Below, one piece after another: positions 1 through 64,000 of a stretch of 64,000 nt of DNA. This DNA is from Agroathelia rolfsii (lineage: Eukaryota > Basidiomycota > Agaricomycetes > Amylocorticiales > Amylocorticiaceae). Under the pieces are notes generated by a model. It had not been told where the DNA came from and did not search any database. It saw only the letters and a program-made list of their open reading frames with translations. The translations under genes and the position numbers were made by a program. Where the stretch lies: NCBI GenBank assembly GCA_018343915.1, contig JABRWF010000005.1, positions 3,941,001 to 4,005,000 of the forward strand, given 5' to 3'. Each line of letters starts with the position of its first letter. The first letter of the stretch is position 1.

Positions 1-1800
1 CAAAAAGACTTGTTGCACTGGTGGAATCAAGTTGAAGAAATGAAAATTATCACCGGCGTGCAGGCTGTGGAATGTTAATTTGGCCGCCGTTTTTATGCAA
101 ATGTTGTGAAACACAATTGGTGAAATAGAGCTCTTGTTTACTAGATAAAGCCGCTCAAAACTTTGAAAAGCTGGAAAATTTTGCCAGCATAATATTGGTG
201 ATTTTCCCGTGTTTCTACCGAGTAAAGCTGCATAAAATCCAGATGCTTACAAGGATAAAAGCACTTCAAGTTGAATGCTGCATCCGGAGTCCAGAGCACC
301 CAATCCTCGCTGGCATATAGCCTCATGCTCGCACCTCATTTCTGCCACTTTTTACATACATGCATGACTTTACATACGTAGCAGTAGTTGCATAGGTCTT
401 ACCAACCTGAAAATGTCACTAAAAATAAATGGATTTCTGTCTATCTGTCTGTCGCCGACATTGTTGCTAAATCAATAATAAGACGACACCTACACAGATG
501 CCAAGCTACATGACATCGTCATTAGCTCTTAATACCGTCATAAATTTTTCTATCCGCTGTACGAAATTTTCACTTTTTCCATTTGTATCCGTTGGGTTCA
601 ATAGTATATTTTTTGTAGCTCTTATTTGTGCATACATCCTATTGTCGTTACAATTTCAACTATTTATGCAACTGATATTATCTATAATATTCAACTTCCC
701 TGAGTCAATGATATGCATCTGGTGTGCTACCGGGGCCATGCCCCGCACGGCCCACAGTTGCCGGTGTGTTGGGTATAGTAAATCAATATCTCAGCTGACT
801 AGATATCCATAGACTGCTTCAAGTTGTCCACGCATGAATTAAAGATAGCACTATATTTGTCCCATAAGATGTCAAGCTCAAAGGCCCAAACCTGAATTCA
901 ATTTTGAAATCTGAATTAATGACTAACGGTCCTTCCAGACTTTAGCGCCGTGTTCCATTATTAACTACAAGGCGCTCTCAGATCTCTGATACAAGAATTC
1001 AGTCCGGTGCTACCCAGGGACAATCACGATAAGTACTGTGGTATTGTCTCTTTCGCATTAGCTAGACGTATATATTAGTCCATCATGATGCTTGTATTTG
1101 TTGCTGTCAAACTCGCCATTAGAGGAGCCTTAAGAACATGATTTTTCCGAACCCCTTAAGTCATCCGATGTCAGTGACATGTATTTTATATTATCTAAGC
1201 GACTGAACCTGAACGGCTCTCCTGAGCTTAGTCAACATTATCAGCTGATATCAGGCGCCGGCAGGTAATTCAAAAACAATCATATTGCCCGAGAAGCTCA
1301 GACAACTCCTGAAGGCCTGAACGGCTCTCCAAGTCCACGATTTCCTGTTGAGTGCGGCATCAATCAGGGTTATTTTTGAAAATCACACAATGATATATGT
1401 AGCGTTACTAAGCACATCAGGTGTTAGAATATAATCAAATGATGCTCAAACACGAATTGCTCAGGCTCTCTTGCAGTGTGGCTGATATTTTCTGGTCTGC
1501 CGAGGATTTTTTATCACACAAGAATACTTGTATCAAAGTTGTATGTCATGTGAGATCATATCGACTCAGGTTCCAGTGATAGCGGTCTTAGCATCCCCCT
1601 TGTTCTTCTTTCTGCCCTTGAACCGGGGCTCGGTCTCATACAAGCAACTATCATCCCTCAAAAGTAATGACCGACTTCAAGTTTTTAGTAAATTTGGAGA
1701 TTTAATAAGACCTTTGCCTATCCTGGGGTGCTATGATTGGTGCTTCCCATCCGCTTTTGTTCCCTTTTCTTGCGCTCCCAGTACTACTACTGCATTGGGC
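1..1800. other. AT-rich intergenic DNA, no gene recognised
   Basis: Short open frames occur (for example 498-812 on the plus strand) but none shows a recognisable family, a convincing splice pattern or biased codon use. A 15-base motif, cctgaacggctctcc, occurs twice (about 1207 and 1316). The region immediately before 1801 is open upstream in the same frame as the first UstYa-like copy, but this upstream part has no counterpart before the paralogue at 9629, so I do not treat it as coding. Confidence 0.5.
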
Positions 1801-2909
1801 ATGATGACCCGGAGGAACAATTACGAGCTTTTGCAACCTAGTGACTCGTGTCAGTGCAATGAAGTCGAAGGTACTGGCTCATGGAGGCCTGGAGTTCTGA
1901 GTGGAGCTACTAATGGGAACCGCTTTCCCAACCTACGCCAGCCTTTGGGTAATAAAACTCTTGCTGCAATAGCATTTCTCCAATTTATTGCCACAACTAT
2001 CTCTTTGGCTTGTATCTGGCGTTTTCCAAGCACAAAAGAAACCACTTATCCATTCCTGCAGCTCTTGTATTGTAAGTGTTAGCATTGTAAATGGCACATG
2101 GAACTCGAACTATTCGCAGCTCCTGTGCAGGATTTGATTCGTTACGAAGTCCAAAAGTTTAATGACGGATACCCTGGACCTAATTTACCAATATACGCAC
2201 AACCATCGTCTAAGCAAGTGGACCAAGCATGGCATAATCTCACAAAATGTATTCAATATATCGATGGTTAGGTATAATTGTTCTCTCTCAAGGATGTCAC
2301 TTTTAGATGCGTATTCAAGAATACCCAAGGAATCGGCAAGCCATCTACCTAATGTAAACATGGCATCTCTTCAAGTTTATATAATGATTTTATGTTGAAT
2401 TTCATACAATAGAGGACTCTTCCTATCCCCGATGATCCCGATGGCTACTACATGGCAGCAGTAGATGTATTCCATCAGTTACATTGGTGAGGCGGTAATC
2501 TTAATTACCGCACACCACATACACATTCTGACAAGTTTTATCCAGCTTGGACCTTTTACGACAGGCATTGGATAGAGACTATTATCCTTGGCCATACGAT
2601 TACGTTGGCTGGGTAGCCGGCGTAGGCCATATTGACTGGGGCCAACATTTATCGCATTGTGTTGATTCCATCCGTCAGTCCCTTATGTGCACAGCAGATA
2701 TGAGGTGTGTGTTCTCAGGCTGTAATAGGATGCCTGCTGACATCACGGCGTTGTCAATGACCTGCCGATTTATTGTCAGTGTTGGTGAAATGCACACTTG
2801 CAGAAATTTCGACGACATCTGGGTATGGGCTCGGGACCATCAGGCTAAACAGGAATTCAACATGACAATCCATATTCAAGACGAGCTTGAGTTTCCTGTC
2901 TTGTACTAG
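1801..2909 (+). pseudogene. UstYa-like (DUF3328) oxidase, copy A, broken in exon 2
   Basis: UstYa-family proteins are small single-pass membrane oxidases that cyclise or hydroxylate ribosomal peptides in fungal dikaritin pathways. Exons read as 1801-2071, 2120-2353, 2413-2486, 2546-2704 and 2780-2909, matching the intact paralogue at 9629-10740 exon by exon. The first exon encodes a cytosolic N-terminus and one hydrophobic segment (about residues 55-75). Later exons carry both family signature motifs: FHQLHCLDLLR (its HC codons span the exon 3/4 junction) and HCVDSIRQSLMC, followed by HTCRNFDDIW. Exon 2 is 234 bases instead of 236 in the paralogue, so the frame shifts, and an in-frame TAG stands at 2269-2271 just after the residues HNLTK. 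Splice sites and catalytic motifs downstream are otherwise kept, which suggests recent decay. An unusual extra intron in exon 2 could rescue it, but I found no donor/acceptor pair that restores the frame. Confidence 0.75.
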
Positions 2910-3720
2910 TATTCCACGTTCCAAATTTGAAGAATATTAACAATATGGATGAGGTGTCTTGCAGATAATTTACTTTGAGCGGGATTTGTCTCAAACATTC
3001 AAACAAAGGTAGAATATCAAATTAAGTCGATTTAATGATGGGTGTCCGTGTAAACAAAATAAAATTACTAGTCTTGAGAGTTCACAATGTATGAATACTA
3101 CAATAGGCGACAGGTGTGTAACTAGCCAGTCACACCAGACATTTTACATCATCCAAAACTCGAAGCTAACATTCAACGGGGATAGGCGTCTAAAAGGCAG
3201 GTCAGCATAATCCGAAAAAATAATCTCGAAGAGTAGATTCTCAGACAAAATTAGTCATCCTTCATGAACGTCGGACATATGCTTGTATTTTAAAAGCATC
3301 ATAAGGTAGTAGAAAGTGATGTGTACAAGGCTCACCCATGATCTCATAATTCGTGTCTTGAGCCATTTATCCGTGCCTTGAAAATCTGTGCTGTATTCTG
3401 TCAGAACCTGAGATGTTTACATAGGATACGAAAATTAGGAGAATCAGTTGGTGATGCATGTTTGAGTACGGCTCATCGCAGAGCGTCGCCAACTCAAGGA
3501 ATGGAACAGTATCATCAACAGTTGTGACTGAAAAAGATTTCTCACCTCGTTGACTGTCAATAAACTTTCAGCGTCTATTTTATTCGATTCCGGAGCGGAG
3601 TAGAAAGCGGAGATCGAATATTTTGGAACACCGCTATGCAATTTTTCCCCTTCGATTCGTTTGCTACCTCTGTTGCACTTGGGTCTCCATTATCTACAAT
3701 CGCACTGAGGCATAATCATG
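1801..3720 (+). repeat. Segmental duplication, copy A (partner at 9629-11570)
   Basis: The UstYa-like gene and about 0.8 kb downstream are repeated at 9629-11570 in the same orientation. Landmarks shared outside the gene include ttcatgaacgtcggacatat (about 3263 and 11118) and gagcgtcgccaactcaagga (about 3480 and 11335). Small insertions and deletions are scattered through the intergenic part, while the gene exons keep their lengths apart from exon 2. Confidence 0.8.
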
Positions 3721-4501
3721 TGAGACGGACGTGATAACCAACTACACCATCAGTCCTCCTTTAAGAGGGTAAAGGAGCCTTGTGTGAACTGTCGATGCTA
3801 GCTGTTGATTCACATTATATTGCAGTATGGCTTCGAGCCCTTTTGGAATTCGATCTATTACTGGTATCTTTGATCAAGCTAGAGGCTCTGACGACTCATG
3901 TCCTATTATTTCCAATTGATAAATTCGAAATGGGGACATATGACAGATCTTGATATGTTCAACCATTGAACAACATATATGGCTGCATATCATCGTGCCT
4001 ATGCAGATGATAAGGTTTTGTCTTAGTACTCGATAATAACACATCTATGAATACTACGGAGTGCTATTACATTCAGTATTACTTGCAAACGCGGCTTAGT
4101 AGCAAGCAAGTAAATGATTTATCTGTTGTCGTTTCTGTCATTTTATCTATCAGCGGTTTACTGGTGTTAAGCGCGTAGTCCCTCGGCCGAGGCACTTTAT
4201 GATCCTTGAATTTTACCTCCATAAGCACCGGCATCGTTAGCAAGACCAAGACTACTTACAAGTCGAAGTGTTTCACTAATATAAACTACAGCAATCTCCA
4301 GATATTGATGAAGGCTGATGTGTAAGTCATTCCATGATTAGATTGATTTCTCTATCATTGCATATTTTAATTTATAGATATAGCTGCAGTGATTATCGAC
4401 AATTACTGGTCTGCATTCTTGCCTCTGGAAATTCGATGCGCATTTCATCAGTCCCCTCACTTCCGTTATAGTAATTTATATGTATACTGACATATTTCGC
4501 T
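2910..4501. other. Intergenic region, no confident gene
   Basis: Positions 2910-3720 belong to the duplicated block. On the minus strand around 3540-3690 a short frame is partly shared with the second copy (residues like SAFYSAP), but the two copies diverge in frame, so it is not called. Nothing recognisable was seen between 3720 and 4500. Confidence 0.5.
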
Positions 4502-4546
4502 TCAAGTTTCGACAGTCCCAGTGTATGTAAACTTGATATCTCTATC
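4502..4546 (-). pseudogene. Remnant of a fourth core unit of the RiPP precursor
   Basis: Directly after the TGA stop of the precursor, the DNA continues in the same frame with no insertion or deletion and still resembles the core repeat. The Lys-Phe-x-Tyr-Thr-x-Thr-Val pattern is recognisable, and a second TGA sits where the Lys codon of the Lys-Arg junction would be. This shows that the array once had at least four units and that the last was lost by point substitutions. Confidence 0.75.
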
Positions 4547-4974
4547 TCATGCCACCAGCTCTTCTCTCTACAAATTGAGATTGCATTAAGTTCTTCGCTT
4601 CCATCCTTTGTGGAAAGTAAAGCCTAATACTTACCTTAGTTTCAACAGTAGCAGTGTATCCAAACTTGGTATCTTCGCTTGCTGCCTCTAATTCTTCCCT
4701 CTGAAATTTAGGTAATTTGAATTGCATCAATTTCTTGGGTCCATTCCTTATGGAAAGCAAAACCCAAACTTGCCTTAGTTTCAACAGTAGCAGTGTATCC
4801 AAACTTGGTATCTTCGTTTGCTGCCTCTAATTCTTCTCTCTGAAATTTAGGTAATTTGGATTGAATCAATTCTCTTGCATTCATTGCTTACGAAAAGCCC
4901 CAACTTGCCTTGTTTTCAACAGTAGCAGTGTATCCAAACTTGGTATCTTCGTCTGCCACCTGTAGATCCTCTCT
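4502..4974 (-). repeat. Tandem exon-plus-intron repeat units
   Basis: Units of about 133-139 bases, each a 66-base exon followed by a 67-73-base intron, are repeated head to tail three times, with a decayed fourth unit. Both exon and intron portions are similar. For example, introns 2 and 3 both start GCAAGTT and end near CTAAATTTCAG. The array therefore grew by duplication of a genomic unit containing one exon and one intron. Confidence 0.9.
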
Positions 4975-5122
4975 CTGAGCACGATAAGTGTTGATTTTAG
5001 AATCTAGTAATTCATCGGTGCAGCAGGCAGAATCCACAACTCACGCGTCCAGGAGATTCGAGCTGGGGCAGTGCCATAGCACCAGCCAAAAGTCCAAGAA
5101 GAGCTGCTACGTAAAGCTTCAT
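4547..5122 (-). CDS. Dikaritin-type RiPP precursor with three Kex2-bounded core repeats
   Basis: Spliced reading on the minus strand: exons 5045-5122, 4909-4974, 4774-4839, 4635-4700 and 4547-4567, all joined in phase 0, giving 98 residues. Exon 1 encodes a signal peptide (MKLYVAALLGLLAGAMA, likely cut near residue 17) and a short LPQLESPGR segment. Each of the next three exons encodes one 22-residue unit. Every unit has an acidic spacer (REELEAA or REDLQVA) followed by the core-like stretch EDTKFGYTATVE(T/N)K. The Lys at the end of one exon and the Arg opening the next create Lys-Arg Kex2 sites at residues 48-49, 70-71 and 92-93, with Arg-Arg at 26-27. The last exon adds REELVA and a stop. 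Introns 2 and 3 use GC donors in the strong context AAG|GCAAGT; the other two use GT. Signal peptide, repeats, KR sites and a Tyr in each core match precursors such as UstA and PhomA by layout, not by sequence. Adjacent UstYa-family genes support the assignment. The product is unknown. Confidence 0.85.
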
Positions 5123-5201
5123 AATGCCTGAGGTTTGTATGCTTGCGATGGCGCGCTGAGGTGCGGGGCTGAGCTAGCAAATCTCATGCAAGAAAAGATG
5201 G

Positions 5202-5209
5202 CTTATATA
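5202..5209 (-). promoter_or_regulatory. TATA box of the RiPP precursor gene
   Basis: On the minus strand the sequence CTATATAAG lies about 80 bases upstream of the precursor ATG (5122). This is a clean TATA element at a plausible distance for a short 5' leader and fits strong or induced transcription of a small secreted peptide. Confidence 0.6.
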
Positions 5210-6643
5210 GGCATTTTGCCTATTGTTATTTTGCTACTTGAGGAGAGGTTGAGTTCCCGACTGGTTAGACCGAGGCATTCACGGGGAATCAAAGGCTTTG
5301 GGTAATGTGCATCGACAGTGCCATGGACTTGATAATTCAGTTGCAGGTTAGTATGACATTAACATGAATCACGAGATGAAAAATATGATAGATTGTAAAG
5401 AATACTCAAGAGCACACGTAGTGCCTTTTTCTCATCCTATAGATCTCATGACCCTGATAAAGGTCCCATCTATCATGCCTATTGACAGACGTTGGAACGA
5501 CAAGACCAAAAGTACTGGATTGTAAACTTGAATCACTTAAGTTGTTCCGTATAACAACTATTCAATTTACTCCTTCCAACATGTATATTGTGTATTCGGC
5601 TGATAAGAAAATTATAATAATACTATTGTGAGATTTAGTATAAAATAGTAATGAATTGTAGTTGTGGGCTTGGCATGCTACTTAATGTATCACAAATCAT
5701 GGCGTTGCCAGAGTTTGAGTTGAGCAACATGACCAAGACTTAGACGAAACCAAGCGGTCGTCCTGGATGGGTTGAACATACAGCAGAATTTTCCATTACC
5801 ATTTCCAAGAGCAACTTGAACCTGAACACAGTCTTGAAAGCACTAAAGATAATTGATTCAACTTCGAATTCAAGTCCCTGCCAGTGACCTCTACATATTA
5901 TGGATCACGACAGTTGACACTCAGCAGCCTCCGACCCGAGGTGATAGTTCACTCCTGAATCCCAGTTACCAAGTCTGCCAGTGAACGTTCCATTCGCAGT
6001 TGCTTCGGGGCTACCTTCCTAACCCCCTATCTTCAAAACCTGACGGCCTGGGTGTTGGGCTTGCAGCGTTTCTGATAGGAACAGTGATGCTGTGAAAGCA
6101 CTTCGTTTTATCATTTCCCATGACCACGCAAACCATCGATACAATAGTAAGACTCGGATATAGCAGGTCATGGGATATTTTTTTGCCAATAGAAATCCGG
6201 AGTTGTAATAATTGCGACGCATAGTCAATGAAAATTATTATGTACTGATAGGCACATATTTTCATAGACAAGACTGGGGTTTATTTGAAATAAATACGTT
6301 ACATTGGTAATCTGCACTCCAAGTCTCCGAAATCCACCGAAAGAGAAAAGATACAATACAGATCGTAGTGCATGTACCTAGCTTGTTTGATGATCCAACT
6401 TATCGCCTACTGGCCAGTGATGACCTACGTTTAACTATTATATCATTGCGTGTTGCGGACCTGAATTTCCTGATTGCGGAAAATGCACCATCAAATCATT
6501 CAATTGTCTAGATTCATTTATTCACATGCACACTAGAAATGATGGATTTCATAATAAACCACTGGCTCATGCTTCCTGAGCGGCAAATGACAACATTTTG
6601 ATAATTGCAATACTGGTACTAGTACGAGTAAAGGTATGTCCTC
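5210..6643. other. Intergenic region between the divergent precursor and UstYa-C genes
   Basis: About 1.4 kb separates the precursor (minus) from the next UstYa-like gene (plus), so it may hold a shared bidirectional promoter. A roughly 40-base stretch near 6065-6105 resembles 8062-8102 (tttctgataggaacagtgatgctg versus cttctaataggaatagcaatgctg), indicating a small dispersed repeat. Short frames at 6011-6271 show no family. Confidence 0.45.
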
Positions 6644-7629
6644 ATGTCTGTCTACACACTTGAGGTGCTGATATACACAGACATGCATGAAGAGTACTGT
6701 CAAGACTCAGAGATTGAAAGCGCACCATTCCTCCTACCTAACAGCTCTTCTAACCTTGCCCAACAATCTGCTCCGGGAAAAATTGAATTTAGGCCAAAGC
6801 GAAATCTCCTTCATTATATCGTCTCTCTCCAATGCTTCGTTCTTCTCTGCATCGCTATATACGCCGCCTATGTTTGGGCATCTCGAAGATCTACCAGCCA
6901 ACTTCTCTTGAAAGGTAAGCCAGTACTGACTGACTTCCATTGAGATTGTCTGACAAAAACTTTTCGTAAAGGCCCATCTGTCGATTATGAAATTAGATCT
7001 TTTTCTTGGGGCTTTGGTGAAGATACGCCCGTTTATCAACAGAAAAGCTCAGAAGTTGTAGATAATGCCTGGAAAAACCTATATTCAAGTAAGTAGCTCA
7101 CATTGTGTAGAATAATCAACTATGCTTTTTAAGAAAAAAAAATATTAGCAGCCTCTGGAAAGCAAAGTACTCATACTCTAGCGGTCTTCCATAACCTAGA
7201 GTGTCTGGTGAGTATAAACCCTTATGTTCTGGTGAATACACTGAAAAGTAATGATCAGGATGCCATCCGAAAAGAACTAGGAGCAGATATGTACCATCTA
7301 AACAAGACAGAAAGCGGGGGGGTGGTGAATAACAGCACTTACTTGACACATTGTATTGAAACGTTGCGCCAGAGCTTGATGTGCATGGCGGATATTAGTG
7401 TCGTAAGTGCAAGATGCTTTATCTTTTAAGATAGCTCTGGTTTGACTTTTGGGATTCCAGATTGTATGGAAATGGATGCCAGAGGCCAGTGAGGCAACGA
7501 TACGCATGGATGTAGGTGAGTGTAAGAACAAATACTAGTATTAACACAATTCCGATTTGATTAATTATTGGACTAGCCCACACGTGTAGGAAGTTCGACC
7601 ATGCCCAAACTCTAGCGAATCTAAACTAG
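6644..7629 (+). CDS. UstYa-like (DUF3328) protein, copy C
   Basis: Exons read as 6644-6914, 6972-7088, 7149-7207, 7259-7402, 7461-7515 and 7577-7629. A second in-frame ATG at 6683 is an equally good start. The protein has a polar N-terminus, one membrane segment (LLHYIVSLQCFVLLCIAIYA, about residues 60-80), then a lumenal domain containing VDYEIRSF and VDNAWKNLY, which are typical of the family. The second signature motif is present (THCIETLRQSLMCMAD) and so is the late HTCRKF. The first signature motif, normally H-x-x-H-C, reads HNLEC here, so the second His is a Glu. It is not a close copy of the other two genes in this window. It is divergent from the RiPP precursor and is the nearest oxidase-family gene to it. 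Whether it is catalytically active with the changed motif is unknown. Confidence 0.8.
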
Positions 7630-8137
7630 TTAGAGTGCTCTTGATACAAGTCACGGTTTTATCACGATGCGTCGTTAGTATATAATGCAGTACTACGTAG
7701 TGCTAATGGGAGTGCAACACATTCTTAAAGTACTACTACTACTACCACTACTACTACTTGTAATAGCGACTGTTTGCATGAGCTACAAGTTGAAAATGAC
7801 CATACTGGCATGTGCAGTCTGAGCACAACAATTGTGAGATATCATTAGATGTTAGTGCATGCCAGTGTTCAAGTTAGTGCCACTGCTCCCGACTTGGAAG
7901 TCGGCCTGATAGAGCGCTCTAATTATTTCAAGTTTGGCTCACCGGCAGTCAGCTTCCTATCAATGAGTTTTCCTCCAACTCCTTAGCCTGAGTATCTTGG
8001 TAGTTCCTCACCTTCGAAATTTCAGGTTGCAGACCAGCATCATCACAGCTCTAACCTCTAGAGCTTCTAATAGGAATAGCAATGCTGTCAAAGTACTTTG
8101 TCCCTTGATCTGATAAGTTGGCGCCGCGGAAACAACT
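7630..8137. other. Intergenic region with an ACT microsatellite
   Basis: A (ACT)n-type tract runs from about 7729 to 7758. The rest shows no gene. Confidence 0.6.
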
Positions 8138-8823
8138 TCATTCATTCATTCATAAATCCATTTATTTATAGTGACAGTATCAGGCCTGAAAGGCCTATGT
8201 TACCACTTCTAGGATATATGAGTGCAATGTACATGGTAGGTGAGCGTAGGCGTAGTGTGGGTGTGATGTAGTTCTTAGTTCGATTATGAAAGTTCGAGTG
8301 CCCTGCAACGGGGTGTGTCAGAAGATGCAGAATTAGTAGGTGAGTAAGAGGGGTGGATAGCCAGAAGAGAGGTCAAGGGGAAGGGAGGAGATAGGAGGAG
8401 GCAGGAAAGAGGAAGAGGAAGAGAAGGAAAAGGGACAAGACGGAGAAAGAGAGCAAAGACGAGAACAAGAAGGAGAGGGAGAAAGAGAAAGAGGCGGAGG
8501 AAAGGAAAGGAAAGGGAGCGGAGATGAATAAAGGGAGGGCAAGCAGGGCAAAGGTAGTCTAGGAGGGGGACATTAGAGGAGATTTGCATAGTGCAGGAAA
8601 CGGTTGGTGTCTTGTACGTATCATAGCGTTTTTGAAATGTTGCAATTTTTTGATAGAAGGGTGGAGAGAGAGAAGGGTCCTTTAACGGCTGTACGTAGTG
8701 AATGTCGTAACATGGTGAATCTCATGCATGTAAGAAAATGTTCGGTTGTCTCAGGCACCCTACATCCTGTGCATAGTGGGGAGTCAACTGCTTTGATCCT
8801 GAAGAGGAAGGCGGAAACAACTT
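8138..8823 (-). mobile_element. 3' end of a non-LTR (LINE) retrotransposon, degenerate
   Basis: Read on the minus strand from 8823, a frame encodes AFLFRIKAVDSPLCTGCR, then VPETTEHFLTCMRFTMLRHS. This has the C-x2-C, H-x4-C zinc-knuckle and flanking residues typical of the C-terminus of LINE reverse transcriptase proteins. A stop then interrupts the frame just before YVQDTNRFLHYANLL, which resembles the family's usual last residues, so the copy is dead. The 3' untranslated part contains a long polypyrimidine tract (purine-rich on the plus strand, about 8338-8545) and ends in a simple-sequence tail of GAATGAATGAATG near 8138-8150, as expected for target-primed integration. Everything upstream of the C-terminus is missing (5' truncation). 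Confidence 0.75.
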
Positions 8824-9628
8824 AAAGATACAAATCAATACAACAGGTTATAAGATTCGAGTCGTTTTCCTCTCCGAACGCAACTTCCAGGAAGAACTAA
8901 AGTTGTAGTCACATCAGTGCGATATTGAATATTACCGCGCACAATCAACGACAAAATGAATATATTGGTACCCCGTGAATCGTTTGCCCATCAATCAAAC
9001 TCAAATGACCAGCCAGGTTCAAGAAACTGCTGGCCATACTTTAACCCAATATGTACATCATTGAACTTGCTCTAACTCCGACCATTTATATCAGCCATCT
9101 TTCATTACAACAAGGTCGTTTTCTAGGCCCTGCCACGCCTGACCCTGCCTACGAGTCTATCGCATTGCAGTGGACATTATAAACGAAGATTTCTATCTAA
9201 TAACATCTTGCTTTGACCGACTGAGTTCTTATCAGCCTGTCCAGATGCCGGCAGACAGGCAGCATCCCAAGGCATTGATAGACAAGCGATATGATCACCA
9301 ACTAGATATTCAAATGGGGTTGCAGTTCGAGTCATCAAGATCTTCTCATGGCAGGATTGACGTGATATCCGGGCCTGCCATCATATGCCATTTCACCGGT
9401 AAGTCAATTTGCGGCTTCAACACAAGAATGTCCCTGGTATTTGATATCATGTGAATACTGCAGCTATTGCCTTATGCAAATAATGTCTAATTTAGACTCA
9501 GGAGTCCAGCCAAAAAGTTTGGATATTGCTTCACTGGCAATTTGTACTTGCCACTGCTGCCTTTCTTCAGTCACTAAACGACTTCTAGTGAGACTCTTTC
9601 GACCAACCTTCGCGAGCTGCCATCAAGC
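8824..9628. other. Intergenic region; possible small unrecognised spliced frame
   Basis: A plus-strand frame from about 9244 (MPADRQHPKAL) runs to a good donor (gtaagt) near 9400 and an acceptor near 9496. I recognise no domain, and the continuation is ambiguous. It is noted but not called. Confidence 0.3.
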
Positions 9629-10740
9629 ATGAGGACCTGGCTGAGAGGTTATCAACCCTTGCAATCTCAGGATCCACATAATGCAAACGGCGACACTAAT
9701 TCATGGAGGACACGAGACTTTGGTGGGACTCGTCATGAAACTTGGCTCACCAGCCTGAGCCTATATCAGCCATTAGATAATAGACTCCTTGCTATAATAG
9801 CGATCCTCCAAGCTATTGGCATACTTGTCTCGTTAGGTTATCTTTGGCGCTTCTTGAGTGTCACGGATTCTATTTCACCATTCCCACAGCTCTTATACTG
9901 TAAGTAATCATTGCTCAAGCATCTCATAATGATACGAAGCCTTAATATCGTTACAGCTCCAGCTCAAGAAGTTATTCGTTACAAGCTTCAGAAGTTCAAT
10001 GATGGGTTTCCGGGTCCTGATTTACCTATATATGCGCAACCATCATCTAAAGAAGTTGATCGAGCCTGGCATAATCTTACAAAACGTATTTGTCGTCTCG
10101 ATATTCGTATATCCGCTCCTTCTCAGCCTCCACGGCCATTTTTAGATGCATATTCGAGAATACCCAAAGAGTCGGCGAGCCGTCTGCCCAATGTAAGTTT
10201 GACAACTCACTAAATACTATATATTTAGCGCTAGTTTCCATACAACAGAGGACCCTCCCGATTCCCGGTGACCCCGATGGCTACTACATGGCCGGAGTAG
10301 ATGTCTTTCACCAATTACATTGGTGAGATTCTATCCTTAGTACTTTTTCACACCTTATGCTTATTCTGACCAGATTTACTCAGCTTGGACCTTTTACGAC
10401 GAGGATTAGATAGAGAGTATTATCCTTGGCCATACGACTATGTTGGCTGGGTAGCCGGTGTAGGCCACATTGACTGGGGCCAACATCTATCTCATTGTAT
10501 CGACTCAATTCGTCAGTCCCTTATGTGTACGGTGGACACAAGGTACCTCTATTCTTAAGTTGCAATAAGATTACTACCAACACCACGATGTTGATTCACA
10601 TCAACAGTGTAGGTGAAATGCACACTTGCAGGAATTTTGACGATATCTGGACATGGGCTCGGGATAATGATGCTAAACGAGACTTCAACATGACAATCCA
10701 TATTCAGGACGACCTCGAGTTCCCAGTCTTGTACCAGTAG
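9629..10740 (+). CDS. UstYa-like (DUF3328) oxidase, copy B, intact
   Basis: Exons read as 9629-9899, 9957-10192, 10249-10322, 10384-10542 and 10608-10740, totalling 873 bases (290 residues) with the frame kept throughout. The N-terminus is short and polar, followed by one hydrophobic segment (LLAIIAILQAIGILVSLGYL, about residues 53-72). The lumenal domain has VDRAWHNLTK, GDPDGYYMAGVDV and both UstYa signatures: FHQLHCLDLLR, whose Cys codon is split by the exon 3/4 intron, and HCIDSIRQSLMC. HTCRNFDDIWTW follows near the end. The family's HxxHC and HC motifs are thought to bind a metal for oxidative cyclisation. The GHIDWGQHLSHC context is the standard one. It is the intact partner of the broken copy at 1801-2909 and the best candidate modifying enzyme for the precursor at 4547-5122. 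Confidence 0.88.
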
Positions 10741-11570
10741 TTCACGTTTCAAATTTTAAGAATATTTACGGCGTGAACAAGACATTTTGGAGTTGATGTA
10801 CTTTGAACAGGATTCTGACTCGGACATTTTAAAAAAGATGAAGCATTAGATCAAGTTAGTTTGATAAAGGGTGCCCGTGTAACCAGAATAAATTACTGGT
10901 TCTGATTTATCAAAGTTTACAATATGCCAATACCATAGTAGGCGATAGATGTGTTTGACTATGCAACCAATCAGATCTATTAAACCTTCTACATTATCCC
11001 GACCATTCGAAACTTGACGCTAACATTTGACAAGGATAGGCATCTGAAAGGGGAGTCAGCAAAATACAAAACGAATAAGCTTGAAGAGCAGATCCTCAGA
11101 CACAATTAGTTGTCCTTCATGAACGTCGGACATATGCTTGTATATTTTGGAAGCATCATAGGCTAATGAAAATTGATGTGTACAAGACTTACCATAATCT
11201 TATAGTCCATGTCTTGAGCAACTAGTTCACGGTGCCTTGAAAATCTGTATCGCGCTGTCAGAACTTCAGATTTTCATATAGAGTATGAAGATGAGGATCA
11301 GTTGGTGATGCATGTTTGAGTATGGCTCATCGCAGAGCGTCGCCAACTCAAGGAATGGAAAAGTATCATCAACAGCTACGACTGAAAAAGATTCTCACCT
11401 CGTTGACTGTCGAACGATATGGAGCTTTCAGCATCTGTTTTACTCGATCCTGGAGCGGAGTAGAAAGCGGAGGTTAAATTTTTTGGAATACCGCTGTGCG
11501 ATTTTTCCACTTCGACCCGTTTGCTACCTCTGTTGCTCTTGGGCTTCCATCATCTACGTCTCCGTGCGTG
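9629..11570 (+). repeat. Segmental duplication, copy B (partner at 1801-3720)
   Basis: The same block as at 1801-3720, containing an intact UstYa-like gene and a similar 3' flank. Similarity is lost after about 11570, where copy A continues into unrelated DNA. Confidence 0.8.
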
Positions 11571-12140
11571 AGTTTCCATATTTCATTTATCTCATCTCCT
11601 TCCTGCCTACACATCCCTTCTATGATGATCCAAATTCAGTTCTGCTTCCGAAGAGAGAGCAATCTCTTGTGGACAACAACTTACCAAAAACTCTACACTG
11701 ATCTCCGTTTTTCTCGAAAAAAACTGTTCCATGCCCTTTCACTTATCCGGATTGCTAGATTCTCACCGATTTACCTACGAATTTTCAATGATATAGTAAA
11801 TTGGTACGTGATATCTCTTGATTGCAATTTTGATTCAAGGATGAAAACCAAGTTCATCCATTCTTTGAATACCTTCGGCTCCTCATGCTTTCGTGAGTCA
11901 CCTTGTCTTTGGACATGGTAGTGAATGTATGTGCCGTCCTGGTACATGCACTCCGACTCTGTGAGTATGAGTCTGGAGGAACAAGAAAACAACGGCTTTG
12001 CTGATTCATTGTAATTTTGTCTTGTTTTTGCAATTTCATGCTAATTTTTTCTCTTCAGATATCAATAGTGACCAAGGCCACGGTTGTGATTGTAGTATTA
12101 TGCAGCTTTAATTTAATAGTGAATTTATTGATTATGCAAT
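10741..12140. other. Intergenic region
   Basis: The first 0.8 kb is the duplicated flank. Frames at 11312-11701 and 11496-11921 are open but low in informative residues, overlap one another and have no family signature. No gene is called. Confidence 0.45.
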
Positions 12141-13921
12141 TTATCTTGTCGCTTGAGCCTGACAGTCTTGAGAGATACGATGAATAAAGATAAGGTAATT
12201 CACAGAGTGAATGAATACACTTGCATTAACAAATGTCTCCTGATTCCAATGCCGTTCTACGTAGTCAATGTCTTCTCTGGGCATCCAGTATTCTAGAGCC
12301 AGGAAGAAAAGACAGTCAACAATCAGGATGATGGTGTAAATCGGTCCAACAAACGGTCCCAAGTCCATTGTCCTGATATGTATTAAGCCAAAAGAAACGC
12401 AACAAAGAACAATAATGCATACCTAACCATACGCATCCAAAGGTCTTTCGACTGAGACCCCAGTACGGCGTGATAAACATTTTCTGTCCTTGTGGTAACG
12501 TTGTCCCAGTTATAAAAGTCTCGAACTCGCTCATGCGCTCGCTGAGGGTTGTGTTTTCCGTGGGACACACGCTGGATGGCCTCTGACATGGCCCGGACTA
12601 CATCTGCCACAAAGTCAATATAACGCTTATACCACTTACTAGCACCTTACCATCTTCGTCAGGATCAGCAAATGAGACAGTGTCTTCGGGAAGTATTTCG
12701 GGAACGCCACCAACACGGGTAGACACAACATATAAACCGGCGCAAGCCGCCTCCAATATTGCGATCCCAAAGGATTCCGTCAACGAAGTATTCATATAGA
12801 TTGAACCTTGAACAAGCACCTGTACACTCCGTCAATTGTTGATGGGACAAAAGTAATCTAGTGGTACTCACGTTCCTCACGTCCTCGTGCTTTACGGGAC
12901 CCAACAGCTCGACGCGATCCTGTAGTAGGTGCTTTTCTCGCATTTGGAGCAGTTCAATTAGTTTTGGTCCATCACCACCTAAGATGTTCTATATAAGGAC
13001 AACACCACGAGTAGCAATTTGAGTGACTACAAACCAATGAGGAATCGAACCTGGGGAAACATAGTGCAGATTCGAGGTACCGTAGCTACAAGGAGATCTA
13101 TTCCTTTTCGATAAACCAGCCGTGAAAGCACAACAATAGTGACTAATTTCAAACATTTAGCCCATACACGAGCACTGATGAAACGAGCTGCGAACTTGGA
13201 TCGGTTTTAGTTTGTAGTTCTCTTGATGCGGGCGTGAATTGGCCTGCAACAAGTGCGTTTGGAATCACATAAACATTTGAATTCACCACAGAGGGGCCGC
13301 CTGGTTTTGTCTTCTCAAAAAGTTGCCCGCGAAGAACAGTGTTTTCTCGGCTGTATACCTTATGGTTCAACAATAGTGTTAATGAAAGTATGAAAAGCAA
13401 AATACCCAGTGTGAGAGACACAGATAACCGCATCTACATTCCTTAGCATACCAGCTAGTAGTTTATTGGTTAAGATGCTGGCGGCATCTTCGAAACCAAA
13501 TAGACTGTGATCGGTAAATACCGTACGTACACCGAAAAGATGAGCATGTAGAACACCTTCATGACCCATAGATGACAGGCTAGCATGCGCATGTATGAGG
13601 GTGATATGCTCTCGCAGTATAATTGTCCTGAGGTAGGGTAAAGAGGTAAAGAAATTGGGCAAGGTAGCCGAAGAGACCAGTGTCTTGAAAGGTATGTAAT
13701 ACACCTTCAAAGAAGGAAGAATCCACCGAACACCTACTCGGTCGGGCGGATGGCTATGGGTTATAACAATAACCTAATACTGGAAGTGTCAGAATACTGG
13801 ACACTCAAGGATATGACTTTGGATGCGATGCCTTATGACCCCGTCGGATGAGATTTGCACTCAACATATACACATGATTTTCCACTCCTCCTACATTTGG
13901 ATGGAAAAAGTCGGTGACCAT
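12141..13921 (-). CDS. PIG-A/Spt14 GPI-GlcNAc transferase catalytic subunit
   Basis: Transfers GlcNAc from UDP-GlcNAc to phosphatidylinositol at the ER membrane, the first step of GPI-anchor synthesis, as part of the GPI-GnT complex. The spliced protein starts [14 protein letters not shown] and then shows, in family order: [101 protein letters not shown]-type [30 protein letters not shown] and FYNWDNV. A C-terminal hydrophobic helix ([21 protein letters not shown]) anchors it in the ER. The start at 13921 is the Met next to the conserved core; a few upstream residues could exist. The first intron appears to use a GC donor (AAG|GCATCG) because the conserved RGHK|VIVITH must join there. Divergent from calcineurin with a 313-base gap. 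Confidence 0.93.
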
Positions 13922-14234
13922 GCTTGCCAGCCATTTCAGCACGCGACTCGAGTAAGACCAAAAAAGCCATACGCAATCGATAATCTATCCATTGTTCCTA
14001 TCTATTTTCCGGATGACCAGCTGAATGGACTTGAAACAACAAGCGTCAATACACTGCAAGAGCTATTATAAGTGCTTATTGTAACACTTTAGACCAGTCA
14101 AGTCAGGTCACGGTCACAAGCAGTCACAAGCAGCGCCTTCCACTTGTCACGGCAAGCGTTGCCACCACTTCCCGACCTCGCCTTGTTCTTCGCCATCGAG
14201 GAGCCCTGCCTTCACACCCGATACAGAGGTCATC
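13922..14234. other. Short intergenic region between divergent PIG-A and calcineurin genes
   Basis: About 313 bases that must contain both promoters. Two direct repeats of cacaagcag are seen near 14112-14135. Confidence 0.5.
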
Positions 14235-16678
<2,444 letters not shown>

Positions 16679-17578
16679 AACTTTCCAATATGCCTTAGTT
16701 GAGTTTACGTGTCTAAGGGCCGAATCGCTCTCATTTGTTTTTGGATTTTTTTTTTTTTGCAAGTTTATGAATCATCAAATATGCTCCAAGTTGTTTTCAG
16801 TTTCTTTTGCAATCACGCTTTTATAGGTACAGCTTCTATTACTTGAGGCATACACTTTACAGTTTCTTTTTGATTTCTGGAGACATATGCCGAATACTAG
16901 TGCTTTACTATTGGGATTCATTTTTTTGTACAGTTTAATATAGTGACGTTCTGGAATAACGAAAATCTGGTGGATATGGATGTGTCGTGTGATATGTATA
17001 GGCGATGCTCGTTCTCCTGATCTTTGACTGACTTCGTCCATTCTAAAATCTTTGAAATAGTGATTCGACAACCTCAATTTCGGCTTCCAATTCCAATAGT
17101 ATACCATATATATTCCTGCACCTCGTGTTACCAGTTCGGACTGATAAGACATGTTATGTTTCTCTTTCCTACAAGGTAGAGCATGGGGAGGGCGTCTAGG
17201 GGAATGCATGAATGTGTATATGCAAATGCGAAACCAAGGAAGGAAAGGTATCAACAATATTGAGGAAATCATGGAAAGCCAATTTTCAACATCGCCATGG
17301 CGGGCATTACTTGAGACAAATAAACACACCCTAGAAATAACCATTCACACAGCACAACTTCGCTCTCGCAAGTGTGTTTGTTCGGTTTCAAGGACTTAGG
17401 CTGGATCGTCGTGTGCTCTGAACATGTTTTCCTGATTGTAAAATTGAAACTAAATGTACGAAATTAGAGAAGAATACAAGTTCATCCGAAGCACGGGAAG
17501 AAAGGGAATAAATTCTAAAAATGAGCATGGTATTGTCTACCGGATGATGGATGTGGGATGGTGCTTGGTGATTGCGAT
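16679..17578. other. Convergent intergenic region between calcineurin and UNC50
   Basis: Holds the 3' ends of two convergent genes. A minus-strand frame at 16775-17344 is open but has no family features and overlaps the likely 3' UTR of calcineurin, so it is not called. Confidence 0.5.
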
Positions 17579-18715
17579 TTAGGAGCCGAAGTAAGCAAGA
17601 AGCACGTTTTTTGCAACATTGAAGCCCAGGAGGGATAGTACATAAGCAACAAGAAGAGGTAGAAGAGGGGCTAGGAGCAGTTCTGTGCGGCTCAGGAAGG
17701 GCAGGGCTGTTTTTGGGAATTTTTGTGAAGAAGGTATCATCGAGAGAGATTGACTGCCCATACCGTTGAAACCGAGGTATATGCCATAAATATATTGCGC
17801 GAACCTGATTGAGCACGTACTGAGAACAGGGATAAGGTTGTTTCGGTGAGAATACATACCCAACAAAATAAAGTCTTTGATGTATTGTTTGTGAGCGTCA
17901 GAGTGAATAAAGAGAGTATAAAAAAGACTTACGTATTTCCTAGGAACAAGCAAACCCATTTGGTCTTGAGGACTATTGGTAGTAAGAATAGTTGCGCCAC
18001 GTAGAGTGTCAGAAATAATGGGAAGAATGCATTTATATGAACATCGAATGCGTAACCCCATTCTACATGGGAATCGGCGGGCGTGGAGTGAGAGGGCGGG
18101 GAAAGAAGTGCTCGATTGGAGAACAACCTAGAGCGGTAGCTCGGTAAGGTTAATAGATTATATACATATAGGAGACTGAATACCATAAAATGGATGCGAC
18201 AATGAGTCCTACGACCACAAAATCACGCAGCACCATAATCAGTGCTAGTTGGATGGCCGCGAGCATACCGAGGGAATAGGCAAACGACCACATCAGGGCA
18301 GAAACTAGGAAAGTTGATCTATAATGACTATTGACAATGACAAGTAGAGGGAGTGCTCACTGAAAAGCGCGGCTCTGTAAGGGGACAATCATATTAGAAG
18401 GGCGTATGAATGATGATTAAGCCTTGCCCACGATATCAGGATGATAATAGCTGGGTCGTCTCGTTGCCAGGTATTTTTTGTCTCTGCAAGGCAGCTGAGC
18501 GCATGCTCGAGGGATAGTGCATACACTAATACGTACGCTTATGAAAGTAGACATTCCTATAGCTAGAACGGGAGTCAGAACATGGTTGCATGGGTCAGCT
18601 AGGAGTGTACGTACACTCGTTTAGGCGCAATGCACAGGTACGTCAACTGCCAGAGGGCTTGTTCAAAGTCCTGTACAGAATCGCGATCATTCGGTATATG
18701 ATTCAAGGCAGCCAT
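17579..18715 (-). CDS. UNC-50 family Golgi membrane protein
   Basis: UNC-50 (Gmh1 in yeast) is a Golgi/ER multi-pass protein that interacts with ARF-GEFs. The spliced frame starts MAALNHIPNDRDS, followed by the family's RNA-binding-like segment DFEQALWQLTYLCIAPKRV, then YRNVYFHK, TKNTWQRDDPAIIILIS, and the hallmark VEWGYAFDVHINAFFPLFLT. Hydrophobic segments continue to AQYIYGIYLGFNG and the C-terminal FLSRTELLLAPLLPLLVAYV, GFNVAKNVLLAYFGS. Several short introns interrupt it (for example between 17820 and 17930). The N-terminus before residue 1 may extend through another exon near 18750-18840. Confidence 0.9.
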
Positions 18716-19062
18716 GCTGGTAGACCGTTCGTACCATTTGCTTGAAGCGATGCAGGCGCCTGAAAGCCACGGGTACATTGCTTAGTAGACTAGAATGCCT
18801 ACGTGCGCCTGAGCCATCTTCTGTGGGATAGACACTGGTTGGTAGGGACATAGGCAAGGTATAGAAGTTCTACTACTAGTAGTATAAGTAATAGACTACA
18901 ATAGTAAACGTAACAATTACTTGGTGTTCTGGGCGGAGTTTGGACTGTAGCCTATCAGAAGGTGGCAACTCCGACCGAGCTGTGTGCGCCAAAACACACC
19001 TTGCCTCTCCTCCTGTCCATTCCTTCTACCTGCCCGCCCTCCAACGACATCACTCGCCCCCC
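18716..19062. other. Divergent promoter region between UNC50 and the WW-domain gene
   Basis: About 350 bases, with CT-rich DNA just ahead of the start at 19063, as is common in fungal promoters. A CTA/CTACTAGTAGTA-like imperfect palindrome lies near 18870-18885. Confidence 0.4.
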
Positions 19063-22000
19063 ATGGATCCAGAGCACGAGACGCTCGACTGGGGAAACGA
19101 CGAGGACGAGCAGCTCAACCCATACCCGGGCTCAACTATCCCTGAAACGGACGACACCACCACAAAAACAGACGAGGCAGATGATGTTGAAGACACTGTG
19201 TCCCTCGACGGCAATGACGAGGATATGCAAGATCTTCAACGCCAGATTGAACAGGCTACAGAAGTATTAACTCCAAAACCAAAAACTCGCTCTCTTGCTG
19301 CCGAGCCCAGTTACAGCGATCTGACGGCGCAGTTCTCTGGTGCTTCCCTAACTAAAGCAGGCTCAGTGGAAAAAAACTCTGCTTCTAAATCTTCTAATCG
19401 TGAACGAACTGTGTCCGTGACTCACCCGTTACCTGCCAAACCCCAAATGGCGGCTCCTATACCTCGTCACCAGGACCACATGTACTCTGCAACAGCTATG
19501 CGGCCCTCTTCTGACAATAATCGCCTACCGCTCGGATGGGTAACCAAACAGTCGAAAAATGGGAATGGTATGTATTTCTACAACACCAAGACGCATGAGA
19601 CAACCTGGGACCGGCCTGTGGAAGAACGTAAGGACGCATTTCGTGCTAAGGAGGTATCTCGCCCAAATACCAGGCAAGATGCTATGACCTACGACGACCG
19701 CCACTATCGTCCCGAATCTGCCTCTCAGAGTCAGGATTCGTACAGGAAGGATTCGCGTCAGATGCATCCTTCCAAGCAGGTGCCTACTGCATCCGAAGAC
19801 TCTCCAGCGGTCTATAATCGTGAGGTGTCAACGTCTACGCCATCAGAAGAATACAGAAATGAGCACAACGACACTAAGCACTCGCATCGACACGACGCAT
19901 CTGTACGGGTTACGGGCTTCAGTTCTGCTTTAGACAATCGATCGAGAAATGATCGCGGCGGTGTTCCAGAGCGAGATCAAGCAGACCCCTATGACTGGAC
20001 GCTTCGCCAGCCCCCAGCCTTGCAGGAAGTAACCCAGACTCAATATGCTTCCGACCCACACCCTCCATATCGCTACTCGCCGCCCGACTCTAGGACCTCG
20101 CACCGTAACAATGAGGCACGGCAGGCATCGCCACATAGTACGTTGTCCGATCATCCCTCCCCTCCACCTCCATGGCGCAGATGCTCCTCCCGAGGTGGAG
20201 GACTCGTATTCACCTGTCTTGAGAAGCCTTGGGGGACGAGCTGCGCTACGACTTCCCTCTGTTTTCGCATAGGGTTGGATCAACATAACGACGCTCATCA
20301 TGGATTCTTGTATTTTATTCTCCCATGCTTGCTATTCTTCAGGACGCAGATCTCCTCAACATAATCTTGAGCCGCCACTAAACTTACCTGCGAAGCCCGA
20401 TCTCATTCCTCGTCCCAGCGATGATGCCAAAGATCGACCACCAAGTGGGTCAATCAATCACATGGTGTCTCCGGCGCTGCTCGATGATGATGAGACGCTT
20501 GTACCGGACGAATTCTTGCAAGACGCCAAAAACTTGAAGTCCGATTCCTTGCGTGCTTCGCGGAGTCTACCACAGCCTCCATCCCCAACACCGAATTTGA
20601 GAGTACCTTCATATAACAATCCTGATTTGTCGCCTCGTCAGCCCGGAAGCTTTCGTACGTGTCCATTGCTTCCGCACGCCAATGGGTCCACGCATCAACT
20701 ATCCGTGCGAATCTTACAATCACGCTCCTCTCATTTTTGTAGAACGTCGCAGTCCACTACCTCCACAGGAAGCTATATTTAAGGCATCACCTATCCACAG
20801 TGATAAGGGTGACCCTCACGCTCATGATCGCCGTTCTGGAAACGGCTCTACGGATTATGATCGCCCTAACTCTCGAGGACAGGGGGGTCAAAGCAAGCTG
20901 ATTGATACCAATGGATCATTTGCAGAACCTGTCAGATCAGCTCGACGCCCACCATCCGACATCATCTCAAATTCCGGCCTTAGAGAATGGCAGTATTCTC
21001 CTTCTGAGCAATCCAGCAGTCATAACAACAAGGTCGGTTTGATCGTCGTATAAACCATGTATGAGCCAGGGTAATGAATATCACGCAACACTAGTATTCT
21101 TCGGGCATGTACATGGATCGTAGGCAAGATACTTCCGCAAGTATGTTACAAGATGCGCCGAAGGGCCCCAAAGTCATGGGTTTGCCATCTTCGGGATCCT
21201 CTTTTAGACATTATCTAATGCATCCAACTCCTTCATTTATATTAGGACCGTTCAACTCCAACGGTTCCACTCATGGTGATCGACGGGATTCGCGCTGGCC
21301 TTCTACCGATAGGGACACTAATACAAGATACGAGGCGAGCTATCCTCCGGAATCTTCCGAGAGAGGATGGGACCGAGGGCGCACCCACGGTCGGGGCGAC
21401 CAGGTGCCGTCGTACCGCACCCAAGAAGTATTATCATATAAGCTGTACAAGATATTTGTTTAGCATCTGAACGTGATATGTTCTCCAGACGATCTCCTCT
21501 TATACTCCCGCCCCGCCACCGCCAGCACCTCCTGTGCACCCCCCGTATCCGCCGTCTAATCGTGGCCCTACTAATTACAGAGGCGCCCCTCTACAGCGCA
21601 CTACGTCATCGCACGACCTTTCTGCAGATGATCGAAGATACGTTCCGAATAATCGCAACGACATCGAGCCTCCAGCGAACCAAAGTCACTGGGGCTATGA
21701 TCAGGTCGGTCGTTTCCCACGCCTATCGTAGTTCTAGGATGGCTCACTGATTCTGTGCAAATAGGCTGACGGTGAACGTCTGGCGCTAGCCCGTCGCGAC
21801 TCGTTCAACACTCATCTGTCCTCCAACAGTATTTCCTCGACCTCCCAGGTTAGTTGAAGAGGGGATTACTTGCTAATTTTACCTGAATCAACTCTGTTTG
21901 ATAGGCTCCTCCCCGTTCGTCTCTGCCTAAGTCCGAGTCATATCGCACCTCGTCGCATCAGACGATTCCCCGGTCAAGTTCATTTGAATCCACCTCGCCT

Positions 22001-23008
22001 GTGAGTAATCTCCAGAAAGTAAATGTATCTCACGATTGATCTCGTTTCTGTCGCCAGAATCAATCGATAACTCTTGTTAGTGAGTGGCATGACCCCGAAC
22101 ACAACGAAAGATACTGGCGTCCTGGTCACGGTTTCACCAACGACACGCGCCCTTCTGACAGTTACCCACGACAAAACTTCGGTCCTAAGCAAAAGTTGTT
22201 TGCTCAAGATTTTGGTGGTGGTGGTGGTAGTGGCAAACGTGGTGTCGGTCGGGATTGGAACCAGGACCTTGGAGACGGCGGCGCCCACCGAGACCGAGGT
22301 GAGAACTTCAGAAATGATCACGGGTATTACTACCCCGATGAATACGAAAAGCCGGCGGCACCTCCGTTGAACACTTCTCGTCACGGCGGCCCAGGTGGCA
22401 GTTATTACCCCGTTTCGGAGAGCTACGAGGCTCGGGAGTGGACTGCAGGGCCTCAGCACCAGTCACGAGGTGGTCTACCATCCAGTTACCCACATGACCA
22501 AGGGTTGCTGGCTCATGATCCTCACATGTAAGCTAGTTTGTTCACGCACCATGTTTTCTTATTCTCACCTTTTTATAGGCTACATAGGTCGGAAGAATCG
22601 TCGATGCCTATTGACAACTTTTATCCTAATACTCATCCTCCAAGGAACCGCCCCTCTCGCTTTGATCGACCTGACGATAGACGTAGTGCGAATCACTCCT
22701 CGACACAGGGAGGAGGCTACTCGCGCGTCGTGAGCAATGAGTTTGGGAATAACGGTGCGGGTGTCGGCAGCGGTGGTGGACGGCGTCAGGGGGCATCACT
22801 TCTTGATCGGATTGACGACCCCCCACTGGTTCCGTCGATTATTCCCGCCAAACGGAACCATCCAGAAGGCATGGACATGGATCATGGCCCGACCGCAAGT
22901 ATGGAGGGTGTAGAGCCTGCTGATCTGGACTCGGTGGAAGGACGAGGTGGAGAGGGAAGGCGGTTCCCGAGGAGGGCGCCAAAGGTTAGAAGACGTGGTG
23001 GGAGGTAA
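19063..23008 (+). CDS. Large disordered WW-domain protein
   Basis: The start is placed at 19063 (MDPEHETLDWGNDEDEQ), because the frame upstream is open but dull. An acidic N-terminus is followed by one canonical WW domain at about residues 155-190: LPLGWVTKQSKNGNGMYFYN, then THETTWDRP, with both signature Trp residues and the Pro, so it should bind proline-rich ligands. The rest is low-complexity: Ser/Pro/Arg-rich stretches, a Gly-rich patch (DFGGGGGSGKRG), many RxD/RDxR dipeptides and a basic end RRAPKVRRRGGR. The gene has around ten exons, of which those at 20340-20640, 20740-21040, 21100-21430, 21490-21700, 22060-22520 and 22580-23008 are clear from continuity. WW plus RS/RG-rich regions suggest an RNA-processing or transcription-linked adaptor, but this is inference. 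Confidence 0.8.
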
Positions 23009-23423
23009 GGACAGGGGATAGGGAGATGAAGGACGAAGCTGTTGGTTGTTTGCTCTTGATGAATGGATTATAACCTTTCCTTTTTTTCCCCTCTTGATCA
23101 TGTTTTCCTTATTTCCTTTCTTGCATCATCACGTTTACTATTGGTATGATACGGTCAGCATTCACACTCGTATTTTCCTTCCCCCTCCGCACGTTCCATG
23201 TTGTAATGTATAATAAATTGTTGATCCAAGTACTCGTATTTGTGGACATCATTTGTAACAGATACGATATAACGTAAGTGTGATGATAACAGTAAACTTA
23301 TCTTTACTTCCTGGACTCGTCGGATTTACACTAGCAAGGGCTTGCACTTGCACCGCCAAAAGACCCAGATTTGTGAATGCAACAAAAACGGAATATTAAT
23401 CTTTTACCCTCAATATTACCTCG
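23009..23423. other. Intergenic region
   Basis: Contains the T-rich 3' region of the WW gene and the promoter of the next gene. Nothing else is seen. Confidence 0.5.
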
Positions 23424-25187
23424 ATGCATCATCCTGGCCATTTTTGTCTCCTACCCTCAGGCACGCTGTTAGAGATTGCCTGTCACTTGCCCCTAAGCGA
23501 TGTCTTGATATTCTTCACTGTATCTAGCCATTATCTTCTCTGCTACTTGGCTAGTGTCATTTTACTTGGCCTACTGACAAGATGTTTTTTTACAGGTTTG
23601 CTCTCATACACTTTCACTTTCCTTGCGACGCTTTGCTTGGATCTTCATCCTCGAAAGGGAGCGCAAAATACGACCTATTGCTTTTCGTAGTAAAAGTCGC
23701 TTGGCCGATTGTACCCTGGAAGAATTGAGAGATATCACTGTCAAGACGGTGAAGCTCGAGCAATCTTGGTCCCAGGACAAGTCTATCCCAATAAATCCTG
23801 TCAAGACTAACGTTTTTCGGTTTGATGAAGCTTGGCCTGACGAAGATGCCGGTACTTCATATTTCTTAGTTAATATTCTATTTGGTATTAGATTGATAAC
23901 CTGCACTTAGACAATTTGCACCTAAAATTTGAATTGATATCTTTTATTGCGGGGACAAATCTCCTGCTGATATACCTGTTTCACAAGGAGGAACTAATTT
24001 GCATGAACGTAGTGACGGGAAATGTGATCGTACGCTTTCCTGTGGGTCCAATTATGAATAAATCCATCCCGTATGAGGAATGCGAAAAATGGTCGTTGGC
24101 CCTCCTCGTAAAACGACGACGAACTGAAGCTTCAGAACCAAGGTCAGTGTATTTGCTTCTCTTTATGCTGTTTCTTTATCCTGGAACTCGATTATCTCTT
24201 CTAGATTTTCATGTATAGTCCTTGAAGTGACTTTGACGGATCCAATACAAATATCAGCATCCTTCAAGATATCTCTTGAGACCCGGACCGCTCCACCAGA
24301 TGTTGATCAGCTTTGGAACGTTTTTCTGTACTCCAATGTTGTCGGTCTTATTCGTTGCTTACCCTCACTGGATACAGCAACATGGAAATGCAACGTCGAA
24401 AGTTTCGATATTAGGACTAGACATAGTCACCAAATTGATTTCGAAACTGGAGATGCTGTAACGGTTTCCTTCTTCGATTGGTATTTGACCTTAAACTCAC
24501 CCCCCCCCCCTCTGACGATTTTAGGACGACATGCAATTTAATTCTCATGTAATTGTTCATCAAGGGCATGTCTACATTGTCTTTGATGTTGATTATGGCA
24601 AAAGATGCGAGGGGTATCATATCCCAAGGAGGAGCCTGCCGTTCGAGGATCATGCGACTTGCTCAGCTTCTTCGGACGTGGCCGTTCAATTTCTCGGAAG
24701 TTTGTTCGTTGAACACCAACAGGAATGGCTTTCTGCTGGGCGTAGATGGGCGGAGCCTATGTATGGCGTATCATCAGTGGAGATTTTCGACCGCTTTCTC
24801 TCCAGCCCACCAATGACGTTCATCACCAACTCAGGACTTCGCTTCTATACACATACCTTTGCCGACGATACTTCTTCCCCCCTTGTACTGGGGAATGCAG
24901 CAGCATTTGAGTTACCCCAGTCCATATTACAGATCGGAAGCACTGTTTTCGCCTGCAGCTACAGTGGCCTAAATGTAGCTGTTGTACTTTGCTATCCAGA
25001 TAGACCAGGGGCAAGTGAAACTGTCCTGGTTCGATATCATCCAGAATCAGGTTCTATAACATCCCATGTACTGACGATCCCGTCATCGTTGCGTCTGCAA
25101 TGTTGCGGGATAGCAATAGACGATCATCTAGGATACATCGCTATACTACATGAAGAAGGGAGACTCTACTGTCTGACATATACATAA
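23424..25187 (+). CDS. F-box protein
   Basis: F-box proteins recruit substrates to SCF ubiquitin ligases. The N-terminus (LPSGTLLEIACHLPLSDVLI) is a classical F-box start, continuing through an intron to the LSLRRFAWIFILERERK segment. The body of about 450 residues has no repeat that I recognise; it looks like a beta-rich C-terminal domain of the kind found in large fungal F-box families (segments such as FELISFIAGTNLLLIY and VVLCYPDRPG). Exons follow at about 23600-23850, 23910-24145, 24205-24460 and 24525-25187. The target is unknown. An alternative Met shortly after the start is not supported because the F-box begins almost at once. Confidence 0.8.
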
Positions 25188-25886
25188 AGATGAATGTTTC
25201 CTAATCGACGCCTTTTGATGCTTGACTTGGCGATTAAAAAAGAAAATAAAAAGCGATTCGGGCATGACCTTGTTTTCCCTTTGTATCTGCGTTATAGTGT
25301 TCAAAAAACTACGCGCAAGTATAATACGATTCCAATAGTTGAATGAACGTTACAAGGGCGCTGTTTCATCATCGGTTATAACAAATCGTCATGTGCGTTA
25401 ATGTTATGTATTACTACATGTCTTTGACTCTTATATCCACAGGAACATTATAGTAGAAAGTAATGTAGGTAAGGTCGAAGGCAAAGTGAAAAACTACAGG
25501 TTTATTGGGTGATTGAGCAGAGTTGGTCTGGAAATTTCTTCCAATATTGTGAGCATCTTATCCATCATTATGGAAGGCGCAAAAACGATGGAGACGCCCA
25601 TTGTTGATTTGCATCGTAGCAAATTGATTGTTTTCTTATTTTGAATTGCCCTACACAACTGTGCGAATACGCACAGCAAGTTTTGTTCTGTCTGCAATGG
25701 CATACGTCAGAAGGATTTTGATCAAGCCCTTCACGATCCCTCGATTCCGGATGTCTCGGTTCGTATTCATACGCATAATTAGTATTAAATCAAATCAGCA
25801 TAAGGTAGTACGTAGCATTGGACTACAATTACAAGTGGCGATTTCCTGAAAAAGCTAGTAGATGTCGACACATTCGACTTTCACAA
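25188..25886. other. Convergent intergenic region
   Basis: The 3' ends of the F-box and DUF6593 genes. No further feature was seen. Confidence 0.5.
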
Positions 25887-26637
25887 TTACATTACACCAC
25901 CATTATGAAGCTTAGGTGTTGGCCCCACACTTGCCAATGGCGTCCCTAGTACATCTGCGCGATTCTGTGTGCTATTTTCGCGCGCACGTCTGCTCTTCTC
26001 GAGCAAACACCAGGAAACAACAACTATATCCTGTATCTCAGCACCACGTTCGTCGAGTAACAGTGCCGCCGCTGTCATCTCCGTAGATTCTCTTGAAACC
26101 CGCCGAGGCTTCTGGAATTTCGCGATGGGTGATTTCTTATCTTCATGTGTATAAAGCTTGCATATCGAAAGTGTGTCAATAAATAAAGATATCACAATGA
26201 TATTAGACTCCTACCTCGAGAGATGATCCAGGATTATTACCTTTCCAAATATAATCTTTTCCGCCGTCAGCCTTGAATGTGACAGTGCTAAAGGTGTATT
26301 TAAGTATTGAACGTGTGTAATGATAATATACGAGGTTAGCTTACTCAACAAATGGTATAATGCTCTTCTTCAGCCATGAACTGGATGGCATCGTCTTCCC
26401 AGCCATCGTAATTAGATCGCTTTGGATATCCCTCCATTCGCTTTTGCAGAGTATCACATCCTCTCGGTCACCCTCTAGCCGCTTGATTGTTGTCCATGTC
26501 TTGCCTCCTAGGTCGCTCTCGTGCGTCGTCTCGACCACATAGAGGGCCTTGCCTGAGTCGGCATCAATAAATGTCGTGTTGCAGGGATTGTCAATACTGA
26601 GGTGGAGGGTGATGATAGACATGCTTTCGATGATCAT
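25887..26637 (-). CDS. DUF6593 family protein
   Basis: A basidiomycete-rich family of small proteins of unknown function. The spliced protein begins MIIESMSIITLHLSIDNPCN, followed by TTFIDADSGKALYVVET and IKRLEGDREDVILCKSEWRD, which matches the family's beta-sheet pattern. Short introns join PFVE-D at about 26342, and then GSSLE to LYTHEDKKSP near 26160. The C-terminal exon ends KLHNGGVM at 25887. The basic segment with FQKPRRVSRES and the LLLDERGAEIQDIVVVSWCLLEKSRR helix are also usual in the family. No signal peptide or membrane span is visible. Confidence 0.8.
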
Positions 26638-27303
26638 GGTACTTGTGCAAGCTATGATTCCAATTTATGTAGAGGCACAGCCTTCCTGCTTCAAACGGTG
26701 AGTCAGTGTGGCTTTCACCGAGACTTTGTTGGGACCTGGGAAATAGCTGCCACTGAGTCTAAATTCGTCCAATTCTGATGTCACGAGGGGGCCAAGGAGC
26801 GCAGCCAGAGCTGCGGGATGTCATATCTGCCAAGATTGCATATGATGATCGCCTGCGGACTGCGGAAATGCACAGAACAGCACCATTGGATGAGGCTGAT
26901 TCATTCGAAGCGCTAAAGCAAGGCTCTGAAACGCATGCGCTACACTGAATAAGGCACAGACTTTGTGCCACTTGAATCAAGCAGAATGACGAAGACAACC
27001 CAAATAGGATGAATTTTACTTATTCAACTTAACTGTGTTATAACAGCAGCAATAAATGCTGGCCCTAAGCAGTGATTATGCATTATACATATTGAAATAT
27101 CACAAAATTCAGGCCCGGAAGCTTGAATGCCAGTGTGGGTGCCCAGCTAGGCGGCGTTGCCAGTGAAAGAAGTGAAAGCTGTGACGTCAAATGCTGTGAC
27201 CGCACATCCAATGCACGATGCTGGTCTCAAACTTGCCCATCAACATTCCTTTTGGGCCTTACCAATATTCGACGCAACATCCCACAATCTTTGAGTCAAT
27301 GAT
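26638..27303. other. Divergent intergenic region
   Basis: About 0.65 kb between the DUF6593 gene and the next plus-strand gene. No feature is recognised. Confidence 0.5.
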
Positions 27304-28473
27304 ATGTTTACTTCACTAGATATCTTCTCAGCTTCTACAGCTGCTCTGCTTCTTTCATCCTTTTTCCTGCTCCGTACCACACGCTCTGCTCCCGCTAAAT
27401 CGGTCCACTCGCAACTCCCTACACAATCTTCACCAGCTCTTCGGACCTATATCCATGTTGTCGTTATATCTCACACTATTTACATCTTATACAAGCTCAT
27501 CGTAGCACGACCTCCGAACATTTTCACGGCATTGCGTATCCCTATACTGGCAACGGCGGATCAGATGCGTTTACGCATTCTTTCTGCTGCTGGAGCCGCT
27601 GCAGACCCCAATACAAGGCTACCAGCGCACCTTGAATATTTGTTATCAAAGCTAGGCTCATTTGATGCTAGAATGCACTTTGTTAGGTGTGTTTCGTTTG
27701 ATGGATTCTTATTGTGATGTTAAGTATATACCATAGATTTGGTCAAACAGTCTTGGTAGAATGTGAACATTGCTCCACTTACTGGGATTATACAATATTT
27801 GCCCTATCTGGCCCACTACTTCAATATGTACGAACCGCCTCAGTAGCTGGTCTAGTCACGATACGTGGGAGCTGGCGCGAACATTGGCGAACACTGGCCG
27901 TGGGCTCAATAATCGCAGCAGCCCTTGCTGAAGCATATTATGTTTTGACTGCTGTCATACAAGTTCCCGAGGACGGTATAAGTGTATTTTGGGTAAGTTT
28001 TCGGGCTCCTTGTTCCCACAGGCAAAACCAAACTTACCAATACGCAACCAAAGTGGCATGACACACTTTGGACCGTTCGCCATCTTTTCTTCCTTGTCCT
28101 TCCGCTGGTTGTACACTTCCTTCTCCCGGCCCCGCCACCCAAACCTTCTCCTGTCACACATTTTCCTTCAACATTATTATCTCTGGATCGTAGCCAAGCT
28201 CGGTTATTCATGGTGAGGACTTTACAAGGCGCTGTATCTCGAGATGCCGGTCTCCGAGATCAAGCCAACTCTTACTGGGAGAGACAACGCACTGAGGCGG
28301 AAACTGTGATGAATGACGAAGGCGTCCAAACACTTGCGAGAAAGTTGGGTATGGGATTTGATCTTGCTGAAAACGAGGAAGAGATGGGAGATATGCGAAA
28401 ACGCATCAGGGGACTTGTTCGAGGGTTGACTGCCGAGCTTGGTATCTCGCAGTTTATGTCGAGTGGTAAATGA
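27304..28473 (+). CDS. Conserved fungal multi-pass membrane protein of unknown function
   Basis: The protein starts MFTSLDIFSASTAALLLSS and has several hydrophobic segments: residues 8-25, around 50-65 (YIHVVVISHTIYILYKLIV), around 165-185 (the GSIIAAALAEAYYVLTAV helix), and LFFLVLPLVVHFLLPAPPP. Introns join ARMHFVR to FGQTVLVECEHC (about 27685-27735) and the 27990-28060 exon to HDTLWTVRHL. The C-xx-C motif of CEHC just after an FGQT turn is eye-catching, and the C-terminal soluble part is a charged helix (RDQANSYWERQRTEAETVM). I do not recognise the family by name. Its length is about 330 residues. Confidence 0.7.
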
Positions 28474-28647
28474 TAATTTTTATAAATACATGGATGGCTG
28501 GTATTATTTGTATTATTATGAATAGATTGACGGTGGAGGGAGTCGATTTATTATATTAGCTCATTCAATCTAGTCTCTACGATGTTGTAGGTGTTCGTCC
28601 GTATTATTTTACACAGTATATTTTTATGAAGATTATTAATGTATAAC

Positions 28648-28720
28648 GGTTTCATGGTCTAGTGGTTATGATTTCTGTCTTACACACAGAAGATCGCCGG
28701 TTCGAACCCGGCTGAAACCA
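28648..28720 (+). tRNA. tRNA-Val (anticodon UAC)
   Basis: A full cloverleaf without an intron. The acceptor stem is GGTTTCA/TGAAACC, followed by the D-arm, and the anticodon stem TCTGT/ACAGA holds the 7-base loop CTTACAC with anticodon TAC. The T-arm is GCCGGTTCGAACCCGGC and the discriminator base is A at 28720. A run of T (actttttg) follows shortly after for polymerase III termination. Confidence 0.96.
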
Positions 28721-29974
28721 ACTTTTTGCTTCTGTCACAAATTCAAAGCTCACGCTTGTCCTCGGTAATATCCGAATTGCGACTTGATAACAACTGTCAA
28801 CGGCGTATGGCGTGGCGACTAGAATTTCGAGTTCACCCTTTTTTCTGCCATATACAAATGTAGAAGATCGTCAGGTAGACCCTCTTTATTATGACAGAAG
28901 TTTAAAATCTGTATTACCAACTACTTGGTATGTATTCCTGCCTCTCAGTAGTGTTACTCCGAGTTCTCCGCATGTCAGTAGTTTCTACTTGCATGCATTA
29001 AAAACAATTCAATCATTTATGTGTTGTTACTATACTAGCAAAAAAACGAAAGGCTTGTAAAACTTTGAACGGCTCAATGCTGACTCATCCGGGTTACTGC
29101 TGTATCATCGGGTCTAAATCGGAGCCTTTTAACTCCTTAGCACCCTTCCTTCAAGTTGTACTCCTGTCTCCTAGTCGCCAGGTGAACAACTGAGGAAAAA
29201 TCCGACATGAACTGTATCATTTCTCTCATCTATTTTTGATTCATGACTCGGAAACTTCCGAAGTTAAATTTATTGTTGTTGTGATTATCCACTACTATAG
29301 TAGTGCAAGAAGCCTTAGCGGCGGCGGACTTGGTATGCGGCTCATCCTGTCTACCTACCGATGGGCCAGCGACTCGGGGGCAAGTTGCATATACTGCAAG
29401 GCGATGACTCGACGGGACAGCTCATTGGTCCATGCAATTTTAAGTTCACCAAGCCATGGTAAAGGTTTCCAGGGGGTGGGCCTAATAGAATCGCTAAAGG
29501 GTTACGGCTACTAGCCTGTTAGGGGTATTTAGAGGGTACATAATTGTCGGACACTACACAAGAGTCGTGGGGTGCTCAGGCGTCGGTCCAGACTCGGGAT
29601 GACGGGGGATGGATATCGATTTGGGAAGGGAGGGGAGGAGAAGGGGGAAGGAGTCGTCTACGTGTTCCACTCCGATCACGTTTTCTGCGCCATCATCGGA
29701 TGCCGTATGTTAGTATATAATTGATTTTTTTTTTTTCAAGCGATAATCATGTACAGGAGATATCATCAACAAAAAACAAAAAAAACAAAAAAAAAACAAG
29801 AGATTGCTCCCGCTGCCACCACCACCATCATGGCATCATCATCGAGTGGAATACGTTAGAATATCCCTGGAGTGATAAGAATGGGAAGAGCGCATATATA
29901 CAATAATATCATTATCGTTACACCGGCATGGTGCACACACCGGAAAAGGGGTCACTAAAAACACATTATTAGAA
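28721..29974. other. Intergenic region, low-complexity patches
   Basis: Contains a purine-rich segment near 29615-29650, an A-rich stretch near 29765-29800 and a CACCAC repeat near 29815. Frames at 28812-29060 and 29236-29514 show no family. Confidence 0.5.
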
Positions 29975-31015
29975 TTACAAAGGATATCGGTCACCTATGG
30001 AAACGGGATGGACGGATGGTTTAGTTTGGGGTGTCGGTCGGATATCTCCATAACGAGGAGAAACTGAATTGAATTGAGAGGAGAAAGGAGAGGGGACCCA
30101 CATGCCATATTTCCTTTTCAGAGATGTCCAGGCCGTGCTGGCCGCGCGGTGGCGGCCGACGAAAACGTTCATGTCTTGTTCGGGAATGCGATTGATGTCG
30201 ATGTGGTTCCAGTGCCGTGTGAGCACGTACATGATGTCTTCCGCGTCTGGATCGTGTCCGCGACTGCATTGCGTGCATGTTTGTATGTGGAGATGGACAC
30301 AAGTAATTAAGACAGATGCCCAGGACACGGAGAAAACGGAGCGGAAAGAGGGTAGTAGGCAAGAAGAGGAAAGATCAACTCACATGGCCCACGTTCTCAG
30401 CTTGGCCCGCAAGAATTCAGACATTGTAAGGAATGGTATTCCTTGAACCTGCATGATAGTACTAGAATTCAAACGTCTTGGGCCTTCTTCTCCTGCAACA
30501 AGTACCTCAATCTCTCGGTGCGTGCGTCGAGGTCAGTCGACAATAGCCAAGATCACCATAGTGCGCCCTGGGGGATCAACTCACCTCGATGGCAGGAATA
30601 AAGTTTTGATATGTGACGTGAAGTCTGGGAGGAGGGAAAACAGGTGAGCCAGAAGGATGACGAGAGGTCAGGGGTGAGGGCATTGTATGTATATATTATG
30701 TATGACTTACCTATTGCTCCACGGCGACATGATGGTCGTGAAATCGGGACTGCTTTCAATAGCATCTCGTACGCGACGAAAGGGGTGAGCATTGGCACTA
30801 CTCTCCACAATGCAAACCATCTCCTGCGGTGCGTAGTCCAAGTCAGCGAGGGCATGGATGCGTCGGGTGTGGTATGGGAGACTTGCGTCACACTCAGGAT
30901 TTCTTGAAAGCAAAGAAACAAGGATAGAGCCATGGAAAGCATGAGGGACGCCCTTCTCCTTCAAGCGAAGGGAGAGGGCACCAGCTGCAGACAAGAGTCT
31001 CTGAGTGCTGGACAT
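29975..31015 (-). CDS. Conserved fungal nucleotidyltransferase-like protein, function unknown
   Basis: The start at 31015 (MSSTQRLLSAAGALSLRLKE) is chosen over an upstream Met at 31066 because conservation-like sequence begins there. The N-terminal part (GVPHAFHGSILVSLL, then a catalytic-loop-like CIVESSANAHPFRRV) resembles the helical entry of nucleotidyltransferase-type folds. SPWSNR|LHVTYQNFIPAIE|IEVLVAGEEGPRRL follow across introns, then TIPFLTMSEFLRAKLRTWAM, GHDPDAEDIMYVLTRHW and DINRIPEQDMNVFV. The late helix SEFLRAKLRTW with AEDIxYLLxRHW is reminiscent of the 'which residues to check next' helices of AbiEii/minimal nucleotidyltransferases. The metal-binding Asp pair is not evident in what I can read, so activity is uncertain. 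The C-terminal tail (SVSPRYGDIRPTPQTKP) is disordered. Confidence 0.6.
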
Positions 31016-32012
31016 GGTTGGACAAATGATGAGCGTGCCAGTGTGTACGAGGACGACTACAGACACTTCAGATGCCGCAAGACATGACTATCTTTGAAGA
31101 AAAGAAGAGTGGATGTGGATGTGGGTGACAGACTTCATTTGCGCTGTGCATGAGCAGGATATATAGTGGTCAGAACTGAACCGGAGAATCCGGTCCCAGC
31201 TAACGCGGGCATGATGTATTTCATGCCGAACACGGATCTGACCGATCAAGCGACCAGGAAAGAGCGTGTTCATGACGAGTGCGATGGAGGATAATATATG
31301 GTTCATAGATCCACATTCGTTATCACCAAGGTAATCAGTTGACCGGCTAGGGCGAATCTGTGTTGTGGTTCCTGGCATTAGAGAAGGAGACCGGGGTGCT
31401 GTGTGAATTAGGGCCGTGATTCAAGCAGGTGGGCAGTCTCCCTTTTATTACGATTACTCGCGCAATTCCGTTGTAAACCCTTGTGCATTGAAATGACCAT
31501 CATCGGTGCAGCTTACACCCCAGGGCATAAACTTGAAAAAAAAAAAAAAAAAGAAGCACGGCGGGGGGGGGGGGTTGCCCATGTTAATTAGTACACTACA
31601 CGAGGAAAATAAAAATATATAGCTGTTCAGTTCACGTAAAGAACGTGGGATTTTCGTATGCATGGCTGACCAATAACGCCCACTGGACAGAAATTGCCCT
31701 GGTCACTTGACTTGGCCCCAGGTGGCGGGCCAGTTCGAAATGGGACTGATAGCCGAGTGTACGCGCGCCCGTTATGCTTCCGACGTTGTTCAAGCCCACT
31801 GCTGTCATCGCGGTCACGGTACTATTGGCTGTGGGTCATTCCTCTCTCAGGCTCTTCTCCCCCTCCTCCTGTTTCTCTCGTTGTCTTTCCTGGCAGTGCG
31901 CATGCATGCAAACCTGTGCTGGATCACTGCACATCATGTGACAAAACGCACCCCTCGCCGTGCAGCCTTTCATACACATGCACACCGGCCTAGCAGCAGT
32001 ATTACTGGCCCT
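31016..32012. other. Divergent intergenic region with homopolymer tracts
   Basis: An A17-like run followed by a G11-type run lies at about 31535-31574. There is no gene that I can support; several open frames on both strands overlap. Confidence 0.5.
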
Positions 32013-34258
32013 ATGCGCCGAGCAACGTCGCCGCTGTCCCACTGGCAATCAATCAATTGTAGCAGCTCCTCGATCATCGCAGCTCGGCCTGGATGCCTTG
32101 CCTTCAAGCCTTGCAGAGCTAGTCCCTTTATGGGCTTGTTTAACACACCAAAGGCCATGCTCCACTACTCCCAGCGTACACTAATAGCAGGATGGGGAGC
32201 CAAACCGTCCCGTCCGGTAATCGAAGATGATAATCCCTCGGATGCTCACGAGGAGGCTGCCAAGGCAGCTATTCTCGAAAAGATTATGAAGGGTCGCCAA
32301 CCAACGGATCTTCTTTTGCGCTGTGAGATTCCTCTCTCGTGACACCTTCGCCGTTTGCAAGCTGACCTCGTCTCCGGAAACAGGCACCGTTCTCGATGCG
32401 GAAGGTATGATCACTGCCCATTTTTCCATGCATCCGAGGGCCGTCGTCTCATCTTTCTTACAGGGAATGTAAAAACTATATCTGGCCAGTTCAAAAAGTC
32501 CGAACTTTCTGTTGAGCATCGTCTGAATGTACTGTGTGCTTGATTTTTTTTTTTTTTTTTTTTTTGATTTCTCATCGCTCATGCTCATCTGACATTACGA
32601 AAAATCACGTATCACCAGCCCCGTGACCTTCGAAAAATTGACTCCCGGGTCCCTAATCTGGTACCGACAATTCTGGTGCGTAAAGAGGCCATACTGGTGC
32701 GTCTTTTCGCGTTCTTCTTCTATTTCCGCGGGGCTTCTCATCGCACTTCTTCATTTCGTGTCCTATAGGTGAACATCCTCCACATTCGCGCCCTGGTCAA
32801 GGCGGATGCCGTCCTTTTGTTTGACACATATGGGTCTGCTGACTCTCGCCTGCACTCGGCATTTCTTTATCACCTCGAGGTAGGTCGAATAAATAAAAAA
32901 TTAATTAGTACCATCGCTAGAGTCTCATGATCGGGAAATAGCATAACATCAAAGCCAAGGGCAGCACCTCCCCTTATGAATTCCGGTAAGCCTAGACTGT
33001 CTACTCTGATTGTCTTCAACGCATGTTAGGCTTATGTTCATCTTGGACAACAGCGTGCTCGAGTCTATATTGCTCAGTGTCCTCAGCGCGCTCGAGGCAG
33101 AGATGGTATTCATTCGGAACTTGTTAGGTGGTCTTCTCTCCGAATTGGAAGACGACATCGACCGCGATAAATTTAAGCGACTGTTGCATTATTCTCGACG
33201 ATTGGCCAGTTTCAAAAATAGGGCGAAACTGGTGCGTATCTTAGGGGCTTGATGTTTTTGTGTTTTAATCTATCATGACTCATGGAGATGAATGTTGGGT
33301 TTAGGTGGGCAACTCCCTCGAGGAGGTGCTTGAGCAAGGTCTATTCTTGTTTGATATCTTTCATTTATCAATGCGTCGGCTGATATGTCCATCAAGATGA
33401 GGATATGAATGCCATGTATCTCACCGCTAAAAAGGCCAACAGTGCTCCACCAGAGCACGAGGAACTCGAGGTTCTACTTGAGTCTTTTGCCAAACAGGTG
33501 GAGGAAGTGGTCAATGAGGCCGAAAACATTGAAGTACGTTGGTTCTAGGGCGTCTTCATGAAATTGCTCTGACGTCGATCCAAAGAGCAACGTTCAATCG
33601 ACACAGGAGATCGTGGAGCTGATGCTTGATTCAAATCGCAATGCTCTACTGGCGCTGGATCTCAAGGTAAGCATATAGCGTGATGATCGCGTGTCCGTCC
33701 ATTGAATGTAGTCTAGGTGTCAATCGGCACGATGGGTATTGGCGTAGGCGCCCTCGTGGCTGGCGTATTTGGAATGAATGTGAGTCTGAGCCTGCCTTGA
33801 TGATAAGCGTTAGTAACGCGTCCATCTTAATTTCCCTTCCTCTCCTATCTATCGTAGCTCCAAAATCATTTCGAGGACTCTCCGTACGGATTTGCCGTTA
33901 TGACGGTGTTCAGCGTAAGCATAGCAGCCCTTGTTGCGTGGGGTGGCATGCGGAGGTACGTGCGGTTGCCTCGTTTTCCTCTTATCGCCATCTTCATCAC
34001 TAACCTTTTGTTCGTCTATACGCGTTGTGTTCATGTCCCTGCACTACTTGTCACCTGGTTGTCTTTTTTGCGGCTGGTCTGCTCCCGTGATTCTTATGGC
34101 TTATCGTTCCGCGTTCGGTGTATGCGTCCCTTAGATTAAAGCAAATCCGAAAGATTGGTCTCTCGCAAACAAACAACAACCTACGATCACGCAAGCCCTC
34201 TCTTCCATTACCATTACGCCGACGATCTTCGTACTCGGATCCAGAGGGCTGGCAGTGA
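32013..34258 (+). CDS. MRS2-type mitochondrial Mg2+ channel (CorA superfamily)
   Basis: Imports Mg2+ across the inner mitochondrial membrane as a pentamer. The start at 32013 gives an Arg/Ser-rich mitochondrial presequence (MRRATSPLSHWQS); a later Met (MGLFNTPKAML) is possible. The matrix domain is split into many small exons: SGQFKKSELSVEHRL, QPRDLRKIDSRVPNLVPTIL, ILVNILHIRALVKADAVLLF, then LESILLSVLSALEAEM. A long coiled region (EVLLESFAKQVEEVVNEAENI) leads to helix 1 ending in the invariant GMN signature (ALVAGVFGMNL), followed by the second membrane helix (YGFAVMTVFSVSIAALVAWG). It ends in a basic C-terminus with LPLPLRRRSSYSDPEGWQ, stop at 34256-34258. All key parts are present. Confidence 0.92.
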
Positions 34259-35018
34259 TACACATAACTATGCGTTGGTTGGATATACACACATCGACAA
34301 TTTTTTTAAAACCCTTTTTCCTCATATAGATTTGGAGTATAGTGTATCATCAAACTTATTTTTATGCAAGTAGATAAAGAGAACCCTAATATCAGAACTA
34401 CCACATCTCAGGTCCTTCACGTATTAAGAGCCAGAGATTCATGAATACATCGGGGAAACTATTCTCAGCAGGCTAGATTGTGATAAATGGCGATCGACCC
34501 GCCGGATGCACTTGCATCTGCTGCCGTCATTACCTGGTCATACATGTAGCTATCGCAATTTGTTATCGCGTATATAAGTAGTCGAACTTCGAATGAATGC
34601 ACTCGTTTTGCTATCATCCGGCCCGTAAGCGGTCCGGTTTACTTCCGCATCTGTATTAGGATGCATTCGTGCAATTAGCAGCTTGGCTCCTGCTCAGAGG
34701 CCTTGCTCTCGACCGGTGCTTTTCATTTTCCTGACGGCTCCAATGAAGATCAACTAGATTAATCATTCTTTGTATTTATCGCCTGCGCTATACTACTTCG
34801 GTTCCGCATCTCAGGGCCAAGTGGCGACTGCCAGTTGCCAGTGCTGAGCAACTTGAACTTGGACTACTAGTAGTGTGGCTTCAACAACCGTACCTGGTGA
34901 GCTCTGACATCTTCAACACGTCATCCAAACGTTAACAAGAAAGAAAAGAGGTCAAGAAGAGCCTTGTAGAAGTCGTTGGCTTATTCTGGGCGTCTCCTGG
35001 TCATTGAAGCAACTAGAC
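34259..35018. other. Intergenic region
   Basis: About 0.75 kb of noncoding DNA between two plus-strand genes. No feature is recognised. Confidence 0.5.
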
Positions 35019-37008
35019 ATGAGTTCCTACACGCAAGAGCCCATCAACATATTTGTTCCAAATCAGCGACAAAGCACAGCTCTACTATCGGACGAATCAC
35101 CCTTTCAGAATGATACAGATGACGAAAATACTCCTGAAGATCCTTTACCCAAGCTTCAAATAGCCATTCTCCTGCTCCTGCAGCTCTCCGAGCCTATCAC
35201 GACCCATATCATCTTTCCATTCATAAACGAGGTGAATAGCTTGCTAAAATACCACTTGCTTATCCACAAGTAACCAATGCATGCTATCTGCGCAGCTTGT
35301 CCGGGGTCTTGATATCACTGGGGGTGATCCGAAGAAGACTGCACATTATGTTGGACTCATTGTAAGCGATCTAATAATGTTGCTTGTCGTTCTCCGACAT
35401 GCACTCACAACATGAACTATTAAATCCTGCAGGAATCAGTCTTCTTCATCACAGAATCGATAACCATCCTGCCTTGGTCCATGGTCTCGGACCGGGTCGG
35501 TCGCAAGCCTATACTGTTGCTTGGCGTCGCTGGGCTATGTCTATCTGCGATCAGTTTTGGGCTGTCGCGGACGTTTTGGACGCTTGTTCTAAGGTTAGGG
35601 TTGATTTTCAGAGTGGACAATTCTTCCCTCGCTCATATAGAATTACAGCCGGTGCATCGCAGGTCTGCTATGCGCCAACGCCGGTGTGCGCAAAAGTGCT
35701 CTGGGTGAAATGACCACGCCGTCCAACAGAGCGCAAGCAGCGGCTCTTATGCCATTAACATGGAGCGTAGGGGCAACCATCGGGTAAGTATATTAAAATC
35801 ATTTGCACCGAATGGTCGATGCGACTGCGGGGGTTGCTTCTTTCTCAACGTTCAAGTCTAGGCCTTTTATCGGTGGAACTCTCTGGCGGCCTCGCGAGCA
35901 CTTTCCGGGATTCTTCACCTCGCCCTTCTGGGATGTGTATCCTGCCCTTCTTCCTTGCTTGGTGGCAGCAACATTCTCTGCTTTTGCTTTCACATGGGCG
36001 TACTTTTATTTCCGCGAGGTGAATCAATTGCTTACCCTCAAGGTGATCGTACTTGACGCTATATGATTTTGCAGACATTGGTAAATAAAGTTACGTCTAC
36101 CGACGAAGGGGCTGAGAGACAAGCTCTTCTTTCCAATGATGATTATCTGGGGTTGCAAACATCATCTCCAGAAAGATCTTATCTCTCTTCCCGGTCGAAG
36201 ATTTTGACACCCTTTCGGGCCATCTTAACCTATCCCGTCGTCCTCTCTGTGAGCTGCTACGCGTCGTTGGCGGTTCTCGGCTCCTCCATGGACGCGTTGC
36301 AATCCGTATTCTATGCTACATCAATTGAGCTCGGCGGGCTCGGCTTGCCTCCTCGTACAATTGGTTACTGCCTCAGCACATTTGCGTTCATCAATGGCAC
36401 CCTTCAGGCGTGCTTTTTTGCCCCACTCGTGAAACGATTCGGACCTCGCCGACTATTCTTGACGGGCGTCACTATTTTCGTGCCCGTCTTTGGCATGTTT
36501 CCGTTGATCAACACGGTCGCACGCACATATGGCACTGGCCCCGTTGTCTGGTGCTTGCTTATATTCCAACTCGTTTTGTTGGTGAGCATGGACATGGCTT
36601 ATAGTGCGTTAATTTTCTCCTTTTTTTTCTTTTCTTTTCTTTCTCTCTTCGCTCACTTTGAATCTCCTCATCTCATCCTCTTCTCTTCATGATGTGTTCC
36701 GTCTCGCTACCGATCACAAACCTTCTTCATCTCATACGAATACTTACACCGGTATAAAAGGCTGCATGTTCATCTTCATTACGGCTGCTGCGCCCGAAAG
36801 CCGTTCGCTCGGCGCGACGAACGGTATCGCGCAATCTGCCGTGGCTCTAGCACGTGCCATCGGACCTGCGTTATCGACGTCACTCTTCTCACTCTCGCTC
36901 AAGTACGAGCTCCTGGGCGGTTATGCCGTATACATGGTCATGATGGGCCTGGCATGCCTCGTTTATCCTGTAGCCTGGCGGCTACCGCACCGTCCTTGGG
37001 GGGCGTGA
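35019..37008 (+). CDS. MFS transporter, DHA1-like / ZIFL-like
   Basis: A 12-helix major facilitator. The start is MSSYTQEPINIFVPNQ (a Met five codons upstream at 35004 is equally possible), and a soluble acidic N-terminus precedes helix 1 (LQIAILLLLQLSEPITTHIIF). The MFS signature between helices 2 and 3 is present as SDRVGRKPILLLGVAGL. The motif segments RCIAGLLCANAGVRKSALGE and SNRAQAAALMPLTWSVGATIGP are characteristic of the fungal/plant ZIFL-type group (often annotated as multidrug-resistance or zinc-induced facilitator). The central loop (TDEGAERQALLSND) separates the halves. The second half includes RFGPRRLFLTG and GATNGIAQSAVALARAIGPAL, and the protein ends WRLPHRPWGA. The substrate cannot be told from sequence. 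Several introns occur, for example around 35235-35300 and 36600-36765. Confidence 0.9.
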
Positions 37009-39941
37009 ACCAAGGAAGATGGTGCTGGGAGCGCTAATGCGTCTGTATGTCTATCTGTTTGTATGTATGCGACTGCGTCATTAGAATGACGCATACAAGA
37101 GCCTGCATGTATGCGTCTTGCACATGTGTAACCTTGTATCTCTTATGGCTGAATGAACACCGATAATCTCCTTTCGATGGTGATGATCTAAAATGAATGG
37201 GATGACGAAAACAAAGAACAAAAAAAAAAAAAAACGACGAGTTGCCTCATATGCGTCTGGCATCTCGTTTCTCTCATTTCTTCTTTCTCGTCGCAATCAA
37301 GTGCACGCTGTCCTCCGTCGGGATCTATATCTGATAATATCCCCAAGTAGCCACGAAATCAAGGTTTTGGTCGAAGGAGCTACATAAGAGATAGTGAGCG
37401 CGAGGTGGGCGGTGGCAATAGCCCACAGCCTCGCGGGATCCCGCGAAGATGCCTCAACTGAAAAAAAGGGGTTGGTCGCAAAGGCGAGACCTTCTTCTCA
37501 AACTACGGGACAAACAACAAAAAAAGAAGCAAGGGGGAGGGAGGGGGGGGGCTGGGGAGGTGGGCCGTGGGCGGGAAGCCATGCATTTTCGTCGTCAGCA
37601 TCAAGCGACCTTTGTGTCTATTCATTCACTCATTCCATTCATTTGCCAGCGAACAGAGCTAAACTTACCCGTGATGGCGGTATCTTGGGATTGACCCGGC
37701 CTGTTGACGCTCATATGGTTTGCTTCAAGCTTCAAGGCTTACCAAAGCATCGCCAACCGGCCAAACTTCGCCTGAAAGGCCCAGAGAATATAAACGGCAC
37801 GATTAGGATCCTGATGAAGATGATGATAACGCCATGGCAAGTGGTTGATCTCTTGGCTCTCTCTCGCCCTCTCGCGGACCGGCCGCATCATCATCGCCAT
37901 GATCAGTGCCACCATCACCCGCTATCAGTTGTGCCGTCGGTATGAACTGTATATTGTCTGTCAGGCCGCTCGTATGAGATATCGGTGTAGATCTTGCCTA
38001 GTACTAGTTTAACTAGCCGACCGGGTGTACAACGGCCCAAGGTCATATATATCGGCGCCGGCTGTGTATATAAAGTACAGTTCTTGGGAGGTGGCGAATC
38101 GGACAGACGGGCAAAGTTTGATAGGCCACTCACTGGCTGGCGCTGATAGTTGTGACTCGGTCTGATATCTTATTGCTAAGTCTGATCTATCGATAGCGGC
38201 GTAGTTAACCTCGAGCGGGGGGGTGGGGGCACTACTAGTAGCGAAACCTAAAAGACGCGATGAGGAGTGAGTAGGTTATACATGAACAAGACGTGCAATT
38301 CAACGTGGGTTGGATGGAATGCCGAACCAACTGCACATGCATGATGCCAGTTTGTAGTAGCGACATTTTTTTTTTGGGGGGGGGGGGAGGCTGCACAAAC
38401 CGCTAGACTCGATGTGAAGCCTAAGTGTTGCAATATTGTGAGAGAACGAAGGCCTAGGCAATTGAAGCGCGACCGATATGGTACTATCGCCAGCACATAT
38501 ACGTGTTGGTTGCTCGATGCAGCAGGCGGACACGTCGTGAGTGAGTGGCATGTACGGCATAGTCTGTACGGTTAGATAGACAGATGGAGTAGTACAATGC
38601 AAATAGTGTGCATGTCTGCGCTCATGGATTAGTATAGCTACATCAATCAGCGCATGACCAGCCTGAGGAGAAAATATAAATTCAGACGATCGGAGCGCCT
38701 TAGAATTCCAATACATACAGCTTCCGTTTGACAGCGGGTTGTAATTCGAAATTGGAGGATTATATTTCGCGGTTTTAGCTCATTGGCATACTAAGTGATA
38801 CTTGCATTGTGTGCACTGGCAGCTTACCAGTAGTATACTACGTGTAACAGGTCGAACTTTGAGCTTGAACGTTTGAACATGTGATGGTCATTCAGTTTCA
38901 ATACTTAATGATACGTTTACATTGACTCCACAATCTACACAAACAGTTCCTGGTAAGAAATTTACTTGCCGTGACTGAATCACGTTGATTATAGTCAACC
39001 TCGCACTTGCAACTCCTAACATTACGCTTGACGTCATGACTTACATCCACGATGATCATAGCCATACACAATACACATACACACGCTTTAATTTTTTAAT
39101 TTTTATTTGAGCTCATGATGTCATTCAACTTCAACCCACAAACATGACAGCCTATCTACATAGCACGTTCATGATATTAAATTCTAGATTATCCACAAAT
39201 TAATGATGCCTTGTCGAGCATACACATGCACCTAGACTACCTGCCATGAGGTACAGCGCAGGGATACTGGCAACAGATCTACCACACGTGGTAAACACAC
39301 GAAAGTGACGCAAGCAAAAGTTCTCCTTTCTTTAATATATATATATCGAGGAACCTACCAAATGTGTTTAGAACGCTCAGGACAAATTGAAGCACCCCTA
39401 AAGAAAAAAAAAAAAAGATGACGAGTCAAGGATATCGAATTAAATTTTAAGTGAATATTACAATCGAGTGAGCAATGTGCGATGGTGGCATGCATGCGCA
39501 CGTTGGACCTACTACTAACAACCAAGAAACATCCTCGACCAGGAGAAGCATTTGATAAGCGAGAGTGTGTGTGGAAGGGGGAGGAGGGGGGCGGGGGCGG
39601 AAGAAAGGGAAGAACGATAGCAAACGGGACAGAGGCAGGGATGGAAAGATAGAGAGAAGACAAATGGCATATTAGTACAACATCAGCATCAGCATCGCAT
39701 CATCAGAAGATCATCGACTGCAACAACAACAGCAAAAGCATCAAGAAAAAGAGAGAGAGAAAAAACTATATAAAGGGTCCAAAAATGTCGTGCTACGAGA
39801 CTCGGAGCTGCAAATGAAACGAGCCCCTTCAGTGGGTGAGAAAAAATGTGTAGTACAAATCTACGTCGAAAGCTCAGCACCAACTGAGCGCGAAATAAAG
39901 AGAAGAGAAAATTTAGATAAGAAAATCGGACAGGAAGAAGC
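37009..39941. other. Large intergenic region, no gene supported
   Basis: Nearly 3 kb with homopolymer and simple-sequence patches (A-run near 37219, G-rich near 37530-37555, T9-G12 tract near 38367-38388, TA-repeat near 39335). Open frames such as 37394-37945 have skewed composition and no family. The A/G-rich stretch 39600-39780 is likely the 3' UTR of the minus-strand gene to the right. Confidence 0.45.
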
Positions 39942-41431
39942 CTAGTTATGAGCTGGAGGAGGCATATCCGGCATCAGATAATGCATCGGCTTCGACTGGA
40001 GCTGCATCGTCGGTGAGACCGCCGTTGGAGATGGTTGTTGCTGGGAAGTCACGCTCGCGCTTTGTACGATACCCAGCTCTTCGGGTGTATACTGCGGCAC
40101 CGCCTTGCGTGCCGTGCGCTTGACGCCGTTGCCTGACGCCGTCTGCGTCATGGGGATCATCTCCATTGTTTTGGCAGTATCGAGCGACATGTGCCGCTGG
40201 ATCTTGGTTGTACCGGCGTTGGGGTTCGTCTGCGACGCCAAATGGAGTTCGGAGGTGCTCCCGAGTGTGTTCTGGCGTGTGAGGTAATGCGATGTCGGCG
40301 GAGACTGTCCGGTGGCTGTAGGCGAGTCCAGGCGCGTGGAAGACGACGAGGCTTTGCGAGAACCATTGTTATACGGCAGGTTCTGGACATTCGGGGCATA
40401 GGATGACATGCCGAGCTTTTCAGCTTCGACCGAGGCCAGATCTTCCTCAGAGCCGCCAACGGCCGTTGCCTGACTCATGGCAGACTGTGAATGTTGTGAG
40501 ACATGGCTAGCACTGCGATTGGGAGCGGAGTTGATGTTGTTAGCGGGCCGTATTGCGCTATCATTAGATTGAAGCCCGTTCCAGCCACTTGAGTGGCTTC
40601 GGGGAGCAGCTGAGCCATAGCGTCGGCGAATGCGATAGAATAGACACAATCCAAATATGGCTGCTATAGCAATCAGACCACCAATGATACCACCTGCGAT
40701 TGCACCTGACGGAACATGGGAAAAGGATGAGGATGAGGGGGATAGTGAAGATGAGGCAGTGACCGCGGAAGATGAAGATGAAGAGGAACTTGAAGAGGAA
40801 GATTGAAACGATGTACTTGAAGCACTAGATGGTACAGAACTAGCTGTGCTAGAAGCCGAGGTCTGGATACATGAAGTATCGGTCCCGTCAACGATGTTGA
40901 AGTCGTTCGATGGCTGAGAAGTAATGCTACCGCGGGAGGCGATCAGGTAGTAATTTCCCGATGGCAAGTTAACTGGAGACCACGTATATGAATCAAGTGA
41001 CGGATTAGTATCGTCGATCAATACAACAGGAGAACCGCCGCTTGAGGACTGAATGGTAAGGCTAACGGCACCACCCGTTCCAGAATAAGTCCAACCAATG
41101 GTAGCTGATTTTATGAAGTGTTGAGTTGAGAAAACAAACGGCATAAAAGTACAGGAGTGTCGTAACATACCAGATGTACATGTCGTAAGCTGAGGGATCG
41201 TATTGAACTGAAACGACTCTGAGGATGTAGAACTGCTAGGTGTGGAGGCGGACGATGTGGCTGTTGAACCCGACCCTGTGGTCGATAGCTAGAAACGATT
41301 TGGTTGAGATCTTCAACTCGGTTAAAACTAATGCAAAGCAAACTCACAAGCCCTCCCTGACGAGGGATATGGATGGCACCAACATTCATCGAAAAGGCAC
41401 AGAGAAATGGTAAATAATATTGTTGCTTCAT
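39942..41431 (-). CDS. Secreted/membrane Ser-rich single-pass protein (fungal cell-surface type)
   Basis: The start is MKQQYYLPFLCAFSMNVGA at 41431, a signal peptide. After an intron comes a Ser/Thr-rich segment (STTGSGSTATSSASTPSS) and a compact beta domain that looks Ig-like: ATIGWTYSGTGGAVSLTIQ, then SYTWSPVNLPSGNYYLIAS and FNIVDGTDTSCIQTS, with one Cys near each end. This is the pattern of the Ser-Thr-rich GPI-anchored-type (Kre9/Knh1-like N-terminal) domain in basidiomycetes. A long poly-Ser linker leads to a membrane helix (AIAGGIIGGLIAIAAIFGLC) and an RIRRRYG stop-transfer sequence. A cytosolic tail of about 230 residues, rich in Ser, Thr and Pro, ends DMPPPAHN. The architecture resembles cell-wall stress sensors, but function is inferred. 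Confidence 0.75.
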
Positions 41432-42977
41432 GATGCTGTCATAGCGATTAGCCTCGCGGCAATGGGACAGTTGGATGGCCGCACACGTAAACTCACCCAA
41501 AGTATAATAAATTTACTCACACACCGGGGACATGAACAGGGCTCTCCTTCCGTTGCGGCTCGTCGACGTCCTGGAGCGCGGGTCGCAGTGAAGGGAGCTG
41601 GGAATGGTCGTGGGCTGAAGAGGCAAAGACAAGAGAGAGGGGCCCCACGCCGGTTGTCGTTTCCGACTGAAACCAGAAATGGACGGTCTGGAAGAAAACT
41701 GTGTCCACATGCGTCTCTGTCCGTCCCGGCCGGCCAATCTCCCTTTTTGGTCCCGTTCATGCGGCTCTATGTCTCCGCACCCAAGAACGCACAGGTCAGA
41801 AGAGCCACCCTATCAGGAACCGCTAGCAAAAACAATAAGCGCAATCTCTCATTTTCATAGTTGCACCCGGCTGAGACACAAACTATCATCGACAGGCGTA
41901 AATGAACAAGAAATTTTGGATCCGGGCAGTTGTATAGATTCGGAAAGTGGTCTGCCATTCACCATTACCTGAGAAAAACTGAGACAATCTGACGGCCTCA
42001 TCAGCAGTGCTAGACCGGTGATCCATGATCATGATGTATATGATCTTCAATATTTCTCAATAATCACTATCATGATTGGCCCATTCCCATTGTAGGAATC
42101 TTTCAGGGGGCAGCCGAAAGATGCCAGTGTACTACTCCAAATGGAGTCTCAACTCGGTATTACATTAGATGTATTTGAAACTTCAAATGTAAAACCGGTC
42201 CCATTCAGCATTCCGATTGCATATACTGGACAACAACAGATTCTCCGGCTGCGGATTCAAATTATCATCACTTGTATTGGTTTGCAACCACGGGCCGGAA
42301 AACTAAAGCACTACTACATATAACCAGTACTAGTAGGCCTGATGGCATATGGAGCAAACTGGGGTGGAATCGGACGCCTTTCCTTATGGGCGATACCAGT
42401 TACTCCTATAAAAGCACACTGACATGTGATGATCCAAGAAGAAAGCTAAAAGTTGCGTGAGCAGACGGAGCCAACGGGTCATATGGGCGGAGCCGTAGTA
42501 AAGGGTGGCTCCATAATGTTATCTTTAGCCGTCTGTGAAGAGGAAAGAGGTGGAGCGTATGACGGGATTCAGGTATCACAAGAGGTAACAAACTGATACT
42601 CAGTATGAGCGTGTCGATGAACACCAGCAAGCTTTTGATGGTCGTCGCCAGCTACGACGAATTAGATTATAATTGATATTGTAATATAAGCGGGTATAGC
42701 ACACGTCTCTCGGCCTAAAAAGTCCACGAAGGATATATCATTCCAGTTCAAAAAAAAAAAAATGACTGAGATACAATCCTGTTTTATCAGGGATCCATGA
42801 ACGATCGACTGAGCCCTTGTTTTGCAGTGCGAGAAAAAAAAATTGAGGAAGAAAAAAAAAGAATGAATAAATAATTGTCCATGTATACCGCCTCCACTGA
42901 ACATCCTGCAGCGCGCGCGGATACTATACACACCATCTATAACACACAAGCCCTTATTCAAGGCCAACATTTGTCCC
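41432..42977. other. Intergenic region
   Basis: About 1.5 kb between two minus-strand genes. The A-rich runs at 42750-42860 are likely 3' UTR of the right-hand gene. Frames on both strands at 41428-41860 overlap and show no family. Confidence 0.5.
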
Positions 42978-44721
42978 TCAAATCCTAGGCGACCGGCTAT
43001 GACTCCGGCTCAAAGACCCCGGCGAAATGTGTCCGCCAGCCTTCCCGTTGGAAGGTCGATCCCGACGGAGCTGTGTCCTCTCATCTGCGCTCTCATCCTC
43101 GTCCTCGTCGTCCTCATCCTCATCCGTCTCCTCATCCTCCTCTTCCCTCGTCACCTCCAGCTCCCTGTGTGTCGTCGGGTGAGCCTTCGATATCCTGTTC
43201 AACGCGACACCATCGCGCACGCCGCCCGTGGGTGCTGCATCATCGATACCAACACCGCCCTCGTTGAACGCATCGAACAGCGTGGCGCTCTGGGACCGGT
43301 AATGCGAATTCGAGCCATTCCGCCCGTGCGCTTGTTGTTGGCGGCGTCCCGACGTGGCCGAGGTGGGTGTGATGGGCATACCGGTCCAGCCGTCGATCGA
43401 GGGCCGGCCCTGGAGGCTCAGGCGCGGGTTCATGATCCCGCTCTCGAGCGCCGAGTGATCTGGCTCGAGTGACTCGGACTGGCGCGAGAGGTTGAGCAGG
43501 TGCACGCCGATGAAGATGATGAAGAAGCCGGCAAGGAGCGAGAGCGTGTTGGACCCGTCCGTGGTGTTGAAGCCTTGGAAGAGGATGAGGGAGGCGACGA
43601 TCGTTGCTGATGAGAAGCCGACAAAGTACATGGGGTTTACTCTAAAAAAAAAAAAAAAAAAAAGTCGGCGTTAGCATGCGGTACCAATGATTTCACACGG
43701 ACAAAGGACGTACACATTGGTGGAAAATGTGTCGAGGGCCTTGTTGAAGTAGTTCATCTGCACGAGGATACAGCCAGCTACTGTGATCATGAATACGTAG
43801 GTGCTCGGATGCGTAAATTGGTTGTCGCCGTTGAAGGTCAGTTTCACAGCAATGCCGAAGCCTTTAACCGCCATGACCGACACAGAGCCGACGATCGAGC
43901 AGATGGATACGTATACCAACGGATTGCTACGGCCGTATCTAGGAGCAACGCGGTAGATCATGACGAGCGAGAAAACGAGTGAGGTGAGCATATACAAAAG
44001 GAAGCCTGTTGGTTCATATCGAGTGAGATGGGAAAGGTCGATGGTAGACATGGTTAGACGTACCCGGATGGAGTGCATAGATTAGGATCTCGTCTACAGT
44101 TTGGATCTCCTTGTCTGCGGGCGCATGAAGGACAATGATAAGAGATCCCAAGAGACATAACGCAGAGCCCACGCGGCCTAGATGGCCCAAAGACTCGTTC
44201 AATATAAACGAGGCCAGAATGGCACTGTCGATATAGTTAGGATACCACAATGATCAGATATCGAGGGTTCGCCTACCCTATCAGGACACTGAGAGCCCCA
44301 AGCGGTGTGATAAGAATCGGGGGAGCAAACGTATATGCAGCAAAATTCGCGACTGTAGGTCATCTTAGCAGGTAATTCATGTAGCGATCGTACGACAACG
44401 CTCGTACCTTCTCCAATCACCACTACAATACTTTTAAGCATACCAGATTTTAGGCAAAAAATTCCAAACACTTACTCGTTAGCATGCCTGCCCACCACAG
44501 CGGATTTCTGAGGTAAGTGTAGTTGTCGCTCGCGTTAGTATTTCCCGCAAGAGCGCCTGCCGAATTAAGGCCCTGCCACGATAACGAGCACGGTCAGATA
44601 CGCAACGCATTCAACAACAGCAATGTATCCCATGCACCATTTTCGTAAGGACAATACTGCTGCCAAGCGCAAGAGAGCTCGAGATGGCCAGCATGAGGCC
44701 AATCCATTTATCCTCGATCAT
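42978..44721 (-). CDS. NIPA-type Mg2+ transporter (DUF803)
   Basis: A multi-pass membrane protein related to human NIPA proteins, proposed to carry Mg2+ at the plasma membrane or endosomes. The spliced frame starts MIEDKWIGLMLAISSSLA, continues with NYTYLRNPLWWAGMLT, the family signature VVIGEGT, FAAYTFAPPILITPLGALSV, then ASFILNESLGHLGRVGSALC, LIIVLHAPADKEI, and VSICSIVGSVSVMAVKGFGI. Later segments are QMNYFNKALDTFSTNV, VNPMYFVGFSSATIVASLIL and GFFIIFIGVHLLNLSR. A tail of about 150 residues with an acidic stretch of alternating Glu and Asp (EEEDEETDEDEDDEDEDESA) is cytosolic and disordered. The poly-Glu/Asp run may be a divalent-cation sensor, but this is a guess. Confidence 0.9.
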
Positions 44722-45584
44722 TTTGGAAGCGTAACCAGCAAAGACAAGAAGTAAATCAAAGGAGTGGATTTCTGGACGTCTTCTTCAACGGCTAGCGACG
44801 AATCCGAGTTGAGTGTAGAGTAGAGAAAATGAGAGAGCGAGTGAGAGGCGCAACGATCAGAGTGGAGACCTGAAGGCTGTTTGGGGTCAGACAGGTGAGG
44901 GCAAGCCGGCTGCACGTGTCGGTCGTCGGGTTCCTTGCCCTGTCCGCTCTCTCGCCAACTTGCGCCGACTGCGCTGATCTTTCGACTTTCTTCTCATTAT
45001 TACGTTTCAATAAATGTGTGTGAGTGAGAGAGAGGCACTACACCGAACTTGTACATTAAAATGGCACATCCCTCACCGGCACATTCGCTGTGAGCTTGTC
45101 AATAACATTATTTCATTTCTCAAAGCAAATCCCGAGCTAGTGCTCTTCTGTCGCAACTTGTCTTTTCATGCTGTACCAATAATATTGAATTATTGGTTGC
45201 TTTCACTTGAAGACTACTATAGCTCTAGCCTCTTAGTCACTGGTAGTATTTCCGCCATAGTGGTCGAGTCAACTACGACAGAAGTATCTCATTCCCGTGG
45301 CTATGACGATAATGAAACGATAGCGAGGCTTGGGTTACCATTTCAAAGTAGAATTTAGATCATACGATGATAACTAACAACGAGATTCTTCACATGGCAC
45401 AAGAGGGAAAATAAATATACAAAGCTAGACAATAAAAAAAAACCATCATTACACTAGCAACAAAATGTTGATTTATAGTGGTGGATATGTAAACAAGATC
45501 TGGAAATACTGTCTATAACTTTCCATGTAAGTAAAAAAAAAAAATGCTAGAAATTTTAACATAATAGAAAACAGCCAACGAAAT
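44722..45584. other. Intergenic region with an F-box-like relic
   Basis: A plus-strand frame near 45060-45180 encodes a leucine-rich segment (LVNNIISFLKANPELVLFCR) like those after fungal F-boxes. It lacks the rest of a gene and could be a relic. Confidence 0.35.
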
Positions 45585-48500
45585 TCAGGATCGATAACAC
45601 TGAGCCCATTTCTTGCCATACAAGAAGGCGCGGATGTCAATAAGAAACGGATTTGCTGCTATAAGAACAGGCGACGCTGGGATGTAAATATGAGGGTAAA
45701 ATTGCTCAGGAATCCAGAACAGGCGCTTATATCCATTAGAGATCCATCCATCATTATAGTTGAATCCAAGGCCAAATGAAACTGAGAAAATAAGAGTGTT
45801 GTAGTTAGAATAAACTTGAGCCAATTGAAAGTTGATCAGTCAGAAAACATCGGCTCTGACCTACTTCTAAGGGATCAAACTTGGATGTAGATGAAACATC
45901 TAAGAAAGGAGAAAAAAAGCAAAATGTTTAAGTATAAATCAAGTATAGCTGTACACAATAAGATAGTGAAACTAAGGACGTACTAGGCAAAGTACTTAAG
46001 AATTGTTGCAACTGCCAGGTCCTCACTGTGTTGTCGTCTGAGCCAGAGACGACTCGTTTGCCATCGGGCGAGAATCCAGCGGATGTAACGCAATCAGTGT
46101 GGCCTTGAAATGGGCCGGCTACGAGCTCGCCTGTATCAGCATTCCATATCCTCACTGTGTTGTCGTCTGAGCCAGAGACGACTCGTTTGCCATCGGGCGA
46201 GAATCCAACGGATGTAACGCAATCAGTGTGGCCTTGAAATGGGCCGGCTACGAGCTCGCCTGTATCAGCATTCCATATCCTCACTGTGTTGTCGTATGAG
46301 CCAGAGACGACTCGTTTGCCATCGGGCGAGAATCCAACGGATGTAACGCGATAAGTGTGGCCTTGAAATGGGCCGGCTACGAGCTCGCCTGTATCAGCAT
46401 TCCATATCCTCACTGTCTTGTCGTATGAGCCAGAGACGACTCGTTTGCCATCGGGCGAGAATCCAACGGATGTAACGCGATCAGTGTGGCCTTGAAATGG
46501 GCCGGCTACGAGCTCGCCTGTATCAGCATTCCATATCCTCACTGTCTTGTCGTATGAGCCAGAGACGACTCGTTTGCCATCGGGCGAGAATCCAACGGAT
46601 GTAACGCGATAAGTGTGGCCTTGAAATGGGCCGGCTACGAGCTCGCCTGTATCAGCATTCCATATCCTCACTGTCTTGTCGTATGAGCCAGAGACGACTC
46701 GTTTGCCATCGGGCGAGAATCCAACGGATGTAACGCGATCAGTGTGGCCTTGAAATGGGCCGGCTACGAGCTCGCCTGTATCAGCATTCCATATCCTCAC
46801 TGTGTTGTCTCGTGAGCCAGAGACGACTCGTTTGCCATCGGGCGAGAATCCAACGGATCTAACCCAATGAGTGTGGCCTTGAAATGGGCCGGCTACGAGC
46901 TCGCCTGTATCAGCATTCCATATCCTCACTGTGTTGTCGTCTGAGCCAGAGACGACTCGTTTGCCATCGGGCGAGAATCCAACGGATGTAACCCAATGAG
47001 TGTGGCCTTGAAATGGGCCGGCTACGAGCTCGCCTGTATCAGCATTCCATATCCTCACTGTGTTGTCTCGTGAGCCAGAGACGACTCGTTTGCCATCGGG
47101 CGAGAATCCAACGGATGTAACGCAATGAGTGTGGCCTTGAAATGGGCCGGCTACGAGCTCACCTGTATTAGCATTCCATATCCTCACTATGTTGTCGTCT
47201 GAGCCAGAGACGACTCGTTTGCCATCGGGCGAGAATCCAACGGATGTAACGCAATGAGTGTGGCCTTGAAATGGGCCGGCTACGAGCTCGCCTGTATCAG
47301 CATTCCATATCCTCACTGTGTTGTCTCGTGAGCCAGAGACGACTCGTTTGCCATCGGGCGAGAATCCAACGGATCTAACCCAATCAGTGTGGCCTTGAAA
47401 TGGGCCGGCTACGAGCTCGCCTGTATCAGCATTCCATATCCTCACTGTGTTGTCGTCTGAGCCAGAGACGACTCGTTTGCCATCGGGCGAGAATCCAACG
47501 GATGTAACGCAATGAGTGTGGCCTTGAAATGGGCCGGCTACGAGCTCGCCTGTATCAGCATTCCATATCCTCACTGTGTTGTCGTCTGAGCCAGAGACGA
47601 CTCGTTTGCCATCGGGCGAGAATCCAACGGATGTAACGCAATGAGTGTGGCCTTGAAATGGGCCGGCTACGAGCTCGCCTGTATCTGTATCCCATATCCT
47701 GACTGCCTTATCGTCCGAGCCGGAGGCAACTCGTTTTCCATCAGGTGAATACGCAACAGCATTGACGGGCGATGTAACGTTTACGTTTAGGAATATTTGC
47801 GGCCATGAGATTTTGTGCTCGTCAATGATCTTAACACAGCCCGGATATTGCGATAGATATGCTTTCGAGACCGGCGAGCTTCGGGGTATGAAGGGCAGTG
47901 TGGACAAGTAAAGATGCGGCGTGCTATACTGCATGATATGGGCGAAGGCGCTTCCGAATCGATAAGCATCTTGAACAAAGAGCTGCAGGTCATCAATATT
48001 TTTCTAGGCCACGCATCAGTTTTTTTTGTGGTAAAAAAAAAAAAATAGGAGAAAAAGCTCATACCACGGACGCAAGCCAGTTTCGAAGCTTGACAAGCTG
48101 ATTAAGCCCTACACTCATCTTGGCCATTAAGCTCAGTGCTTCAAACCAGAAAAGTAGGCAGGAGCGCATCAAGTCATCAACGCAATTTACCAATTCCTGG
48201 GTGGATGGAAGGCGGGTGAGGTGGTCTACCCAGTTGCGACAAGCATAATCGAGGTGTATTGGGATATTCTGGGAAATCCGTACGTCGAGGTCTTTGACGT
48301 CTGAGTTGGAGTCGTAAGATGACTCTAGATTACAGATGTTGAATCTGAGCAAACGTCGCAACTCCCGGAATAGTGCGCTCATCAACTTTCCGTCCTGCTC
48401 TCCAACATCAATCCAGTACTTGCCGCTACGAGACGGATCGGTTAGAAAATCGGAAAATGACACGTGAAGCGGTTGGACGGGTTCATCGTTCCGCGATACA

Positions 48501-51007
48501 CCGCTCAAAAGCGAGCCTAGCGGTCCCAAGATCTTCCGTGCTTGATCCTTATCTTCTTCGTCGTACCATAGATCAGACAACCCATCCATCGTCATCGGCT
48601 CGCGCAAAACCAAGATACGTCCCATAATCGTTTGGAACCGCCGATCAGTGATATCCCCTTGCTGATGCTTCGAGAGTCGATCAAGAACGGTCGTGTAGAG
48701 AGCATCGAGGCCGTTGAAAGCAGGTAGTCTCATGACTTCTTCCACTCTCTCGATTGGATCATCTCCGATTACATCCTCTCCTCTAATGTACCTGCATGCG
48801 GTAGCCGCCCACTGGAATAAGCGTTCCGAGCGCGTAACTATCTGACGAGTCCAGGTGTTGATATGGGCTTTATCGAGTGTAGGGATGCTAAGTAAGCTCT
48901 TCCTGACGTATTTCTCGATATCAAGATCCGTCAGTAATGCGTTAGCATCGTGTAGCTGGTAGCGATGCACCCAGGATTTCTGATCGAGGGCATAAACGAT
49001 GTCAGCCTCGGGGCGCGATGTGATAAGGAAGCGGAACTGTGGTGGTAGCTCCTTGAGACGTCCTAGAATCTCAAGAAGACGTGTTCGCTGTTGGACCGTC
49101 CCGCATTCGTCCAGAGCGTCGATAACAATCAAAATAGGTCCGATGGTCTCTACATTCTTCGCCGGGTGCAACATAAAGTTCTCGAATTGTTCTTGAACCG
49201 TAGTGCATTCGCATATGGACGTAGATTCCTTTAGAAGACGTACGAGGCTGGCCTTCCAGTTAACGTTGAGCTTGGTGATGCTACGAGAAATCGTGGCAAA
49301 GAGGCGATCTGGCCCAGCTCCTGCCTGCCTCGAAGCGTTGAAAAAGAAGGAGACGCTGCGATGTTGGGCGCCTAGTTGGTTGGCAACTGATTGGGCAACG
49401 GCGGACTTGCCGCATCCCGCAACACCAGAGAGCCAGAAAACTCGTTGTGACTCGCTTCCAGCAGGCTGAGAAAACCAGCGCATGATGGCACGGATGACAT
49501 TTTCACGAGTCCCAATCAGACACTGGTCCGGTGTATAAGGGCTCTTTGCGTAGTGCATGTTATCCAGATTAATTGAAGCATCTGCAAATGAGATTCGTAA
49601 GGAAGTTATTTCCGAGGTGTCATGTAGAAAGGGATCCATACTTGTATCTTGAACTTCCTTCAAAATCTCATCCGTCTTGCTTGCTATCTGATATACGGTT
49701 ATTTCGGTGGCAATCGCAGCATCGCCAAGGAAATCCTTCCTAAGCTGCTTGAATTTTTGCAGGTAGCCGTCCACTTTGCTGCTATATCCCGTCGTCATAG
49801 ACTTTATCATTCGCCCACCTTGAACAGAAATATAAATGAAACAGCCTAGTGGAAAGAAAATAATAGCTCACTGAAACTGCGCGACGCATAGTGACTAATG
49901 AAAAAAGCGCATTCGGCCGTTTGCTGGCACATTAACTGGATAGTCATTTGATGAGTCTTAACTAGCTTCAGCGGCCCGGCCTTCATTACGACAGAATAAA
50001 TGTTGTTCATGGCCTCCAGAAGACTCTGAATCTTTTTATCCCTTTGGATTTGCGCTAGGATGGCCTAAAACCCATTATAAATACTAGCAGAGTTCTAGTG
50101 TTATAGCTACTTACCTTTAAAGGAATCGATAGCACAGACCATACCATTCGAGAATAGGAATGAATCTATCCAGGACAAATTAGAATAAGAATGCATCTGA
50201 CGTTTTCCTAAAGAACCCGTACCTCCGAAATCTCATCTACAGCCTTAACGAAAGCATCAACGTTCTGCATCAGCGGCTTCCAAACACCATACGTCGCCTG
50301 GATCTTTTTAACACCGATATTAGCCCCAGAGAGCAGTACTCCAGTAAATCGGACAGTCTTCCGATGCGTATTCATGGTATCGACTACGCTGTTTGCCTCA
50401 TCAATCGAGCCGAGCCCGACACCATCGTTCGTGCGAAGTAACGTCAGTTTGATGGATCCTCCTGTTTGATTCAATTTCTCGTTTTTGTCCTTCTTGTAGA
50501 GCGACTGCTCAATTTCCTGACCTATATTCGCTTCGTTAGATAAAGAAATGCTACATTCAGTCACACGTCTCACTATTTTTATTGCCGAGGAGTGCCAATA
50601 CATTCAATGGCTTATCGAATTCCCCAACTAAGTCATCTTCTCCGATAGAGCGCATGGCGTATACTTGGACGCTCAGAAGTCCATCATCCAACATCGTTGT
50701 ATCGCTGTACGTAAATCTTTCTAGCTTCCGTTCACAAATATCAGGTAAAATTGCTTACAAGTAAAGCTCGTCTGCCCATCGAGGATTGGAGTCTTTGACG
50801 TTGGATGACCACTGGATCTGATCGTCGATCGCGACGACAAGGTAGAAGGTGCCGACATGTTTGGGAAAGCCAACTGGAGGCAAGCCAGTGCAAGATATTT
50901 CTATGCAATCATGAGCATGTGAAGCTGATAAATTTTGCACTCGCCACTTCAACACAAGGTCGCTACTCACCCGAGACTTTGAGATAGGTTTTCTTATCGA
51001 GAGACAT
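45585..51007 (-). CDS. NLR-like STAND protein: C2-like domain, NACHT, 14 WD40 repeats
   Basis: Fungal NACHT-WD40 proteins act in self/non-self recognition and programmed cell death (HET-E/D and NWD relatives). The start at 51007 (MSLDKKTYLKVS) leads into a C2-like beta domain: GLPPVGFPKHVGTFYLVVA, then SSNVKDSNPRWADELYL. A helical region follows (VWKPLMQNVDAFVKAVDEIS), then the NACHT domain in exon 48059-49810. Its P-loop is FWLSGVAGCGKSAVAQS (49402-49426 area), its Walker B is ILIVIDALDEC (about 49110-49137), and its sensor is FRFLITSRPEADI. The next exon opens NIDDLQLFVQDAYRFGSAFA and carries 14 WD40 repeats (47772 down to about 46010) of 43 residues each. After small introns the family's C-terminal tail appears: NYNDGWISNGYKRLFWIP, ending AFLYGKKWAQCYRS at 45585. 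The reading is intact throughout. What it senses is unknown. Confidence 0.9.
46010..47772 (-). repeat. Fourteen near-identical 129-bp WD40 units
   Basis: Each unit encodes VxSVGFSPDGKRVVSGSxD, then N/KTVRIWNADTGELVAGPFQGHT. Successive units are spaced exactly 129 bases. Most differences fall in two places: the residues after GHT (HC, DW, HW, DR, YR, DC with V and T/R) and the SxDN/K position (SDDN, SRDN, SYDK, SYDN). The first unit is more divergent (YSPDGKRVASGSDDKAVRIW) and the last ends VRTWQLQQF. Fourteen units would make two seven-bladed propellers. Confidence 0.95.
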
Positions 51008-51537
51008 TGCAAAGACGACGTAGGGGGATCGTACTAGGTGGAACTGAAGAGCAGCGCTAGGCGCCCATGTCTTTATTTAGAATTTCACAGCAGAACACGT
51101 GGAAAGCTTGAGCTGAAGCGCTCAACATTAGCGCTGAAAATCTAAGCATGCGGCGGCCTTGCACCAGATGTACGACCCATGCGACGTTGGCTTTTCAATC
51201 ATGTTCGCTAGTAATGAACTCAAACAGTTGCCAATCGCAGCCTGGGTGGATTACCTCCAACCACAGCGTTGGAAATTTAGAGAGACGGGCCCGATTTTCA
51301 GTAGTAGTGGGGGGCTGAAAGTTAAATAATTTCGTTCAATTATACCTGGGGAATCCCAAGTATATGGCCACAGTCAATGATAAACGAAGGAACTGGCAGG
51401 TTTGTCTGTGGCTGCAGTGGCGTCGTGATGATCAAAACCAACACGGACAATCGTCCACTCTGTCTCATTTTTGAATTACCCACACCGTCCTTTATTAATA
51501 CTAAACGCCCACTCTCTAGGGCTCTGGGAAATTGCAG
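51008..51537. other. Divergent promoter region
   Basis: About 0.5 kb between the NLR-like gene (minus) and the Sld3-like gene (plus). No specific element is identified. Confidence 0.45.
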
Positions 51538-53195
51538 ATGTCGCCTCAACTGACTTTGTCAATCACCTCTCACGCCAACTGGTCGCAACCAGCAGAGAAC
51601 AACCTCTCACGCGACTTTCCGTGGGATCTTACTGTCCCAGAGAACCAGGAAGAAGAAGCAATCATTACCCGGCTCTATCTTCAATGGCTATGGCTACCTT
51701 CAGTACGCCTCATGTACACCTCGTCAAGTCTACCGTATAATGGAGACGCTTCTGTGTTCATCAGTCCATCTTCCCACTTCATCTTCTGCTGTCGGCACTC
51801 CTTCGCGCATCAAGCAGCGCCTCGGCCCTGCGGTCTTTGCTCGTGCAAATGCTTCTCCCGCCACGAGATGTTAGAAATAAATACCATGCGGAGCTGTCCC
51901 AAATCCTCATAGACGGTGGTGGAAATGGCGACTTGGAAGAGACGGTGATGTGGTACGCATTAACGCACGAAAAACATGGACTGCCAGGAGATTGCTGGTT
52001 GGATGAGACTTGGAGAAGGACGTACCTTGACAGGATGGAAAAGAAAGAGTAAGCCTTATCCGACGTCCTCACCCACCTCAATCCGTTGACCATGACGTTT
52101 CTATAGGCTCCAAATCCAGATCCTATTACATCTTCTAGTGCTCACGCTCCCAGAGCCATCTACGTCCCAACCCCCTGTTTCACCGGCCTTCAAGAAGAGA
52201 AGACTGTCTCCCGTTAAAAAGAAAGGCAATGAAACCAATTCTGACTCCAATGAAGCTGTTGGCGATCGCTTAGAATCTCTCATTGGCCGCTTAGCATCTT
52301 CACAGTTGGATATCACGCACAACGCCACCACTCTAGGATCTTCTCATGAGAACGACTGGGCACAGTCGTTCCTTGTCGACATCATAGAGCCTTTGTATGT
52401 CTCACCCAATTACCGATTAATGACACCTGCTGATTTTCATACAGATTCAAATCTAAATTACCAGACCACGTTTCTCTGATCCGATCGACAGTCTTCCCGG
52501 CCTCTTTGTTCTCAGACGCAGGCAGTAGCGACGAATCAGACCCTCCTCCACCTGCAAAATCGCACCAGGGATCTCTTGCCAGGACGAAATCTCAAACGAT
52601 GTCACCCCCGCCCAACGACCGGCGTTCTCGTTCGCTCTCTGTCTCCCTCGCAATCGAAAACGAAGAGCGTGCACGCGCAGATTCCTCTCGGCACAAGCGT
52701 ATGCTATCGCGCGAGATCAGCATGTCCCGCGTTTTCAAGCAGAAACCCGCCACGGCTACTGCCCCCGAAGCACGCGCGAAGAAAGAAGAGTCCCGTCCCG
52801 CGGCGGCTGGTAATGTGAAGAGGACGACATCGCAAGCATCTCTAGGCGTCACGCTTGTAGAAGCCACGCCGACCAAGCCCAGGCAACCACAGCAGCCCGC
52901 TCGTGCACGAACCCAGAGCCAGCCTGTACCATTCCTTGCGCGGACCATGTCTCAGACGTCGGTGCAGTCGCAGTCCTCAGAGAGACCGCTGGCACCGGAT
53001 AAAGAAGCGGAAGAAGAAGATGAGGAGGAAATTTGGGAGTTGCCGCCGCCTTCGGGCTCCTCTGATGCACTTGTGTTAAGTGTCAGCGACGAGGATGATA
53101 GTTCGGACGATGCGATGCCAATGCAAGGAGGCAGTGGACATGTATCAGCCCATGAGACCCCTGTGAAGGGCAAGGGCGGGAGCAAGAGGAGATAG
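51538..53195 (+). CDS. Sld3-like DNA replication regulator (tentative)
   Basis: The start is MSPQLTLSITSHANWSQPA at 51538. After an exon with the tryptophan-rich ITRLYLQWLWLPSVRLMYTS, the following exons read VRNKYHAELSQILIDGG, then LEETVMWYALTHEK and LQIQILLHLLVLTLP. Then comes GDRLESLIGRLASSQLD and DWAQSFLVDIIEP, leading to the Arg/Ser-rich last exon from about 52445 with SREISMSRVFKQKP and a C-terminal acidic stretch. The helix pair ending in QIQILLHLLVLTLP, plus a basic segment with SREISMSR, resembles fungal Sld3 C-terminal domain proteins, which load Cdc45 at origins. I am not certain; it could be another nuclear adaptor. The C-terminus is highly disordered and contains many possible CDK-type S/TP sites. 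Confidence 0.55.
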
Positions 53196-54616
53196 GTTCG
53201 GATTTTCGTCTGTTCGAGCATCTATGGCACTTACGCGGTCACACAGTATACCTTTGGACCCTAATACTGTCGTGAAATCCAGTCATATTCGTACAGAATA
53301 GCCATTATCAAACTCATACTCTTCGTATATTTAAACACTTATACGTAGCGGCATGCAGTGCATAGATTCCGGCTAGCGAGTCGAATACCTATGAAGGCTG
53401 ATCTTCGGTATTTATGATGGTAGCTAATAGCTGTGGGAATACATGAAGGTTCGAAACATAAAGCTTGAAGCGGCGACCAACTGTGTCTTTCGTTCGAAGG
53501 AGGTTGGAAACAGTAGTGAGTATTGATTTGTAATGGTTCAGCGCTTCAGTACTTCATTTCTTGTTCTCATGGGGCAGTAAAGCTTTTTTTGTGCCTTCGA
53601 TTATTATTTCTTTTCAATCTTGAGTTGAACTACTTAACTAGTCTTTCCAGCATTGTTGCCGAAGCCTCAGAGTCGACAACCCTTGCCGCTTAAAAACTAG
53701 AATGTAGGATCATGTGAGTCCTTTCCCATAACCCCTTTGCTCGATCGATACCTGATTATGCACCGGTATCGCAGACAGTAAGGAAATGATGCAAACGCGG
53801 GCTTTAACGGTAGACGATCGTAACTTGAAAGTAACAGCATAGAAGAATGCTTGATCCGAAGTAGGAGATACGGTCCTGTGCATCAACTACGTCGTCATAG
53901 AGCCAGGCTGCAGCATTTCCCGTTGTGACGGATTTACGTAGCGCGGCTTAGGCAAAGTAATAGATGGACCTTGTTCTATTCTCCGTTACGGAAAAAGGAG
54001 GTATGCTGTCTCCGGATGGGAATTAAGCAATTGGAATCAAGTACGTAATGTCAGATTGTGTCCAAAACTCGAGTCTGGTGATTTGTCAGCAAGCATATTC
54101 CGTTTTCAATACAGTTTTAACCAGAATATTTCATCGGTCTGAGCGACATTTGTTATGAGTTTTCCCAAGCCCTTGGTATGAACATGCCTCGGAGAATTAC
54201 ATTCGGAATGGCAGGCCGCGGCCGTCTTTGGAGGCTGTGCTTTCTATGTTTATCGTAGGTTTTTTTTTTATCTGCTCATTTAGGCCATGTTCTGCTACTC
54301 GAATGCTTGTTTTACCATAGGTTGAAAAAGCAGATATATGGCTTGAATAATAAGAATATATGAAAACAATGTGGTCATTCCTCATGGGGATGTCGCCGAA
54401 TTCTTATTCTTGATTGACAGGCTCGAACTTAGCTCCAAAAAGGACTAAAGCATCCTTGATATCATTTTCCCTATACTTCGTCTGTAATGAGTCTGTATAG
54501 TCGACGAGGGTTGGTGGTTTGTATATATAGTCGTTGCTGAGCACAGCGGTCCAAGTACGCAACCAACGCCTCACCGTTGACCACACTCGTTTGTACTATC
54601 GTACTTCTGTATAGAG
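53196..54616. other. Intergenic region, no gene recognised
   Basis: About 1.4 kb between two plus-strand genes. Frames on the minus strand at 54197-54586 show no family. No repeat or RNA gene was seen. Confidence 0.45.
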
Positions 54617-57075
54617 ATGACCAGCAGTTACCCACACCCGCGTATGCGCACGACGCATACGGACTCCAGCACCAACTTGATTTCACCAACTGGTTTTCAC
54701 CAAGATTTAATGGTGAGAGAGCCGCAATCCGCTCAAGGCTTGCCTCGGAACTCACTGAGGGTCTCAACGAAGAATGACACTCCTTATGGTGCTGCGAACC
54801 GGAATTCTGCGATGGCTTCTTCAATATCAGAAAAAGTGTATACAAATGTTCCTCTTTGTAATGAGCTTACTGATTTTTTTTGACAAGTTTTTTCTTGCTG
54901 CTGATCCCAGGACATGGGGAGCGAATTTGTCTCCATCATATCATGAGCCAGACGATGACCTGCACATGCCAGATCCCAAGCGCGATAGAAAAGTTGACAT
55001 GGGCGGCCATTTTTTCACCGCACGGGGTCTGGCTAACCTGGGCTGTCTATTTGTTTTAATAGCTGGTCTTCTGACACTCTTGTATGTCTTTATTTATGGC
55101 GCATTCCGAGAACGAATATGCTAAAAAAAAAGTCCATGCAAGTGCTGGCTATCCTCTGATCTCTCACTTTATAGCGAAAAAACCCTCTAAACAAGGTGGA
55201 TTCAATATTGGAGGCACCAATGCTACCGGTCAGGTAAGCTCAATTCAACAACCCACGACGCCCCACCCCCTCATATAATCTCAACTTTACCAGGTACCGA
55301 GTATAGGCAATTTCGCTCTTATAGACGCTGATACGCCTTCCGATGCACACACCGTAAAATCCTGGAAGGACGGCTCCACGGAATTCACACTCGTGTTTAG
55401 CGATGAGTTCAATACGGACGGTCGTACTTTTTATCCAGGTGACGATCCTTATTGGGAGGCAGCCGATTTACACTACTACTCGACGAACGATTTGGAGTAC
55501 TATGATCCCGCAGCGGTCACCACCTCTAACGGCTCGCTAGTCATCACGTTGGAAAAGAAGGAGACGCATAATCTCAGCTATCAGAGCGGTATGATGTCAA
55601 CTTGGAACAAGTTCTGCTTTACTGGTGGCATGTTCATGGCGAGTGTCGTTATCCCGGGCATGAACGACATCACTGGGTTCTGGCCTGGTTTGTGGGGTTA
55701 TACATTCAGACATCAGAACAGATGTTGACACCAAATATTCTGTATAGCTATTTGGACCCTAGGCAATCTGGGACGCGCTGGATACGGTGCCACGCTCGAA
55801 GGTCTTGTAAGTCCATAGTCAGCGAAGCATACAAACCCACGAGTGCCTCACAATTCCTTCAGTGGCCATATACATACGACTCCTGTGATGTCGGCATTGC
55901 GCCTAACCAAACCAAGGATGGCGTCCCAACAGCAGCCGCTACTGGCGGCACTGGCGGCGCCGCTCTCTCGTATCTACCCGGCCAACGCCTCTCTCGCTGC
56001 ACGTGCCCGGGACAGTCGCATCCCGGTCCTGTGCACTCCGATGGCACGTATGTTGGTCGAGGAGCGCCTGAGATTGACATGTTTGAAGCTCAGGCATGTT
56101 TATCATATATTATTTTCTATCCGCTTAAGGATTTCTTAATCTTGTTAGAAAATCATTTCAGATATCTAATTACGTGGGCTGGGTTTCCCAGACGGCTCAA
56201 TGGGCGCCGTTCAATTACAACTATGAATGGTTCAATACCACGGATAATTACTCCATTCACAACAGCAGTATATCTGAACTAAACTCTTATGCGGGTAGTC
56301 AGCTGCAGCAAGCCAGTTCCGTAGTCACCCAGACAAGTAAGTCGTTCAAAGTTGATCTACTTTATCAAATCTTTCGACATTATGTGTTAGATAAGGAGGG
56401 ATATGAATATAATGGAATGGTTTACTCGGTATATGGATTTGAATATAAACCAGGTGCGTTAAAGTCAGCGGTTATTTACGTTGATCTTCCTGACCTCATT
56501 CATTATATTAGGATTTGATGGGGCAGTATGTCAGCAAGCTTTGACATGTGGTCATCACGCGCTAAGAGTTCTACATTGAATTTAGTACGTTAGCTGGGTA
56601 TCAAACAACCAGCTAGCCTGGACTGTGCTCCAAGGTGGATTCACGGCGGACTCGAGAGTCAACATTAGTTCTCGCCCCGTTCCTCAAGAGCCAATGGTAA
56701 GGCATCAGGTCATTGCCTTATCATACCGAAATACCATAACTTACGCATTGCATTTCCAAGTATTTAATCATGAATTTCGGAATGTCGTGGAATTTCGAAA
56801 CGGTCGACCTTGATCATCTGCCATTCCCCGCGAGAATGTATGTCGACTGGGTCCGTGTCTATCAGCCTTCGGATTCGATTAACATTGGATGTGATCCCGA
56901 GGACTTCCCTACAGCGGCATACATCAACGAGTAAGTACGGTATTCTATTTATCTTCATCGTTAACTTATGTTTATAACTAGATATATTGACGCATACACA
57001 AACTATAATTACACGACATGGACGGGTGATTTCGGGCAAACATGGCCCACGAATAGTTTTGTCGATGGATGCTGA
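54617..57075 (+). CDS. KRE6/SKN1-type beta-glucan synthesis protein (GH16-like)
   Basis: A type II membrane protein of the secretory pathway needed for beta-1,6-glucan synthesis. The N-terminus is cytosolic and polar ([19 protein letters not shown]), followed by [20 protein letters not shown] and the membrane helix ([18 protein letters not shown]). The lumenal part has [38 protein letters not shown], and [20 protein letters not shown], the family's best conserved block. Further conserved segments are [39 protein letters not shown], then [10 protein letters not shown] (the GH16-like E-x-D-x-x-E site, here EIDMFE) and [19 protein letters not shown]. The last exons give [13 protein letters not shown] and end NSFVDGC at 57075. 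At least nine exons; some short ones are placed by continuity only. Confidence 0.92.
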
Positions 57076-57767
57076 GCATCGACTATGAAACTTGAACTTG
57101 ACGGATTTTATTTATTTCTCTGAGCCTCAACGAGACCTAAACCTTTGCTACGGACCGCACTTGAACAATCATATACCCCACACAGATGCTCGCTTGCGAC
57201 GCATCTACCACTTTAAAGCCATCTATTCGTTTGATGGACATTTTTTTTGTTAAACCTTTCAACCCTTATCCTTTGAACAATACAGGTTATCATCAAAGTA
57301 CTTTTCCTGGTTTCTGGTCAATTTTTTTCTTCGTACCATGATCTTTCAGGTTATCCTATGAGTTCATTGATTTCACTTACTACATAGTCATCCACTTGTT
57401 ATCGCTTGAAGTTTATAGCTTCTTGGAGGTATGCTAATGTGATAATTAGTTACCATTATCTCCTATAGGGCTTAACGTCTGGTAATTATTTATGACTGAA
57501 TTGTTGGCATGTGCACCGTAATGACTGCATCAGGACAAGTGCGCCTTACCGGCAGAATTGCATGATAGATAGCAAGTCCTAATGAAAATTGGATTGATCT
57601 GCACGATTGCTTGTAATCGAGTTGCTCATCCAAGGAGTAATGGGTACGAGATGTCCTGCCCTAAATGGCAACCGCCGGCTAAGATTATCCATTGTCAAAT
57701 TCATGATTACACCCAATCCAATTGATCTAAACGCTTATACATAACTTCATCTAATCGGTTAACCACG
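57076..57767. other. Intergenic region
   Basis: About 0.7 kb between two plus-strand genes. No additional feature was seen. Confidence 0.5.
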
Positions 57768-58594
57768 ATGCCTTCGAGCAACCTCCAACCGTATCAGAAC
57801 GAGCTCATCGAGGCCGCCATGTCCGTTGGCGCTCTCAGATTCGGCTCTTTCACTCTTAAATCTGGCCGGTTTGTATCTAGATAATCTATCTATACGCTAG
57901 GCATGGGGCTGTTCTCGCTCACGCTCCTTCTCCCTCCCCTCATCGCTATCCACACCAACGCAAATATCATGACCGCTCGATGCACAGCATATCCCCATAC
58001 TTTTTCAACGCCGGTCTTATGAGCACCGGCCCCATCCTCTCTGCGCTTGCCACCGCCTACGCGGCGACGATCGCAACCTCGTCCACTTCGCCCTCCCACT
58101 CCGCTGCGGACGCCGAGCCGTTTCCCGAATTCGACGTCCTCTTCGGCCCGGCATATAAAGGCATCCCGTTCGCGTCGTGCACGGCCGTGGCGCTGTACAC
58201 GCTGCACGGCCGCGCCGTCGGCTTCGCGTACGATCGCAAAGAGGCCAAGGACCACGGCGAGGGCGGCTCGCTCGTCGGTGTGCCGCTGGCGGGTAAGCGT
58301 GTGCTTGTCCTGGACGATGTGATGACGGCCGGCACGGCGATTAGGCATGCGATCGACCTCGTTACGGCTGCGGGGGGCACGGTTGTAGGCGTTGTGCAGT
58401 GCCTGGATAGGGAGGAGGTTGGCAAGGAGGGTGGCAGCACCGTCAAGGAGATCGAGCCCTTGGTCGGCGGTTCGGGAAGGGTGAAGAGTATCTTGAAGAT
58501 GCGCGATTTGATGGAGTGGTTGAAGGAACACGGCAAGACGGATGAATTGACTCAGATGCAGGCATATTGGGATGAATTTGGTATCAAGCAATGA
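57768..58594 (+). CDS. ura5: Orotate phosphoribosyltransferase (de novo UMP synthesis)
   Basis: Converts orotate and PRPP to OMP. Two exons: 57768-57868 and 57988-58594, joined within an Arg codon so that SGR runs into ISPYFFNAGLMSTGP, the conserved substrate-binding segment. The N-terminus is MPSSNLQPYQNELIEAAMSV with ALRFGSFTLKSG. Later come the FGPAYKGIPFAS loop, the flexible catalytic loop (YDRKEAKDHGEGG), and the PRPP-binding signature VLVLDDVMTAGTAIRHA. The protein ends QAYWDEFGIKQ. Length is about 235 residues, normal for fungal Ura5. The central region has high GC content and strong codon bias. Confidence 0.97.
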
Positions 58595-58729
58595 GTGCCA
58601 ACACAAAACAAAAGGGGCTAAGCATGTCTTTCATAGATGCTGTAATTTTTTATTTGTTATTTTCATGCACGTTGGTCGTTTTGGTTAATACACAATCTGT
58701 AACAAAGTTATGGATGCTATTATATCCCA

Positions 58730-59896
58730 TTAGTCGCTTCCCAGTCTATGTCCACTGCCCCAGTTGTAGCCAGAGGATGACGAGGCTTGCGAAGAGGAAG
58801 TGGTTCTAGCAGATCCTGAGCGAGGAACGGGGATAGTACTCCTCGGTTGAACGACACTAATACCGCCGCCGATGTCCTCACCTCCCCTTCCTTGACGAGT
58901 GGGAGGGGGAGGGGGTTCACTACCCGCTGGACCACTTGCTACAAATGCCTTGACCCATGAAGGTGCCTTGGCCCAACTTGGCGTTCCTGCTCCTGGGTTA
59001 CCAAATACAGCCCACCACCTGAGAAGGGAGAGGATAGTTAATCAGCCGGACATACACTATTTCATGATACATGGGACATACCAGGCATGCCCGACAACAC
59101 ATCCAACCACGGCGGCAGCAGCGGCCCTGGGTCCGCCCATCACAAAATCCATGGCTATCAGCGCGAAAGGGAAGAATTTCATGGGGATGCTGATGAGGCC
59201 AAACAGGGATTGAGTTGTCCCGGGAGGAGATAGCGCAGAGAGAAGGTATGTGAGTGCGAGCTGAAGTTGGCGCTCGTGGATGTAGGACCCCAGAGGCATA
59301 GACAGTGCCTTAACACAAGAAGACATTGCCTTAGTTTGCTGTTTGGGTGTGACTTGGAGAAAATTGAAACGTACCATGATACCTCCTGCCGCTAGCAAGA
59401 GCTGCCATGCAAAGTCGGGAGATTGGTGAGGATAGTGACCTGATTCCAGGCTCTCAGAGGTTCGGCTTGATCGAAGATGAAATGTGAGCCCTGCTACAAT
59501 GATTTCAAAGAGTGAAGCAATACATACTATAGCATTATAAAGTTGAAAAGGTAAGCCATCCCCGATCCTAATTATTTCCCACAGAAAAGAAAGACATTAG
59601 TTTGATGCCATGATACTGGTAGCGCCCGCCTAGGATGCTGCTAATAGTACCCACCGCCCAAGAAGAAGCTTGTATAGACTCTCCAGATCTAAGCGGCCGT
59701 GTAAGTTCACCTGTGTCTCTCGAGGACGTAAGAGACATCATACCTCCAGGTTCTTTGTAACGAGTTGTTTAATAAAGATAAGCTTGTAGGGACTGACGAG
59801 GCTCAGCATGGACGGGACAGAGACTGCGAGCGAGGAAGCACATAAGAAGCGCGTAACAGGGGATATTTTCTTGAGCTCAGCAACAAAGTCATCCAT
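58730..59896 (-). CDS. Derlin (Der1-like) ER-associated degradation protein
   Basis: Derlins move misfolded proteins from the ER lumen for proteasomal degradation. The start is MDDFVAELKKISPVTRFLCA at 59896, then SVPSMLSLVSPYKLIFIKQL, IWRVYTSFFLGG (the family's WR-x-x-T-S/F hallmark), RIGDGLPFQLYN, and further helices including LQLALTYLLSALSPPG and FPFALIAMDFVMGG. VVGHAW|WWAVFGNPG follows, and the C-terminal tail is proline- and serine-rich, with no visible SHP-box. Several small introns. It sits convergent to the orotate phosphoribosyltransferase gene with a 135-base gap. Confidence 0.88.
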
Positions 59897-60322
59897 GGCT
59901 AGAACCTAGGGCAGTGGTGGTACAGAGAACTGGTCGTCGTTTGTAAGTAGATTGTGATGTGTACACTGGCACTAGCAGAAGTCCGGGTCTGTTGAACCTG
60001 AGTAGCTTCCGTCAACCACGTCATCGTGACCGCGCGGGGTAGTGTCGTCTGGTCAAGTCTGGAATATTCCGACTGCAATTTCTTATCAACCACCACAAGG
60101 CAAGAAAAAGTTCCTTAAAGTACATAACGTGATCTCTATGAGCCAATCTGGTGGCGGAGTACCCGAAATTTTGAGAATGATGTTGAAATATACGAACACA
60201 GCAACGACACAGATGCACTTTTCGACTAGCTATGGTATTGGCAAGCACTTGTAAGATATGATATCAATGAAAAATGAAATGCAAGGGTAAAATAAAGTAC
60301 ACGAAACAGCGAATATCGCCGT
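59897..60322. other. Intergenic region between two minus-strand genes
   Basis: About 0.4 kb with promoter-like sequence for the derlin gene. Frames on both strands near 60020-60250 overlap and show no family. Confidence 0.5.
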
Positions 60323-61752
60323 CTATGAGAAAAGTTTATTGACCGACGTGTTGCCTTCTTGGTTCTTCTTCAGCACCTATAGTTATTCGTTAGTTGCTAG
60401 TCCCTAAGACAAGGACAAAAAGAAAACTTACCTTTGCAACTGCAAACTCGAAATCTTCCTGTGTGACGTGCTGTCTTCGTTCTCGAAGCGCATACATGCC
60501 GGCTTCTGTACAAATACCACGTACTTCGGCACCCGAGCATTGACCCATCTTCTCGGCCAACGCTCGCAAGTTGATACCGCGTTGCAGTGACATCTGCAGT
60601 AGCATTAGTGAAAGAAATACAACCATCCGGTCTAAAGTATTCTTACCTTGCGAGAGTGGATACGAAGGATAGACACACGGGCCTCAGGTCCGGGTGGGGG
60701 GAATTCAATCTTTCGATCAATACGACCAGGTCGGAGGAGCGCATCATCAAGAATGTCTAAAAAAATGCGTCAGTTCCACAAAGTAGATATCTCAAAGGAT
60801 AATAGATACCTATTCGGTTAGTAGCCATGATAACCTTGATATTTTTCGAGGGCTCGAAACCATCAAGTTGGTTCAAGAGCTCCAACATCGTTCTCTGCAC
60901 TTCCGAATCACCACCGCCAGAGCCACTTTCCCCTCTAGAGCTACCAATGGAGTCGATTTCGTCCATGAAGATAATACTGGGTGCATGCTCTCTCGCCATG
61001 ACGAACAACTCGCGAACCATTCTGCTACCCTCTCCAATGTACTTCTGCACCAGCTCACTACCACTCACACGGATAAATCGACAGTCCGTATGATGCGCTA
61101 CAGCACGAGCAAGCAGCGTCTTTCCAGTTCCTGGAGGACCATAGAGTAGCACACCCTTGGGCTGAGCAATACCAAGCGATTCGAATAGTTCGGGATGTTT
61201 GACAGGCAGCTCAATGACTTCCTTAATCTCCTTAATTTGCTTGTCGAGACCGCCGACCATTTCGTATGTACTGTCGGGGACCTTTTCTACCATCATGAGG
61301 GATACGAGAGGATCGACCTTGTTTGGCAGAATCTTGTGAATGGTGTATGAATCAGACCGCAGGGCGACACGCAGAGTTGGTGTTAATGATGATATGTCGA
61401 TTTCGGAATCGATGTCGACAACTATAAAACGGATTGGTATGGACATCTAATGCATGCCTGGATAGAGATCTAAAAGACACTTACTGTACTTGCCCTCGGG
61501 CTGCACCTTAACCAAAACCTTGGTCTTTCCCATAACTTTGACTACCTCTCCAACGTAGCTCCCTGGCTCGTGCAACAGCTGTAACTCTTCACGAAGTAGA
61601 CGGACGCGTGCATTTAGTGCATTTCGCTGTGCCTCCAGACGTCGTAGATTCTGGGTCTTCTGGTTGATCGTGAGTTCAAAAGCTTCAATCTTGGCCTGAT
61701 AATAGGCCTTAACACCGCCTGCTTGAGCGGGTGCTACGACGGTCCCAGGCAT
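60323..61752 (-). CDS. rpt6: 26S proteasome regulatory ATPase RPT6
   Basis: One of the six AAA+ ATPases that unfold substrates at the base of the 19S cap. The start is [20 protein letters not shown] at 61752, with an N-terminal coiled coil ([20 protein letters not shown]), the OB domain ([20 protein letters not shown]), and then [19 protein letters not shown]. The Walker A is [18 protein letters not shown], the pore loop is [13 protein letters not shown], the Walker B is [11 protein letters not shown], and the sensor is IKVIMATNR. The arginine-finger region ([14 protein letters not shown]) is split over introns. The C-terminus ends [15 protein letters not shown], where the last residues insert into the alpha ring in known homologues. 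It is well conserved and complete, with about five introns. Confidence 0.97.
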
Positions 61753-61977
61753 GGTGTACAAGTGGTTACAGAGGTAGAGAGATAGTAGGGCGTAATGGAT
61801 GGAAGTGTGCAGGCGACGCGTAGTTACTTCAGCCACGAGCCACAGCGCTTGTTTGTCTTTGTTGACGTGATCTCTCGTATGAACTAGCACGCAGACCTTT
61901 GCATTGCTTGAATCCACGCATAGTTCTTCGAAATACTAATACAAAATGTTGTCCGTCTGCTGATACACAACAAAACA

Positions 61978-64000
61978 CTACCATTCTAAGCTACTGTTAC
62001 CGCATACCGTGCCAGCTGGGACCGCTCCTCCAGTTTCATGCGTGCCTCCCGCATTCAAAGCGTCGCTTGGGCCGACGACTTCGACTCCACCTTCACCGGC
62101 ACTGCGATCATACATCTCTGCTGTGGCTTGACGAACCATCCACTTGCTGGTGCCCATCACTGCGTCAAGTTCGTCTGATTCGGGAAGCAGCAGGGAAATG
62201 TCGTCGTTTTCTACCTTGACGTCGAATGCAAGGATGCTGTAAGCATTGTCGTTCAAGCATGCACCATTTGTCAGGCTCCAGTTTCGTTTGTGAAGTGGGC
62301 CTATTTAGACATCAGTTCTTGTATCAAGTATCCTGCGCAAATTTTTCTCACATGAAACATAAAGTTCGCCTCCGGCACCACCACCAATAATACCATGGTC
62401 AAGAACGAATGCGCGTTTGTGTGGGCACATCTATCGAGGCTCAGAAATTAATCATTCAATATCTATGTCGCCGTGACTCACTTGTTGGGTAGCAAAGTAA
62501 CCTTTCTTCGGTACGTGGAAGATGGCAATCTGGGAATCACCATACTTGACCGCCGCAGACGTCGTACCGGCATCAGTAGGCATGAGATCTTGCACTTTGG
62601 CCATCTTGTGCCATTTCCACTGCTCTTTTGGCGTCGAGATATCCGTGTTCTTGAATTTCACGGGTGGGAACTCTCGAGCCCAATCCGCCGGACGAGGTTG
62701 GCCTCGTTCTTCAATTTGCTCGATTTGTGGAATTCTTTCATCCTTATCGAAGCCTGAGCATCATATCCCGGATAAAGAAGAAAGCATACTCACCGTGTTT
62801 ACAAACTGACGGAACTGCTTCCTTCTTTCCGGATCTTCGACAACAGCTCTGAATCAAGGGGATGCGAATAAGCACTCCATCCAGTGATTGATGACCCACC
62901 TCCATTCATCAAAGTATGTTCCAACTAGCTCGTCCATCTCGCGGTCCAAGTCAGCACAAATTCCAAGTTCGTCATCTATAATGATTTTCTTGAGCCTTTC
63001 GATACCGCCTTCCATCTGTTCAATCCAGCGCGCCGTCCGCATGAGCTTGTCTGCCGTTCGAATGTAATACATAATGAAGCGATCGATGATTCGGATGACC
63101 TTGGAGGGCGGAACATCGGTAGCAAACAGTTGGGCATGTTTGGGGTTGGCCCCACCGTTTCCTGCAAGATACACTATGAAGCATTAATTACTAGGTAGCT
63201 GGAATGAATCTCTCTGCATTTGATTCAATTTACCGTTCCAGCCGTTGGTTCCAGCTATCAAGCCGAAATCTTTGTTCTGCGCCTCGGCACATTCACGCAT
63301 GCATCCACTCACGCCACCTTTAATCTTGTGCGGTGAACGAACGCCCTTGTAGCGTTGTTCCAGCTGGATAGCCACTAATTCCCAGCATCGTCAGCCAATA
63401 TTCATATATGCCTTCCGTCATGTACATACTGCCAACAGAATCACCGACGCCATATCGACACCAGCTTGTTCCAACGCAACTCTTCACAGTTCGGAGGGAT
63501 TTGCCTGCAATTTTTTTTCCACCCAGTTTAGCATACTCTATGTTAATGTTGTGAACAAGGCACATACCATATGCGTGTCCACTTTCAAAGCCTGCATTGA
63601 CGAGCATTTCCCAAATATCGGGTAGGTCTTGCTTTTGGGCGCCAAACAAATCCACGCGTTGTCTGGGTTCGTCGTTTAACTATTTGCTCCCTCAGGCTGG
63701 AAAGGAGAGCTATCTAAACTTACCCGCCGGTGATCTTGGTATACAGACCGTCTGCAAGTATTTCATTTGCTATTATTACTGGTTAAACATGAAATGTTGA
63801 TAGAATCGACTTACATTTCTGGGCTACTTGTCCCAGCACAATCAGCTTGTCAGGCGTAATCTGAGGTGTGTGTTTTAGTAACCCTCTCATATACGGAACC
63901 TTAATAAATCACCTCTCCCGCAGCGACACGAGGGATAACTGAGAATGTGCCATTGCGCTGTAGTTTCTCGCAAGTAAGTATCGGTAAATCAGTGCTCTAA
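61978..64000 (-). CDS. Assimilatory nitrite reductase [NAD(P)H], C-terminal part, runs off the window
   Basis: Reduces nitrite to ammonium with siroheme and a [4Fe-4S] cluster. The gene reads leftwards, with its 5' part beyond 64000. Visible in order are DLFGAQKQDLPDIWEMLVNA, SLRTVKSCVGTSWCRYGVGD, MAIQLEQRYKGVRSPHKIKG, then GVSGCMRECAEAQNKDFGLI. The cluster cysteines are CVGTSWC and GCMREC, which match the sulfite/nitrite reductase pattern C-x5-C ... C-x3-C. LATDVPPSKVIRIIDRFIMY and DELVGTYFDEW follow. The last section is a Rieske-like small-subunit domain (VSCPLHKRNWSLTNG), with C-x-H (MCPHKRAF) and C-x2-H ligands. The end is GNSSLEW with the stop at 61978. Introns of about 50 bases are frequent. 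Confidence 0.93.

Follow-up and report, generated by a model that had tools for sequence, protein, structure and literature searches.

The window, i.e. the whole stretch of 64,000 nucleotides that was analysed, contains a small, intron-rich gene on its minus strand at 5122-4547. The first-pass annotation had placed it there, and its account is correct in position, strand, number of exons and repeats. Its in-frame spliced ORF codes for a precursor of 98 amino acids: a 26-residue leader, three units of 22 residues and a 6-residue stub. Exon by exon the precursor reads MKLYVAALLGLLAGAMALPQLESPGR, REDLQVADEDTKFGYTATVENK, REELEAANEDTKFGYTATVETK, REELEAASEDTKFGYTATVETK and REELVA, followed by the stop. 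In the direction of transcription the features are:

5203..5209, minus strand: TATA-like TATATAA, 87 nt upstream of the ATG
5045..5122, minus strand: exon 1, 78 nt, leader MKLYVAALLGLLAGAMALPQLESPGR (ORF model; leader homologues in six other genes)
4975..5044, minus strand: intron 1, 70 nt, GT-AG, phase 0 (ORF model)
4909..4974, minus strand: exon 2, 66 nt, unit 1 REDLQVADEDTKFGYTATVENK (ORF model and unit pattern)
4840..4908, minus strand: intron 2, 69 nt, GC-AG, phase 0 (ORF model)
4774..4839, minus strand: exon 3, 66 nt, unit 2 REELEAANEDTKFGYTATVETK (ORF model and unit pattern)
4701..4773, minus strand: intron 3, 73 nt, GC-AG, phase 0 (ORF model)
4635..4700, minus strand: exon 4, 66 nt, unit 3 REELEAASEDTKFGYTATVETK (ORF model and unit pattern)
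4568..4634, minus strand: intron 4, 67 nt, GT-AG, phase 0 (ORF model)
4547..4567, minus strand: exon 5, 21 nt, stub REELVA and stop, which gives the Arg of the last Lys-Arg site (ORF model)
4502..4546, minus strand: degenerate extra unit past the TGA, in the same frame and untranslated in the model (DIKFTYTGTVET; DRDIKFTYTGTVET and stop)

All four introns are of phase 0, and their donors are GTGAGT, GCAAGT, GCAAGT and GTAAGT, i.e. introns 2 and 3 are of the GC-AG type (exon end AAG, then GCAAGT). The first codon of each unit is Arg and the preceding exon ends with Arg (leader) or Lys (units), so the dibasic site is present only after splicing. In the spliced model there is RR at junction 1 and KR at junctions 2-4, in agreement with the earlier description of three near-identical 22-residue units with dibasic junctions. 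The tyrosine-bearing core EDTKFGYTATVE is present in all three units. In the leader a hydrophobic stretch, as judged by simple hydropathy only (mean Kyte-Doolittle value of 2.4 over 11 residues), is followed by A-M-A. The exon borders are deduced from the sequence and from the relatives of the gene, and the splicing is to be read as predicted.

DUF3328/UstYa genes had been predicted to lie nearby, and three are found, all with PF11807 matches above the Pfam cut-off and situated on both sides of the precursor. There is one such gene 1.6 kb from either end of it, while the third starts at 9629; all three are within 5 kb.

1801..2909, plus strand: U1, canonical UstYa, six exons, 269 aa, HQLHC and HLSHC (PF11807, 150.2 bits)
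6683..7629, plus strand: U2, degenerate UstYa, six exons, 219 aa, HNLEC then YLTHC (PF11807, 95.7 bits)
9629..10740, plus strand: U3, canonical UstYa, six exons, 270 aa, HQLHC and HLSHC (PF11807, 150.6 bits)

U1 and U3 are 70% identical. Both carry the two HxxHC motifs, a pair that is incomplete in U2 and in four similar genes, where the first motif is degenerate; the activity of such enzymes is uncertain, since they have no normal first motif. A PF11807 search of the genome (37.7 Mb) gives 36 rows, four of them in the window, and these four resolve to the three spliced genes above. The cluster seems to be bounded by the GPI-anchor gene PIGA at 13363-13773. Among the 30 window ORF sequences that were scanned for domains, no tyrosinase, peptidase or transporter was recognised.

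Searches with the units and the leader show that the genome contains seven related precursors, including the window gene. Below, C5 is the contig of the window, and C5:3946122 is the window precursor itself.

C5:3946122 (window): three units of 22 residues, core DTKFGYTATVE
C4:394242, plus strand (L021:6242-7250): six 22-residue unit exons, core DTKYGYTVTVE, GC donors at 6/7 introns
C5:3935595, minus strand (C5:3934642-3935595; L009:3642-4595): six 69-nt exons, 23-residue units RDESETDGTDISAFAYGGRAIEK and variants
C4:386014: one unit, REESVVTDEDWYVEFGYKR, then stop
C5:3872323: one unit, REETEVNEEDWYVLFGYKR, then stop
C4:387938: one unit, REDAEEDSFPISVGILFDYPYQ, then stop, no basic residue pair at the joint
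C5:3870679: one unit, REDAEEARIPITVGILFDYPLQ, then stop, no basic residue pair at the joint

Some of the leader matches are weak when taken alone (E 0.01 to 0.25), and they were accepted because a unit exon follows each of them. All 22 introns modelled across the seven precursors are of phase 0. GC donors are found at eight of these, all in the two FGY/YGY genes. The precursor at C5:3935595, 5.4 kb upstream of the window, has a different core (ISAFAYGGRAIEK), introns of 58 nt and GTTATT donors at two of its seven introns. The first-pass annotation had tied its reading to relatives with conserved KR spacing, and such relatives exist, with six 22-residue exons at C4:394242 and six 23-residue exons at C5:3935. 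A TATA-like match is present about 75 to 110 nt 5' of the ATG in all seven genes, a raw count taken with no background control, and at C4:394242 it is the weaker TTATAAG.

Five of the seven precursors head a cassette of constant order: the precursor, then on the other strand a UstYa with a degenerate motif, then a canonical UstYa. The other two, C4:387938 and C5:3870679, adjoin a cassette but lie outside it. The three genes of each cassette are located as follows:

C5:3872/3873.7/3875.9 kb: cassette
C5:3935.6/3939.7/3942.8 kb: cassette
C5:3946.1/3947.7/3950.6 kb: cassette (window)
C4:386.0/384.6/382.6 kb: cassette, inverted
C4:394.2/392.8/390.6 kb: cassette, inverted

The cores vary between the cassettes and contain tyrosine, mostly as aromatic-X-Tyr. 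Both motifs are kept in all five canonical enzymes. In the degenerate ones the first motif is HNLEC (two), YSLEC (two) or DSLKC (one), while the LTHC of the second motif is kept in five of five. For the three window genes this rests on exon-level models, and for the other cassette enzymes on aligned pieces or raw frames. The gene with DSLKC, a UstYa relative at C5:3939664-3940551 (plus strand; L009:8664-9551), was missed by PF11807 and found by tblastn with U2. We infer that the degenerate UstYa is a non-catalytic partner of the canonical one. It is plausible that the two form a working pair, because a pair of UstYa-type proteins, UstYa and UstYb, is needed for ustiloxin too, according to the portion of PMC6514808 that was covered.

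A tRNA-like stretch is seen beside both the window cluster (about 3707-3757) and the one with the C4:394242 precursor (L021, about 7960-8070). A 51-nt piece of it recurs near C5:3932.0 kb at 96%. ARAGORN lists no tRNA at the window stretch.

The DNA of the window precursor is underlain by a tandem repeat of about 135-139 nt, as would be the case if it were a non-coding tandem repeat, or a product of chance, that happens to be open. However, the frame, the splice signals, the dibasic junctions and the UstYa neighbours are not expected by chance, and the same build is found in the C5:3935 gene with an unrelated core sequence. A pattern control points in the same direction. The unit pattern, written post hoc after the units had been seen, consists of an acceptor, an R-[ED]-unit with an aromatic residue, a basic end and a donor or stop. 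In window positions 1-14000 it has three matches, all of which are units of the precursor, while in 200 first-order Markov sequences the mean is 0.08 and the maximum 1. There is no match in window positions 14001-64000. We therefore leave this explanation with next to no probability.

Across 211 kb of fetched loci the pattern has 17 matches, of which 15 are units of the precursor family and two are not. It is escaped by two of the six units of the C5:3935 gene (those with GTTATT donors) and by the single units of the two genes without a basic end. The repeat scans and the unit pattern covered 20 stretches around UstYa matches (L020-L039), L009, L010 and the start of the window, i.e. part of the 36 PF11807 rows, and they detect near-identical repeats or the signature of the precursor family only. 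Within these stretches exon-per-unit genes are found only at C4:386-395 kb, C5:3872 kb, C5:3935 kb and in the window. Tandem repeats at L009:7436-7783 and L033:1194-3006 were dropped as precursor candidates, as no leader or units were seen. The former (C5:3938.4-3938.8 kb) are repeats of about 64 nt that look non-coding and lie between two cassettes.

The window has a counterpart on C4. Positions 2114-14000 align piecewise and inverted to C4:378-396 kb at 75-86%, and positions 36000-40000 align to C4:350334-354377 at 84%. The matching loci are either two haplotypes or an older duplication. PIGA is present in two copies in the genome, and there are Rpb1 domain rows at four loci (C1, C2 and two on C3). 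The Rpb1 rows do not decide between haplotype and duplication, so we refer to the C4 copy as the matching locus and not as an allele. The two loci differ in core (FGYTATVE versus YGYTVTVE), in unit number (3 versus 6) and in cassette number.

To assess constraint, the window gene was compared with C4:394242 over the leader, the first unit and the last unit (70 codons). There are 12 synonymous differences in 47.8 sites and 13 nonsynonymous differences in 162.2 sites, i.e. a dN/dS of 0.28, and the synonymous excess has a Fisher p-value of 0.004 (rounded counts). By codon position the differences are 4, 8 and 13. The DNA identity is 0.85-0.90 in exons, barely above the 0.81-0.89 in introns, so that overall the DNA is recent, with few changes behind the constraint signal. 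The leader exon alone has a dN/dS of 1.1.

This absence of constraint in exon 1, the GC donors at introns 2 and 3 and the degenerate unit past the TGA would fit a window copy that is decaying or unexpressed, with a last unit truncated by a stop, weak donors and the functional copies in the other cassettes. We find such decay improbable, however, as the three units that are left are intact and under constraint, and the spliced ORFs of U1, U2 and U3 are uninterrupted. Further, the other two multi-unit genes end in a like stub, REELWY at C4:394242 and RDNA at C5:3935, each followed by a stop, so the stub may be normal. The C4 copy is followed by a relic that matches the degenerate extra unit but lies in a shifted frame.

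Outside the genome, the enzymes have many relatives. When U3 was searched, 98 of 457 candidate proteins matched with E no higher than 0.001. The best identity is 47%, so the host is probably an agaricomycete absent from the set searched. Among the first 15 matches 11 are named, from Panus, Collybia, Steccherinum, Cristinia, Somion, Cerrena, Paramarasmius, Crucibulum, Psilocybe and Pleurotus, genera which we take to be Agaricomycetes, and the first ascomycete is at rank 16. The PDB contains nothing related to U3 in sequence, even with the threshold at E 1.

For the window precursor alone no homologue is found among 251 candidates. A profile of three precursors, scored on the 7989 candidates sharing most words, gives one weak match, BDR04DRAFT_1100220 of Suillus decipiens (P0099; E 0.078). 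This protein of 143 aa is annotated as a KEP and has a hydrophobic N-terminus. Its units, for example RDELETNLVGYIGYGGGRAIEK with R-[DE]-E-L after it, are near the C5:3935 unit RDESETDGTDISAFAYGGRAIEK, and the two genes share a common unit RDE-E-T ... YGGGRAIEKR. However, its units are less regular and KR is missing at two unit joints. All Pfam matches to the precursors are below the cut-off and were taken as chance matches of repeats.

In general there is a resemblance between the window locus and those of the dikaritins (ustiloxin, phomopsin, asperipin-2a and victorin), which also combine a multi-core precursor (secreted, as is predicted for that of the window), Kex2-type sites, neighbouring DUF3328/UstYa genes and a core tyrosine. 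The aromatic-rich cores of the window family recall the FYYTGY of asperipin, as given in the part of PMC6514808 covered. A few differences can be observed: the window gene has one exon per unit, a splice-made dibasic site, predicted peptides of 20 residues and a basidiomycete host, and its locus shows no tyrosinase among the 30 ORFs scanned. The window core sequence is not among the dikaritin cores named in the portions of the literature covered. Epichloecyclins (GigA) are similar in their imperfect repeats and KR sites, and their signal peptide and tyrosine-based cyclisation agree with what is predicted for the window gene, but they come from ascomycetes and their sequences are unrelated as far as described in the covered parts of PMC9233826 and PMC6514808. 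That the characterised dikaritins come from ascomycetes, as stated by the first-pass annotation, agrees with the parts of the reviews PMC9233826, PMC12048977 and PMC6514808 that were covered.

The layout also is that of the KEPs, as defined by Le Marquer 2019 and Umemura 2020 and found to be spread across fungi (PMC6339444, PMC7329392, in the parts covered). According to the covered part of PMC7329392, DUF3328 genes are found near 103 of 1680 basidiomycete KEPs, the co-occurrence of Tyr and DUF3328 is general, and the fewness of basidiomycete KEPs with such neighbours is remarked upon. A dikaritin-like locus in a basidiomycete is therefore not new in silico. What we did not find in the open-licence literature is a precursor with one exon per unit and splice-made Kex2 sites, or a repeated precursor-UstYa-UstYa cassette. 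This exon-by-exon build of a peptide gene is uncommon, and gene finders can readily overlook it. In the main texts of the KEP surveys, as far as covered, the words intron and exon are absent from PMC7329392 and the word intron from PMC6339444. KEP and dikaritin surveys start from predicted proteins, and precursors with exons of 66-69 nt and GC or odd donors would often be missing or broken there; basidiomycete dikaritin-like loci may thus be undercounted. A scan for short acceptor-unit-donor modules in the vicinity of UstYa genes is an easy means to find more of them, as seen in one genome.

At C3:5318.3 kb (L037:7347-7948, plus strand) the same genome carries a conventional KEP, which has a leader exon and then a single exon holding all 12 of its units (DDLDITLKQPYKR is an example), with a UstYa match about 1.9 kb away. 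The multiplication of cores as exons versus repeats within an exon is testable, as this gene shares both the genome and a UstYa neighbour with the exon-per-unit family.

Taken together, the gene anatomy, the flanking UstYa genes, the family, with relatives of conserved KR spacing, and the constraint support the dikaritin-like reading of the first-pass annotation. In our judgement the window gene probably codes for the precursor of a Kex2-processed, UstYa-modified dikaritin-like RiPP of an agaricomycete. Another reading is that the peptides are released linear and unmodified, as KEP peptides acting as signals or surface peptides, and that the UstYa neighbours serve other substrates. In the parts covered, 1577 of the 1680 basidiomycete KEPs have no DUF3328 neighbour (PMC7329392), and peptidomics has detected KEP peptides in Agaricomycetes that are linear or carry minimal modification (PMC9769878). 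The recurrence of the precursor and the two UstYa types in five cassettes, in the same order and orientation, and the tyrosine kept in the cores argue against it, and we regard it as unlikely.

For a modified, dikaritin-like product the steps in vivo would be as follows. The transcript would be spliced as modelled and the precursor would enter the secretory pathway; Kex2 would cut after each Lys-Arg or Arg-Arg, and Kex1 would trim the basic residues. This would release three peptides, each about 20 residues long and built around (D/E)DTKFGYTATVE, predicted as EDLQVADEDTKFGYTATVEN, EELEAANEDTKFGYTATVET and EELEAASEDTKFGYTATVET. The canonical UstYa (U3, perhaps U1), with the degenerate-motif U2 as a helper, would oxidatively cross-link the peptide via its tyrosine, and the product would be secreted. 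From the seven precursors, whose cores have diverged and of which at least five adjoin such an enzyme pair, the fungus would obtain a small set of related cyclic peptides. Given the GC donors (two of four introns in the window gene) and the GTTATT donors (two of seven at C5:3935), splicing may be inefficient. In Pleurotus, fruiting bodies show developmental expression of 6 of 16 UstYa-like genes, according to the covered part of PMC8893723; this is a reason to test for a defensive or developmental role and goes no further.

Unit number may shift when entire exon-intron modules are duplicated or lost (three units here, six at the C4 matching locus). Frame and cleavage sites would survive such changes, because the exons are multiples of three and the introns are of phase 0. 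A wider reading, which we put forward tentatively and hold to be possible but on the whole doubtful, is that of an exon-modular RiPP family, in which one exon equals one core, splicing writes the protease sites and phase-0 modules can be duplicated, lost or skipped harmlessly. Weak GC donors might then tune the number of cores per transcript, and the cassette would be portable, with diversifying cores and a constant enzyme pair. In the five cassettes the cores differ and the enzymes are paired, which offers a natural series for studying UstYa recognition and the role of the motif-degenerate partner.

Elsewhere in the window, 129-nt repeats at 46020-47742 were considered as a precursor candidate and rejected, as they are WD40 repeats. 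They belong to a pair of adjoining long ORFs on the minus strand at 45928-49867, NACHT (602 aa) then WD40 (691 aa), that has the look of a NACHT-WD40 STAND protein. The WD40 ORF contains 13.4 nearly identical copies of the 129-nt repeat (96% match).
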